From NCBI GenBank assembly GCA_948567375.1, contig OX419761.1, positions 17,212,243-17,276,242 of the forward strand: 64,000 nucleotides of DNA, given 5' to 3'. The notes beneath the pieces are model-generated. The model was not told where the DNA came from. It was given only the letters and a program-made list of their open reading frames with translations, and made no database searches. The stretch is from Lunularia cruciata. Taxonomy: Eukaryota > Streptophyta > Marchantiopsida > Lunulariales > Lunulariaceae. Position 1 is the stretch's first letter, and each line of letters opens with the position of its first letter. Below, one piece after another: positions 1 to 64,000 of this stretch. Made by a program: the position numbers and the translations under genes.

Positions 1-239
1 ATTTGGACTTCATGTGAAAAACCATTCAGAATTATGTTTCTCCGTAATGTGATTTTCCGTTTGAATTTTTCGAGCCAATCTATCCCGAAACATAAATTAA
101 CGCTAAACAAAATCTGAAATTCTAGCGACCAAGTACATATCACGTTCCTGCCTACTTTTCCTTAATTTGAGTTGCCTACTTCAACCTTGGGTTGTTTACT
201 TTGGACATTTTTGGTTAAGACGGGGGATCTTGGTATGTA

Positions 240-1010
240 AAATAGTACCTGGAGTTAGTAAAGGTGATCGCGTAGAAAAAACGAAGGAGGGGAAGGCCCC
301 ATCAAGCTGTACAAGGGAGAGAAAACCAGGTAAAACGGGGCTAAACCCCAATAGAGTCTATATGAGAAATCTGCTCTACTGCACCTAAGATATCCGAATT
401 ATGCAAGTCGTACAGTCTACACACAATTGGAGTATCCGAAGAAATATCACCTAATGTGATTGCTCGCCTATGGATTGCACCAATCAATGCACTCTGTAGA
501 GCAATGGACACACACGGTCTAAAATATACTACAAAGTATGAGAATGAGAGTGATACCCTATCGCCTATCATGATAAGTCTTGCGCACTCCCTGATCAATG
601 TGTCTAACGTCGTGTCCATTGCTCCATATAACTCCAAGGCTAGAGGAACAAAGAGGTGACCTCGCTGCATGCCCCTATACTTGGAGACCTTGCGACCTAC
701 TGTTGCACTCGCCACCCATCCAAGGAGATGGGTAATCACTCCCTCCGAAACTGTATCCCGTATAAGGTCCATAATCACGACATATGCTACTATCACTTGA
801 TCATATCGGACCAAGTATAAGTCTGCCCTGACACATGTCATCTACATACGAACGCTCTGGCCAAACCAAGTATCCACTCTCTTGTGCTATAGCAAACATT
901 ATGTCCCTAATAGCATCATGGGTAGCTATCCTCTGTCCTCCAAATAGACACCGTTTCATGTGAACCATTGCCGCATCTAGTGGTGTAGAACCACCCTCAC
1001 AAGTCCCCAG
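240..1010 (-). pseudogene. R2-like non-LTR retrotransposon, C-terminal endonuclease fragment (copy F3)
   Basis: Minus-strand remnant of the C-terminal part of an R2-like element. Reading down from about 1000 it shows a degraded zinc-knuckle region (H-x3-C ending MVHMKRC), then FGGQRIATHDAIRDIMFAIA, then a core resembling the restriction-like endonuclease of R2-type elements (RADLYLVRYDQVIVAYVV, where active relatives have the pattern [KR]-x-D-x(12)-V-D-V). The conserved tail SKYRGMQRGHLFVPLALELYG and an arginine-rich region follow. The same protein is seen at 49.7-50.4 kb and its end at 10.9-11.2 kb. The reading frame changes near position 830, between the knuckle part and the endonuclease part, so the copy is dead. 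Nucleotide similarity to the other two copies continues past the stop codon to about 250, which suggests a shared 3' UTR. Confidence 0.75.
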
Positions 1011-1012
1011 AT

Positions 1013-1074
1013 GGTGAGGGGAAAAGAGTACAAGACACAAACCGGTGAGGGGAAAAGAGTACAAGACACAAACC
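1013..1074. repeat. 31-bp tandem duplication
   Basis: Two identical head-to-tail copies of a 31-bp unit beginning GGTGAGGGGAAAAGAG occupy 1013-1043 and 1044-1074, at the broken edge of the R2-like fragment. It may be a scar of the rearrangement that truncated that copy. Confidence 0.9.
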
Positions 1075-1893
1075 GGTGCAAATGGAACATTGAGCGCAAG
1101 GCCCAAAAGAACCACCCGGCCAAGAAAAAACACACCCAAATAGGGCCTGAAGATGCCCAAAGACAAAAGACAATCCAACGAGAAACAACTAAGGGATTAA
1201 ACTAAAACGAGTGTAGTCTAAGACCATAACTCGAAGTTTAGAAAGTCAGAGCTTACGTGAGCGCCATACTGTACTTCATATGAGCGAATCGCGAAAGCAG
1301 CATAGCAGACCAGAGTGCGCGAATTGCCAGGTCATTTCGTCTTAAGATTGCGTTCCGGAGAGAGCGAGGTTAAAAGCCAGTACTGGTACAGTCACTGCTC
1401 GGAAAACTCCGACAAGGAGCGTGACTCGTTCCTGCAAAGGAGAGTTGCTGACTCGAAGTATCTGGTGGGTTCACAGGAATCTTCGAGTAATCTCGCTAAT
1501 CTCGTGACCATTCACGGCTATTTTAGCGAGACAGCAATCAAGATCGGTCGGTGGACACTATCACGAGAAAATTTTAGAGTTAGATTCAGACGGAGGTTGG
1601 TTTTGGTCTTCACTCTGTTGTGTGAAGTTCTTTCGGTTTCGTTCAAGCGGAAGGGGATGAGGGGGACAAGATTAGCTACGTTTGAATGTTGCACCGTTGG
1701 CAGTTCCATTCTCCAGGTGGACCTGGGGTAAATGGATGACGAAACTCCCGCATTGGTTTAGACGTCGCCGGCGGCTGTCGGGAACATAAATCTACCGACG
1801 ATCATCTGCTAGTCAGTAGGAGCGTCTGGGCCATACCGTACAAAAAGTGCCCATCACTGATTCGACAAGTACTGATGGGAAGCTGTCCTTAAG

Positions 1894-1899
1894 CACGTG
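1894..1899. promoter_or_regulatory. G-box core CACGTG
   Basis: CACGTG in the context GCACGTGTC, a typical plant bZIP/bHLH site. A second core is at 2278-2283. Function depends on a nearby gene, which I could not identify. Confidence 0.3.
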
Positions 1900-2277
1900 T
1901 CAATATGCCATAGGGTTGGACCTGGATTAGGCCCCGAGCTTCCTGCTTGGGACGCGTGTTTACGGTCGTGGGGCTGCGATGTACTCTCATTTCGATGCTC
2001 TGCAACACGAATGCGTATTCGACAAGTGTTTGTCCAGCCTGAACAGTTAACAGTCCAAGTTAAGAAAAGATGCCAACTCCTTTCTAAACACGCGTCCTCC
2101 CCATCGGGGTCCAGCCAGGCTTTCCAGCTGGTGAAGAAAAGAAACCAAGGTTTCAAGGTACAGATACTCCGACCCAGTGGATGGTGGATGAGAGAAACGG
2201 ACCAACTGGGGACCTCCAGTCAGGTGTTAAGATGGGAACATCGTGGGTGTCCCACTTGGCACGTCGTGTTTGATTGA

Positions 2278-2283
2278 CACGTG
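2278..2283. promoter_or_regulatory. G-box core CACGTG (ABRE-like)
   Basis: CACGTG inside GACACGTGTT, matching the ABRE/G-box consensus on both strands. No recognised transcript start lies nearby, so the role is uncertain. Confidence 0.3.
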
Positions 2284-3162
2284 TTTTTTCCCAAGCTGAT
2301 CCTTCCCTCCGTCATTGGTGCATTTCGTCCCTTTCATGTCCGTCCGTCACTCTCCATAACCGCAACGCTGGCCCGGCGTCCATGTCCATTGCCTAGGAGC
2401 TTTCCTGGGGAGGTCCCATACGGTACCCTTCGAAATAGAACTTGCCTAGCCCTTTTCCACCTAAAATAGCCTACAGAGGGTTTTTGTTACGAGGCATTGA
2501 AACCACCAGGGTTTGATTGACCCTGACCTAACCCGTCGGGTACTGGGGGCCCGCATTTACGAAGTACAAACTCCCGCCCACCTGTTAACTACGTATTCGG
2601 CGGGAACCGGAGAAGCTGGTGACCTTCGACGTGGAAAAGGGCTCTCAGTCGGTTATAGAATGCGTTTCCTTGTGTCAAAAGTGAGCCCCAAGAAAAGTTG
2701 GTCCCAAACCTCTGATCTGCTGCCCTGCTCAGCGTTACCTTTTTCCCCGCGGTGTGCTTTTTCCTTCACGCTGCAGACAGTGCAGGTCCAGCGCACATTT
2801 GGATTGGTGTGGTAGCCGGTCCCACGCTGCCCGCGACCTCGATAGCTCCTTGTGTACTCCGTATTCCGACACCTGTGAAGGCTGCGGTGGTGCCCCTGAA
2901 ATTTCCGCACCGAAAAAGAACCGAAAGATGTTCCTTTCTGGGATTCCATCCTTTACCTTTTTATATTCTCAAAAGCTCCCCTTTCGGCAATCACCGGTGG
3001 TCTTCACCGGTCGCAGCCCGTCCCTACCTTGTACTGGCAGCTTTCCAGGTGGAAAACGATGGAAGTGTGAGCGTGAAGCCGAAGCGGGGAGACGTGGTTT
3101 CTTACTGTAAAGAGAAACAGGTTCTTTATACCGAGAGTGAAGATAGAGCTGCTGCTGGTACG

Positions 3163-3195
3163 GAAAAAGAAAAGAAAAGAAAAGAAAAGAAAAAC
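3163..3195. repeat. (AAAAG)n microsatellite
   Basis: About six copies of the pentamer AAAAG within a longer purine-rich plus-strand stretch (roughly 3140-3260). Confidence 0.9.
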
Positions 3196-3299
3196 ACAAA
3201 CAGACGGGCGCAAGAGAAGAAACAAACCGAGAAAGACAGCGGACGAGATAATGTAGGAAATCGAGGGAGTGCAAAATGATAGTGTAGATGGAAATAATA

Positions 3300-6200
3300 G
3301 TAAAATATGTTGGGGATATGAAGGAGCATTGAAGAAACAAACGAGCATGGGCAACCTCTAAAAATAAAAGGAGAGCAATGGTATACATAAGGGGGAAAAA
3401 AATGTGGTTGTAGTAGGATCATTTGCCCTCTTCTGACTGTTACTTTAGATTACTATAAATGAGTAAATTTGGGCTTTAAGATTACTTTGTGTTATCCAGA
3501 CATTCAGAGTCAGGTGCAGGGGGACATGTTGACAATTGTCCAGCTACTACTCTTATCGAGGTCCATGGGGTCCCTATGACAATTCAAAGAGTTCCATCAG
3601 ATATTTGGACTTTTGGGTGACACATTAACTAGGAGTTTTCCAATAAGTGCAATTTGGAACGTCAATTTGACGTTCCAACTTGCACATTATTCTGATGCTA
3701 GTGGCCTAGATATTTGGGAACAAGCTGGAAAGAGAACTGATGCCTATGGCTGTGCTACTCTTGCTATGTGTGAAGTATCTTAAGGATTTGAGCTCTAGGG
3801 ATCTATGTGGTCATCGGATGGGAACGGTGTGTAAAAGTACTAAGCATTCGGGAAGTTGGAAACGTCTTGGAGCTTATGTTCAAAGGAAATGGGTCTAGAT
3901 TTTGCTCACCCAGAAAGACCTAAGCTAAGCTAAGGAAAGCAAAGGAAGAAGAACAGTCAGTTTTGAGATATGATGAACGGAAGTTGATTGCCAAAATAAA
4001 CTTTTCTGGCCCAAATCTTTCCTACCATTTTTGTACACGTTTTCCATTCAGAAGCAAGAGGAAAAAGCTGAAAACTGGTTCTAAAGTATGTGCACATCTA
4101 GGGCACTTTTTTGCGAAGAAGTAGTCTAACTCAAGACGCTTCAAACCCCACGCGTATATTATTCTATGTTATGTGAAATATCAAAGAATGTTTTACAAGA
4201 ACATCTATCGTTTTCCATGACTCTCACCGAAGAAATTGCAACTACACCATTTTGCAGCATCTATTATAAATTAACAAGGTCATTCATACTTTTACTTTAA
4301 CTTGTCCATCTTTACGTTATGAACTCCTTTCCTCCATAAATATCTAAATTGCATTATCTGTTCTTCTTGAAGGTATGTTCCAAGTTCTATCTATGTGGGT
4401 TTGAAATTTTTTGGCTTTTGTCATATATTCATAATCTAAATGAGTCACAAGCGTTGTCTTTAATCACATCTTAAATTATTTTTTACGTGGTGATAATCTA
4501 AATTGGAAAGTAAATTTGGATTTGCTTACAAAGTAGACGTTTATTTAGTGTATATTAATGCATGATTGTGCATCTGCTTAGCATAGTTAGTCAGCATATT
4601 TTTATGAATACACACCACACCATATATAGTACAAAATCATGATATGAAAGATGCTCTTCTATGATAATGTTCTTAGTTCAATGGAAAGGCCGCCAACTAG
4701 CATTGATATAACAACAAGATATTAAAATTACTAGAGAGAGTTCAATCGGATGCTTGCCCGTCATGAACTTAAGATTTAAGATGCACAACATGTCAATGGA
4801 TTTGGAAATTCCTTGATGTCATCATTTAGAACACTGGATAGCCAGAGAATTCCCGATATATAGTATTAAATTATGACTCTGGTTGTCCACTTTGCTATCT
4901 CGAATTGGTTTGTGTGGCGTATACTAAGGCGTATTTCAATTCGTTGATAAGATTATTGCAGATCTTTCTCATCATATTTCACAAATGAAAAAAATTACTC
5001 TCTTTATGACGACAAGCAGAAAGGATATATTTCCTCAAATGACTCAAGCAATCCAATTCAGGAGATTGATCGAAGATCTTGTATATTAAAAACCTGGAAT
5101 CGAGTATTGATTTTTTGATGCTTTATTCGTATTGCAATTACTCACCAATTCACATTTTCTTTCATTTCGTTATGTATAACACATATCAACTGTAGATACA
5201 TAAAAAGTCTTGATAATTCTTGAAATATTCCTAGGGAATCCTCTCAGGACTGTCAGTTTCTATCCTCTGGAGGTGAAAGTAGAAAATGATCAGAGTGAGA
5301 TGTCTCAATCATTTACAGCTTTATTTCGCATTTGGACTTTCCCGTCCAAGGGTCAAAATTGTCGTCTCATCAAACGAGCAAACCGTGGTAGGCATATTGA
5401 GTGAAGAATCTATATGATGGCTTTTATTCTAGATGTAGGTGTGTAGCCTTTATTGTGGTTACTCCGATCAATTTATAGCTCACATTATTTAAATTGTTAA
5501 ATAAAAAAATAGAATGTTTGGAAAGAGAAGTTTCATACCTCAAGCAAGAGTGAATAAAGAAATCATATTAATCCAAATTAATTTTAATTATTCTATTTCT
5601 GTTCGGTGGGTCTTTGGGGTGCAGTCAATCCAAATTCGAATCCAGGCAGCGAAGACTTCCTAAGAACCCATTTTCTACTGAGCAAATTCATGTGGTTTGT
5701 CCGAAACAGAAGCAGTAACTTGGGCCCTATAGATGAAACCCATCCATGGAATATTTCATTATTGGCAAAGTTCACTTGTCGGTCCACTGGGCTTGTGGGT
5801 GAAAGTAATGCGGAACCGACCCAAGTCTTACAGTATACTTTAAAGGTCACAACCCCGAGGTCATAATCCCATGAAAACTTGACGGGCCCCAGTATCAAGA
5901 AAATCTGGAAGTGATCTAAAGTATGACAACCAGAACGGATAAGTGAAATTGAAAAGACTGAGGAGAATCTTCACTGTTAGAAGAAGCAGTACGTCCCAAT
6001 CACACAACTCGTTGCTTGATTGGGTAGTACTGGACTACTGGAACGGGGACCACAAGGAGCGAAGAGAAACAGGGCCAAGATGGGCACTGCTGTATACTAG
6101 ATCAGTTTTGCTTACACGAGATACTTGCCGGCTATGGTGGCTGGAAGTTGTGAGTAACTGTCGGCGGTGAGAGACTGAGATAAGCTCGTTCTGCAGTATC

Positions 6201-7200
6201 GAGCCAGAAGTAAGCTGGACCAATTGAGACCCTTCACCATGGCCTGTGGCTCAGGTCCTTCTTTCCTTCTTCCAGCCCTTCTTTCAGGCTGTCTTTCAAA
6301 GGCAGAGGTGGCCTTGCCTAAATCCTCTCAGACAAAGCTTGCATTTGAACTGTAGCATAAGTGGAAATAGGTGAGTTCTGATCTGTATGCGGGACCAACA
6401 CTACTGTAAATGTTGCGGTTTGATGATTCGATAACTTCACAGAACGAGAATAGTTCAGGTCATTTTTTGAAGTGTCAGATCTATACTTGCAAAGCGGAGC
6501 GTAAATACGTCCACAGTTAGTGCTCCCACTTTCTTTGGCAGTTCCTCTGCTCCTCACATGCTTTGTTTTTCTCGTTCCATTCTTTGTACTATGTTTCGGT
6601 ACACGACTCTGTTTGGTTTCTAATCTATGTGGATCTTGAATAAGGTATGGTGAATCTCAAACAGCGGGACTATGTTGAAGTTATGAGATTCAGGTTGGAT
6701 GAATCTTACAGAAAATCAACCTGAGATGTCTTGGATTCTCAGCCGATTCTCTGATCCAAACCACCAGGATCTTGGTAGGGTATCAGATGATTAGTTGAAG
6801 ACATTCTCTGTAGCAGATTTCCAAATACAGGATCCATCAAATAGAATGTGGAGTTTCATGATACTCAAAATAGTCAAACTCGGAGATTTTGCAGGCATGA
6901 AATCGTACCCGCACTTTATTGCTGTGAACCAAGCCATAAGCAAAGATGTTCATTGGATTATTCCAGTGGAGTACTACCCCAAAAATAAGCAAGCCCTCAA
7001 CTAGATTGAGTATCATCAGGAAATATCTTGGTAGAAAATATGTTTTCCCTAAATTTTCCCCTAAAACTGAACTAATTGCTCGAGTAGTGCCTATCCTCTG
7101 GTCTTCTGTTGTTTCGTTCCTGTGTCAGAAAAGGAATAAATCAAGTACAGATGCAGAAGGAACCAAGGATCTGTGTTCTGAAAACTTTAGCAGGAGTTTC
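3300..7200. other. No recognised gene
   Basis: Mostly AT-rich to about 5.6 kb, more balanced from 5.6 to 7.2 kb. No frame gives a recognisable protein. The part just below 7211 is the likely 3' UTR and downstream flank of the lipase gene. The only clear structure is the palindrome at 3647-3685. A TTCGAATCC at about 5635 resembles a tRNA T-loop, but no tRNA could be folded around it. Confidence 0.5.
3647..3685. repeat. 39-bp near-perfect palindrome centred on ACGTCA/TGACGT
   Basis: Two 19-bp arms around one central base (3666), with a single mismatch (3653/3679). The inner ten base pairs read GGAACGTCAA and TTGACGTTCC, so each arm carries a TGACG/ACGTCA motif of the kind bound by TGA-type bZIP factors. 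No gene is evident nearby. Confidence 0.85.
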
Positions 7201-7210
7201 TTACATATAT

Positions 7211-9627
7211 TTACGTTTTTTCACTACTCCTTTGGCCAGTCATACTATCAACCCTCTCCTGCAACTCCTTCGGCCAGTCGTATGTCTGCGAGTTCACGAA
7301 CTAATCAGTGATCAGTGAAAGGTCATGCAAGGAACTCAAGATGTGCATATCGGCAACAGTGCTGCTACCTTTAAATGTTTCGCCATCTTTAGCACAGAAT
7401 GATCAGTAGCTGTGCCTGAAGATGAGAAAATGATGTTTTCAAACCGACGCTTGGCGGATTCCACCACACGCACTTGGATCGGCAAGTAATGGTGAACACC
7501 AGGTTGTTTGTAAACTACATGATTAATTTGTCCCGGTGGATACAAGCGGTATACGTCGTCAGGGGACTTCTGCTTCCAGCTCTGTTTTAACCAGTAAAAG
7601 AAAAGTACAACCGTTGTCCTGTTCAGACCAGACAAAGGTTAGATACATATTCCTGGCGAAGATTGCCTATTGCAGACAAAGAAGGTGGAGGAAGTCCTAC
7701 TTACAGTGCTACTGTGGCCATAAATGCGTTCTTAACAGAAGACGTGGAGATTCTTGGAAGAAAATCATCCTGCATTGACCAAAGACCAGCAGGTACGGCA
7801 TCAGTGCTGATCGACAGGGTTAAGAACATGAGGGAAATTGAACCTTCAATCACTACAGAGTCCTGGACAAGAGCTGAGATGCACTCTACTTCTGGAGATC
7901 ATGATCCTGCATTACTGACTTTAGTAATTGAACATACAGGAATTTAAGTAGGATGTCGAGTCATACCACAGCACCAAGCTATTTTTACCAACTGAGACTC
8001 TTCTGTGCAATCCATGCCCTGTTCAAAGCTAGTGGTCGCAGGTAGTTACAATTTGGACCAAAATGTATCTAAGGATTGTGTAGCAGAATCCTTGTGACAA
8101 AAGAGGAAGTGCACCTGCCTGATAAATCACACTATGTATATTCGGTGCATACTTGATGGCCAAATCGAGCGACATGACTCTCGGAGGAGCAATAGGGTAG
8201 GCACGAATAAGTTCGGGCAGAATTCCACCAATCGCACCGGGATCTTCCAAAAGAAGAGCTGTGAAAATAGAAGCAACTCCAGCGCCTAAGGAATGGCCTA
8301 CAATGGAGAGTCTATACCTGCATTTCCAGCACCTTGAGTCAAAACTTATATTCCTATCACCTTAAAGAGTCTTTATTAACAAAGATGCACAAATAAGTAA
8401 CTCTTTAGGGATTTCGACCGCACCTACACAAAACTTATCTTCACCTCAATGGGAGTCGTTGAGATTAACGATATTCATGATTGTCGCCCTTGCTAGACAT
8501 AGTTTCTAAGTTCAACATATACAATCAAGTTGCCGAAAACAGATGTAATCATCTCAATGCGTGCGTAGCTGTACGAGTAACTGAACAACCAAAACTTACT
8601 TCACCTAGTTTAAATATTCTCATAACAAGTTGCCTTCTAAGAACGGGACCACCAGCAAAAGTGCAGAAGAGGCGCTTCACAAGCGTGCAACGGTGCCAAG
8701 GAGCGGGTTATTGCAAGCACGAGTATGACACTAGATCTGACTTGTTGAGTCGTGCCTACCCTTCGTGCTTAAGAAGTTCCTCTTTAAGAACTCGAGCCAC
8801 ATTTTCTATACACCAATTAGCAGACCTGAACATGCCCTGGTGAAGGTATCCGCCTTTAAAGTGCTACACAGTAACACAAAGAGCAAACTATGCACATTAG
8901 CGAAGTGCTGTATCAGCGGGGCAGTTTTCAATATCTACCATTCTAAATTCTGCTGCAAAGGTGGCAGGCCAAGACATTGCCAGAAAAATATGCGAAGTAT
9001 CATATTTTACTCAAGATGTCGCGTGCGTAGCATGATCAAGAAAACTAATGAGCAATTCAAAGAATTTGTCCATATTATCTGGGATTCTTGAACAGGAAGT
9101 AATGCACACACACCTCTTCACCTTTGTGATTATTCATCAAGGAAATGTAGTCACTCTTGTGGAGAAGATTTAGTCCTCGTAAATACATGGCCACCTCCCG
9201 TCTTTCATCATCAACACAAATGAAGTAGGGTGGGCAATGACCATCTTCAGCAGAAGGTCGATCAAATTTCACTACAGTTCTTTTGTCAAACTTCGGCTCG
9301 TGCTCCCGTATGAGCTCTTCAAGCTCATCAAGGTCTCTGGCATATGCTCCGAGAACCTGAAAATGAAAGGAGAATAAAATACATGCCTCCCATGTGGAAC
9401 AATTCATCAGCATTCATTCACAAACGATAAATTGCAGAAAATCTTACCCGTATGGAATGGACAAGAATTTCGAAGACTTCATCTGGTGAGGCGAGGGGGC
9501 AGCCGGTTGAATCATAAGATCCCTGCCAACAACAGACTGTGCAACAGACACTGCAACCTTGAACTGGAGGCTGATAATCCTCCCCCGCCTTATACCAGGT
9601 CTCTAACCTTCTCGCTTCTCTTGACAT
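7211..9627 (-). CDS. Class-3 lipase (mono/diacylglycerol lipase-like), seven exons
   Basis: Predicted exons on the minus strand: 9627-9448, 9356-9122, 8853-8760, 8317-8119, 7769-7705, 7579-7369, 7285-7211. They join in phase to 352 residues with no internal stop. The ATG at 9627 has an in-frame TAG two codons upstream. The protein matches the plant sn-1-specific diacylglycerol lipase / 'calmodulin-binding heat-shock protein' type. After a Cys-rich N-terminus come REVAMYLRGLNL and KGGYLHQGMFRSANW, then the nucleophile elbow GHSLG (Ser179), APPRVMSLDLA (probable Asp221), DDFLPR (237-242), and a C-terminal block with LYPPGQINHVVY and ATDHSVL (His318 as triad candidate). Such enzymes hydrolyse acyl ester bonds of acylglycerols, usually at membranes. 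At 352 residues it is shorter than many relatives, lacking their long C-terminal tail. The intron after exon 4 seems to use a GC donor (CAG|GCAGGT). All other introns are GT-AG. The terminal exon is the least certain part. Confidence 0.85.
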
Positions 9628-10925
9628 CTTCTAACTCGTCTCCAAAACTTTTCACTTGCACATGTCTTCTTCCACAGCTCCACTACTCTTGACGCCCAGA
9701 ATAGTCAAGTACCCACCATGTTCCTATCCACTGAAGAAAATTTGAAGCACAGCCTTGTACGCTCTCCCCTAGATGTCAAAATTGGGGCACGTCGCTAACA
9801 TAAAGTTGTATGACAGGGACATTGAGTGCGGAAATCGAAACAACTCTCAGAAGAGAGGAGTAAACAATTTGAATTGCTGAGTAGCAATGAGCTCCTGAAA
9901 ACAACCCACATGCAACGCTGCTGCTACAAACTGCGACACGGAATCCAATCCAAACGAAATGTCGCCCGTCACTACAGGCGAGTATCACGAAGAGATGAGA
10001 CTCGCCTACAAAGATCGGATCGTCACGTCTCAGAACGACTTCACGTGAGGGACGTTACTACGAAAAATTTCAAAAGTAGGAGCATTTCAGTTCAAAGTGG
10101 AATTAGAAACGTCCAGGTGTATGGTACTGTGGCACCCTTCAGATGCTCGAAATCCCCTACGAAAAGATGGAGGTCCTTCAAAATTCAGTTGCTGACTAGC
10201 AGGCAAAGACGAACTCCGTTGTCTGGTTGACTATCTTCCTGGTCCCACTGGTCAGTCACAGGCTTGATACTTTATCCATTCCTCTGCGTTTCAGTGATGT
10301 GAAATGTCCAGAATGTATGATGAGTGATGATGTGCTATCGTGTTTCAAGCTGTGATCCCTTGATAACGACCAGTTTACTCAGAAAGTCCATAAAACTGCA
10401 TTAATGTAATGCAGTTTAATCTAGAATGGATTATTTGATATTGATAGATAATCTAGACCGAGAAATGACGAGTTCCCTTCACTTCCGAGAAAATCTAGTA
10501 TACGAGAGCAGTGAAATATGTTGTGGTATAGTACTTTAGACAACTCAAGAAGAAAATTGCAAAGTCTGTCTAATAGAGTATAACAACTGAAGTAGAAAGT
10601 AGAAACAGAAGATTGCAATTTGGATTTGGTTTAACTGGACAAACGGGTTGGGTATAAGTTTGGATGATAGTGAAGATGAAAATGACACCATGGAGCTTTT
10701 GCTAAGGTGGTGGGAGTATTGTATTGTCTATGATATCCAGAACCATGAGTTTCTTTTTCTCTAACTTCTCAATTTATCACAAAATCTTTCAATGATCTTG
10801 ATTTGAAAAGTTCTAGGCAATTCGCTTGAATGGATGCAACTTCTTTCTATATTCTTGTGGATCTAATACAAGATCTTCATGTATATAATCATCAAGCATT
10901 TATAGGAAAGTAAAACCCTTGTGTG
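9628..10925. other. Upstream flank of the lipase gene; nothing else recognised
   Basis: Expected to hold the lipase promoter and 5' UTR (minus strand). A minus-strand open frame around 9776-9988 is hydrophobic but matches nothing known and does not splice convincingly to the lipase. A small inverted repeat (11-bp arms AAACTGCATTA and TAATGCAGTTT) lies at 10393-10417. Confidence 0.4.
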
Positions 10926-11222
10926 GGACTCTCATACTTTGTAACATATTTTAGACAGCTTGTGTCAATTGCTCTACAAAGTGCAATGGCTAGTGCAATC
11001 CCTACGAGAGCAATCACCATTAGATGATGTTTCTTTGGATGCTCCAATTGTGTGTAGACCGTACGACTTGCATAGCTCAGATATCTTAGGTGTGATAGGG
11101 CAGATTTCTCATATAGAATCTATTGGGGCTTAGCCCCATGTTACCTTTTTTGTCTCTCCCTTGTACGGCTTGATGGGGTCTTCCCATCCTTTGTTTTTCC
11201 TACGCGGTCGCCTTCTTCCTTT
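10926..11222 (+). pseudogene. R2-like retrotransposon 3' end fragment (copy F2)
   Basis: Closely matches the last part of the F copies at 240-1010 (minus) and 49.7-50.5 kb (plus). It contains the VSIALQSA arginine-rich segment, the LYDLHSSDILG-type tail (degraded) and the shared 3' flank with CTTGATGGGGTCTTCCCATC. Only the 3' end is present, as expected for a 5'-truncated non-LTR insertion. It abuts the Harbinger pseudogene with no visible gap. Confidence 0.7.
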
Positions 11223-12245
11223 GTGTGGGACCAATTAGCCATTGCTTTATCCAAGTTTGGTCACCATGGACATGGTACATGTGTTACAAAAATATTAAAT
11301 ATATGGGGAACTTGTGCCAGATCTACAATTGAATTCATAGACAAAGTGGTGATTGCTATCCTATCCATTTTGGGAAGGGAGGTGAGGTGGCCAGATCAAG
11401 AGGAAAGAAGAAGAAAATTTGCAATATTTGCAAAAAAGATTCTTGATTGCATGGTATTGGTAGATGAAACATTATTCCTATTAGTATTTTGATCAACAAT
11501 TGATAGAGAATTTTATCCTAGCCATAACAACTCCTATTCAATTAACATGCAAGTCATTTGTTATGATAAAAGAAGATAATAAATTTTATGGGAGGTAAGG
11601 GATTATGAGTTTTGGTTTGGTTCTTGTTATGTGCTTTTTGTCTCATTTGTTGTTGTTTAGAGCAATCATGATTAATCTTTGGTACTCATATTTTATTTTG
11701 TGTTAGTAGGAATGCCAGGTCATATAATGACATGACCTGCTTAAAGAAATCTCCATTGTGGAGTGATTTGAATTGTAGAGGAAGTTATAACTCTTTTTGA
11801 ATGAAAATAATATCTCTTGGGATTTGGGTTATATCTCAATGAATCATCTAGTGTTGTCTTTAAAGCAAGCCCAAATATAGGAGAAACCACCTCTTTATCA
11901 AATATGTGGCACAAAATTGTGTATTAAATGAGCATTATATAGGAGCGCTTAAAGAAAGTGACATTAGTTAAGAGAATTGAGAGTCTAGTTAAAGAATTCA
12001 AATACAAATCTAAATACAAATTGTTATTTATTGTAGTGAATCTCTATATGCATACTTTTACATAATATTTCAATCAATAGGTCTGATATATGGTTAGAGC
12101 AAGATGGTGACTTTATGGAGGAGATAGATATAGAAGGAATAGACCTTGGTCCTTCACTTGGGCTTGAACAAGGCAAAGAAATTAGAAATAGAATATTGTG
12201 TTACTATCTTGCTTTAAGTTTACAAATTGGCGGACTTTTAAATCC
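11223..12245 (+). pseudogene. PIF/Harbinger (HARBI1-like) transposase, decayed
   Basis: The plus-strand frame from 11223 reads as the N-terminal half of a Harbinger nuclease: LAIALSKFGHHGHG, a helix-turn-helix-like region, VRWPDQEERRRKF, then VDETLFLLVF (the first catalytic Asp motif, VDGT in active enzymes). After one stop it continues with NSYSINMQVICYDKRR, and beyond a possible 138-bp GT-AG intron (about 11590-11727) with RSYNDMTCLKKSPLW, corresponding to the PG..HD.R motif. Further on NEHYIGALKE (about 11925) matches the third acidic-motif region, and GDFMEEIDIEGIDLGPSLGL plus GKEIRNRILCYYLAL (12105-12225) match the C-terminus. Several stops and frameshifts make it non-functional. Such enzymes cut and paste DNA at short terminal inverted repeats; none were identified here. 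Confidence 0.7.
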
Positions 12246-13045
12246 ATGAAGGAAAAAAAAATTTCACTTTATGTTTGTCTCAAATGTCATCAAGTTTTCT
12301 TGCATGATATGTATAGGAGATAGTTTGGGAGAGTTTGTGAGAGATTTTGACGGTGAATCATGAGTGCAATTGAGAGAAGAAAAACAAGGAAGAGAGAGAA
12401 AAGACTCAAAGAAGAGGTATTTTAGAGATTTTTCAAAGGAGAAATTTTGAGGGTAAATTGAAAGGGTAGCAAAGAGATTAGAGATAAGGAAGAGAGTAAA
12501 GGAATGCCACTTTGGGAGTGCAATTTGGAGAAGAACTTTTGTAGATAAAATTGCAAGTACAAAGGAAAGAAGAGAGTCACCAAGAGGAAACAAGAGATGA
12601 AGGAAAGGGATGTTATGGAGAAAGAGGTTTTAGTACTATTTAAAAAGAGACATTTTGGAGTAAACCATGGTAGAGGTTCCAAAGTGAGTGATTCTTTATA
12701 TGAAAGAGTGACAAATGAGGAAACATAGAGAGTTACAACAAAGGGGATTGGCTTATTAATTATCATAGTATCTTTGAACACATGACTCAGATATGATGGT
12801 TATGTTATAAAAGTAAAAGAATATATTACATATGTATTAAGTGAGTACTTTTACAAAGTTATGTTAATTATACAAAAGAGTGGAAAGGACATGGAGGATG
12901 GAGAACATGCCACATGGAAGTTTCTCAAGCAACTCCAAAATGGTTTAAGATTTCTAAACCCAATATGCTATTGAATTATTCCAAGATAGGTTCCTATTGT
13001 GTTGATTATTGAATCAATTTGAAATCTTGAGAAGAATTGAGAACT
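12246..13045. other. No recognised feature
   Basis: Purine-rich on the plus strand (many GAGA/AAGA runs, 12.3-12.7 kb). The long minus-strand open frames here follow from the base skew and have no recognisable domain. Confidence 0.4.
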
Positions 13046-13576
13046 TGTCATAACATTTGTAGAGCCAAAATTAGTTTGCTCAAATGCTTGAGTGTTAGTC
13101 TTGGCAATCATAACTATACCAATTGTTGCTCAAAGATTACTTAGTGGCAATTAGATTTTATGTTAGGGCTATTGATCATATCATTTGAGCTATTTTTGCA
13201 TGGTCAAGTGGACCATCAGATGAGCTAGAGGTATTATTAGGGTTGGACTTCCAAGTTATTTTGGTCGTATACCTTGAAAAGTGCAGCTCCAAAGAGTTCA
13301 TTTATTGATGTTGAGCTTTTGAGCTCTTTGTTATGGTGGATAGAGGCCAACAAGTATCACTTGGAGTCTCTTAGATAGAGTGGGTGTAGCTTGATAATGT
13401 AATTAGAACCTATTGTTGGTAATATATTGAGTTGAATGTTGAGTTTCTGATCCAAATTGAGTTTATGATGAATTGATTATTATGGTACTTTAGAATTCAT
13501 GTATGACTTTCTATATGAGTTGTGCTTCTATAGTGTATGATGTTTTCAACAATGATATTGCATATATATATAAACA
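13046..13576 (+). repeat. Family D LTR (5' LTR of element D1)
   Basis: Begins TGTCATAACATTTGTAG and ends in CA. It consists of a 'B' part (about 13046-13465) and an 'A' part (GTACTTTAGAATTCATGTATG to TATATAAACA). The same B-A arrangement is at 35002-35512 (plus) and, reversed, inside the copies at 32974-34079 and 46642-49661. Termini were inferred from copy D2, where TGTCA...TGACA ends are flanked by a 4-bp target duplication. No clear primer-binding site follows directly; the nearest tRNA-Met-like match (TGGTATAGGAG) is about 46 bases downstream. Confidence 0.55.
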
Positions 13577-15810
13577 AAATTTATGTTTTTTCAATCCTTC
13601 TCGTTGTTCACAATTCCAAAATGGTATAGGAGATGTTTGCATGGCAATATCAAGACAAAGAAATAATAGGAAAATTGAGAGTAACACCACCCAAATGCAA
13701 GAAATCAATAGATTGTTGAGCAATAGAAGTAGTTGAAACTATGAAAAAACATTTGAGTCTTGAGTCCTTATACAATTTCCAATTCTAAGAGAGACATGGA
13801 GTATCAATCCTATTCCTTCTCCAATTGGTAGATTTTAGGAGCTTTTGAATATGGTTTTATTAGTATCTTCCACCACTCTCGTGAAGCTTGATGAGGACCA
13901 ATTCCAAATGATAGCTCACTATTATGCATAGATTATAGATTACTTGGAAGATTGTCATGATATTTGTAGTGCCAAAGCTAGTTTGCTCATATGTTGGAGT
14001 AGTAGTGTTGGCAATCATAGTTATTTTGGTAGTTGCTCATGGACTACTTGTTGGCGGCTAGATTTCATATTAGGCTTACTAATCACATGAGGAGACCCAT
14101 TGTTACTTGAAAAGTTTGCACCAACAGATGTGCTATCAATGGCACCATTAGGGATAGACCTAGGTCAAGCATAAGGGTATAATTTCAAAGTGTACCTCTA
14201 GAGAACTCACTACTTTGATGCTAATCCTTTGAGTTCTTAATTATGGTGGAAAAATACTAACAAGCATCACATAGAGTCTCTTAGTTAGAGTGGGTGTGGC
14301 TTGATTGTAATTAGTGCTTGATTATTGGTAAATTGTTGAGTGAAGGAACAAGTATGGATGTGATCTTAGTGTGATTAGAGTGGAAAAAAGAACTAATTAT
14401 ATCAAAGAAGTGAAAGTCAAATAGAAATTGGGTGCAAGAATTGAGAGCATTGATTGTATCTCCAAGCCTAGTTGATCATTGGTGCATTCAATTGTGGTCC
14501 TAGATTTCCTTGAGCGTGATTATGTACGGAAGCCTTGTTTGAGTTGATAGAGATTTGCTAGTGGGGCAGATGATGTGTGGAAGTACTGGCCAATTTTTTG
14601 AGAATTGAGTCAATTTGAAACAATGGATGTTTGATTTGGGTACAAGAGGTGAAATCAAGGTCAATTTGGTATGAACTAAGCATGAGTGCAAAATTGGAGG
14701 TGGATTTGAGAACCCATCTCCTCAGATTAGGAATATGGAGATCCTATCCTCTCAATTTGGCATGAGTTGATAATTAGCAAAGGATCTGGCAATTAGCCAA
14801 TTGTGGAGGAGGTGCATCAGATTTGAAAAGGTTGTCCAAATTTAGAGGTCAAGTTGGTAAAGGTTGTCTAGAGTTAGAGGTTGCTCAAATTGCCCTAACT
14901 AATGCTCAAGTGGATGAAGCTTGACCAGATTTGGAGAGGGTTCAAATTGGCAAGACAAAAGGCTTCATTTGGCTGCATTTCAAATTGGCAAGAAGAAAGA
15001 CCTCATTTGGATGAATTTTGGCATTCAGAGGCTTTGAGGGATTCTTCAAAGGCATAAAAGTGCCAACTTGTCAACATGAGGCTGGCTAGTTTAGATGAGC
15101 TTTTGATCATTATTTGGCAAAATCTATCCATCCTTCTAGATTGTGTGCGGTAGGGTTTAAACCTTAGATCTTTGGTTCCTAGATTGGTGCTTTAGCCAAT
15201 TTGTCAATCCTCACTTGTGTCTTGGTGAATGATTGACTGATATATGTACACATGTAGATTTGGCTAGGAGAGGCAATTTGATCCCATCCTTGGTGATCCT
15301 AGTAGCTTAGAAGTAAATAAACACTTCTTTTATCAAATGCCAAATGGTTACAAAGTTAGTCCGGTGTTCATTTATGAGACAAAGGGTTTTTGTTTTTATA
15401 CTTCTTGTGATTAGATCCCTTCCATTCTCTACTTCTTTTTTGTTCATCAAGTTTGTGTGAGTTGCCCTTACCTTAGAGTGTTGGTGCTTTAGTGTGCTCT
15501 TGATAGTGGAGCTAGAGTGTTGACAAATCAAACTGCCTATGTTTCTCTTTGGTGAGGCAAGAAGTGATGAGTTGTAGACCTTGAGAGTGCATGTTGTGAT
15601 GGCAAGTTATAGGTTGTCCTTTCTCCTAGTATAGTTGTCACAATTAGAGCTACATTAGTGAATAATGTTTAGTTGGTGGTGGCACTTGGTGGGATACTTA
15701 TGGTGGTTATGATTGCAGTTTGAGTTACAATATCACAATGGAGTTCTTTGGGGATTCTTGAGGATATATCAATATAGTATGCAATGGGTTTATACAAAGT
15801 GACACTTTGT
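13577..15810 (+). repeat. D1 leader with a second family D repeat unit (B-C)
   Basis: From 13953 (TGTCATGATATTTGTAG) a second B unit is followed by a roughly 0.7-kb 'C' stretch to about 15.1 kb. The same B-C order is found at 58395-59629 (plus) and at about 49661-48860 (minus). It is therefore a real, repeated module, either a longer LTR variant or the untranslated leader of family D. No protein is recognised until about 15.8 kb. The 390 bp between 13577 and 13952 is unassigned. Confidence 0.5.
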
Positions 15811-16397
15811 ATCTTGCTTTTATCTTAGGTCCCATTGACGGAGGAGATTGACTAAGATTTGGAGTTTGATATAGGAGTTGAGAGTGCACGTGGGGTGTGT
15901 GCACCGTTGTCGTGCGATATGGACAAGATTTATGGGGTCTCCAAAGGTCCTAAGTGCTACTCTAGTATAATGGGTACTATTGAGTTGGATGACTTCATCC
16001 AAAATTTTGGTAATTGATGTGATCTACAATAGATGCAGAACTTGACTTTGTTCATACCCAACATGGCATAAAAGAGGTTTTTCTAGCAGTTAGAGGGTTT
16101 GCCAATGGTTGACCATCAAGAGTTCAAGAGAGCTCACTTGGATGAGATCAAGCTATAGAGATAGTATTGGTCTCCAAACTATATCTCCATCACTTCATGC
16201 TTGGTTGCTAGGGGTAGATCGGCAATACTTACAAGTTCTAGCTCTAGTAGCATTGGTGTATCTAGTGGAGGTGCACTAATTGGAGATAGTATTATTACAA
16301 GTGGGAGTACTACTACAAGAGGTGGTGTAGTACCAAGGTTTAACTCCATGGTGGATTTCTTCCAACACTTGAGGTAGAACTACCAAGGAGTACGGAT

Positions 16398-17092
16398 TGT
16401 AACATTTATTTATGCATGCATGTGCTAAACTATTGTAAACTAAATATCACAATATTGCTATTGTGATATTTAGTTTGGTATTATAAGTACTTGAGATATA
16501 TTATTTATATAGAGATAAAGGATAGTTCTAGATTAGTCATGATTAGCTAAATTTATTCATAGCTAAAATAGAGGGAGCCCTACTTTAGAGGAAGTGGAAA
16601 AGATGAGCACCACTATTTTGAATTCTAGTGTGTTGACTTAGTATTATTCCTAGGTGTTTGGCTTTGAGGAAAGAATTGAGAACTCTTGGGGCCACAAGCC
16701 TTTTTGTTTTGGATTCTTCTCTAGTCCAAGGATAGCCCATGTGAAGGAATCCTTGACTTAGTAGTTGATTCAAGATAAGACCACATGCTTAGGAGAATAT
16801 TCTCTAAGCTTTTTGACTTTTAGCTTAGTAACTTGAGTTACTCCAGTAATTAGTAACTTTGATGCATAACTATTTCACAAGTATATAGAAACTAAGGGTG
16901 AGGAGGTACTCATCATCCTTTCATTTACAATTATCTCTCTCTAATTGAGTTCTCTAGTGAGCAATTTCTTGAGTCTTGCAGTGTTAGCCTTGGAGGAGTA
17001 TGATGGAGTTGGGGTTCTTTGCATTCTTACTCCATGGTGCACTACCATATAGCCATTAGAGGTTCATCCTAAGTGAGAGACAGGCCGGCTCA
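16398..17092 (+). repeat. LTR-like repeat E1 (probable solo LTR inside D1 gag)
   Basis: About 695 bp, starting TGTAACATTT and ending near GGCCGGCTCATA, highly similar to E2 at 18499-19184. Shared landmarks include TTATTTATATAGAGATAAA and the end GTGAGAGACAGGCC. E1 carries an 18-bp-arm hairpin (16437-16476) that E2 lacks. The flanking DNA is D1 gag on both sides, with no primer-binding site or polypurine tract, so I read E1 as a solo LTR. A clean target duplication was not found. Confidence 0.65.
16437..16476. repeat. Perfect 18-bp-arm hairpin within E1
   Basis: The arm AAACTAAATATCACAATA, a TTGC loop and an exact reverse-complement arm. The corresponding place in E2 has no such structure, so it arose or inserted after the copies diverged, or was lost from E2. 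Confidence 0.9.
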
Positions 17093-18498
17093 TAGGACTA
17101 AGAAGCTAAGGAGCTTGCAAGAGTTCTAACAAAAGGCTAGAGAGAGCCTACACAAGGCATATGCTTGCATGAGATGGCTAATCAATTTCACTCAAGGAGT
17201 TCTTGAGGCCCAAGTAGTCCAGTTTTGGTATGGGATCTTGGAAAAGGAGTTGCAACATAGAGTACATGATGCTATGTTGTTATAGACTACCTCACCTACT
17301 TTGGCACTAGTCTTTAGTTTGGCTGAGCATATGGAGCTCAATATGGTAGAGGAGAGAGTGGTGAAATTTGGATTTGGTAAGGAGACCTCATCTACAATTG
17401 TTACTTATTCTAAAGTGCAATAGAGTGCACCACACTATGTTGGCTTCCCAAGGCAGAGTAGACAACCCACATTTATGTAGCAAGTGGAAAGCCTAGTGCA
17501 GCTAGATCCTTACCTTCATTTTTGGGTCAACAACAACCAATAAGTAGTGGTGTTGCTCGTTGGACTTACGGTGGATCTCATCACAAGAGAGAATGCACTC
17601 AAGGTAGTGGAAATGATACCTTTTGTGCATCATAACCAACATAAAGACAATGTGACCATTGCCATAGATTTGGTCACACTAGAGACAAATGCTTTGACCT
17701 TCAATCGGAATTACGGAGTGGTTGGGTTGCTGTGGTAGGTGGTAAAGGAGCTCCAAATCATGGAAGACAAGGTGGTAGAGGAACCACACATGGTAGGGAT
17801 GAAATACTTACCCTTGCTTATGATACAACCATTGCTACTTAAATTGAGTAGTTGGAGTAGAGACTAGCTATCATGGCCATAACTTAGAGTAGATTAGATT
17901 TGGGTGCTAAGGCTTCCACTTCTTATGTTGGTGATAGAGACATCTTGGACTTTACCACACATGTAGATGCATATTTTGCAATGAATAGGAGTGTAAAACA
18001 TACTCTAGAGCCTAGAGAAGCATAAGTAGAGTTGGACCTACAAAGAAGAGAGATTGATAGACAAGTTAGACTTCCCTCGTCTTTCACATTCTTTGAGACA
18101 CTAAAGATGACATCCAAGGCTTCTAGATGTCATAGTGCAAGTGTGGTAGGTGGTGATGGAATGCATGATAGACTAGATGCTAGTTAACCAACTATTGCTA
18201 CACAAATTACTTCTAGCATGATGTTAGTGACAACTCAGTTGATTATGCACTCCCTTTTTTTTTCAGCCAATGACATGTTTACTTGGAAGTTGACCTAACT
18301 CTATTGTTTTGGTTGGCTACCACACTTTGTAAGAGTAAGGATGATGTGGTTCCTACTTCTAGAGTAGAGGTGGTTGATAATGGAGCTAACTTGGTTGAGG
18401 AGTATGGGATCCACTCAGCGACCAATGGTTTATTAAAAACATCAATAGTTAGGTTAGAGGAGTTACCAACTAGACTTACCTTTGAGCATGCATGGTTT

Positions 18499-19184
18499 TG
18501 TAACACCCATTTGTGCATGTGTGTAGTATTATGATATGTAGCTTAGTATTATAAATACTTGAGAGATATTATTTATATAGAGATAAAAGATGGTTCTACA
18601 TTGGTCATGATTAGCTAAAGTTAGTCATAGCTAAGATAGAGAGGACCTTACTTTAGAGGAAGTGGAAAAGATGAACACCACTATTTTGGATTCTAGTGTG
18701 TTGACTTGGTATTATTCCTAGGTGTTTGGCTTTGAGGAAAGAGTTGAGAACTCTTGGGCCCACAAGCCTTTTTGTTTTGAATTCTTCTCTAATCCAAGGA
18801 TGGTCCATGTGAAGGAATCGTTGACTTAGTAGTTGGGTCAAGATAAGACCACATGCTTAGTGGAATATGCCTATTTGGATGGATATTCCTTATATTTTTT
18901 GACTTTACTTGACTTTTAGCCTAGTTACTTGAGTTACTATGGTAAATAGTAACTTGGTACATAATTATTTCACAAGTATATAAACTAGGGGTGAGAAGGT
19001 ACTCATCATCCTTTCATTTGCAACTATCTCTCTCATTGAGTTCTCTAGTGAGCAATGTCTTGAGTCTTGGAGTGTTAGCCTTGGAGGTGTATGATGGAGT
19101 TGGGGTTCCTTGCATTCTTAGTCCATGGTGAGCTACCGCAATAGCCATCAGAGGTTCATCTTGAGTGAGAGACAGGCCATCTCA
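18499..19184 (+). repeat. LTR-like repeat E2 (probable solo LTR inside D1)
   Basis: Second copy of the E repeat: TGTAACACCC start and ...GGCCATCTCACA end. It interrupts the D1 polyprotein between LTFEHAW and a continuation starting with HAYL. The hexamer ATGCAT occurs on both sides (18488-18493 and 19187-19192), which may be a remnant of target duplication. Confidence 0.65.
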
Positions 19185-21263
19185 CAATGCATATTTATAG
19201 TTGTCCTATTGGATAACATGAGATGGATTTTCTATTTGGTGGGACCTTTAAGGAAGGTCCATAGACCACAAAGTCTCTTATTAGACTCTTGTGTGTAGCC
19301 CTTTATGTTGGGGAAGGCTATAGTTATTGATCTTGAGCTATGGAAGACTGATGTAGAGAGATATCCATTTAAATGTAGATATCTCTAGGGGGTGGTTCTA
19401 CACAATATATCACATGTAGAGAGTCATTGTCCAAATTCAGCTTGGATATTCAATTGATAGCTATGTGGTGAGAGCTCAAGCTATTGATAATAGTAATAGA
19501 GTCATATGATGTGCTAGTTGGTGGAGTAATGTTATACTCCATGGGTTCCATATTGACTATTAGGAGGAGATAGCCTCTTATAGACCAAGTTGGTAGTCAA
19601 GTGAGGGATGGGTATGTTACCTACTAGTATGCTTTAGTATTGGCAGTCTTGGCTTACTATAGTCAAGGACCATGGCATCAATTTCAACTTTCATTGGTTC
19701 TATTATTTGGCTTGGTGAATTATTGGAAGAGAATGCACATGTGGAGGATACTCCAATACCAAAGGAGATCACTTGGATTTGGAGTACAAGTGAGAATGTT
19801 CCATCTACCTTGGTTGTTCCATTATGGAGTTTTGAGGAAGCATTGCAGTAGCATGTGGATCAATTGGTGCAATAGGCTTGGAGTAGAGCCTTTGTACCAC
19901 TAGGAGACAAGTGCAAGGATGAGCTTCCAAATTCTATTACCTTATCACCTTTGGATACCACACTCATTGCTTGGCAATCTCTATTAGATGGAGTATGTTT
20001 ATTGGAGTTGTATGGTGAGATTAGCATTGGACTAGATACGGTACTATAGATAGGGATACAAGTACAAATGTACTTGTATGTGGAGCAAGATAAGATTGTT
20101 GGGCAAATCTCTCTACATCATGTGGTACAATTGACCTCTTGGTATCTTGAGTTATTATTGATGTTACTAATTAGGGGTTATTGGAAGACCCTACCAGTAG
20201 AAATTTCCTTATTGGGAGTGAAGTATTTGGAGAGATAAGGTCCAATTTATTTGATGATTTTTGGATGGCCATGTGAGGGACATTTCCATGTTGACCAAGG
20301 TCAAGGTCTATATAATCCCTATTTTGGTTAGTTTATTAGTTTTTTTTAGTTTCTCGACCTACATTTCAAAGAATATCCCTTTGATGGGTGATTTTTGTAC
20401 ATGGATGGCGACGACTACACATCAAGTGTATTCTTGGATGGGACTTGTTGTGTTGTTGAATGGAGCCAAAGTGGGATCACAAGCTCATCATCTTTGTTTT
20501 TGGTGGACAAACCTCTAATCTAAAGAGGTTCTACAATGTGCTTATGATTGGATTCAATGACTAGACCACCTTACTATTGATAATATTTTGAATGTTGGGC
20601 ACCAATTATAGACGGTGGTAGTGGCTAATAGGTCACCTATCACAATGATGAACCTTGTTGGATAGCCTAGAGTCGGTTTGCCCACACTTATGAATTTCCC
20701 AAGCTCCCATGCTTTTCAAAAGTGAGGTCTTGGACTTATTTGGGACTCACAATAACAATAGTTAGTGGAGCCCAATGTCAATAAGAAGGAGTGTACAATG
20801 GGTTTTCATACCAATAATATTGGTATGAAAACAAGTATTAGGCCAAGTGTTGGGTTAGGCATTAGGTCAAGCGTTAGGTGTTAGGTCAAGTTGTGGACCT
20901 AAATTTTTTGACTTGGATTGTGAGACTTGGCTTAGCAAAGTAGTGTTAGATGCGCTGGATAGGCATCACCACTTGGACACTTGTGAAATCTATACCTATC
21001 AAGACAATTCAAGCACATGTTGGGGCAATGGACCAAGTGGGCAAGGTATTCTTAGAACACAACTAGTGGCTACTAGTGATAGTGGTGAGAGTAATCTACT
21101 TGGAGTCCATCCAAGTGAACATGGTCTAATTGGGTTACATCCTTGGTCTACCCAGTATGTAGTTAGAAGACATCTAGAGCTTGCAGCCAAAGTAGAGAGA
21201 GTAGTTTTCTGCACTAAGATTAGGGACTCTAGTAGTTGGGAGCATGATAGTATTTCTCCCAAG
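19185..21263 (+). pseudogene. C5-cytosine DNA methyltransferase domain inside gypsy element D1
   Basis: Between the gag part and the RNase H part of D1 lies a decayed DNMT with its motifs in the normal order. Motif I is LLELYGEISIGLDTVL (about 20002-20049) and motif II YLYVEQD (about 20068-20090). Motif IV is GPIYLMIFGWPCEGHF, with the catalytic Cys codon TGT at 20272-20274. Motif VI is YISKNIPLMGD, where ENV of active enzymes has become KNI (AAG at 20369-20371). Motif VIII is AKVGSQAHHLCFWWTNL (to 20516), then MGFHTNNIG (about 20800-20826) and VLGQ (about 20840-20880). Motifs I and IV share one frame; VI and VIII are in another, and stops lie between, so the copy is dead. After motif X the frame leads into a stretch that normally precedes reverse transcriptase (LELAAKVERVVFCTKIRDSS), which LTR B1 then cuts. 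DNMT capture by retrotransposons is known from dinoflagellates and charophyte algae; methylating the element's own DNA is the suggested role. Confidence 0.8.
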
Positions 21264-21861
21264 TGTAATGTTCCAAGGATAAGAGAACTCCAAAGAGAAA
21301 CACAAGAGAAGAATCAAAAGGCTTCAGCCTTCAATACTCCAATGCCTCAAAGGAGCACCTTGCCTTTATTATATAGCAAAGAAGATCCCCTCAAAGGGAG
21401 CTCCACATTTGGATCAAATATATGGATTGGTGACATGTTAGCAAGCTCTACCTTTAGATTAGTTTCATGGATGGGTAATATGTCAATCCTTATCCTATAT
21501 AGTTGGTCAAACAAGTTTGATTGGAACTAATATTTAGGGAATCCTTTTATATGAAGCTCAAAATATCATGGGTGAGGTACCATTGCAAAGCTCTTGATGA
21601 AACGCACATGGGGAGGAGTAGGCAACATCTTTTATTCCAAAGGGGAGAATCCTTCAATTTTTGAGGTCTAACTCATCCGTTTGGACCTCCAAAGTTGGGT
21701 CTTAAGTTTTCAAGGTGTTTTTGACCTCTACTCTATTAGAGGAAGTACTCTTTTGGTGACAACTCTATTGATCTACTTAGACCTTCATATATAACATCCT
21801 TCCAAATATTACCAAGCTAATTTTCACCTTTAGATTAGTATGTCTAGCTAATAGTATTACA
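21264..21861 (-). repeat. 3' LTR of gypsy element B1
   Basis: Begins TGTAATGTTC and ends GTATTACA (plus strand), the reverse of the B-family LTR, 598 bp. A TATA-like TATATAATAAAG is present on the minus strand (near 21370). On the minus strand it is preceded by a polypurine tract AAAAGGGAGAAGG (21863-21877). It is inserted into element D1 just after the methyltransferase region. Confidence 0.8.
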
Positions 21862-21879
21862 AACCTTCTCCCTTTTAAG

Positions 21880-24800
21880 ATGCAATGTACTTATTGCAAT
21901 GTTGTTGCTCAAAAGATTGCACTAACATTGGTGCATGGGTCAAGTTAGCTATTTGCTCTCATGTTGCCTCATACAATGGGTACCCTTTCCAATGTAAGAG
22001 ATATTCCCTATGTGGATAGCAAGTACCACAGATGCATTTTTGGAGAATGCAATTGACTTCATATTCCTCCATGCCATCAATGAGTGTTGTACAAGGTCTT
22101 ACTTCTTGTATGGAAGGAAAGTGTGGCGGTCAGAGTGCATATTTTTGTAGTAAGGAAACATGGAACACTAGATGGATCTTCATGTGTGGTAGTAGCTCAA
22201 GGCAATAGGCCATTGTGCCAATTCAATGGAAGATGGGAAAAGGTCCAATGAAACAAGGTATGAGCTTACAAGGACCAACTAATATGAGGTTGGTTGTGGA
22301 CAACCAAACTTGATTGCAAACATTGAACTCCATGTACTTGGAATGTGCATCTATATATTGTTTTTGTCAATTTTGGGTGATTTGCAACTTGTGCTTGGTG
22401 TTCTCTACACCTTGTTGGATTCTAGAAACAAAGTGTTTAAAAAATCAACCTTTATAGCCATTGGGTGGATCTTTATCAAGATTGAAGGTGTCAAAGGTGC
22501 TCTCTATACATGAGGAAGGATGGTGTGATATGTATAGATGCATTCATTGAATTGTTGTAGGTAAATTCCAACAGTTGAAGTAAGGTGTCCCACCTTTCTT
22601 GCTCCTCTAAGGTGAAGCCTCGGAGCATGTCCTCAATAGTGTGATCAACCCACTTTGTTTGTCCCTTGGTTATGGATGGTATGCCATAGACATGGCTAGT
22701 TTGGGTTTGAAGATGCCAAAGAATGTTCTCCAAAAGAAACTAGTGAATTGAGTATCTTGTTCAATGATGAGCATTCAAGACAAGCTATGGCGAGAAAAGA
22801 CTATAGCTAAGTACAATTTAGCTAATTGTGAAATAGTCACATCATTGGTCATAGGACACACATGAATGATTTTGCTAAGTCAGTTTACAAAGATTACAAT
22901 GGAGTCAAACCTTGAGGTGATCTTGGGTAATTCACAAACTAGATCCATGTTGACCTATTCCCAACATTGTGTAGGAGTAGGGAGGGGTTGAAAGAGTATT
23001 GTGTGAGCCTAATTACAGGCTTTATTTTGTTGATAGAGTAGGCAACTTTGAACATACTCCATCACATCATTGCTCATCTTGGGCCAATAGTAATGGTATT
23101 CAATTGCATCTAAGGTCTTGTCCACTCCATACATGAGGTTTTTCTAGGATGGTGTTTCTTAGGTCTAGGGCATCCGGGATCCATAACTTACCATCATAAA
23201 AAGTGATCCTTGAGTACTAGTTATGCCTTTTGATGATTGAGCTCCTACAATCTATGGGTCAGTCTTTGTAGTAGTAAGAATCCTAGGCCAAAATTTTAAG
23301 TTCATCTTGACCTCTACCACTAGATTTTTCTCCATAAACATTCAAGTGAATGCTTTTGCAAGTTGCTTCTTATTTTCAACATATATGATCTCATGTTGAA
23401 CTATCATCTCCACTCTGCCCACCAAATCTGCTTATGAGATAGATCTTTTTGTGTCTTGAGGTAGACTAGAGGTTTGTGGTCTATCTCCACTACAAATGCG
23501 TTCTTGCCAAGATAGTACTTCCAATGTTTGGTTACAAGAACAATGTCCAAATCTTCTCATTTGGTGGTATGATAGTTGTGCTCTATTAGTAATAACTTTC
23601 AAGAGAAATATGCAATTGGGTGTCATCCATCATTCCATTCTTGTTGTAAGACTTCTTCTATTGCAATGTTTAATGCATCTATGGCCAGCTTGATTGGACA
23701 TTTTGGGTTATACCATTTCAAGATTAGTGCATGTAATAATGCATCTTTCAATACTTGAAAGAAAAATTCTTGTATTGTTCTTCACACTCACTTCTTCCAC
23801 TTGCCAAGTAGTGCCATTAGAGGTTGTGTAACCTTGGAGAAGTCCTTGAAAAATCAATGATAGAACCCCATCAATGCCAAGAAACTCTTGAGTTGAGTTT
23901 GATCTTTTGGAGCATCTCATTTCTAAATGACCTTTATCTTTATCTGTTAACACTTAGATACCTTTTTCACTTACTCTATGCCCCAAGTAGTTTACTTTAG
24001 ACTTGCCAAACTCACACTTTGAGATTTTGGTATACAACTAATTCTATCATAAAATCTGGAGGACTTCTCATAGATGTTGCTTGTGCTCTATCATCATCTT
24101 ATTGTAAACTAAGATGTCATCAAAGAAAATGGAAACAAATTTATCCAAGTATGGATGAAATATGTCTTTCATCAAACTCATGAAAGTGGTTTGTGTGTTG
24201 GTGAGGCCAAATGGCATCATTAGTACTCAAAGTGACCATACCTTGTTCAAAATTCAGTTTTGTATATGTCTTCTTTCACAATCCTAATTTGGTTAGAACC
24301 GCTCTATAGATCAAGTTTGATGAAGTGTTTTGCCTCATTGAGTTGATCAAACATGTCATCCATGCAAGATACTGGGTATTTTTTCTTCATCGTTTGTTGA
24401 GTTAGGCCTTAGTAGTCAACGTACATACACACTATATTGTCCTTCTTCTTCAAAAATAAGATAGGAACTCCATATGATGATATATTGGGTTGGATAAACT
24501 CTTTTTTTAGCATGTCCTTAATTTGAATTTTACACTCTTCTAACTCATGAGATGATAGTCAATATGGGGTCTTACAAGGAGACATCTTCACAAAAAGTAT
24601 CTTGATTTTATCATCTATTCTCCTTTTTGGTAGTAATCCTAAGGGTAAATCATCTGAAAAGACATCTTAAAACCAATTGACCACACCTTTCAAATTCTCA
24701 AGAATTTATCCATAAAGTTGTGCACTCTAGACTTCTCTTATTAGATCCATGAAACATCTATTTGTCTTATCAATAGTTGTTGTTCTTATGATATAGACAG

Positions 24801-25520
24801 GTAATTCTTGCCTTCATGATTTTTCTTGAATCCCAATGATCTTCCATTGGTTATTTCTCACTACTTTCTTTCTCCAATCAACCATGGGGTTGTAGTGCTT
24901 CATCCATGGCATACCTAAGATCACATCATAATGAGCTAACCATATCACTTGCCACTCAATTTCTTCTTGATACTCTCCTATAGAGAGTGTTATCTTTCTA
25001 GGTAATGACTCAATCCTATATGTATGACCATTAGGTAACTCTACTTCTTTATTCTCATCCGTCTCTAGTTCCATCTCTAACCTTATTGCAATAGAGTGAA
25101 ACAAGAAATTCTTTGTTGCTCCAAGGTCTATCAATACTTTCAATTGATTGCCTTTTAGGACTCCATTTACAACATTTAGTTGTGTTTTTCTTCCTCAACC
25201 TTTGCAAAATTGTCCTCTTCTTCTCTTATCCATTGAGCCAATAAGGCCATAAGGTACATTTATTGGTGATCTTCATTTTTTGATGTGATTTAAGCATCTT
25301 CCTCTTCAATTTGTCTCTCTATGTTGTTCAAAGGTTGCTTGTATAGAGATAAAGGGCCTTTAGGAAGACAAGCATGACACTTGATGGCTATGTACCTAAC
25401 TTTGCTACAATTTTAACAACATTGTTGATCTACTTGAGCACATTCCCTTTGTGGAACTCCATCTCTCCTTTCTTTGATCCATCCTTGTTCTCCTTGGAGC
25501 GGTTGTGCTCCTTGATCTTG
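21880..25520 (-). pseudogene. Ty3/gypsy element B1: gag end, protease, RT, RNase H, integrase, chromodomain
   Basis: Read from high to low coordinates: a CCHC knuckle remnant (CSKVRYIAIKCHA, about 25380-25430); protease VLIDLGATKNFL with ILGMPWM (24814-25143); reverse transcriptase (about 24000-24660); RNase H (about 23400-23960); integrase (about 22300-23200) with GQTKWVDHTIEDMLR; and a chromodomain, EEYEVNCILQKC and YLLHWKGYPLYEAT (about 21945-22085). The protease has DLG where DSG is usual, and the integrase has Lys where the catalytic Glu should be (GQTE in active enzymes). Many stops and frameshifts. The 5' end is cut off at 25520, exactly where the LTR of B2 starts, so B2 probably inserted into B1. 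Confidence 0.75.
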
Positions 25521-26132
25521 TGTAATACCATAGCTAGACACATGATCTAGAGATGAAATTTGATTTGGTAACATCTAGGAGGATGTTATACATGATGGAA
25601 TAATTAGATCAGACAGAGGTATCATTGAAAGAGAACTTCTACTAATAGGATAGAAACCAAAATAGGCATGAAAACTTCAAAAGCAATTTAGGATACTTAA
25701 ATGGATGAGTTAGGCCTCAAAAATGTGCACATCCTCCCCAACAAAGGAATGGCTGGCTTTCCTTCCCTTGTGGTTTTTCTTGCGGAGAGCTTTCCAATGG
25801 TACCTCACCCACATGATTTTGAGATTCCTACAAAAAGATTCCTTAAAAGATTCCCTTGGGTCAAAGCTTATTTGACCAACCAGATAGGACCAAGACCAAC
25901 ATGTCACCCATCTAAGCAAGTAATCTAAGGGTGGAGCTTGCTGACATATCACTTATCTATGTACCTAATCCTATGGTGGAGCTTCCTTGGAGGAGATCTT
26001 CCTTGGCTACATAATAAAGAGAAGGTGCTCCTTTGGGGCATTGGAGGATTGAGTGTGAAATCTGTGTTTTCTCTATGGAAGAGTTCTCTTGTCCTCAAAG
26101 TATTAGATTTCTCTTGTACTTAGAGTATTACA
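25521..26132 (+). repeat. 5' LTR of gypsy element B2
   Basis: 612 bp with perfect 8-bp inverted ends, TGTAATAC...GTATTACA. It contains a TATA-like ACATAATAAAGAG (about 26008) ahead of a probable transcript start. It aligns along its length with the truncated 3' LTR at 31277-31738, with LTR B1, the solo LTR at 47746-48327 and the 3' LTR of B3. Confidence 0.9.
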
Positions 26133-26133
26133 G

Positions 26134-26145
26134 TGGTACTAGAGC
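26134..26145 (+). other. Primer-binding site of B2 (initiator tRNA-Met type)
   Basis: TGGTACTAGAGC one base after the LTR. The usual plant initiator tRNA-Met site is TGGTATCAGAGC; two adjacent bases are exchanged. Confidence 0.75.
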
Positions 26146-26269
26146 AAGTGTTTTAATCCAAGAGAGTGGATCACCCTTCTTGGAAGAGCACGAGCTACTG
26201 AAATTGAGTAATTTGAGGTGGAGAACATAGTGCAATTGCTAGACTTAGGAAAGGCTTTAGAGAGCAGAT

Positions 26270-27835
26270 AGGATGGATGCACCAAGAGGAAAATTTCCCA
26301 CACTTAGCTTCCCATTCTTGAATCCATTCCACATCAAGATTATGTCCATCCAACGTGAGCAAATGAGAGTATTGATAGTTTGTCACTTTGGAGCAGAATC
26401 CATGGATAGAGTGATGAATTCACCAAACCCGGTGATTCTACTTGTGGTAGTATATGACATAGGGGGATTTTAAAATCTACATTCTATTATGATGTTATGG
26501 ATCTGAATATACCGAATCCTCACACCTTTCAACAAGCAAGTAGAAATCCGTTATGTTGCTAGACCAAAAGTAATGTTTAGGGATTTGTAGTCCACAATTT
26601 TGGTGAGGAATATTATCAACAAGTGATGGCCTCTAAGGTCCCAATGGTAGTCCCCATAGTTTGTGAACCCTCTTGAGTGATCATTCTAACCTTTTATTGA
26701 AGTAGGAAGTAGCAATCAATTGTGTGTAGAAATCATGGATCTGCAATTGTAAGAGTTGATGCAAGGAATGCAAGGGATGTTGAACGAGTTTCAAGAAATC
26801 AAGATGACCATGGAAGCATTACCAAATCAAGTACAAACCCTTAGGAATGATTAAAAAATGCAGGAAGGGGAACCATCTCAAAGCCCACTACCTACAATTG
26901 ACGTACTTGGAAAGCCACCCGTGCCTGTGACATTGAACCTGACCAATGATGAAGCCACATTGTTATTACAAATGAAGAAGACCTGCAATATCAAGCCTCA
27001 CAAGGAGCAGCGTGCTATAGGAGTAGTGGAGAATTAGATCTTGAGAATGAATTGATACTTCTGATTGTTTTTTGATGGAGATCACTGAGTATGCCATAGG
27101 TGTGTTTGCATGTGGGTACCTAACTGATAAATCCCTCACATGGTATGATGCTTGGGAACTATCAATGTTGGTAGTAAGAAGGGAGGTCATGTGGATAGCA
27201 ATGCAAGAAGGACTTTTGAAGAATTTCCAATCTGTAGATTAAGTGCAAATGGCCCAAATTTGACTTTGGCGATTGAAACAAAAGATCAGCATACAAGAGT
27301 ACGTGGAAGCATTTCTGGATCTACAAGTTGCAATAACCAACATGAGTCTAGCAAAGGCTCTAGACAATTTCAAACGAGGGTTGAAGGACCGGATTTGCCA
27401 AGAAGTCATGGTACAAAATCCTTGCATTGTATTTGAAGCCATTGCTTGTGGTCAGAGAATAGCAAGGGCACGTGGAGGAGGTGAAGGAGTAGTTCTATCT
27501 CAACACTATTGGGCAAAAATGCCACACATGGGTGGACCCACACCTATGGAATTGGGCAACCTATGGTTTCAAGATAGAGGAGCACAACCGTTTCAAGAAG
27601 AGCGGAAGCAAGTGGAAAAACAAAGAGATGGAGTCCTATGAGGAGAAGGAATTCAAGGAGAACATCACCGTTGTTACAATTGTGGCCGTATTCGGCACAT
27701 CTCCATCAACTGTCATGCTCGTCTTCCTAGGGGCCCTTGGTCTCCATACGGATAATCTATGAATAACATGGAGCAACGCATTGAGGAAGAAGAGGTAGAA
27801 ATCACCTTGGAAAATGAAGATTGCCAATAAAGGTA
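26270..27835 (+). pseudogene. gag of gypsy element B2
   Basis: Degraded gag. MEITEYAIGVFACGYLTDKS is at about 27075, then a capsid-like stretch at 27273-27641 (SIQEYVEAFLDLQVAITNMS, LKDRICQEVMVQ, PTPMELG). An intact CCHC zinc knuckle, CYNCGRIRHISINCHA, lies at about 27670-27720 in another frame, followed by an acidic linker. At least one frameshift separates capsid and knuckle, and several stops occur. B2 is otherwise the most complete element in the window. Confidence 0.7.
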
Positions 27836-30800
27836 CCTTGCGGCCTTACTGGCTCAATAGGGAAGTGGACAAGTGAGGAGAGGAAGAAGATGAGTGCACA
27901 AAGATCTAGAAAGGAAAACTCACAATTGATTGTTGTGAATGGAGTCCTAGAAGGCAATCAAGTGAGAGTATTGATAGATCTTGGAGCAACAAAGAATTTC
28001 TTATCTTGGTCTGTTACAATAAAATTGGGGATGGATCTAGAGAAGGTTGAGAGCAAAGAAGTAGAGTTACCTAATAGGCAAATAGAGAAGGTTGAGCTGT
28101 TATCCAAAAGGATAACACTTGTTGTAGGAGAATATCAAGAAGCAATTGAGTGGCATGTGATATAATTTGCTTGTTATGATGCAATCTTGGGCATACCTTG
28201 GATGGAGCAATATAACCCTATGGTAGATTGGAGGAAGAAAATAGCGAGCATACACCAATAGATGATCATTGGGGTTAGAGAAAAAGCACATAAGCAAAAA
28301 TTGCCTCTCTATGTCACAAGAACAACAATTATCTATAAGAAAAATAGATGTTTCATGGGTTTAATAAGAGAAGTCTAGAGTGTAAAACTCAATGGACAAA
28401 TTCTTGAGAAATTGAAGGATGTGGTAAATGAGTTTGAAGATGTCTTCCTAGATGATCTACACTTAGGATTATGACCAAAAAGGAGAGTAGATCATAAAAT
28501 TGAGATACTTCCGGGGAAGGCACCTCCTTGTAAGGCCCCATATTGTGTATCACCTCAAGAGTTAGAGGAGTGTAAGGCTCAAATTGTGGATATGCTACAA
28601 AAGGGGGTTTTCCAACCCAACATATCACCACACCGGGCTCCTATCTTATTTGTGAAGAAGCAGGACATTACAATGCACATGTGCATTGACTATCAGGGCC
28701 TCATTGAGCAAACTATGAAGAATAAATATTCTTTACCCTGCATAGACAACCTATTTGATCAACTCAATGGAGCAAGACACTTCACCAAACTAGACTTGTG
28801 GAGTGGTTACAATCAAATCTAGATTATAGAGGATGATGTATACAAAACTGCCTTTCAAACCAAGTATGGCCACTTTGAGTACCTTGTGATGCCATTTAGC
28901 CTCACCAATGCACCTATCACTTTCATGAGTTTGATGAATGACATATTTTGGCCATATTTGGATAAGTCTATTATCATTTTCCTAGATGATATCTTAGTAT
29001 ATAGTAGGACACAAATAGCATCTAAGAGAAGTCCTCCAGATTCTAAAATAGAATCACGTGTATGCCAAAATCTCAAAGTGTGAGTTTGGCAAGTCTGAAG
29101 TAGACTAGTTAGGGCATAGAGTAAGTACAAGAGGGTATCTAAGTATTAAAAAATAAAATAGAGGTCATTCAAAAATGGAGCTCTCTAGAAGATCAAACTC
29201 AACAAGAGCTTCTTGGGGTTGACGAGGTTCTATCATTAGTTTGTCAAGGACTTCTCCAAGGTACCACAACCTTTAACAACACTACTTAGCAAGGGGAAGA
29301 AGTGGACCTGGGAAACCACACAAGAATACGCCTTTCAAGAATAAAAAAACGCCTTGCTACATGCACCAATCTTGAAATAATATGACCCAAAATGTCCAAT
29401 CAAATTGGCTATCAATGCATCAAGCATAGCAATATGGGAAATCTTACAACAAGAGTGTCATGATGGGTGGCATCCAATTGTATACTTCTCTCAAAAACTA
29501 TTACTAGCAAATCGTAATTATCACACCCTACAACAAAAAGAGTTGGTCATTGTCCTTGCAACCAAGCATTGGAGGCACTATCTTGGCAAGAAGGCATTTG
29601 TAGTGGAGACAAACCATAAACCTCTTGTCTACCTTGAGACAAAAAAAGATCTATCTTGTTGCCAGATTTGGTAGGTAGAGTGGCAACAACAATTCAACAT
29701 GACAATCATCTACATGGAAAGCAAGAAGGAACTTGTAGATGCATTCACCAAAATGCCAATGGTAAACAATTTGGTGGCAAAGGTCAAGATGAACCTTGAA
29801 TTTTGGCCAAAGATTCTACTTGCTACAAAAACAGATCCCCAAATTGTAGGAGCTTAATCATCCAAAGGCATTACCAACAACCAATGACTCTCTTTTTGTG
29901 ATGGTAAATTATGGATCCTGAATGCCCCAGAATTACGCACCATCATCTTGGCAAAATGTCATGATTCTGCCATTGTAGATCATGTCAAAGTGGACAAGAC
30001 CTTGGATGCAGTCCAATGCCATTACTATTGGCCCAAGATGAGCAACAATGTGATGGAATATGTTCGAAGTTGCCTACTTTTTCAACATAACAAAGCCTCT
30101 AATCAAGCTCTTGCATGACTCTTGCAACCACTCCCTACTCCTACGCAATTTTGGAAACAGGTGAGTATAGATCTAGTCTATGAATTGCCCAAGACCACCT
30201 TAGGGTTTGACTCCATTGTAGTATTTGTTGACCAACTCAATAAAATGATTCATGTACGCCTGACCACCAAGGAGATGATGACTCTATAACTAGCTTAGTT
30301 GCACTTAAATGTAGTCTTCTCTCACCAAGGCTTGTCTTGAGTGCTCATCACCAATAGAGGCACTCAATAGTCTGTTTTGGAGAACACTCTTTGGTGTCTT
30401 CAAAACCAAATTGGCCATGTCCATGGCTTACCATCCATAGACCAATGGCCAAACAAAGTGGGCTAATTGCACTTTTGAAGATATGCTTTGGTGAGCATGA
30501 GACATTCACCTTAGATGAGCAAGAGAGGTGGGACACTTTACTTCCATTGGTAGAATTCGACTACAACAATTTAATAAATACTTCCACCCAAGTCACACCA
30601 TTCTTCCTCATGTATGGCAAGCATCCTTTCACACCTTTGAGCTTGATGAAGATCCATCCTAAGATCCATCCTATGACTACCAAGGTTGATGCTATCAAGT
30701 CTTTTGTTTTGAGAATCCAACAAGGCGTAGAGAATGAAAAAAATAGGTTGCATATTACCAAAAATTGATAGAAGCAATATGCCAATGCATATCATAGGCA

Positions 30801-31260
30801 CATGGAGTTCCAAGTGGGAGATAAGGTTTGGCTATCAACAACCAACCTCACATTAGTTGGGCCTTGCTAGCTTAGACCTCACTTTATTGGGCCTTTTCCC
30901 ATTCTTCATCGAACCGGTGTTGTGGCCTATCATCTCCAACTATCACTACACATGAAAATCCATCCAATGTTCCATGTCTCCCTCCTATGCAGATATGCAC
31001 ACCAATCAGACCATTGTCCCTCCATACAAGACATTTGACCTTGCTCAACACTCATTGATGGCATGGAGGAATACAAATTTGAACGTATTCTCCAAAAATG
31101 CATCTGTGGGACTTGTCATCCACGTGTGGAATACCTCATACAATGGAAAGGTTACCCATTGTATGAAGCAACATGGGAGCCAACAGCCAACAGCCAACTT
31201 GACACACACACCAATGTTAGTAAAATCTTGTGAGCAGCAGCTTTGCAATGAGGACGTTGC
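27836..31260 (+). pseudogene. pol of gypsy element B2: protease, RT, RNase H, integrase, chromodomain
   Basis: Domains in order: protease VLIDLGATKNFLSWS and ILGIPWM (27930-28215); reverse transcriptase about 28490-29070 with [21 protein letters not shown] and the catalytic FLDDILVYS; RNase H about 29380-29680 (INASSIAIWEIL, TNHKPLVYLE); integrase about 29930-30770 with SIDLVYELPKTT, then ITNRGTQ (Asp to Asn) and NGQTKWANCTFEDML (Glu to Lys); a GPY/F-like module to FHVSLLC; and a chromodomain at about 31056-31190 (EEYKFERILQK, YLIQWKGYPLYEATWEP). It thus belongs to the chromovirus branch. About a dozen stops replace Gln, Arg or Trp codons. Two of the three integrase catalytic residues are changed, so it cannot move by itself. 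Confidence 0.8.
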
Positions 31261-31265
31261 GTCCT

Positions 31266-31276
31266 AAAAGGAGGGA
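31266..31276 (+). other. Polypurine tract of B2
   Basis: AAAAGGAGGGA directly before the TG of the 3' LTR, the expected primer for plus-strand DNA synthesis. Confidence 0.75.
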
Positions 31277-31738
31277 TGCATACCAATAGTTAGACATATG
31301 ATCTACAGATGAAATTTGGTTTGGTAACATTTGGGAGGATGTTATACATGATGGACTAAGTAGATCAGATAGAGGTATCACCAAAAGAGAACTTCTACTA
31401 ATAAGGCAAAAACCAAAATAGGCCTAAAAACTTTAGAGGCAATTTCAGAGGCCTAAAGGGATGAATTAGGCCTAGAAAATGTACAGATCACTCCCCCCCC
31501 CCTGTCAAATGGTTGGCCTTTTCCTATTTTGTTTCACCAAGAGCTTTCCAATGGTACTTCACCCATGTGATTTTGAGATTCCTACAGGAAGACTCATTAA
31601 AAGATTCCCTCTAGTCAGAGCCTATTTGACCAACCAGATAGGACCATGACCGACATGTCACCCATCCAAGCAAGTAATACAAGGGTGGAGCTTGCTGGCA
31701 AGTCACCTATCCATGTACCTAATCTTACGGTGGAGTTT
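31277..31738 (+). repeat. 3' LTR of B2, truncated
   Basis: Starts TGCATACCAATAGTTAGAC and matches the 5' LTR until TCTTACGGTGGAG (about 462 of 612 bp), then changes abruptly to D1 RNase H coding sequence. A C10-11 run lies at about 31492. The lost LTR end and the missing D1 reverse transcriptase suggest one deletion covering both. Confidence 0.8.
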
Positions 31739-32973
31739 CAATCCTTGAAAGCTTAGAAGCTTACTCTTCAATGATAGAAGTTTTCCAACCCAATGAATAC
31801 TTGCACCCAAGGAGAGTGCTTGGCAGCAATATTAACAATAACACATTTCCAATGTTACCTATTTAGTAATCCCTTCACTCTTATCATTGATCATCAACCA
31901 TTGAATTGGTTGATGGAATCCAAAAAGCTTTCAAGGAAGCTTGCATGATGGGCTCTGATTTTATAAGAGTATAATTTCATGGTTATTCATAGACCGTGAG
32001 TGGTGAACCGTGATGTAGATAGGTTGAGTAGAAGCTTATGTCCTAGCTAGTAGGATCAAATTGGAGCATGTTGGCATAATGAGACAAATGAGGAGAATTG
32101 GCATGCATCTACCTTTCTATGTATATTTTTTGAGGTCTTAGTGGTATAACTCTAGCACATACAAGAGGAATTGTTGAAGTCATAGATATAGAGGGTGGAG
32201 ATATTGGTATAGAATAGCAAGACATTCATGGTGATGGATTATCTTTGCACTAGTGTTGTGGGTGGCACAATTGGTGCCAAGGAGAGAGACCATGATCTTT
32301 AGCAAGCCAAGCGGTTTAGATTCAAGGGCAAACACCTTCTTTGTGTATGAGAGGATGGTAGAGTGCAAGTAGTACCACTTCCATCTAAGAGACTACAATT
32401 GGTATCTCATGCTCACAAATAGCTAGGAAATTTTGGAGTAAAGCATACATATAGCTTACCATAGAGTCATTATTGATGATGTGGTATGTAAACTAATGTA
32501 CAAAAGTTTATTGCAAGATATGTGGTTTATGATTGAGTTAGAGCATCATTTAATGCTCATATGCCTTAGTCACACCCATTACCTATCATGGTTATCATTA
32601 AAGTTTGGACTTTATTGGACCTTTATAGTTGACTGTGAGGCATTATTAGTATGTTTTGGTTATGGTGGAGCACTTTTCAAAGTGGATTGAGTTGGTGGCA
32701 CTTCTTGACAAATCCAATGAAGGGATGGTTTACTCATCCTTGGATTGGGTTATTAGTCATTTTGGTACACTAGCTAAGGTTTTGACTGATTAGAGTATAG
32801 AGTTCTTGGGGGAGTTTTAGGTCTTGTTTGACAAAGCCTTGATTGAACATCATACTATCTTCCAAGATCACCTTGAGGTAGATGGCTTAGTAGAGAGAGT
32901 GGTTTAGATGGTGAAAAAGAGGATTACATAGTATAGTTTGCAAAGAAGCCGCTTGGGAGATTGGGATCTCCAA
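31739..32973 (+). pseudogene. RNase H and integrase (first part) of element D1
   Basis: Resumes the D1 polyprotein downstream of B1/B2. RNase H: IIDHQPLNWLMESKKLSRKL, then HRP..VNRDVDRLSR (31880-32045). Integrase: zinc-binding region around 32420-32560 (GVKHTYSLP, NVQKFIARYVV). The core lies at 32580-32960, with EHFSKW (D-region degraded), VLTD.SIEFLG (second Asp) and EVDGLVERVV (catalytic Glu kept), then KRRIT and RLGDWDLQ. Stops such as W-to-stop and Q-to-stop are frequent. The reverse transcriptase that should precede it is absent. The frame is interrupted at 32973 by the inverted D2 insertion and resumes at 34080. Confidence 0.7.
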
Positions 32974-34079
32974 TGTCATGTGTATATACATCACTACACA
33001 ACATATATTATTGTCAACATCATAGACTACAAAAGCACAACTCACACATAAGTCATACATGAACTCTAAAGTGCCACAATAATCAGTTCTTCTTCAGTTC
33101 AAATCACACTCAAACAGATTAGTACTTGATCGTTCACTCAACACTTTGCCAACAATCAAGTATTGATATAGTCAAACCATATCCGCTCTAGCTAAGAGAC
33201 TCCAAGTGATGCTTGTTGGCCTTTGTCCATCATAGCCAAGAACTCCAAGGCTCAACATTAGAGAAGTGAGCTCTTTGGAGCTACACTTTGAAGGTATACT
33301 CTAATACCCTAGATCTCTATCCCTAACAATGTCACTAATTGTGCAAATGGTGCACATGATAGTGGATCCCACCATGTGATAAATAGTCCTAACATGAAAT
33401 TGGACCATCAACAAGTAGTCTATGAGTACCAAAATACCTATGATTACCAACACATACCACTCCAACATCCAAGCAAACTAACCTCGGCATTACAAATATG
33501 GTGACAATTGTTGTGCATATATACATTGCTACACAACATACATCATTTTCAACATCATACACTATAGAAGCACAACTCACACATAAGTCATACATGAACT
33601 CTAAAGTGCCATAATTGCCCTTCCTAGCTAACAGTTAAGTCACTCTAACTCTAGATAGCCACCAACTCCAAGTATGTGGTAGACACCATGGTGGGCAAAG
33701 ATGAAGAGGTTGGGTGCTATCAAGCCCCATTGTTAGTTGACTATCTAAAATCTATACCATATAATGGGTGAAATAGCTACATGTCAAGTATGTTGAGGAC
33801 ATAGCCATTGTCCTTAAAGAACCATCATGAGGGCCATATACCATCCTATCAAATGTGCCATATACCATCCTATCAAACAACTATCACACACTAACATAGT
33901 AGCAATTCTACCAGAAGAGCCGCTTAACTTACACAACAAGCCTTTTTGTACAAGTGCCAAGCTTAGGTCCATAGTACCATCAATTTTTGGGAGGTGGCAT
34001 GGTGCACAATTGTGGTATATGTTATGTTACCACTCCAATATCCGAGCAAACTAGCCTTGGTGCTACAAATGTGGTGACA
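32974..34079 (-). mobile_element. D2: 1.1-kb deletion derivative of family D
   Basis: Inserted in reverse inside the D1 integrase. It has TGTCA...TGACA ends and is flanked by CCAA on both sides (32970-32973 and 34080-34083). Removing it restores the integrase reading seen in copy D3 (GATCTCCAATTACCTTGG). Minus-strand contents: about 64 bp of the B head, a large internal deletion, the integrase/PHD end (about 33990-33820), a 3' untranslated stretch, then A-B-A including the 3' LTR. It codes for nothing intact but keeps both ends, as a non-autonomous derivative would. Confidence 0.75.
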
Positions 34080-34740
34080 CCAATTACCTTGGTTGGCTAT
34101 GGGCTATCAATTCAATTGGCAAGCCTTCTTAGCATCCTTATATTCTTAATTTATACTCCATGGATGAAATCTAGACTTACATGCAGCCTTTCATTATGAT
34201 ACTATTATAGTTTTGGACTTAGGTGATCCAGATGTATGGTTGAGTGCATGTACTTAACGGGCAAAGATACTTTGGAGAGAGATGTTGATGGCCATGGAGA
34301 ACTTAACAATTGCTCACCATGGGGTACCTTACATTATGCCACTATTCAAGGAGGAGCTTATAGACCCTCAATTAGTTGATTTCATCCAAGTGACTATGTA
34401 TATCTACAACAAATGGCACCAATGACACTTGATATTACTATAAGTTGCATTATCTTGAGAATACATGGGTTTTTTTGGAGTCTTCTTGTTGGAAAGACAT
34501 GATGGACTTGTTTGGAAGGATCATGTGCACAATTGTATGCCATGCCACCTCCCAAACATTGATGGCACTTGTATGTGCAAGCTTGCGGTGTATGTTTTGT
34601 GGCTCTCTGCTGGAGCTACTATTATGTTAGTGTGCAATAGTTGTTTGAGAGGATGGCATATGGTATGTTTGCCTCCTCTCCTAATGTGGTTCCTCAAGGA
34701 TAGTTGTTATGTCCTAGATGTACTTGACCTATGACTACTT
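34080..34740 (+). pseudogene. Integrase C-terminus with PHD finger of element D1
   Basis: Continuation of the D1 integrase after D2: ITLVGYGLSIQLASLLSILI, the DLGDPDVWLSAC-type segment (about 34210), a YVYLQQ-like stretch with stops, LEGHDGLVWKDHV and CHLPNIDGT (about 34490-34570). Then comes a PHD-type zinc finger, RCMFCGS, one frameshift, IMLVCNSCLRGWHMVCLPP (about 34590-34690), with its last Cys pair degraded. PHD fingers read histone H3 tails. Chromoviruses usually carry a chromodomain at this place, so here a different chromatin reader seems to do the job of target choice. A second copy of this finger is in D3 (47520-47690, minus) and its edge in D2. Confidence 0.7.
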
Positions 34741-34896
34741 CATCCTTTAGGTGGTATAGATTGCAAACAAGCAATTAACAATGGAGCTTGATAGCACCCG
34801 GCCTCATGATCTTTGCACACTATAGGGCATATCACATACTTAGAGTAGATGTCTATCTAGGGTTAGAGGAACCTAACTACCAACTAGGGAGGCAAT

Positions 34897-35512
34897 TGTG
34901 GCACTTTAGAGTTTATGTATGATTTATATGTGAGTTTTGCCTCTATAGTGTATGATGTTGACAATGATGTATGTTGTGTAGTGATGTATATATATGATAA
35001 CTGCCATGACATTTGTAGCACCTAAGCTAGTTTGCTCAAACGTGGGAGTGGTAGTGTACAATCATAGTATTTTAGTAGTTACTCAAAGACTACTTGTTGG
35101 TGGTCAGATTTCATGTTAGGGCTACTAATCACATGGTAGGACCCACTGTCAAATATGCCATCAATGGCACTATTAAGGATGGAGACCTAGGTTCAGCAAA
35201 CGGGTATACTTTGTAGCTGCGAAGAGCTCACTTCTCTAATGTTGAGCTTTCAAGTTCTTAAATATGGTGGATAAATGCCAATTAGCATCACTTAGACTCT
35301 CTTAGCTAGAGTAGATATGGTTTGATTATAATCAATGCCCAATTATTGGAAAATTGTTGAGTGAAGGATCTAGTACATATTTGATTTGAGTGGAAAAATG
35401 AATTGATAATTGTGGCACTTTAGAGTTCATGTATGACTTATGTGTGAGTTGTGCTTCTATAGTGTATGGTATTGATAATGATGTATGTTGTGTAGTTATG
35501 TATATACATACA
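34897..35512 (+). repeat. 3' end of D1: A unit plus 3' LTR (A-B-A)
   Basis: A purine-rich tract (CTAGGGAGGCAAT) precedes A1 (34897-35001, TGTGGCACTTTAGAG to TATATGATAAC). The B unit follows (from 35002, TGCCATGACATTTGTAG) and then a second A (35411-35512). By comparison with D2, the LTR proper is B plus the second A (35002-35512, 511 bp) and A1 is an extra copy just inside it. The same A-B-A order is seen in D2 and D3. Confidence 0.6.
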
Positions 35513-35529
35513 ACATCACTCATATGCAA

Positions 35530-35890
35530 AGGTGTGCAATAGAAACCCTTATAATGTATGTTGGCCTACACCACAAGATGTACTTGTAAATTCTTTAGAT
35601 GCAAGTTGGATAGTAAATGTAGCCTGGAATACATTTGTGTGTGCTGAAATGCAATAGTGTGCACTAGAGATTTTTGTAGTGTGCATTGGTATGCATAGTA
35701 GCATGCACCATGAAATTCTTTAGCTGTTAGGATTTGGATGTGACTTCTAGTGTGCAATGGACTGCATTTAGTTATAGGCCATGGTGTTTGCTTGTGTGCA
35801 CTTGGATGGGCTTGTATGAATTGGTGTGCACTCATGTGTAAGGATCTATGGTAACATTTTGGAGTGTAGTGCCATGTGCATCTGGGCATG
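35530..35890. repeat. GTGTGCA-rich degenerate repeat block
   Basis: A stretch with many variants of GTGTGCA(C/T)T and TATGCA, directly after the end of D1. A similar block lies at 40160-40400 after the end of B3. Confidence 0.55.
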
Positions 35891-36179
35891 GGCTCTCAAT
35901 GATACTACAAATTCATGGGAGTGAAAATAATTAAATGATGAGGGTTAGTAGTAAGGCAATGAAAAAAAAAGAACAAGATGAGGATTAAAAGAACTAGAAT
36001 GAATGATATCAATAAAAAAATGTATATACATATAAAATGGAGAGATATCTCAAAAAGATGGGCTATTTAAAAAACTCAAATATACATGGAGAGCTATTGC
36101 TAGTAAAAAATGTAAATATATGTTCAATGGAGTGTTATCTTTAGTTTACTCTAATGTTATTGCACGCCTTAATAGTGGA
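35891..36179. other. AT-rich, nothing recognised
   Basis: Simple A-rich sequence with AAAAAA runs and partial repeats of ATATACAT...GGAGAG. No coding signal. Confidence 0.4.
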
Positions 36180-36745
36180 CCAAATTGTATCCTCATTCAT
36201 GGGATTTCATGTAGTAGTTTTGTAGTGGGTGAATGGTATCCTCTGAATCCATATCTAATTGGAGCCACTCTACTTTAATGCACTCTAGTGTTGCATCGTT
36301 GCACCAAATGATAGGTTTACCAATCATTGTTGGATTATATCTCTACATGAATTCCCACCCTCTCTCATGCATAGATCCTGAAAGTGGATGCCAAACCCTC
36401 ATAAAGATTTGTACTATAATCTCTAAGATGACTTGAAGTACACTCTTTAGGAAGTAACTTAATAGCACAGAGCATGTCTCATCTAAATCAATCTCAATAA
36501 ATGATCAAAAGATCCCAAAGGAAAGTGTGTAAATCAGCTCTAGTATAAAAAGGAGTAAAGACAAGAGTGAAGATAGCACCATGAGGATGGTTCCTACAAT
36601 AGGGAAGAAATGCACTATCAATGACAAATAGATCTCATAGTGATAGACCTAAGGCATTAAATGGACTATATGGTCTATGGGTGAAATCTCTCCAAGAGTC
36701 ACAATACCCATCATATGCATCAAGCAAGGCCATAAGGCCTGCACC
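36180..36745 (-). pseudogene. Unidentified coding remnant
   Basis: The minus strand gives a long readable stretch with few stops, including GLMALLDAYDGYCDSWRDFT, DLFVIDSAFLPYCRNHPHGA and YTRADLHTFLWDLLI. It looks protein-coding in composition, but I do not recognise the family. It sits between the D1 end and the LTR of B3, so a transposon protein is the likely source. A decayed host gene cannot be excluded. Confidence 0.35.
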
Positions 36746-36754
36746 AATGTGTAT

Positions 36755-36905
36755 TTTAAGATATATTATACATGATGGTCTAAGTAGATAAGACAAAAGA
36801 TTCATCTAAAGAGGACTTTTGCTTTTAGTGCAAAGGTAAAAAATAAACTAAAAACTTCATAGCTAATTTTGGAGACCTAAATAAAAAGAATTAGATCTCA
36901 AAAAT
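36755..36905 (+). repeat. Fragment of B-family LTR (5' side of B3)
   Basis: Matches the first part of the B LTR (TATTATACATGATGGTCTAAG onward) and then joins protease-coding sequence directly, so most of the 5' LTR and all of gag are deleted. Confidence 0.65.
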
Positions 36906-39600
36906 ATCTCATTTTATTGCAATAAGACTGAGAATGAAACTAAAGAAGGATGAAAGTGAAGATATAGAGTTACCTAATGGTCATACAGAGAAAGTTAATT
37001 TATTATCTAAAAAGATACAATTCTTTGTAGAAAAGTATAAGGAAGAAATTGAGTGCTGAGTGATACAATTAGCTCACTATGATATGATCTAGAGTATGTT
37101 GTGGATAGAACATTACAATTCAATGTAGAATGGTAAAGGAAAATAGTGAAAACTAGCCAATTAAAGATATTTGAATATAGGATAAGATCTCATAGGGAAA
37201 AATTACCTTTATAGGTCATCAAGACAACAACTATCTATAAGACAAAAAGTGTTTCTTGGGTCTAATAAGAGAAATCTAGAGTGCACAACTCAATGGAAAA
37301 ATTCCTAAAAATTTGAAAGATGTGAAAGATAAATTTAAGAATACATTTCTTGATTATTTACTCTCAAGATAAACATCAAAAAGGAGAGTAGATCATAAAA
37401 TTGAGATACTTTTTGGGAAGACATTTCCTTGTAAATCCCTATACCCACTATCACCTCATGAGTTGGAGGAGTGCAAGATCCAAATCAAAAGAAAGTTGTA
37501 AAAAGAGTTCATCCAACCTAACATATAACCATATGGAGCTCTTGTCTTGTTTGTGAAGAAGGATGGTATGCTATGGATGTGCATTGACTATAAGGCCCTA
37601 AAGCAATAAATGATGAAGATTAAATATCCATAACCTGACATGGATGACCTATTTGATCAACTCAATAGAGCAAAACACTTCACCAAACTTGATCTACATA
37701 GTAATTATAACCAAATCAAGATTGTAAAGGAAAATGTGCATAAAACTACCTTTTGAATATGGTATGGTCATTTTGAATACCTAGTGATGTCGTTTGGCCT
37801 CACCTATACACCGACCACTCTCATGAGTTTGATGAATGACATATTTTGTCTATACTTGACTAAGTATGTTATCATTTTGTTATGATATCTTAGTCTATAG
37901 TACTACAATGAAAGAACATAATCAACATCTACAAAAAGTCTTCTATGTTTTATAAAGGATTTAGTTGTATGTCAAAATCTCAAAGTGCTACTTTGACACA
38001 TTTGAAGTAGATACTTGGGTCATAGAACAAGTGCAAAAGGTATTCAAATAAAATAGAAGGCATTTAGAATTGGGATGCTCCAAAGGATCAATCAATCTGA
38101 GTTTTTGGGGATTAACTCTGTTGTTGATTTATCAAGGACTCTCCAAGGTTGCACAACCCCTAATTTCATTTCTTGGCAGGGAAAGAAATAGATGTAGAGA
38201 ACTGCACATGAACTTGCATTTCAAGCATTGAAAGATGCATTACTACAGCATGCACCAATCTTGAAATGGTATGATCCCAAAAATCCAATCAAGTTGGCTA
38301 CAAATGTATCAATCATCACAATAAGAGCAATTCTAGAACAAGAATAGGAGGAAAAATGGCATCCAATTGCATATTTCTCTCAAAAACTATTATTGGTGGA
38401 GAAAAAATATCTCACTACTAAATGAGAAGAGTTTGAAATTGTCTTTGCTACCAAGCATTAGAAGAATTATCTTAGCAAGAAGTTATTTGTAGTTGAGATA
38501 GATCACAAACCACTAGTCTACCTAAAGACACAAAAAGATCTATCTCATAGACATATTTGTTGTGTAGAGTGGAGACAATAGTTTAATATGAATATTACAC
38601 ATGTGGAGTGCAAGAAGCAACTTGTGTATGCATTTACATGGAGGTCTACATGGAACATTCTAACAACCTCTAATTAATCATTAGAGGTCAAGATGAACCT
38701 AGATTTCTATCCAAGGATTCTTGATGTTATAAAGATTGACCTGCATATTGTAGGCACTCAATCATCCAAAAGGGTAACTAGTACCCAAGGACTTACCTTC
38801 TTGGATGGCAAATATAGATCCTTGATGCTCTAGACTTACAAACCATTTTCCTTGCTGAATGTCATGATTCTACCGTTGCAATTCATGCTAGGATGGACAA
38901 AACCTTAGATGCAATCAAATGCCATTATTATTTGCCCAAGATGAGGAGAGATATGATGGAGTATGTTTGACATTTCCTACCTTATCTTCAAAATAAAGTC
39001 CCTAATTAAGCTCCCACATGTCTTCTTTGACCCCTTCCTACCCTTACACAACATTGGGAGTAGGTTAGCATGGATCTAGTTTATGAATTGCACAAGACCA
39101 CCTTAGGTTTTGAATTCATTGTAGTCTTTGTGTACCAACTAAGCAAATGATTCATTTGTGTCCTACAACAAATAATATGACTATGCCATAATTGGCTTAT
39201 TTGTACTTGACTATGGTCTTTTCTCAACATAGATTGTCTTGAGTATTCATCATAGGTGCGGCACTCAATTCACTAGTTTGTTTTAGAGAACACTCTTTGG
39301 ATTATTCAAAACCAAACTTACAATGTCTATGGCATACCATCTACAAATTAATGGACAAACAAAGCAAGCCAATCACACTATCAAGGACATAAGGCTTCAC
39401 TCTGGGGGAGCAAGAAAGGTGGGACACACTACTTTCCTTGGTGGAATTTGCCTACAACAATTCAATGAATGCATCTACAAAGATCATACTATTCTTTTCA
39501 TGTATAGAGAACACCCTTTCATAACTTTGAGCTACAAAAGTTGATGCTATCAATGGTTTTGTGTTTAGAATCCAATAAGGTAGGAAGAATTATAAATGGC
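36906..39600 (+). pseudogene. pol of gypsy element B3, heavily decayed
   Basis: Same order as B2. Protease remnant to about 37140; reverse transcriptase about 37400-38050 (MCIDYKAL, FTKLDLHSNYNQI, FEYLVMSFGLTYTPTT, the catalytic DD lost); RNase H about 38200-38560 (HAPILKWYDPKNPIKLA, HPIAYFSQKLLL, DHKPLVYLKTQ); integrase about 38800-39540 with YHLQINGQTKQANHTIKDI. The chromodomain is missing. It has far more stops than B2, so it is an older insertion. It again has Lys for the catalytic Glu of the integrase. The stop in REI*SAQLNGK falls at the same codon as one in B2 (REV*SVKLNGQ). Confidence 0.7.
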
Positions 39601-39649
39601 AAGGTCGGTGGGGAGAATTAAAAATTTGGTGGGAAGTATCTTTAAAGAT

Positions 39650-40080
39650 GTTATACATGATGGTCTAAGTAGATCAAGATAAAGGAGAAACCAAAAGAGG
39701 ACTTCCATTAATAGGGTAGAGGCCAAAAACACATCAAAAACTTCAAAGCTAATTTTGGAGGTCTAAACAAAAGAATTAGGCCTCAGAAAATAAAATTTTA
39801 ATTCCCTTGGGAGATAAAAATGTTTTCTCTTTCCTTCTCCTTAGTTTGTCTCATCAAGATTTTTCCAATGATGTCTTCCATGCAATTCTGAGCTTCCTAC
39901 CAAAAAGATTCCAAAAAGATTCCAAAAAGATTCCAAAAAGTCAAACTTGTTTGACCAACCAAATGGAACTAGGGTTGATATGTCAACAATCCATGTATCT
40001 AATCTAAGGGTATAGCTTGATTAGAGTGTATCCTCTTTTTTATATAATAAAGATAAATTGCTTCTTTGGTGCATCAATAT
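39650..40080 (+). repeat. 3' LTR of B3 (partial)
   Basis: Matches the B LTR from GATGTTATACATGATGG to a TATA-like TATATAATAAAG (about 40040) and slightly beyond; its first ~90 bp and its end are not recognisable. An 11-bp unit AAAAAGATTCC is repeated about three and a half times at 39902-39940, where B2 has fewer copies. Confidence 0.7.
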
Positions 40081-40159
40081 TTTTGGGAATTCCAACCATG
40101 TGTGCTTTTGTCTTCGGACTGTTATAAAAGCAAAGTCTGTTATGAGGAAATACCAACTC

Positions 40160-40400
40160 AAAATAAGAGATAAAGTTAAGTATGCATTGATGTGTATGCT
40201 TGCATCATTACTTGAGTCAAGTGTGTGCTTGCGTGTATGCTCAAGTATGCTTGTTAGAAATATTGAGAATTGATGTGCGGTCTAAATTCAAGGTTTAGGA
40301 TGGTGTGCATTAGTATGCACTCATGATTTAGGGTTAAGCCAATATGCGCTTGTGTGTGTGTTGGGAATTTGGGGTTTAAGTAGGCATGCATTCGTGTGTA
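40160..40400. repeat. Second GTGTGCA-rich degenerate repeat block
   Basis: TGTGTATGCTTGCA, GTGTGCATTAGTATGCACTC and related motifs, similar to the block at 35530-35890. Confidence 0.5.
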
Positions 40401-40487
40401 CTGCATAGAGTGTAGATTTCTCAAAAGTTTAACAAGTTCTGGGAAAACAAATCCAAAACACTTGCAAGAAAATTGGAAAGAAAAAAG

Positions 40488-40539
40488 AAAACCAGAGGTA
40501 AGTGATTGTCTCTTGAGACAATCACTTGCCTCTGGTTTT
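40488..40539. repeat. 25-bp-arm hairpin with 2-base loop
   Basis: AAACCAGAGGTAAGTGATTG continuing to GTCTC, then TT, then the reverse complement with one T/C difference that would form a G-U pair in RNA. It is a cruciform-like inverted repeat in otherwise unassigned DNA. Confidence 0.9.
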
Positions 40540-41128
40540 GGGTATTCCATTCTGATACAAATCTTCAAACACCCCCTCACATCAAGATCCAGTTCCCAAA
40601 TTCCCTCAACCAAATTTTTGATATAGGTTTGTCAATCCAACACCTAAACTTCATGCTTTTCTGCCCGTATATATCGGTTTCCAGGACGATTCAGTTCTGG
40701 ACAAATTTCCCTTTTATGAGCTGAGTACATGTAAATTTGTTACGGGTGTTACTTTTCTGCCCATAGATATCAGTCATTCTTATTGGCATTCATTCCTCCC
40801 CCCATTGTTCTCTTTTCCCCTCTTCTTTCCTCTATTTCGTTTCTCATCTCTTTTACATTCGGATAGTCATTCTACGCACATTTGGTGGGCTTCACACTTC
40901 GAGCTTCGATGCATGGAGGTTTGTTCGATTGTCAACTTTCAAAACTCGCTTTGTTTACTCTATCCAACTTAAGCCATGCTTTACTTAAAACTCTCTTTAA
41001 ATCGTTCTCCATATCGTTTGCTTTTCATGCACGCTTTGAACCCTAAGGATGTAATTTCGTCTGTCATGGAATTGTAGGGGGACCAAGCTTTCCTGTTTCA
41101 GTATGGAAAAGGAAAATTGTGAGGTTGT

Positions 41129-41450
41129 ACAAGATTAGTTCCTTATGGCGTTTAGATTGCAGCAGGAAACACTTGAGATTGATTTTAATCTTCTTAGTAT
41201 TTGAATAGACTTACTTATGAGAATGAATGATTTAAGTAGGACGATTCTGGAAATCACGACAACAATATTGAATTTTTATATAAACTCCTTACGGCATTTA
41301 GATTACAGCAGTCATCACTTGTGCTTGAGTTTAGACTTCTTAGTCTTCGTATTGTTTTTCCTTTTAACTTGATTCACTTACGAGAATCAACGATTTAAGT
41401 AGTCCTATTTTGGGTATCACCACATTAACGCATCTTAGCATAAACTTCTT
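41129..41450. repeat. Imperfect tandem duplication, unit about 160 bp
   Basis: Two diverged head-to-tail copies share CCTTATGGCGTTTAGATTGCAGCAG / CCTTACGGCATTTAGATTACAGCAG and later ACTTATGAGAATGAATGATTTAAG / ACTTACGAGAATCAACGATTTAAG. No coding signal. Confidence 0.7.
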
Positions 41451-41475
41451 GTTGAACATCTCCTTGAGGGTTTTT

Positions 41476-41682
41476 GAAGAATTTACCTTTTAACTAATAA
41501 ATTATGGACAAGGTAAAAAAAGGAAGCGGTAGTGATAGGATTAAAATAAATGGATCAAAATTAAAACATTCCTTGATATAATTAAGGAATGTTTTAATTT
41601 TGATCCATTTATTTTAATCCTATCACTACCGCTTCATTTTTTTACCTTGTCCATAATTTATTAGTCAAAAGGTAAATTCTTC
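41476..41682. repeat. Long inverted repeat: about 99-bp arms, 9-base loop
   Basis: The left arm runs 41476-41574, the loop GATATAATT is 41575-41583, and the right arm 41584-41682 is its reverse complement with only about three mismatches near the outer part. The inner 45 bp pair perfectly. The motif CATTCCTTGATATAATTAA at the loop recurs just outside the right arm (about 41686-41704). It could be a fold-back element or a source of hairpin small RNA. Confidence 0.9.
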
Positions 41683-41704
41683 AATTCATTCCTTGATATA
41701 ATTA

Positions 41705-44220
41705 ATAAATTTCGAATCAATTTATTAGCTGTAAATGCCATAATTTTCCAGAATTTTTATAACCCAAAAGGAATAAGTAAAAGATGAGGATCCCATTTGG
41801 TTTAAACTTTCATCACTTTATTTTTGCATGGAAGTAATAATTGTCATTAACAAGCAAATAAACTAAGAAACAATAGGAGATTGGAATCAAGAACAAGAGA
41901 TTTGAGAGTTAAAATTATAGGAGACTGGAATTAAACTATAGAATTTCAGAATAATAAGTCCTTTTAAATTTCAAACATATAAAATACTAGTATTCAAAAA
42001 AATTGGAGAACCAACATATTAGTTTGACAATAAGAAGAGCTCAAACAAAGTCACAAGAGAAAGTTATTCATGGACAAGAAATTAATGTTGAAAATCAAAC
42101 CATTTTATGGATCAACATTGAAGAGAAGAAATTCAGAAGTTGGAGGTTGGGTGAGAGCTAATAAAAACTCAAAGATGAGAAATTTAAGGAATAAATAGAA
42201 ATATAAATATACAGAAATAATAAAACCATGAATGGCATATGAGATCTAATGGCATATGCATGTATGGTATATATATCCAAGATAGATATAAAAACAACTT
42301 AGTAAAAAGAAAAGAAAATATTCTAAGTTATTAAAAACTATGCAATTTTCATTAGCTTCCACTTACCATTAAAAACATATGGTAGTAGTGGTAGAAACTT
42401 GATCTACATTTGAGGTGAGTAAAATATTGAATAAGAATATAACATATTTTGGTATATTTTTATACCAAAAATTTGGTATATAAATATATTGTATATCCTA
42501 TACCTGGTACAATATTTCAGTATGATATAATTATGAGTATTAGAAAAATACCTAAATGAATTATGAATTATTAGCATCAACCTAAGTTTGCACATGTAAA
42601 GATGGCTTATAAATTTTGAAGAAATATTTACGGATTTAAAGTACTAGGTTTGACTTCAGTATAGAAAAGACTCTTAATAGTAAACTCCAAGCTAGTGTGG
42701 CCAAAATCAAACTCCAAAATATACCATGGACATAAGCTTATATTTTATCTCCTTAAATTATTGAACTTACGCCTCTACAAATCTGATACGCGTCCTCCAC
42801 ATTACCAAATTGGTTTTCCTAATTTCAATACTCCTTATTATCCTTCACTTACCGAGTTAAGTTGCAATTATTTCTTTATAGTTTATATCTTGCCACTTAC
42901 TTTATCCTCATTCTAGTGTTTACTTCCTTATGATCATTCTTTTCTCATTTCGTGCAGAATCCTCATCCTTAACAAATGTATAATCAATATCAATATCAAG
43001 ACAACAAACATCGTTTCATTTATGTTTTGGTATAAATTCCATATTTAGTTTTAAGGTCTCAATGCCTGTAGAATCCCTGTCCAAAGGCATTGGGACCCCA
43101 AACTTAGTTTAATCTTAATTACTTTACTTTATAGGGATTATCAATGGATTTGGTCTCCTTATCCGCGGAAGTCATAAGGTAATCTTAAAGTAATTCTTTG
43201 ACCTCTCACATACTCCAAATTAACAATTTAAGTTTCAAAACTAAGTCTAAACTAACCCTACACTTTTTATTTTCTGTATTTGAATCTAACATGTAGTTGC
43301 AGCTTTCTAATTTATAGTGGCACATTTCGAGCTATTGGAACAGGTGTCCAATTGACCTTTGAATATATGTTTTCACATGTTCACTACATTGTTTCCTGAA
43401 AAGCAAAGCACATGATTTTTTTGTTATTTTTAAATATACATGTTTATCATCCAAAGTGTAAACAATCCAATACCGGATTTCAACTCAGTCTTTATGGTTC
43501 CATAAGCATACATAAAACATTTGCAAGTGGTTTCTAAAATCATTGTATGAACCGCATCAAGAAGTGTCACATAATTTTCAATGGGTTAATCTGAAATTAT
43601 AGAATTGTCTATTTATTTTAATTATTACACTCATATTCGGGAGTTAGAACAAAAAATTTTATGGACCATTCATATCTGAATGCAAATGCATACTCTGCGT
43701 ATCTATTTTTATTGAAGTGTTTGATGTACTCCCATTCATTTTTTGGGCGACTATTCATTGAAATGAGAGTTAAAACCCCGTATCTCATTAAAACTTTACG
43801 GGGAGTTTGTGAGAGTGTGGAGACTGGAGAGAAGAGGGAGAGATGTGAGAGGAAAGCTATACATTTCTGAGTGCTCTTTAACATATAGCACTTGAGTGAA
43901 TAGTAGATTCTGTTCATTGGTTCTATTGGTACCTAGACTGATGACTATGGAGAATTGAGTAGAAACTTTTTCGTGTTTAGAGTGATTATTACACATTGAA
44001 GTGATGGTGCGGGAGTTCTCAATTTCAGTCTAGGTATTCATGTTATAGCTACATGAGAATTAGTTTGAAATTTTAGAAATGGAAATTGAAAATTACAAGA
44101 GTTTGTAGTTTTTAGGGTTTGGAGAGATAATATTAACTCATGTGAATTGGGATATGAGGGGTTGTGGTTTTGTAGGTGTAGGAACTGATGAGGAGGAACA
44201 TCATGTTTTATTATCATTAT
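41705..44220. other. AT-rich, no recognised gene
   Basis: No protein family recognised. A weaker hairpin lies at 43055-43097 (GGTCTCAATGCCT pairing with AGGCATTGGGACC). A GA-rich stretch is at 43800-43860. Confidence 0.4.
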
Positions 44221-44224
44221 TCTT

Positions 44225-46641
44225 GTGTTAGCCATGGCTACACTTTCCTATGTGGAGCCGCCTAGAGTGGCTTGGGACACACCATGCCCGGTGTGTCATC
44301 AACACTTTATCTTGCAAGAGGTATATACCCATCTGGGAAGGATGCACAAGGACTATGATTGGACCACTTGGGATGCTCACGTGGCAAACAATCATATCAA
44401 TAGTAGTGACACTCAAGGATTATGCATGCTTCCTCTATCCCTTCGTTGATCATTCCGAGGATACCGATTGAGTCATGGGAGTGGTTAGCTTCTCAGGTGG
44501 GTTGTATTTTGGAGTTATTTGAGACTAGTTTTCCATGTCCATGTCTATTCCTTAGGCTACTCTATACACCCCATGATGAGGCTAGATAAGCTTTTTGCCT
44601 GCCACTTGATTGTTTGGCAAGTGATCTCTTAGACAAGTTAGCATGGTTCCTATTCCTCTTACTCCTTTGATGGTGTCTTTGTTATGCTAGAGGAGGACAT
44701 GCGGGATATAGAGACATGGTTGTTAGATTTTGTCAATTCCAAGCGGAGGATTAGGCATCTCTACATGAGAAGTTTGCTAGGGCTGCACGTTTTAGGAGAC
44801 AAGTTTTTCCACATGATACCATAGAATCCACTTGATTATGGCAGTGTAGGACATTGGGTCAAGCGGGAGAGTTTAGTAGAGCAACACAAGGACATATCCT
44901 TTGTATATGGCTAGTCTTATTAATGAGATTATCTTTTTCCTATAATCACTACATCCTATGGCAAGAGAGGAATTACCACTAGAGGTTTTAGATTATTAGT
45001 CTGAGCAACCTTTATGTCTTGATAGGTTGCTTTTTGCACAAGCATTGTATACTAATCCTTGCCTTTCTTTAGAAGGCTTGTCAAGGATGGTATATGAGCA
45101 TCTTAGAGATTGCTTTCAAGTAGATGATCCTTCTAATGGTTTTATCAATTTGTTTCAAGTGGTTGAGCAATAATAAGAGGAGACATTCTTATGTCTATTA
45201 GCCAAGTGTTAGGTGCTAGTCAACTTCTTGTGATGGAGAAGGACACAAGAGGCATTAGACCAATTGATATTGGAAAGATCTTTTTGCATTTGGTCAACTG
45301 CACCATTTCATTTGGGATCATTTTTACTTCCGACAACACCTTGGTCCACATTAGTTTGGAGTAACTACACCTAGAGGATGTGAGGCTATATCTTTAGGCA
45401 TTAGGGCACCCCTAGATATCCATATAGAGTGGGTCATCCTCCAAGTGGATGTTGAGAACACTTTTAATAGCATCTCATAAGCATCCATCTTTAGAGAGCT
45501 TAAGGAGGCTGGTGGATCCTTGGCAAGTCTTATTCCTTTTGTGTAGTCTTTTTATGGCTCTCTTGCTTCTCTTCATGGTTGTTCACATGAGGGAATCATT
45601 GTCTTGGAGTCAATTATTGGTACACATTAGAAAGATCCTTTAGGGAGGATCCTTATTTTCCATGGCTCACTTTAGAGTTCTCTTATCTACTACTTTGGCC
45701 ATGTTAGATTGTGTATTTCCCTCCTTGGCAGATGATACATACATTGTGGGCCTTGTAGATCATATTAGGTAGGCCTTTTGACCACTTGACTATTGAGCTT
45801 CATCTAGTAGTCTTGAGAGTCAAGGTGTCAAAGTATAGGGCATGGTCTCCTTTAGGTATCCCTCCCCACCTTGAGCTTCTAAAGGGGTGTATCACATCTA
45901 TAGATAGACTACGTGTTCTTGGAGCGCTAGTAGGATCTAAGGATTTTATCAGACACCCATTGCCCTTGTAGAGGATATTCTCCATGTAGATGACCTTCCT
46001 TTACTAGGAAATCTAAAGGTGACATTTGGTATACTATTCTCTAGTATTACTTGTCAACTAACATACCTCCTCCACATAGTTCCCTCCTCCTTGACCTTCC
46101 TATCATGTCTACGAGCCTTTGATAGGAGGATTGTGGGAGTATTTGGTGACATTATTGGACCAAGGACATTTGAGTGTATGATAGAGAATTTGGCATGTAG
46201 ACAAAATCTCTACCAATCTCATGTAGAGGAATTGGTTTGCTATCTATAGAGGAGATACCACCTACATTTTTGGGTAATTGTGCTCTCTTGTTACCCCTAC
46301 TTTCTTCTCATTTTATGGTTGTTGATAGGCTGGTTTTGAAGAATTATGTGATAGATGTGGAGGAAGGATCCTTTTCTCCCTAAATGTTACTATGGAAAAC
46401 AAGAGATAGTTTATCTCCATGGGTATACAAGGACTTTCTGTCTTTTGCTTCATTATTTTCAAATTGGACTAGAAGTTTATAGCCTTCCTTGATGGAGCAA
46501 CAATTTCAACATACACTACATTCTCTCTTAATTGACTTGTCCATTCCTTAGGCTACTAGAGCACATCTTTGCTCTTGCTCTGGCAAGGATGCAAGCTCTT
46601 TGATCCTAGCTTGACCATGCATTAGGGAATTTTGACTCTAT
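44225..46641 (+). pseudogene. R2-like non-LTR retrotransposon F1: zinc finger and reverse transcriptase
   Basis: N-terminal and central part of a single-ORF non-LTR element. It opens near 44234 with MATLSYVEPP and a C2H2 finger, CPVCHQHF(x8)HLGRMH, the kind used by R2-type elements for DNA binding. After a long decayed stretch come RT motifs: DTRGIRPIDIG (about 45245), VDVENTFNS (motif A, GTGGAT at 45445), PSLADDTYIVG (motif C, Asp-Asp codons 45731-45736) and LHLELLKGC..IDRLRVLGALVGS. Thumb-like RPFDRRIVGVFGDIIGPRTF follows (about 46110-46180). It ends at LDHALGNFDSI, where D3 is inserted. About a dozen stops and several frame changes. The C-terminal endonuclease resumes at 49662. Confidence 0.75.
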
Positions 46642-49600
46642 TGTGCATATAAACATTGCTACACAACATACATTATTGTCAACATCATACACTATAGAAG
46701 CACAACTCACACATAAATCATACATGAACTCTAAACTACCACAATAATAAGTTATTCACTAACTCAAATCAACTCAAATCAAATCAGTACTTGATCTTTC
46801 ACTCAACAATCTACCAACAACTAGACACTAATTACAATCATGCCACACCCACTCTAGCTAAGAGACTCTAGGTGATGTTCACCGGCTTTCTGTCCACCAT
46901 AGCCAAGAACTTGAGGGCTCAACATCAAAGAAGTGAGCTCTTTGGAGCTACACTTCCAGCGTATACCTTTGATTTTGACCTAGATCTCCAATCCTAATGG
47001 TCCCATTGATGGCATATCCAACGGTGCAAATGGTGCAAATGACGGTGGACCTTACCATGTAGTCAATACCTCAAACACAAAATCTGACTGTCAACAAGTA
47101 GTTTATGAGTAACTGTCAAAATAACTCTAACTACCAACACTACTACTCTAGCATTTGAGCAATCTAGGTCAATGCTACAAAGGGCATGATAGCTATCATG
47201 TGTATATATATTGCTACACAACATACATTACTATCAATATCATTCACTATAAAAGCACAACTCACACATAAGTCACACATGAACTCAAAGTGCCACACAA
47301 TCGCTCCCCTAGTTGGCGGTTAGGTCCCTCTAACTCCAAATAGCAATCTACTCCAAATATATAGTATACACTATGGTGGGCAAAGATCAAGAGGCCAGGT
47401 GCTATTGAGTCTTATTATTAGTCACCTATTTGCAATCTATACCATATAAAAAGTGAACTAGCTATAAGTCAAGTACATTTAGGACATAACCATTGTCTCA
47501 AACAAACCACCATGAGGGGAGGAGTCAAATATACCATATACCATCCTCTTGATCAGCTATCACACACTAACATAGTAGCAGTTCCATAAGAAGAGCCGTA
47601 TAACATACACCTTAAGCTTGCATGTACAAAGTGCAAAGCTTGGGTCCATAGTCCCATCAATATTTGGGATGTGATATGATGCACAATAGCGCACATGATC
47701 CTTCTAAAAAACACCATCATGTCCTTCCAACACAAGGATGCCAAATGTAATACTCCAAGGGCAAGAGAACTCTCCAAGAGAGATACAAGAGAGAAAACAC
47801 AAGTTTCACACTCAATCCTCCAATGCCCCAAAGGAGCACCTTCTCTTTATTATATAGCAAAGAGGATCCACTCAAAGGAAGCTCCACCCTTGGATCAGAT
47901 ACATGGAATTGGTGACCTTTCAATGAGCTCCATCGTTGGATTAGTTGTTTGGATGGGTGACATGTTAGTCCTTGTCCTATCTAGTTGGACTGAAGGTAAG
48001 CTTTAGAGAATCTTCCTATAGGGAGCTCAGAATCGCATGGGTGAGGTACCATTAGAAAGCTCTTGATGAGACAAATCATAGGAGGAGAAGACAAGTCTTT
48101 GGCTAGAACAGGGAGGAATTGTTCCATTTTTGAGGCCTAATTCATCCGTTTAGGCCTCCAAAATTGGCTCTAAGTTTTAAGTTATTTTTGACTTTTGACC
48201 TATTAGTAGAAGTACTCTTTTGGTGACACCTTTGTCTAATCTACCTAGCCTAGTGTACACAACATCTTTCTAGATTTTACCAAGCCAATTTCAGCTCTAT
48301 ATAATATGTCTAGTTGCTTGTATTACACTAGAAGGCAAAACCTCATGCACTCTCAAGTTAGTGTAGCCCGTGGTAACATTAAGTGTCATCAATGTTGTCT
48401 ATTGTAGATATACATAGTCACTTGGATGAAATCAAGAAATCAAGGGTCTATAACCTCCTCCTTGAATGGTATCATAGCATAAGGTATCCTTATGCTAAGC
48501 AATTGCCAAGTTCTTGAAAGCCATCAATATCACTCTTCAAAAGATCTCTACCCGTTGAGAACATGCGCTCGTCCATACATCTGGATTATCCAAGTCCAAA
48601 ACTACAATATCATCTCAACAAATGGCCGTAGGTAATTTTGGATCTTGTCCATAGAGTACAAATTAAGGAGAGAAGGATGCTAAGGAGGCTTTCCAGCTAA
48701 ACCAATAGCCCATGGCCAACCAAGGTAATTGGAGATCCTAATCTCCCAAGTGGCCTCTCTACAAACTATCTAGACAAACTTTCTCTAGCCAAAATTTGAT
48801 GTAAATCCTCCCCAAGATCCTCAAAGTTGAGTTAGATAAAGCAAAGGCTGCTAACAAGGCCGCTCATACTTGATGTAAAATCTAACATAAAATCTGACAT
48901 AAATCCCTAGAATTTTTTGACCACCAAATCCTTTGTTAAATCTCTACTCGAGCCAAATCAAAAGGATGGAGATCTTCAAATCTCTAATTTGTGGAAATGA
49001 ATTCCCAACTCCACATTCAATTTTACCCTTTGAGCTCAATTTGCACCGAATTGGTCCTACTTTCACCTCTTGAGCTCAAAACAAAAACACCTACTTGACT
49101 TTATTCTTAAGGGAGTTTGGCCGATGCGCCACACAAAATCACTCTAAGGGAAATCTGAATCTAGATCTAGGTACTAACAATCAACCAAGCTTGGAGATAC
49201 CAACAATACCTTCGGTTCTTGCACCCAATTTCCCCTTGACTCTCACTTCTTTGATGTAATCAATTATTCATCAACTCAAATCAGATCAATACTTGATCTT
49301 TCACTCAACAATTTGCCGACAAATAGGCATTGATTACAACCTAACCATACCCACTCTAGCTAAAAGACTTTAGATGATGCTTGTTAACTTTTTGTCCACC
49401 ATAGCTAAGAACTCAAAGGATCAACATCAAAGAAGTGACCTCTTTGGGGCTGCACTTCCAAGTTATACCTCTGATTTTGACATGGATCTCCAACCCTGAT
49501 GGTGCAAGCAACGGTGGGCCTTACCATGTAGTCAATACTGCCAACACAAAATCTGACCATCAACAAGTAGTCTATGAGTAATTGCCAAAATACCTCTAAC

Positions 49601-49661
49601 TACCAACACTACTACTCTAGCGCCCGAGCAATTTAGGTACGATGCTACAAATGGTGTGACA
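46642..49661 (-). mobile_element. D3: family D element inserted in F1
   Basis: Minus-strand order from 49661: B unit (TGTCACACCATTTGTAGC), C leader to about 48860, then integrase (LVGHGL, LDLDNPDVWTSAC-like, about 48780-48350), a solo B LTR (47746-48327), integrase end and PHD finger (LEGHDGV, then RCMLYGSSYGTATMLVCDS and QWLCPKCT, about 47745-47500), 3' untranslated stretch, and A-B-A (47290-46642). Gag, methyltransferase, RT and RNase H are absent, so it is an internal deletion. Two zinc ligands of the PHD finger are Tyr (Cys to Tyr, His to Tyr), all G-to-A type changes. Joining the F1 sequence across it restores a readable protein. Confidence 0.7.
47746..48327 (-). repeat. Solo B-family LTR within D3
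   Basis: TGTAATACTCC...GTATTACA, 582 bp, reverse orientation, with a TATA-like TATATAATAAAG on the minus strand. Integrase sequence of family D is on both sides and there is no internal B region, so an LTR-LTR recombination probably removed the rest. Confidence 0.85.
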
Positions 49662-50505
49662 ACTCGCACCAAGTACTTTCTTTATAGCTATGAGATTTTG
49701 CTTAGGTTTGGTCCACACATCTGCATCTTCATTACTCACTTGTGAATGTGGTTCTACACTAGATGCAATAGCGGTCCACATGACATGGTATCCTTTTGGA
49801 GGACATAGTATAGCTATCCATGATGCTATTAGGGACATAGTGTTTGCCATGGCACTAGATAGTGGAAAATTACTTGGTTTGGAGGGAATGTTTGTTTGCT
49901 TTGCAGACGGCACGTTTCAGGGCATACGTATACTTGGTCCAAAATGATCAGGTGACAATAGCGGATGTCGTGGTTATGAATCCTACGAGTGATACAATTT
50001 TGGAGGGTGTGATTACCCATCCCCTTGGATGGCCGGCAAGTGCAATATTAGCTTGCAAGGTCTCCAAGTATAGGGGTATGCAACGAGATCACCTCTTTGT
50101 TCCTCTAGCTTTAGAGTTATATGGAGCAATGGACACAATGTTTGACACATTTGTTAGGGAGTGCGCAAGAGCTTCTCTTGTTAAGCGCCAAGGGGTACCA
50201 TTCTCACTTTTAAGACTTTGTAGCACATTTTAGACAATAAATGTCCATTGCTCTACAAAATACAATGGTTGATGCAATCCAAAGGAGAGCAATCACACAC
50301 TAGTGATTCTTATTTGGATGCTCCTTGTGTTTATAGACTATACAACTTGCATAGCTCGCATATCTTAGGTGGTGTTGTGCAGATTTCTCATATGACTCTA
50401 TTGAGGCTTAGCTTCATTTTATCTATTTTGTGTCACCCTTGTCTTGCTTGATTGATGGGGTCTTCCATCCTTCGTGTTTCTTGAGCGGGCACCCTTTCCC
50501 CTTTC
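49662..50505 (+). pseudogene. R2-like retrotransposon F1: C-terminal zinc knuckle and endonuclease
   Basis: Continues F1 after D3: STFFIAMRFCLGLV, a CCHC-like knuckle CECGSTLDAIAVHMTW (last Cys changed to Tyr), FGGHSIAIHDAIRDIVFAMA, then the restriction-like endonuclease core AYVYLVQNDQVTIADVVVMN (D-x(12)-ADVVV). VSKYRGMQRDHLFVPLALEL and YDLHSSHILGG-like tail follow, to about 50410. The 3' flank (TTGATGGGGTCTTCCATCC) matches the other F copies. At least two frameshifts. In R2-type elements this domain nicks the target for target-primed reverse transcription. Confidence 0.8.
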
Positions 50506-50957
50506 TATCTCATTAAACAAATAATGCATCTTGATTAGAGCGAAAGTATCTTTCTTTTCCCTCGAGTTCAGGACTTTCGCTTGTTCAGACAGACAGAGAA
50601 TATTCTATCCCACTAGAATTTACGAGCCAATCTAAGAACGGCCTTGTTTCTTTTACCTGCCCAACAAGTTTATTTTTAGTTGGGTTTGAACTACAGTTGT
50701 GCAACGATGCTGGTCCTACAATCCCAAAGGGGACGTCCCAAAGAATGGAACGTCCTCAGAATCCTATCCCGAAAGAGTGCTTTACGTGGACGCAGAGGCC
50801 TCTCTCCTTCTCTCTATAGTTTCCCCTTACGAACTGCGTCGTGTTCTCTCGAGAGGTTCTCGAGAATTACGAATCCGAATTCTCAGAACTCTCATTCACT
50901 CTGGCCAATTGAAACCTAATTGACTTTGTTGACAGTCCAGACCTGAACAGACGAGCG
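50506..50957 (+). promoter_or_regulatory. Probable promoter and 5' UTR of the J-protein gene
   Basis: The only intergenic DNA between F1 and the start codon at 50958. CT-rich with CTCTCTATAGTTTCCCC at about 50810, a possible weak TATA/initiator region. The assignment rests on position, not on a clear motif. Confidence 0.35.
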
Positions 50958-53040
50958 ATGAGGTCCATGGACGCTATTCTGCAACGCCAAGTTTTCTCGC
51001 CATCGTCGTTGCTCAGGCCTGACATTGCGGTTTTCAGTTGCTCCGGGAAATTCAACCTCAAATTGGTGCAGCATTGTCAAAGGAAGTTAGTCGTTACATG
51101 TGCGAAGAAAGGGAGCACCACTGCAACCAAGAAGAGCCCTGGAAATGCCACTGGTGGTTTCGGCGCTAAGTCCGCTCCTAAAGCAAGTGAGTTGTCTGAA
51201 TTTTCGAAAGCCGTTGCTTGAGGAATATTTTGTTGGATGAATTGTCAATTTGGAGCTAAACGTTGGCATGAGTTGTTGTTTGAAGTGGCGGGAGGTTTAG
51301 TTTGTGTGAATTCCTGGGAGTCTGAGGTTTTGTTATTTTTATATTTTAATTTTATGAATGTAGCGTGGGATGGTGGAATTTTATTGAGGAGGTCGGAACA
51401 ATTATATCATAAGCTGATTCTGGAGCACGCTTCGGAAGGAGAAGTTCGTGAATTCATAATATGTGTGCGGCAAAAGGCTGAGAAGAACAGCAAGCCTGTG
51501 CTAGATGATTGGCTTCCAGTTGCAGAGCTTGCGCTTGTTTCTGAAGTAGATGCTTCTGTGGCTTTGCCTCAAGTGCTTCCTACTCTCTGCAGGTAAATTT
51601 GTGATGTATATTGCGGAGAAGATTGGCAAAATGCCGATTTAATCAATGGCAGAATTGACCCGATATCAATCTGGAAAGTTATATTAGTACAACCACTTCA
51701 GAACATTCTACTTTACTTTGGATCCTTGTTCATGTGGTCGAGTCCTGACAGTGCATGTATGTCAACAGGGAGGTGGCAGAATGTGCGGCCAAAGGAGCGG
51801 TAGCTCTGCGTGCTATCTCGCGAAGCTGGTGCCATGTCTTTTAGCAACCAAAGTTCCCTATGTTTATTCCTTTTGGGTTTAGCCTAGCTGCACATGGTTT
51901 CTCAGTTGACAGTTAGTTACATTTCCTGCGTGTTTCGGCCCCATCAAATGAAGAATCACCGTTTTACCAGTGTTTGTAAACTAATTTATATCCCCATGTG
52001 TTGGGAAGTAGACAATGTATGACCTAATAGGTAGTTTCAGAAAGAAAGAATAGCTCAGACTCAACCTCGTAGCTGTACTTCAAGCCTTCTTCTACGAGAA
52101 TATTCCTGTTGCACGAGTGTGAGGTTTTGTTGACTCACGCCAGGTTACTTGTAGCCGGTTTTGTATATTAAATTACGATGTTGGTGCTTACTGGCAGTCT
52201 GGAGTACGCGTACGAACCGGCAGAAGCGTTCTATGACCATGTCATGTCGGGAGCCAAAATGCAGCTGTCAAGCACCGAGTGTCCCTATTCTGTCCTTGGG
52301 CTGGCCAAGGGATCCCCAGCCAGTGAGGTAAGTCAATCAGGAAATGATTTTAGATTCACGTTAAGCATGCATCTTTAGACTTTGTATCATAAATCAATGA
52401 CAAGAGATAGATAATTTAGCTGGGCAGTACTTGTGTCTCTTAGCTGTTGGACGCTATTCTATTTCTCTAATCGATCCGAATTAAGAAAATGTGGGTAAAC
52501 CGCCACATGGTTCGACTTTGTACAGGTTCGTACTGCTTATAGAACCTTAGCTGCAAAGAACCACCCAGACAAGCATACTGGAAAAGACGCTGCCGTTGCT
52601 GAAGAAGAGTTCAAGCGGGTAAACCTTATTCCTCTTAACAGCTTATAGCTGTCTTTTTTGTCTTCCACGATAGTGCAGTGATAGTAGGCTATCACTTCTT
52701 TGGCAGTACCGGTGGGATGAAAAGGACTTTATTCTGACAATCTGTATCAGGTCACCCTTGGATCTCATCACATGGCGTCAACCGCTTAATTGTGCAGGTA
52801 ACCAATGCATATGATCAGATCAAAAGAGCTGGCCTTGCCGCGGAAGGAGTGCCTACTTATGAGTCCCTTGGTGGAACTGGGCGGAATGGGCTTAGTGAGC
52901 CCATAAATATAAAAAGTAGTACCATGTCTGCAGAGATTCCTGAAGGAGTAAAAGCGGCAGTGCGACCACTCGATCCTGAGATAACCTCCCGATTCCTCAC
53001 TCGAATTTATGCCCGTTCAGGGGGAGCCACGTTTGTGTGA
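50958..53040 (+). CDS. Probable plastid J-domain (DnaJ-like) protein, six exons
   Basis: Predicted exons: 50958-51186, 51364-51592, 51769-51828, 52198-52327, 52526-52618, 52798-53040. All use GT-AG and join in phase to 327 residues. Residues 1-50 are Ser/Arg-rich and almost free of acidic residues, ending KLVVTCAKKG, like a chloroplast transit peptide. Residues about 77-200 form a helical region without a known domain. The J domain is about 203-256: CPYSVLGLAKGSPASE, VRTAYRTLAAKN, HPD at 229-231, EEEFKRVTNAYDQI. A C-terminal tail ends ARSGGATFV. There is no Gly/Phe or zinc-finger region, so it is a class III J protein. Such proteins recruit and stimulate an Hsp70 for a particular client; the client is unknown. 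It is the only intact gene right of the lipase. Confidence 0.85.
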
Positions 53041-56000
53041 CTAATCGCTCTCAAGTATGTACTGGCGTCCAACTTTTGCCACGGAACATCTTTCGTCTCG
53101 GGCTCTATGCCATTTGTCGAGTTATCGACCTAATATGGAACCTCAGTCCTATTTCTTTTCACAATAGGCAGGTGATCATTCGCCTGATCTCGTTTAAGCT
53201 TCGCAGGTTTGGTCTGAGTCCACAAACTGAGATTGTTGCCACCACGGAAGGAGCAGAATGCACATACAGTTTGGTCACAGAGTTGAGGTGCATGGTCCAT
53301 TACCCCAATGATGATCGCGATGGCACCCGAAGGATGTGGGGAACATGTTACCAAACTGATAGGATCTTTGTGACAAGACGAACCTTGTCACAGAACAAGC
53401 GTGGTGAATTACGTTGGCCACTTTATTTCCTGAGCATAGTTGGACCACCGCTGCCAGTTGACCTTGTTAAGCTTCCACTTAAGGTAAGCTGGTACAGCAG
53501 CAGGCTTTAGAAATTGTCTTGAGAAGGCTAATGGATACCATTTGCAAGTGTGCCATTTGCTAAAAGATCTCATTGTAGCAGGACGTTTTCGCTGAGAATT
53601 AGTATAATCCATTCTTAATATTCATCGACTAACAGTTGGAGAAGTCGATCTTAATTTTGACCTCTATAAAGTTACTCTTACTCCATCAAAGCTAGGATCC
53701 CCGTTGATCTGAATTGAATGGCTCAAACAGGATTCTTGTTGAGCCCCATCTATGTACTTGGTCGTGCTTGTTCTTTGTCCTGCATTATAAACAAAGCATA
53801 CACAAGCTTGAGTTCACTTCAAGCGTAGCTACAGTACTTTGGTATCTTTGCCATGAGCTGTGCTCATCCAGTGAATTGGAGCTACTTACCATCACGACTT
53901 AGCGAGTGTCGTGGACTTGCTCGCGTATTACTGGCAGCATCGATCTGTGCTACGGTCCAACTCTTTTTCTTATCGCTCGGGCAAAGTCCGGAAGCAATGA
54001 TGCGGACAAGCTATACGCAAAAGCCAGGATTGTTTTTCCCCACACTCCTGAAGTGACTTGGGTATGAGTTCAGCTTTCTCTTCTTCTGTTCCGCTTCGTC
54101 CCTGAGGCTAGTGCTTGGTGCGACGGGCTCGGACTACGTTGGCCCATGTTCTGAGAGTCCTCACGTTTGCTCTACTCCACCGGTACTTGTGTTGAATAAA
54201 CCTTTCAAACCTTTTGAACAAACTTCGCAATCGTGGAACGATCTCTTGATATTTCTGGGTAAAGAAGACATTTCAACCATTTCGAAAAGCAAAACTGGAT
54301 GTCCGTTTTTACGGCTCTGCTTGAAAACTCAGAGAAGACTTTTGTAGGTGGCCATGTGTAAACCCCGCAGGATGACAGACGATTCCCTTGGGGATGACGA
54401 GAGAAACCTCGTGCGGATAGTTTAGATCATGGAATGACAATAGAGCACTAGGAGCATTGACTGTACAACCAAAATGGAGTTAACCGTATGAATTTCGAAT
54501 CTAGGCATGCTTCGCAGTTTCTTTGGTAGGATCGCTCACAAACTGTACCCAGCATTGTGGAAACCTTGGAGGTAAAGATCCCGCATCGCTTCTCTATTGG
54601 CGACCAAACACTAAGGATGCACAGACACGCTTGTGATCTATCCATCTCTCTTGAGACTAAACTAACTGTGGTAGCTTGGAAGAGATCTGGAAGGCGTAGC
54701 TGTTCGCTCTGAAAGGTAGATTAAGTCAGGTGGGGGAAAGCGCTATTGCTTCACGCCATACTTGGACACATGCTCTGGTGCTGGTCATGAGCTCATTTCC
54801 CTTCTGGACATAGATGAAGAGAAGGTACCGACTCATGAATGAGCTAATTCCAAAATCGAATGGAAAGAAATGCCAAACTTACTGAATATACATACGTAAT
54901 GATTGAATTGGTTTTCTTTGGTTTCCGAAGGCATCTCCTTCACAGTTTCACGACTACGAGTTCTATGGTCAAATAAACTTCAATATAAAATTGGAAAATT
55001 GGATCTGTTAAGATATTTTTATTTTTCACTTTTTGTTTCAAGCCGTGTTAGCTTAACTTGAAATTTTCCTCAACTTGATCTAAGATCTAAGATTACAGAT
55101 TGGTGCGTTTGTAGGATTGTATAATATGTTCTTAGGCATTCCAATATGCTTTAACAAATAAGAGTTGTTTTAAAGCATAAACAGATTTATCTTTCTAAAT
55201 TCCCTAAATGTTGAAATTGTTACATTTTTATGAATAGAGATAAGTTTTAGATAAGTTGTTACGTATCCATCATTCCTTACATCAATTTTAAGAAACTTAG
55301 TAGGTTTTTTGCTTTCAATAAAGAGACGACAAAAAAGAGTCTCCATTCATAATGGGAGAAGGAGAAGTTCGTTGATCCCTTGGTCCAAGTTGGAGAAAAA
55401 CGTATTTGATGTGCAGTGGGACAATCGCACCAATAAGTGATGTACCTATTGATATGGACAAGTCTACTCTCGTTTATTTTCATCTAAATCGTTTGAACTT
55501 GAGAAGAATATATATTTAAAAAAGCTTTAAATCTACAATGATCTTCTACTACTTGTTTGATCTTCAATACTTTGATTCTCGCCTTTTGACTGGGAGTATA
55601 CTGTATTGCATCTCTACCGACAACCAGTGCACCTTATTGCATCAGTCAATGGTTTTCGTTCTTTTCTTCTTCTCTCCGCACAACGTCAAGACCAATCCTT
55701 AGGCATTGAATAGATTTCTTGAGGAGAGGTACAACAACCCGGACGTAGCTAATCGGCGAATACTCGCACATAAATGGCGTTTTTAACTGGAAAGGAGATT
55801 TCTAGCTTATTCGGTCATTACATGAACTGGGTGCTATTTCAAGGTACGATCTAAAATATAAATTCCATAAGATTGAATCCCAAATATCTACTAATTAAGG
55901 AGAGTTGGAAGTGAAGGATACCAATGAGTCTTTCTTTGTACCTAGAAAATATCTTCTATTTCATTCGTAGATTCAATTAGATGCTTCAGGGTATAAAACA

Positions 56001-58394
56001 TGGGTGATAGATGAATTTTCTTCATATACTTGATCAATCTTTACTAGGTTTGAGGCATCATAATATTGATATTTCCTTTTTTCCACCTCACATCATTGCT
56101 GTATATGTTTGACCAGGTATCTAAATTGGTCCAAATAAAAAGATTGGAATTTTATAAGACTTTTGCAATCTTACTTTGTTGATAGTGATGGGAGAACAAG
56201 AAATGATGGAAATTTTACTCTTCACAAATAATAGCATTTTATGAATGCGATAGCTATATAGATATCCATAAAATGAAACGAGCATTACCTATATGAGTCT
56301 ATGCATTATTGAAAGTTTGGATCCCAATCAAAATTGCACATTTATAAGCTTATCATTAGCCATATCATTTGGTGGACTAAGACAAGGATGACTAAAACAC
56401 TTATTTTGAGTTTAAGAACAATACTAAGCAAACTTGAACTATCATATGCTAAAAAGCTCAAGCACATATTATAGTGCACCTATCCACTTGAACAATGGTC
56501 TATTTATGTGTAATGGAAGTTTGTATTCCATGTGCCATGACCTTAGTAGTGTATGAAACAAACCTAACAGAAGTAAGTCTATTACCAACTTTGTATTGTT
56601 TGGGCACAAGTTTCACTTCAAGCTCAACATTACTTACAAGCACAAGCTTGTATTTAGTAGTATGTTGCATCAAAAACCTATAATTAGTAAGTCTTTTACT
56701 AACTTCACTTGGTTTGTGTCTAATTTTCATTTCAAGCACAATATTTTCTATGTTTTTTTTGGATTGGGTATATATTTTGCTCTCATACACAAGTCAAAAT
56801 TCTCTCATACATAAAGTCTCATACACTTGAGGCAGACTTTCTTTCTAGTTTACAATCATTGTACAATGCTCACCTATCTAATGGCTTAACATGAACAATC
56901 AATTTAAGACTTGAGGAAAACTTTATTTGTAGTTCAAAGTCCTTGTATTATATTCATTTATGTAGCAACTCTCTTACAATGGGTCCAACCTATGTTTTAT
57001 AATGACTCATGGTTATTTGGCAATGGATCACATGTAAGTCATAATGGTGCCACAACTTAACACTAGGTTTAGAGACAATAGGTATTATTTTGAGACCCTC
57101 ACTATACCTTAGGTTAGTAGGCAATTACAAACACTAGCACTAAATTCCATATTATTTACTTGGATCAATTTTGAAAGTCACAGAGGTTGAGTTTAGGTCC
57201 AAAGCTAACCTTGGAGGCCATCTCGCTCTGTATAGTTTTGGACCACTTGGGATCTCCTTTTCTTTTGGTCTTCCAAAACTATAGCACAACCAAAATAGTA
57301 ATACCTAAGTTTTAGTGTCTTGCACACATAAAATTGGTCTTGTTAGAAAGATCTTTACAAGGGATTTCTCATGATACCAATAAAAGTAAATTTATGGCAA
57401 GGTTCTCTAATTATGGTCTGAAACATATGATCTCTCACTTTTGGGTTATATGGACTCAAGTTCCAATTCGGAGACATCAAGGCATATTGTGAACTAGCTA
57501 ACATAACTCCCTCCATATTTATGCACTTACAAAAATCTTGTTTTCTCTAAAAGCATCTTGAAAAGATTCTTTTGATCATATTGAACTCAAGTTGAGGAGT
57601 TTCTCCTTTGGCTAATTTGCTCAAAAATTCATATAGCATGGCTAAGATAAGAAGTCTATGTAGTTTTATAATAACTTTGAATTAAGAAGCAAGATGCAAC
57701 CTACAATAATAATTCCTCAAATGAAGTAAAATCTTTGGTGTGGTCAAAATAAAAAATGCCTATGTTACAACATCTATAAATGTAACAAGTAAGATCTCAA
57801 TCACAAAATCCACAAATGAAATAATGCTTAAGAAATGGCTAAGAAGAAGGTGTAAGGAGTATCATTATCATTTCCTAAGATTAACATACATTCTACACAT
57901 AAATAGTAACGATGTTTGCCTCTCTATATAATACTAATATATTAATGTTATGTTTCTTCCAAAGGTATTCCTTGATCATTTATAATGCTTTAAATATCAT
58001 CTTAAAGATATCTAAAATTGCATCAAGTTATTCCAAATGTTCTTGATTTATACAAAGTTTTTTCTTTCTTGGTTTTTGATTCTAAGCTAAGATGATGTAT
58101 GGATAACTTTCTTAAAAAATTACAATAAATTACCTCATAATGTTTAGTAAAATTGATACATGTTTCTTGCTTCCCATAGATATATAAGTAGGAATACAAA
58201 ATCCAATCTCACACATCATTCCATGATTATATCTCATAATCTCTTATAGACCACTACATATATATAATATTTTGGTTAATAAATCAATTTTAGTAGATAT
58301 TTATCTATATAGAAGATAAGATAAAAATTTGTAATGATAACCTTAGAACTAAAATGTGTGCTTGTAGGATCCACTAATAAATCTTGATTAAGAA
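53041..58394. other. No recognised gene
   Basis: The first ~500 bp is probably the J-protein 3' UTR; an open frame at 53037-53510 overlaps it but has no recognised domain. From 55 kb on the DNA is AT-rich. A short imperfect duplication is seen at about 56570-56750 (AAGTAAGTCTATTACCAACTT / TAGTAAGTCTTTTACTAACTT). Confidence 0.45.
57231..57283. repeat. 12-bp-arm inverted repeat
   Basis: TATAGTTTTGGA and TCCAAAACTATA, exact reverse complements about 29 bases apart. Confidence 0.8.
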
Positions 58395-59629
58395 TGTCAT
58401 GTCATTGTAGAGCCAAAGCTAGTTTGCTTAGACATTGGAGTGGTAGTGTTGGTAGTCATAGTTTTTTGATATTTGCTCATGGACTTCTTGATGGTGACCA
58501 CACTTCATGTAAGTGCTATTGATCACATGGTGGAACACACCATCATTTGCACCATTTGCATCATCAAATGTACCATAAGTGGCATTGTTAAGGTTGGAGA
58601 CCTAAGTCAAGCACAAGAGTATACTTTCAAAGTGTAGCTCCAAAGAGCTCACTTCTTTGATATTGAGACTTCAAGTTCTTGGCTATGGTGGACAAAGGCT
58701 AGCAAGTGTCACCTCGAGTCACTTAGCTAAAGTGAGAAGAGCTTGATTGTAATTAGTGCTTGATTTTTGGTAGATTGTTGAGTAGAGTATTGAGTATAGA
58801 TCTTATTTTGAGTATGATTTGAGTGGAGGATTGAGTATAGATCTTATTTTGAGTATGATTTGAGTGGAAGAGTTGAATTGATTACATCAAAGAGGTGAGA
58901 GTTTAGGGAGAAATTGTGTGCAAGAACTAAGGGCATTAGTGGTATCTCCAAGGTTGGCAGATCGTTGATACATTTGATCATGGTCTTAGATTTTATTGAG
59001 ACTGATCGTGTACAAAAGCCTTGTTTGAGTTAATGCCAATTTAGCAATGGGGTAGTGGTGTGTCAAAGTGTTGTCCAAATTTCTCAAAATTGATCTTCCA
59101 AATTTCTCAAAATTGAGATCAATTTCAAGTAAGTGGATATCAGTTTGAGGGGAAGATAGTGAAATCAAAGGTCTTGGTGTTGCAAATTGGACTTGAGAAG
59201 CATAATTGGTGGTGGATTTGTGAACCTATCTCTTCAAATTAGTGTTTGGAGATCCATATCTTCTCAATTTGGCTCAAGTTGATAATCAACGAAGGATTTG
59301 GTCGTCAACCAATTGTATAGGAGGTGCAACATATTGGCAAAGGTTATCTAATTTAAAGTTAAGTTTGCAGAGATCATTCAAAGTTAGAGGTTGCTTGAGT
59401 TGGGTCAAATTTAGCAGAATTTGCACTAGCTAGTCCTTGATTTGGTAGAGGTTAACCCAATTTGGAAGGGGTTCAAATTGGCAAGAAGAAATGTCTCATT
59501 TGGGCATTTAGAGGCTTTGAGGTATAAGGTTGTGGGATAGAGAACCTACAAAGGCCTACAAGGGATAAAAGGGCTAGCAAGCTAGCTTGTTAGCATGAGG
59601 CTAGCCAGTTTAGATAAGTTTTTAGTAGG
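58395..59629 (+). repeat. Family D repeat (B-C module), cut by element A
   Basis: Starts TGTCATGTCATTGTAGAGCC and follows the B-C order seen at 13953-15100, up to GATAAGTTTTTAGTAGG, where element A begins. Contains a 41-bp tandem duplication (58791-58831 and 58832-58872) and a 23-bp one (59075-59097 and 59098-59120). Confidence 0.7.
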
Positions 59630-60094
59630 TGTAAAAGACCAAATCCGAGGAGAGAAATAGGAGAATGGAAACTCACATTGGGACACTTGAATGAGAAAAA
59701 ACTCTGAATACCTAGCATGAGCTTTGGCTTTGGTATTTATAGGTAGCATACAAGGCCCTTGAGAAGCTTCTCAAGAAGCTTCCTCAAGCCGCTTTCTTAG
59801 AGTGCAAGCCAAGTTAACTAAGAAGCTTCTCAAGAAACTTCCTAGTTAGGCGCCAAGTAGGCAACTTCTAGAAGGAAGCTTCTCAAGAAGCTTCCTTTTA
59901 GAAGTCACCTACTTGGCGTGCAAACTAAGCTAGTTGGAAGCTTCTAGAAGCTACTTACTTGAGGTGCAAGCTAAGCTAGCCGTGAAGCTTCCCAAGAAGC
60001 TTCCTAGATACTTCCGGAATATTCTAGGCTACTTTGTCTTATGTGCTACTTTGTAAGCCCGCGTAACTTCGTTGCTAAACTCCATATTGTTACA
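59630..60094 (-). repeat. 3' LTR of gypsy element A
   Basis: Minus strand: starts TGTAACAATATGG (at 60094) and ends GGTCTTTTACA (at 59630), 465 bp, with TGTAA/TTACA inverted ends. The outer boundary coincides with the loss of similarity to the family D repeat at 15.1 kb, which supports it. The expected 5-bp target duplicate would be GTAGG (59625-59629); the other end is outside the window. It holds the TATA box and heat-shock-element cluster listed separately. Confidence 0.75.
59734..60024 (-). promoter_or_regulatory. LTR promoter: TATA box plus array of heat-shock elements
   Basis: TATAAATA (minus strand, 59741-59734) follows an array of GAA/TTC units with HSE spacing. Two sites fit the three-unit heat-shock element exactly: GAAGCTTCTAGAA (59937-59949) and TTCCGGAATATTC (60012-60024). 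Four more are palindromic pairs with a 4-base gap, such as GAAGCTTCTCAAGAAGCTTC, at 59763-59782, 59822-59841, 59875-59894 and 59984-60003, one of them joined to TTCTAGAA at 59866-59873. The nearest begins about 22 bp upstream of the TATA box. Heat-shock factors bind nGAAnnTTCnnGAAn, so heat-induced transcription of element A is a fair prediction. Confidence 0.7.
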
Positions 60095-61290
60095 TATTCT
60101 CCTGCCGCTAGTTGGTGACGTCCTCGTCGCCAATGAAGCTTCAAATTCTTGGATGGTCGTCTGTGCATTTTGGAGGTGAGAAAGAGGTTCTCATGTGACA
60201 TGATGAAGGGGATACCCTTTCCAAAGGACCTTGTACTCCGTATGTTGGCGACGGCCTCATTGAATATGGCGACGTGCAAGGATAAGATCAACTTTGTACT
60301 CCTGATGATCATTGATAGGGACAAGAAGAGGGGGAGGTTGGACTTGAGAGGAAAAGGAAGAGGAGTTAGGAACAAATTATTCAACTTGGAAACATGAAAG
60401 ACAGGATGGATACGCATGTGACAAGGCAAGGCAAGTCGATAAGCAACAAGAGAGACAATTTGGGTGATATCAAAGTGTCCTATCCAATTAGGGGCAAGTT
60501 TACAAACTTGGGTATCAAGTGAGAGATGGAGGTTACTGGAGGATAGCATGACTTTATCACCAACTTCAAAGGTGAGATCATGACAATGGTGGTTTGCATA
60601 TTATTTTTGGCAATTCTGAGCAACAAGGAAGTGAGACTTGGCTTGTTGGAGAGATTGGGATATAGTGGTCAAGAATGTGGAAGTATGAGAAACTTGAGAT
60701 GGAGGAGGAGCAAGAAGAGAATCTAGAACAAGCGGATCTTGGCCAAAATTGAGAAAGAAAGGAGAGAATTTGGTGCTTGCTTGTTTGGAATTGTTGTAGG
60801 TCAATTCTACAGCGACAAGACATTCATCCCAATTGGTATGGTGTACATTGACAAAGACACGCAACATATCTTCCAATGTACAATTTGCACGTTTGGTTTG
60901 TCCATCAGTTTGAGGATGATAGGTTGTGGACAAAGCAAGCTTGGTGCCAAGTATCTGAAAGAGTGCTTGCCAAAACTTCCTAGTAAATTGAGGATCAAGG
61001 TCGGAGATGAGTACACGTGGCATCCCATGATGCTTGAAGACATTGTCGAAGTAGATTTGCACTAAGGTTGGAGCATCCACGGTATCACAGGTTGGTGCCA
61101 AGTGGATTTTCTTACTAAGCTTATCCACAAACACCACGATGGTGGTGTGTCCTTGTTTTGTCTTTTGCAAGGATGTGATGAGATCCAAGCTCACATGCTC
61201 CCAGCAAGCTGATGGAATGGCAAGTTGTTGAAGGAGTACACTTGGCTTTTGGTTGCTGGCCTTGTTACGTTGGCAGCCCTCACACAATCA
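60095..61290 (-). pseudogene. Integrase and chromodomain of element A
   Basis: From 61287 down: zinc-binding end (CEGCQRNK), core SLDLITSLQKTKQGH (first Asp), VLISDLDPQFTRKFWQ (second Asp), STTYHPQTDGQTKRAN, where Lys stands for the catalytic Glu, and AVELTYNNSKQASTKFSPFF. This 228-residue frame is open. After a break near 60600 comes the GPY/F-type module LAPNWIGHFDITQIVSLVAY and MRIHPVFHVSKL (60549-60380). A chromodomain in shifted frames follows (LWKGYPLHHVTREPLSHLQ, about 60230-60150), ending near 60100 before the LTR. It is a chromovirus of the plant Tekay/Del-like kind. Confidence 0.8.
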
Positions 61291-61699
61291 GATAAATTCT
61301 TGAACATCTTGTGTCATGTTGGGCCACCACCATTGACGTTGAAGGGTACCCAAGGTCTTGTCTACACCCATGTGACCAGCGATGGGTAAATCATGGGCTT
61401 CTTGAAGGCGCACAAGTCAAAGATCACCTTTGGCTAGAACATAGATCCGGTCAGTATGGAATAGAAGGCCTCCTTGAAGGAGAAGGTGTTGTACTCCTTG
61501 TCACTTGTTGTTAGACGACCATGTACCATTTGGAAGAAGGGATTTTGTTGTAGAGCTAACCAAAACTTGTTATGGATCTTGGGGTCAATTGACACCATCG
61601 TAATTGCTACCGCAATGAGAGGAAGAGACTTCAAATCAGGTTGTCGTGATAGAGCATCAGGGATGACATGGAACCAACCTGGTTTGTACTCAAGTTTGA

Positions 61700-62300
61700 T
61701 GTTAAAAAATTGGAGTTACTCTTCCCATCAATGATGTAGACTCTTCATGTGCTCTAGGTGTAAGGTCTGCAACAATGGCTTGTGATTAGTTTGCATGATC
61801 ACTTGTTTCCCCAAGAGACAATGCCTCCATACCTTGGTGGCATATACCATTGCAAGTTGTTCCCGATCTTGAGCAGAGTAATTTCTTTCAGCTGTATTTA
61901 GTTGGCAAGACACAAAGGCAATGGGATGTAGTCCATCTGGGAATTCTTGTTGCAACACAACTCCAATTGCAAAGTTAGAAGTATCAAAATCAACCACACA
62001 AGGTAGTTGAGGATCATATGGTTGAAGAATGGGTCTTGAAGACACCATATGTTTCAACTTCGGGAATGCTTCTTCATGCTTGGTGTTCCACTAGAAGCTC
62101 AAGTTCTTTCCCAAGAGGTCAGTCAATGGTGCAGCCACATGAGCATAATAGTGGATGAACCGCCGGAAAAAATTGGCCAATCCATTGAATGCCCGTACTT
62201 CTATAACATCCTTTGGGTTAGGCCAATAAGTAATGGCCTTGATCTTCTCTTCTTCCATCTTGATCCCCTCTGAGGAGATCTTATGACCCAAGAAGGTAAC
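61700..62300 (-). pseudogene. RT thumb and RNase H of element A
   Basis: Two frames. The first, 62291-62091, is the RT connection: MGHKISSEGIKMEEEKIKAI, VRAFNGLANFFRRFIHYYA. The second, 62057-61728, is RNase H: CVVDFDTSNFAIGVVLQQEF, LHPIAFVSCQLNTAERNYSA, REQLAMVYA and TNHKPLLQTL. The usual TDHKPL is TNHKPL, another loss of a catalytic Asp by a G-to-A change. The gap 61290-61700 holds the rest of the RNase H to integrase linker, decayed. Confidence 0.75.
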
Positions 62301-62351
62301 CTCCTTTTGCCAAAAGGTACACTTTGACTTCTTGCAATAAAATTTCCATTG

Positions 62352-63270
62352 TCATAGTCGTCTTAGGACGTCTCGCATATGATTCACGTGTTCTGCCTCT
62401 GTCTTGCTATAGATTAAGATATCATCCAAGAACACCACCACTGACCAATCCAATAGTCCATCCAACACCCGATGCATCTGATCCAAGAAGACTGCTAGAG
62501 CATTAGTGAGTCCGAAAGGTAAAACTCTCCACTCTAAATGCCCATACCTTGTGCGAAAGGCAATCTTTTGCACATCCTCTCTATCAATCAAAATTTGCCA
62601 ATAGTCACTACAAAGATCCAACTTGGAAAAGTAATGTGCTCCACTTAGTTGATCAAGCAAGTCATCAATCCGAGGCAAGGGATATGCATTCTTCACGGTT
62701 TGCTTATTGAGCCCACGGTAATCAATATAGAAATGAAGTCCTCCATCCTTCTTTGGAACAAATATTACCGGTGCTCCCCAAGGAGAGGTACTATGTCGTA
62801 TGAAGTCCTTCTCCAACAACTCTGTAAGTGTTGTTTGCAACTCCTCCAACTCCTTTGGTGAGAGCCAATAGGTCGGTCTACTCATTGGAGTACTCCTTGG
62901 CAATAACTCGATCTTGAAGGGCATACTTTGATCGGAGGGTAATCCCTTTGGTAGGTCATCCGGAAACATGTCTACAAATTCCTTAACTATCCGATCAACC
63001 ATTACTTGATGAGGCTCTCGGTCCTTCACAGATTGGTCTTGTGCAATCGGCTTGATCCACACCGCAAATACAGACTTATCTTCCTCTAAAGCTTGCTCTG
63101 TGGCTACTTTACTAACAAAATTCCCTTCTAGGGACTCACCTCTCTTCCAAGTTTGCTCCATGGTTGCTTTCTTGGCAAAATTCCCATCTTGGGCTCCACT
63201 TCCTTCAAGGTTTGCTCTATGGCTAACTTCTCAACAAACTTCCCATCTTGGGACTGACTATTCTTAGGTG
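62352..63270 (-). pseudogene. Reverse transcriptase of element A with repeated linker
   Basis: An open 269-residue frame (63161-62352) gives [68 protein letters not shown] and the catalytic [17 protein letters not shown]. This is the best preserved RT in the window and has no internal stop. Upstream, 63260-63080 encodes three degenerate copies of a roughly 20-residue unit ([36 protein letters not shown]) between protease and RT, with a frameshift between the first and second. Confidence 0.85.
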
Positions 63271-63325
63271 TCTTACTCAGAGGTGCCAAACAATCTAATC
63301 AGAAATTCCTACCTTGGTGTTGTAC

Positions 63326-63994
63326 TTAAATTTGGCGTCGGGTCCAATCAAATTGAACCTTATGATATTCAAGCCAAGGTGGACCCAAAATGATATCATA
63401 GTGTAGAGGTGCCACTACAAATCTCATACACTCCAAATATTCCTTCCCAATCTTGAAGGTAACAAGATGCGAGGTGTGGAATGCAGAACCCTTTCTACCA
63501 TCCGTCATCATCAAACTACTTTTAATCACTGGCTTGATACGAATACCCAATTCTTTTGCTACTTGCATAGACATGCAATTCTCTGAACTTCCAGAATCAA
63601 CCAAAATCCTACAACCCCGATTAGATATCATACCTTGCAAGTGAAGCAAACTTGCATAGGTTGAGCCTTCAATCCCATTGGAACTAATCAAGGTGGCTTG
63701 AATTCTCCTATTGGGATTCCTCATTTCCTTGATCATTCCGCTCCACAACTTCCACTTGGGCAACTTGTCGAGATTGTACATTTTTGAGTGGACATTCAAC
63801 AATGCGATGCTCCAACTGGCAATAATAAAAACAACCACCATTTTGTCACAGTTTCTCCCTATCTGCCGTGCCAAGTGGTCTTTGTTGAATTGCATCAATC
63901 TCCATTGGTGCTGGCTCCACCACTTGTATGTAGTGTATTGGTAGGCTTTGTGGAGGTCAAGGTCAAGACCAAGTTGTTGCCACCAAGGAATCAA
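63326..63994 (-). pseudogene. Protease and gag end of element A (runs off the window)
   Basis: The frame 63994-63326 contains the retroviral-type aspartic protease: RILVDSGSSENCMSMQVAKE with an intact DSG triad, then HYDIILGPPWLEYHKVQFDW. Upstream (about 63840-63790), in another frame, a CCHC-like knuckle CQLEHRIVEC marks the gag end. The frame change there separates gag from pol; it could be decay or a functional shift, and gag itself is outside the window. Confidence 0.75.
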
Positions 63995-64000
63995 AATGTT

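Follow-up and report, generated by a model that had tools for sequence, protein, structure and literature searches.

Retroelements with a cytosine-5 DNA methyltransferase (DNMT) of their own are already known from dinoflagellates and Klebsormidium nitens (de Mendoza et al. 2018, PMC5890265), and the available part of another source states their occurrence in streptophytes and dinoflagellates (PMC12344493). The initial annotation of the DNA studied here, according to which DNMT capture had been reported from dinoflagellates and charophyte algae, agrees with both. As described in the available part of the former report, KnitGypsy-Dnmt3 of K. nitens is a DNMT3 within a Gypsy LTR element, and its enzyme displayed no activity in yeast, a result that the authors call inconclusive; for SymbioDIRS-Dnmt3, de novo CG activity was demonstrated in yeast (PMC5890265). 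No report of DNMT retrotransposons in bryophytes was found in the literature searched, most subscription papers being outside its reach. The genome of the liverwort Lunularia cruciata is 580-Mb, almost double that of studied relatives, which is ascribed to Ty3/gypsy bursts in the available part of PMC9985172.

The stretch analyzed here (the window; 64,000 nucleotides, contig C11:17212243-17276242 of the 566-Mb assembly in 74 contigs that was searched) contains a dead element that spans about 13953-35515 and belongs to a high-copy Ty3/gypsy family equipped with a cytosine methyltransferase of the DNMT3 type. Since L013, a long-open-frame copy, aligned with the window in five consecutive blocks (15077-16399, 17095-18486, 19200-21263, 31811-32972, and 34080-34830), these were taken as one old, disrupted element. 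On the plus strand, it begins with a decayed region comprising repeat A1 (13953-14363, about 70% identical), the leader, and the start of gag (13953-16399), which was delimited using blastn with pieces of L014 and L013. A nested solo-LTR-like insert (16400-17094, plus strand) bounded by TG..CA and foreign to the element follows; it appears as a gap in the L013 alignment and is 85% identical to a second plus-strand TG..CA insert of the same kind at 18487-19199, likewise foreign to the element. Between them lies decayed gag (17095-18486, plus strand; 11 in-register stops in 460 codons) with its zinc knuckles at 17558-17713. The direct repeats at 16459-17092 and 18527-19184 were considered as the LTRs of the element and rejected, as they sit in these inserts within the coding region. 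The element picks up again at 19200 with a decayed protease-like region (19200-19575, plus strand), whose homologous counterparts in the relatives P0014 and P0060 are matched by Pfam profiles of aspartyl proteases, and continues with the decayed DNMT domain (19987-20949, plus strand) and a tail of ORF1 (20950-21263, plus strand, placed by the L013 alignment) that is broken off shortly before the DNMT/RT junction. The initial annotation had delimited the DNMT feature at 19185-21263: the left boundary falls near the end of the nested insert, while 21263 is a true break in the element. It had also left the segments 5' of motif I and 3' of motif X without a known domain, an impression that did not hold, as the former consists of the protease plus a linker and the latter is the tail leading to the stop before RT.

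The block at 21264-31810 is foreign nested material, which includes a minus-strand element with its protease at 24814-25194 and another Ty3 element on the plus strand, represented by gag, protease, and RNase H (27264-29671). The RNase H at 29381-29671, which had been cited as a flanking domain of the DNMT, gave no alignment to L013 and was rejected as part of the element, while the gag with knuckles cited along with it does belong there. The proposed same-strand RNase H/integrase exists elsewhere, as the RNase H end and integrase of the element itself were located on the plus strand at 31811-32972 (decayed; 23 in-register stops in 383 codons) and 34080-34830. Inserted at 32974-34012 is a minus-strand 3' end from the same family, with part of the integrase/PHD region, A, and B. 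The integrase C-terminus, PHD finger, repeat B1, and part of repeat A2 then follow (34080-35394, plus strand), and repeat B2 (35409-35515, plus strand) forms the 3' end. No RT part of the element was found in the window, except for a weak 34-bp match on the opposite strand. Other family sequence occurs in the surroundings: the end of a repeat A followed by a partial repeat B just 5' of the element (13279-13544), perhaps a remnant of another copy; a minus-strand piece with A and B repeats (46643-49664), about 85% identical at 47366-47747 and 48330-48769; and a 5' end of the family (58395-59613, plus strand). Within the foreign block, inverted arms that are 84-88% complementary (21331-21381 with 26002-26052, and 21533-21594 with 25786-25847) enclose the minus-strand element to which the protease at 24814-25194 belongs.

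The window DNMT is recognizable and clearly defunct. A codon-register reading placed motifs I, II, IV, VI, VIII, IX, and X in order across 19987-20949 with the PC dipeptide of motif IV kept, as annotated, and 178 of 309 readable residues are the same as in a relative. The same reading revealed 13 stops in these 309 codons, and neither the glutamate of motif VI nor the arginines of motif VIII remain. Over 19200-21263, which is 75.9% identical to L013 DNA, we counted 16 indels, of which 12 shift the frame; the 671 codons include 20 in-register stops, 12 of them corresponding to a change of CAG to TAG. Relative to L013, there are 262 C>T plus G>A changes vs 56 in the reverse direction and 119 transversions, and changes affect 46% of CG, 43% of CHG, and 16% of CHH sites. 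Such decay, mainly C-to-T at CG and CHG, is the scar that host CG/CHG methylation would be expected to leave. Because of the stops, the frameshifts, and this mutational scar, we regard the window copy as dead and silenced for a long time. A genome-wide search with PF00145 yielded 123 scored matches among 2161 candidates, in open frames of up to 1428 aa and mostly on one stretch of the profile (about 48-120). No window match is among those listed; elsewhere in the genome the profile does detect the family, with ORF1 of copy L010 matching above the curated cut-off (E=3.4e-7).

The anatomy of the family was deduced from long-open-frame copies, in which the order is A-gag-zinc knuckles-protease-DNMT-UAG-RT-RNase H-integrase-PHD-B-A-B. 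Gag, protease (called by homology to P0014 and P0060), and DNMT share one frame at several loci, and ORF1 of L010 comprises 1330 aa when measured from its likely start codon. Pfam searches with ORF2 of L013 identified RT, RNase H, the zinc-binding and core (rve) domains of integrase, and a PHD finger; RT, RNase H, and rve integrase thus lie downstream of gag, knuckles, and protease, in Ty3/gypsy order. The proposal that the DNMT resides inside a Ty3/gypsy element was therefore borne out, since these copies hold it between protease and RT within terminal repeats, and not outside any LTR element, as a refutation would have required. DNMT/RT junctions were recognizable at 2490 genome sites at up to two mismatches, with 0 sites for a control pattern. 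Among 55 PDB sequences, the best matches of the DNMT were DNMT3A chains (E 1e-19), with the motifs unrearranged, and DRM2 matched only across a part. Judged by motif order and nearest structures, the enzyme carried by the element is assigned to the DNMT3 type, an assignment made at the level of sequence.

The ends of the element are unusual. Instead of two equal LTRs at its extremes, it has split repeats, with A at the 5' end and B-A-B at the 3' end. In all eight copies with flanks, repeat B (102-110 bp) borders the 3' repeat A (about 450 bp) on both sides. The 5' repeat A is full length in six of these eight copies and represented by a 77-bp piece in L010; in L021 none was found. The full A pairs are 97.3-99.1% identical in five copies and 88-89% identical in L013. 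The element ends are TGT..ACA, and 4-bp target duplications, read by eye, accompany six of the seven copies with both ends (L014, L010, L011, L017, L018, and L020); none was seen by eye in L013, the other copy with both ends present. The split repeats resemble the DIRS arrangement, yet insertion leaves these 4-bp duplications. DIRS/Ngaro elements use a tyrosine recombinase and are not known to produce target duplications, and membership in that group was rejected on the basis of the rve integrase and the duplications in 6/7 copies. As for single loci, the 3' flank of L018 (L040, 1542-3042) contains a tandemly repeated 3' end with a 752-bp stretch at 94% and extra A and B units, and in L027 (C8, about 22294712) a 6-bp hairpin, TCTGAT-TAC-ATCAGA, straddles the junction of A1 with the internal region, where a primer-binding site is expected.

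The two frames are separated by a conserved stop. The DNMT/RT junction is TAG in all 16 fetched copies, with ORF2 continuing in the same frame; long frames were the criterion for picking these copies, and only some of them have a frame that is open all the way to the TAG. Across the genome, the junction pattern with any codon allowed at the stop gave 775 exact sites, and with TAG fixed it gave 756. The six bases 3' of the TAG are CAG-CCA in 13 copies, CAG-CTA in two, and CAG-CTT in one, so that 15 of the 16 fit the context CAR-YYA, which is described as essential after UAG for readthrough in tobacco mosaic virus in the available part of PMC2754532. At the protein level only, similar ends 75-129 residues past the DNMT are found in Marchantia P0001 and P0002 and in P0003, P0013-P0021, and P0023. 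The DNMT runs on into pol domains in the Marchantia models P0004, P0005, P0009, P0011, and P0012 and the Sphagnum model P0026, and since these six gene models join the two, a stop before RT is not established for every relative. Splicing, the annotation itself, or absence of the stop could each underlie these joined models.

Of 7999 candidates scored in a search with the DNMT region, 55 proteins were returned; 14 of these come from Marchantia polymorpha (61-75% identity) and one from Sphagnum fallax (49%). No K. nitens sequence is among the relatives returned, and of 18 pattern matches in viral contigs, none was confirmed. Three domain orders were distinguished: gag-PR-DNMT before RT (order I), RT-RNH-DNMT-IN-PHD (order II), and DNMT-RT-RNH-IN-PHD (order III); P0060 holds PR-DNMT-RT within one ORF. 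In a DNMT tree of 76 rows, of the kind that the initial annotation had suggested building, the 36 retroelement DNMTs sampled all group in a single clade (100/100), separate from plant DNMT3 (99/97), animal DNMT3, and the others. The kinship of this clade with plant DNMT3 received 81/84, and the animal DNMT3 alternative was likewise tenable (p-AU of 0.33). In both the DNMT and the RT tree, order II and order III each make up a single clade, as does order I when the row from this genome is included, and P0060 adjoins order I in the DNMT (97/84), RT (82/66), and integrase (99/97) trees; order II was not recovered as a single clade in the integrase tree. The host DNMT3 gene of L. cruciata is located at L041 (C7:31984500-31994400), and its best matches are DNMT3b of Marchantia paleacea and M. 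polymorpha (57%) and a Riccia fluitans protein (55%), as fits a liverwort host; PF11926 (DUF3444) follows the catalytic domain in its relatives from bryophytes and ferns. One metagenome protein with a Ty3-type RT/integrase, P0065, is also annotated with SET (PF00856) and chromo (PF00385) domains from precomputed data, which may be a case of histone methyltransferase capture.

The catalytic cysteine, the Glu-Asn of motif VI, and two arginines of motif VIII are invariant in eight diverse retroelement DNMTs, and the proline preceding the cysteine is missing in three of these (P0051, P0043, and P0049). Compared with Marchantia P0001, the DNMT is 75% identical, gag 73, the knuckles 65, and the protease 61, and the DNMT is the best-kept ORF1 domain relative to both P0001 and P0002. 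Within this genome, it is not the most constrained domain among the recent copies picked for open frames: pooled dN/dS over pairs of the 16 copies, rough values given this sample, was 0.48 for DNMT, 0.19 for gag, 0.30 for PR, 0.29 for RT, and 0.43 for IN. In L010, L013, and L014, CG o/e is 0.41-0.52 and CHG o/e 1.09-1.26; the respective values in the decayed window pieces (15077-32972) are 0.10-0.18 and 0.16-0.23. At C- or T-ending codons of long-open-frame copies, C is found in 7-9% of cases before G vs 41-45% in CHH, and in 26-34% in CHG. CHG shows no depletion overall or at G-ending codons and a moderate one at C-ending codons of ORF1. These CG-poor, CHG-retaining copies fit an active lineage marked at CG. 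A Ty3 fragment without DNMT, L025, is also CG-poor (6/40 vs 41/76 in CHH), and given this control, albeit small, we set aside the mutational scar as proof of self-methylation; CG depletion with little CHG loss is possibly a general mark of active elements in this genome.

Plants use DNA-methylating enzymes to silence retroelements, and because cytosine methylation has this effect, it is paradoxical for an element to keep a methyltransferase under selection. The likeliest use of the DNMT would be CG methylation of the element's cDNA, following the proposal of de Mendoza et al. As the DNMT lies upstream of the stop, it is predicted to be made together with Gag and protease and in larger amounts than RT. 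We cautiously favor a model in which ribosomes would mostly terminate at the UAG and so yield Gag-PR-DNMT in bulk, with occasional readthrough adding RT-RNH-IN-PHD. The protease would release the DNMT inside the particle, where it would methylate CG in double-stranded element cDNA prior to or upon integration; a new copy would thereby reach chromatin premarked like resident DNA; the PHD finger borne by the integrase may help in site choice. Later CG and CHG methylation by the host would silence the copies and lead to their decay. Dosage through a gag-side DNMT does not seem to be generally needed, because orders II and III hold the DNMT in the RT polyprotein, and it also speaks against the model that the window copy was apparently itself methylated and silenced.

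Other accounts of the stop and of the enzyme were weighed. The UAG might be the ordinary end of ORF1, with ORF2 expressed via splicing, reinitiation, or a second RNA, as could be argued from the Marchantia gene models that join DNMT and RT, possibly spliced, and from Candida Tca2, whose in-frame gag stop was, according to the tests covered by the available part of PMC2194720, not overcome by simple readthrough; with ORF2 continuing unbroken in the same frame and CAR-YYA fitting 15/16 copies, we hold this to be unlikely. It is rather improbable, in our judgment, that the DNMT limits the expression of its own element, or targets the host or competing elements, and has been retained since moderate transposition spares the host. 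Its conservation among relatives would suit such a role, and a host benefit was raised by de Mendoza et al. themselves in the part of their report available (PMC5890265), but restraint is not evident, because the family occupies thousands of sites and A repeats are 97.3-99.1% identical in five of the eight flanked copies. That the protein has RNA instead of DNA as its target, or serves the particle by binding nucleic acids, appears distinctly improbable for an enzyme of the DNMT3 type with catalytic Cys, Glu-Asn, and Arg invariant in the eight aligned sequences, even if it is produced beside gag and zinc knuckles and P0051, P0043, and P0049 have lost the proline of the PC motif while retaining the cysteine.

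Regarding its origin, a single DNMT3 capture followed by shifts of the gene within the polyprotein would be the simplest reading. Several independent captures by Ty3 elements could also have given the three gene positions, and the varying place of the DNMT, together with the different positions of order III in the DNMT and RT trees, points in that direction; we nevertheless consider such a course of events unlikely, given the one DNMT clade at 100/100 and the fact that a DNMT tree constrained to unite II and III, in the manner of the RT tree, could not be rejected (p-AU 0.39), in a sample with only seven DNMT-free RTs and no K. nitens sequence in the trees. As to chance motifs or a host DNMT pseudogene next to unrelated repeats, the window copy is indeed full of stops and has no PF00145 match among those listed, but its 75.9% contiguous identity across 2.1 kb to copies with long gag-PR-DNMT frames, the 2490 junction sites vs 0 in the control, and the distance of the retroelement DNMT from host DNMT3 in the tree make the probability of this explanation close to nil, and it was rejected. 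The single-capture reading may be extended to a wider scenario, to which we attach appreciably less than even confidence: one ancient DNMT3 capture would have founded a split-repeat Ty3-like lineage that spread through bryophytes and metagenome hosts, with the DNMT moving to three places in the polyprotein, and readthrough in bryophytes would yield the de novo methyltransferase at Gag dosage, loading it into each particle, which would deliver CG-premethylated cDNA via the PHD-integrase.

The position of the DNMT before a conserved stop in a readthrough context provides a concrete hypothesis, as it predicts both dosage and particle packaging, and since Marchantia, a laboratory plant, has relatives of the family, what a DNMT does for the element carrying it could be studied in that plant. 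The L. cruciata genome may in addition owe part of its present form to this family. With respect to the literature searched, the following appear to be new: (i) the high-copy presence of such elements in land plants, (ii) the several positions of the DNMT in the polyprotein, and (iii) a gag-side DNMT before a conserved stop in a readthrough context. In SIRE1 and MuLV-type elements, as covered by the available part of PMC2194720, an in-frame stop likewise splits the polyprotein, but in the liverwort element the part on the gag side includes a captured enzyme. The metagenome polyproteins P0027-P0061 share the liverwort DNMT clade and, mostly, the PHD end, but have the DNMT after RNase H (order II) or, in one ORF, before RT (order III, P0060). 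The remaining comparisons refer to the available description in PMC5890265. SymbioDIRS-Dnmt3 of Symbiodinium is, like the liverwort element, a DNMT3 in a split-repeat retroelement, and differs by a tyrosine recombinase in place of the DDE integrase. KnitGypsy-Dnmt3 and the liverwort element have in common an intronless DNMT3-type gene inside the Gypsy coding region and a DIRS-like repeat arrangement combined with Gypsy domains. They differ in that the former has its DNMT in the Pol ORF and occurs in K. nitens in fewer copies than are found in Symbiodinium, whereas the latter has its DNMT with gag and protease before an in-frame UAG and is present in a land-plant host with thousands of junction sites. 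Because of this different ORF placement, and as the two were compared by description only, we did not file the liverwort element as KnitGypsy-Dnmt3; it nonetheless appears, on that comparison, to work like KnitGypsy-Dnmt3, its closest known system.
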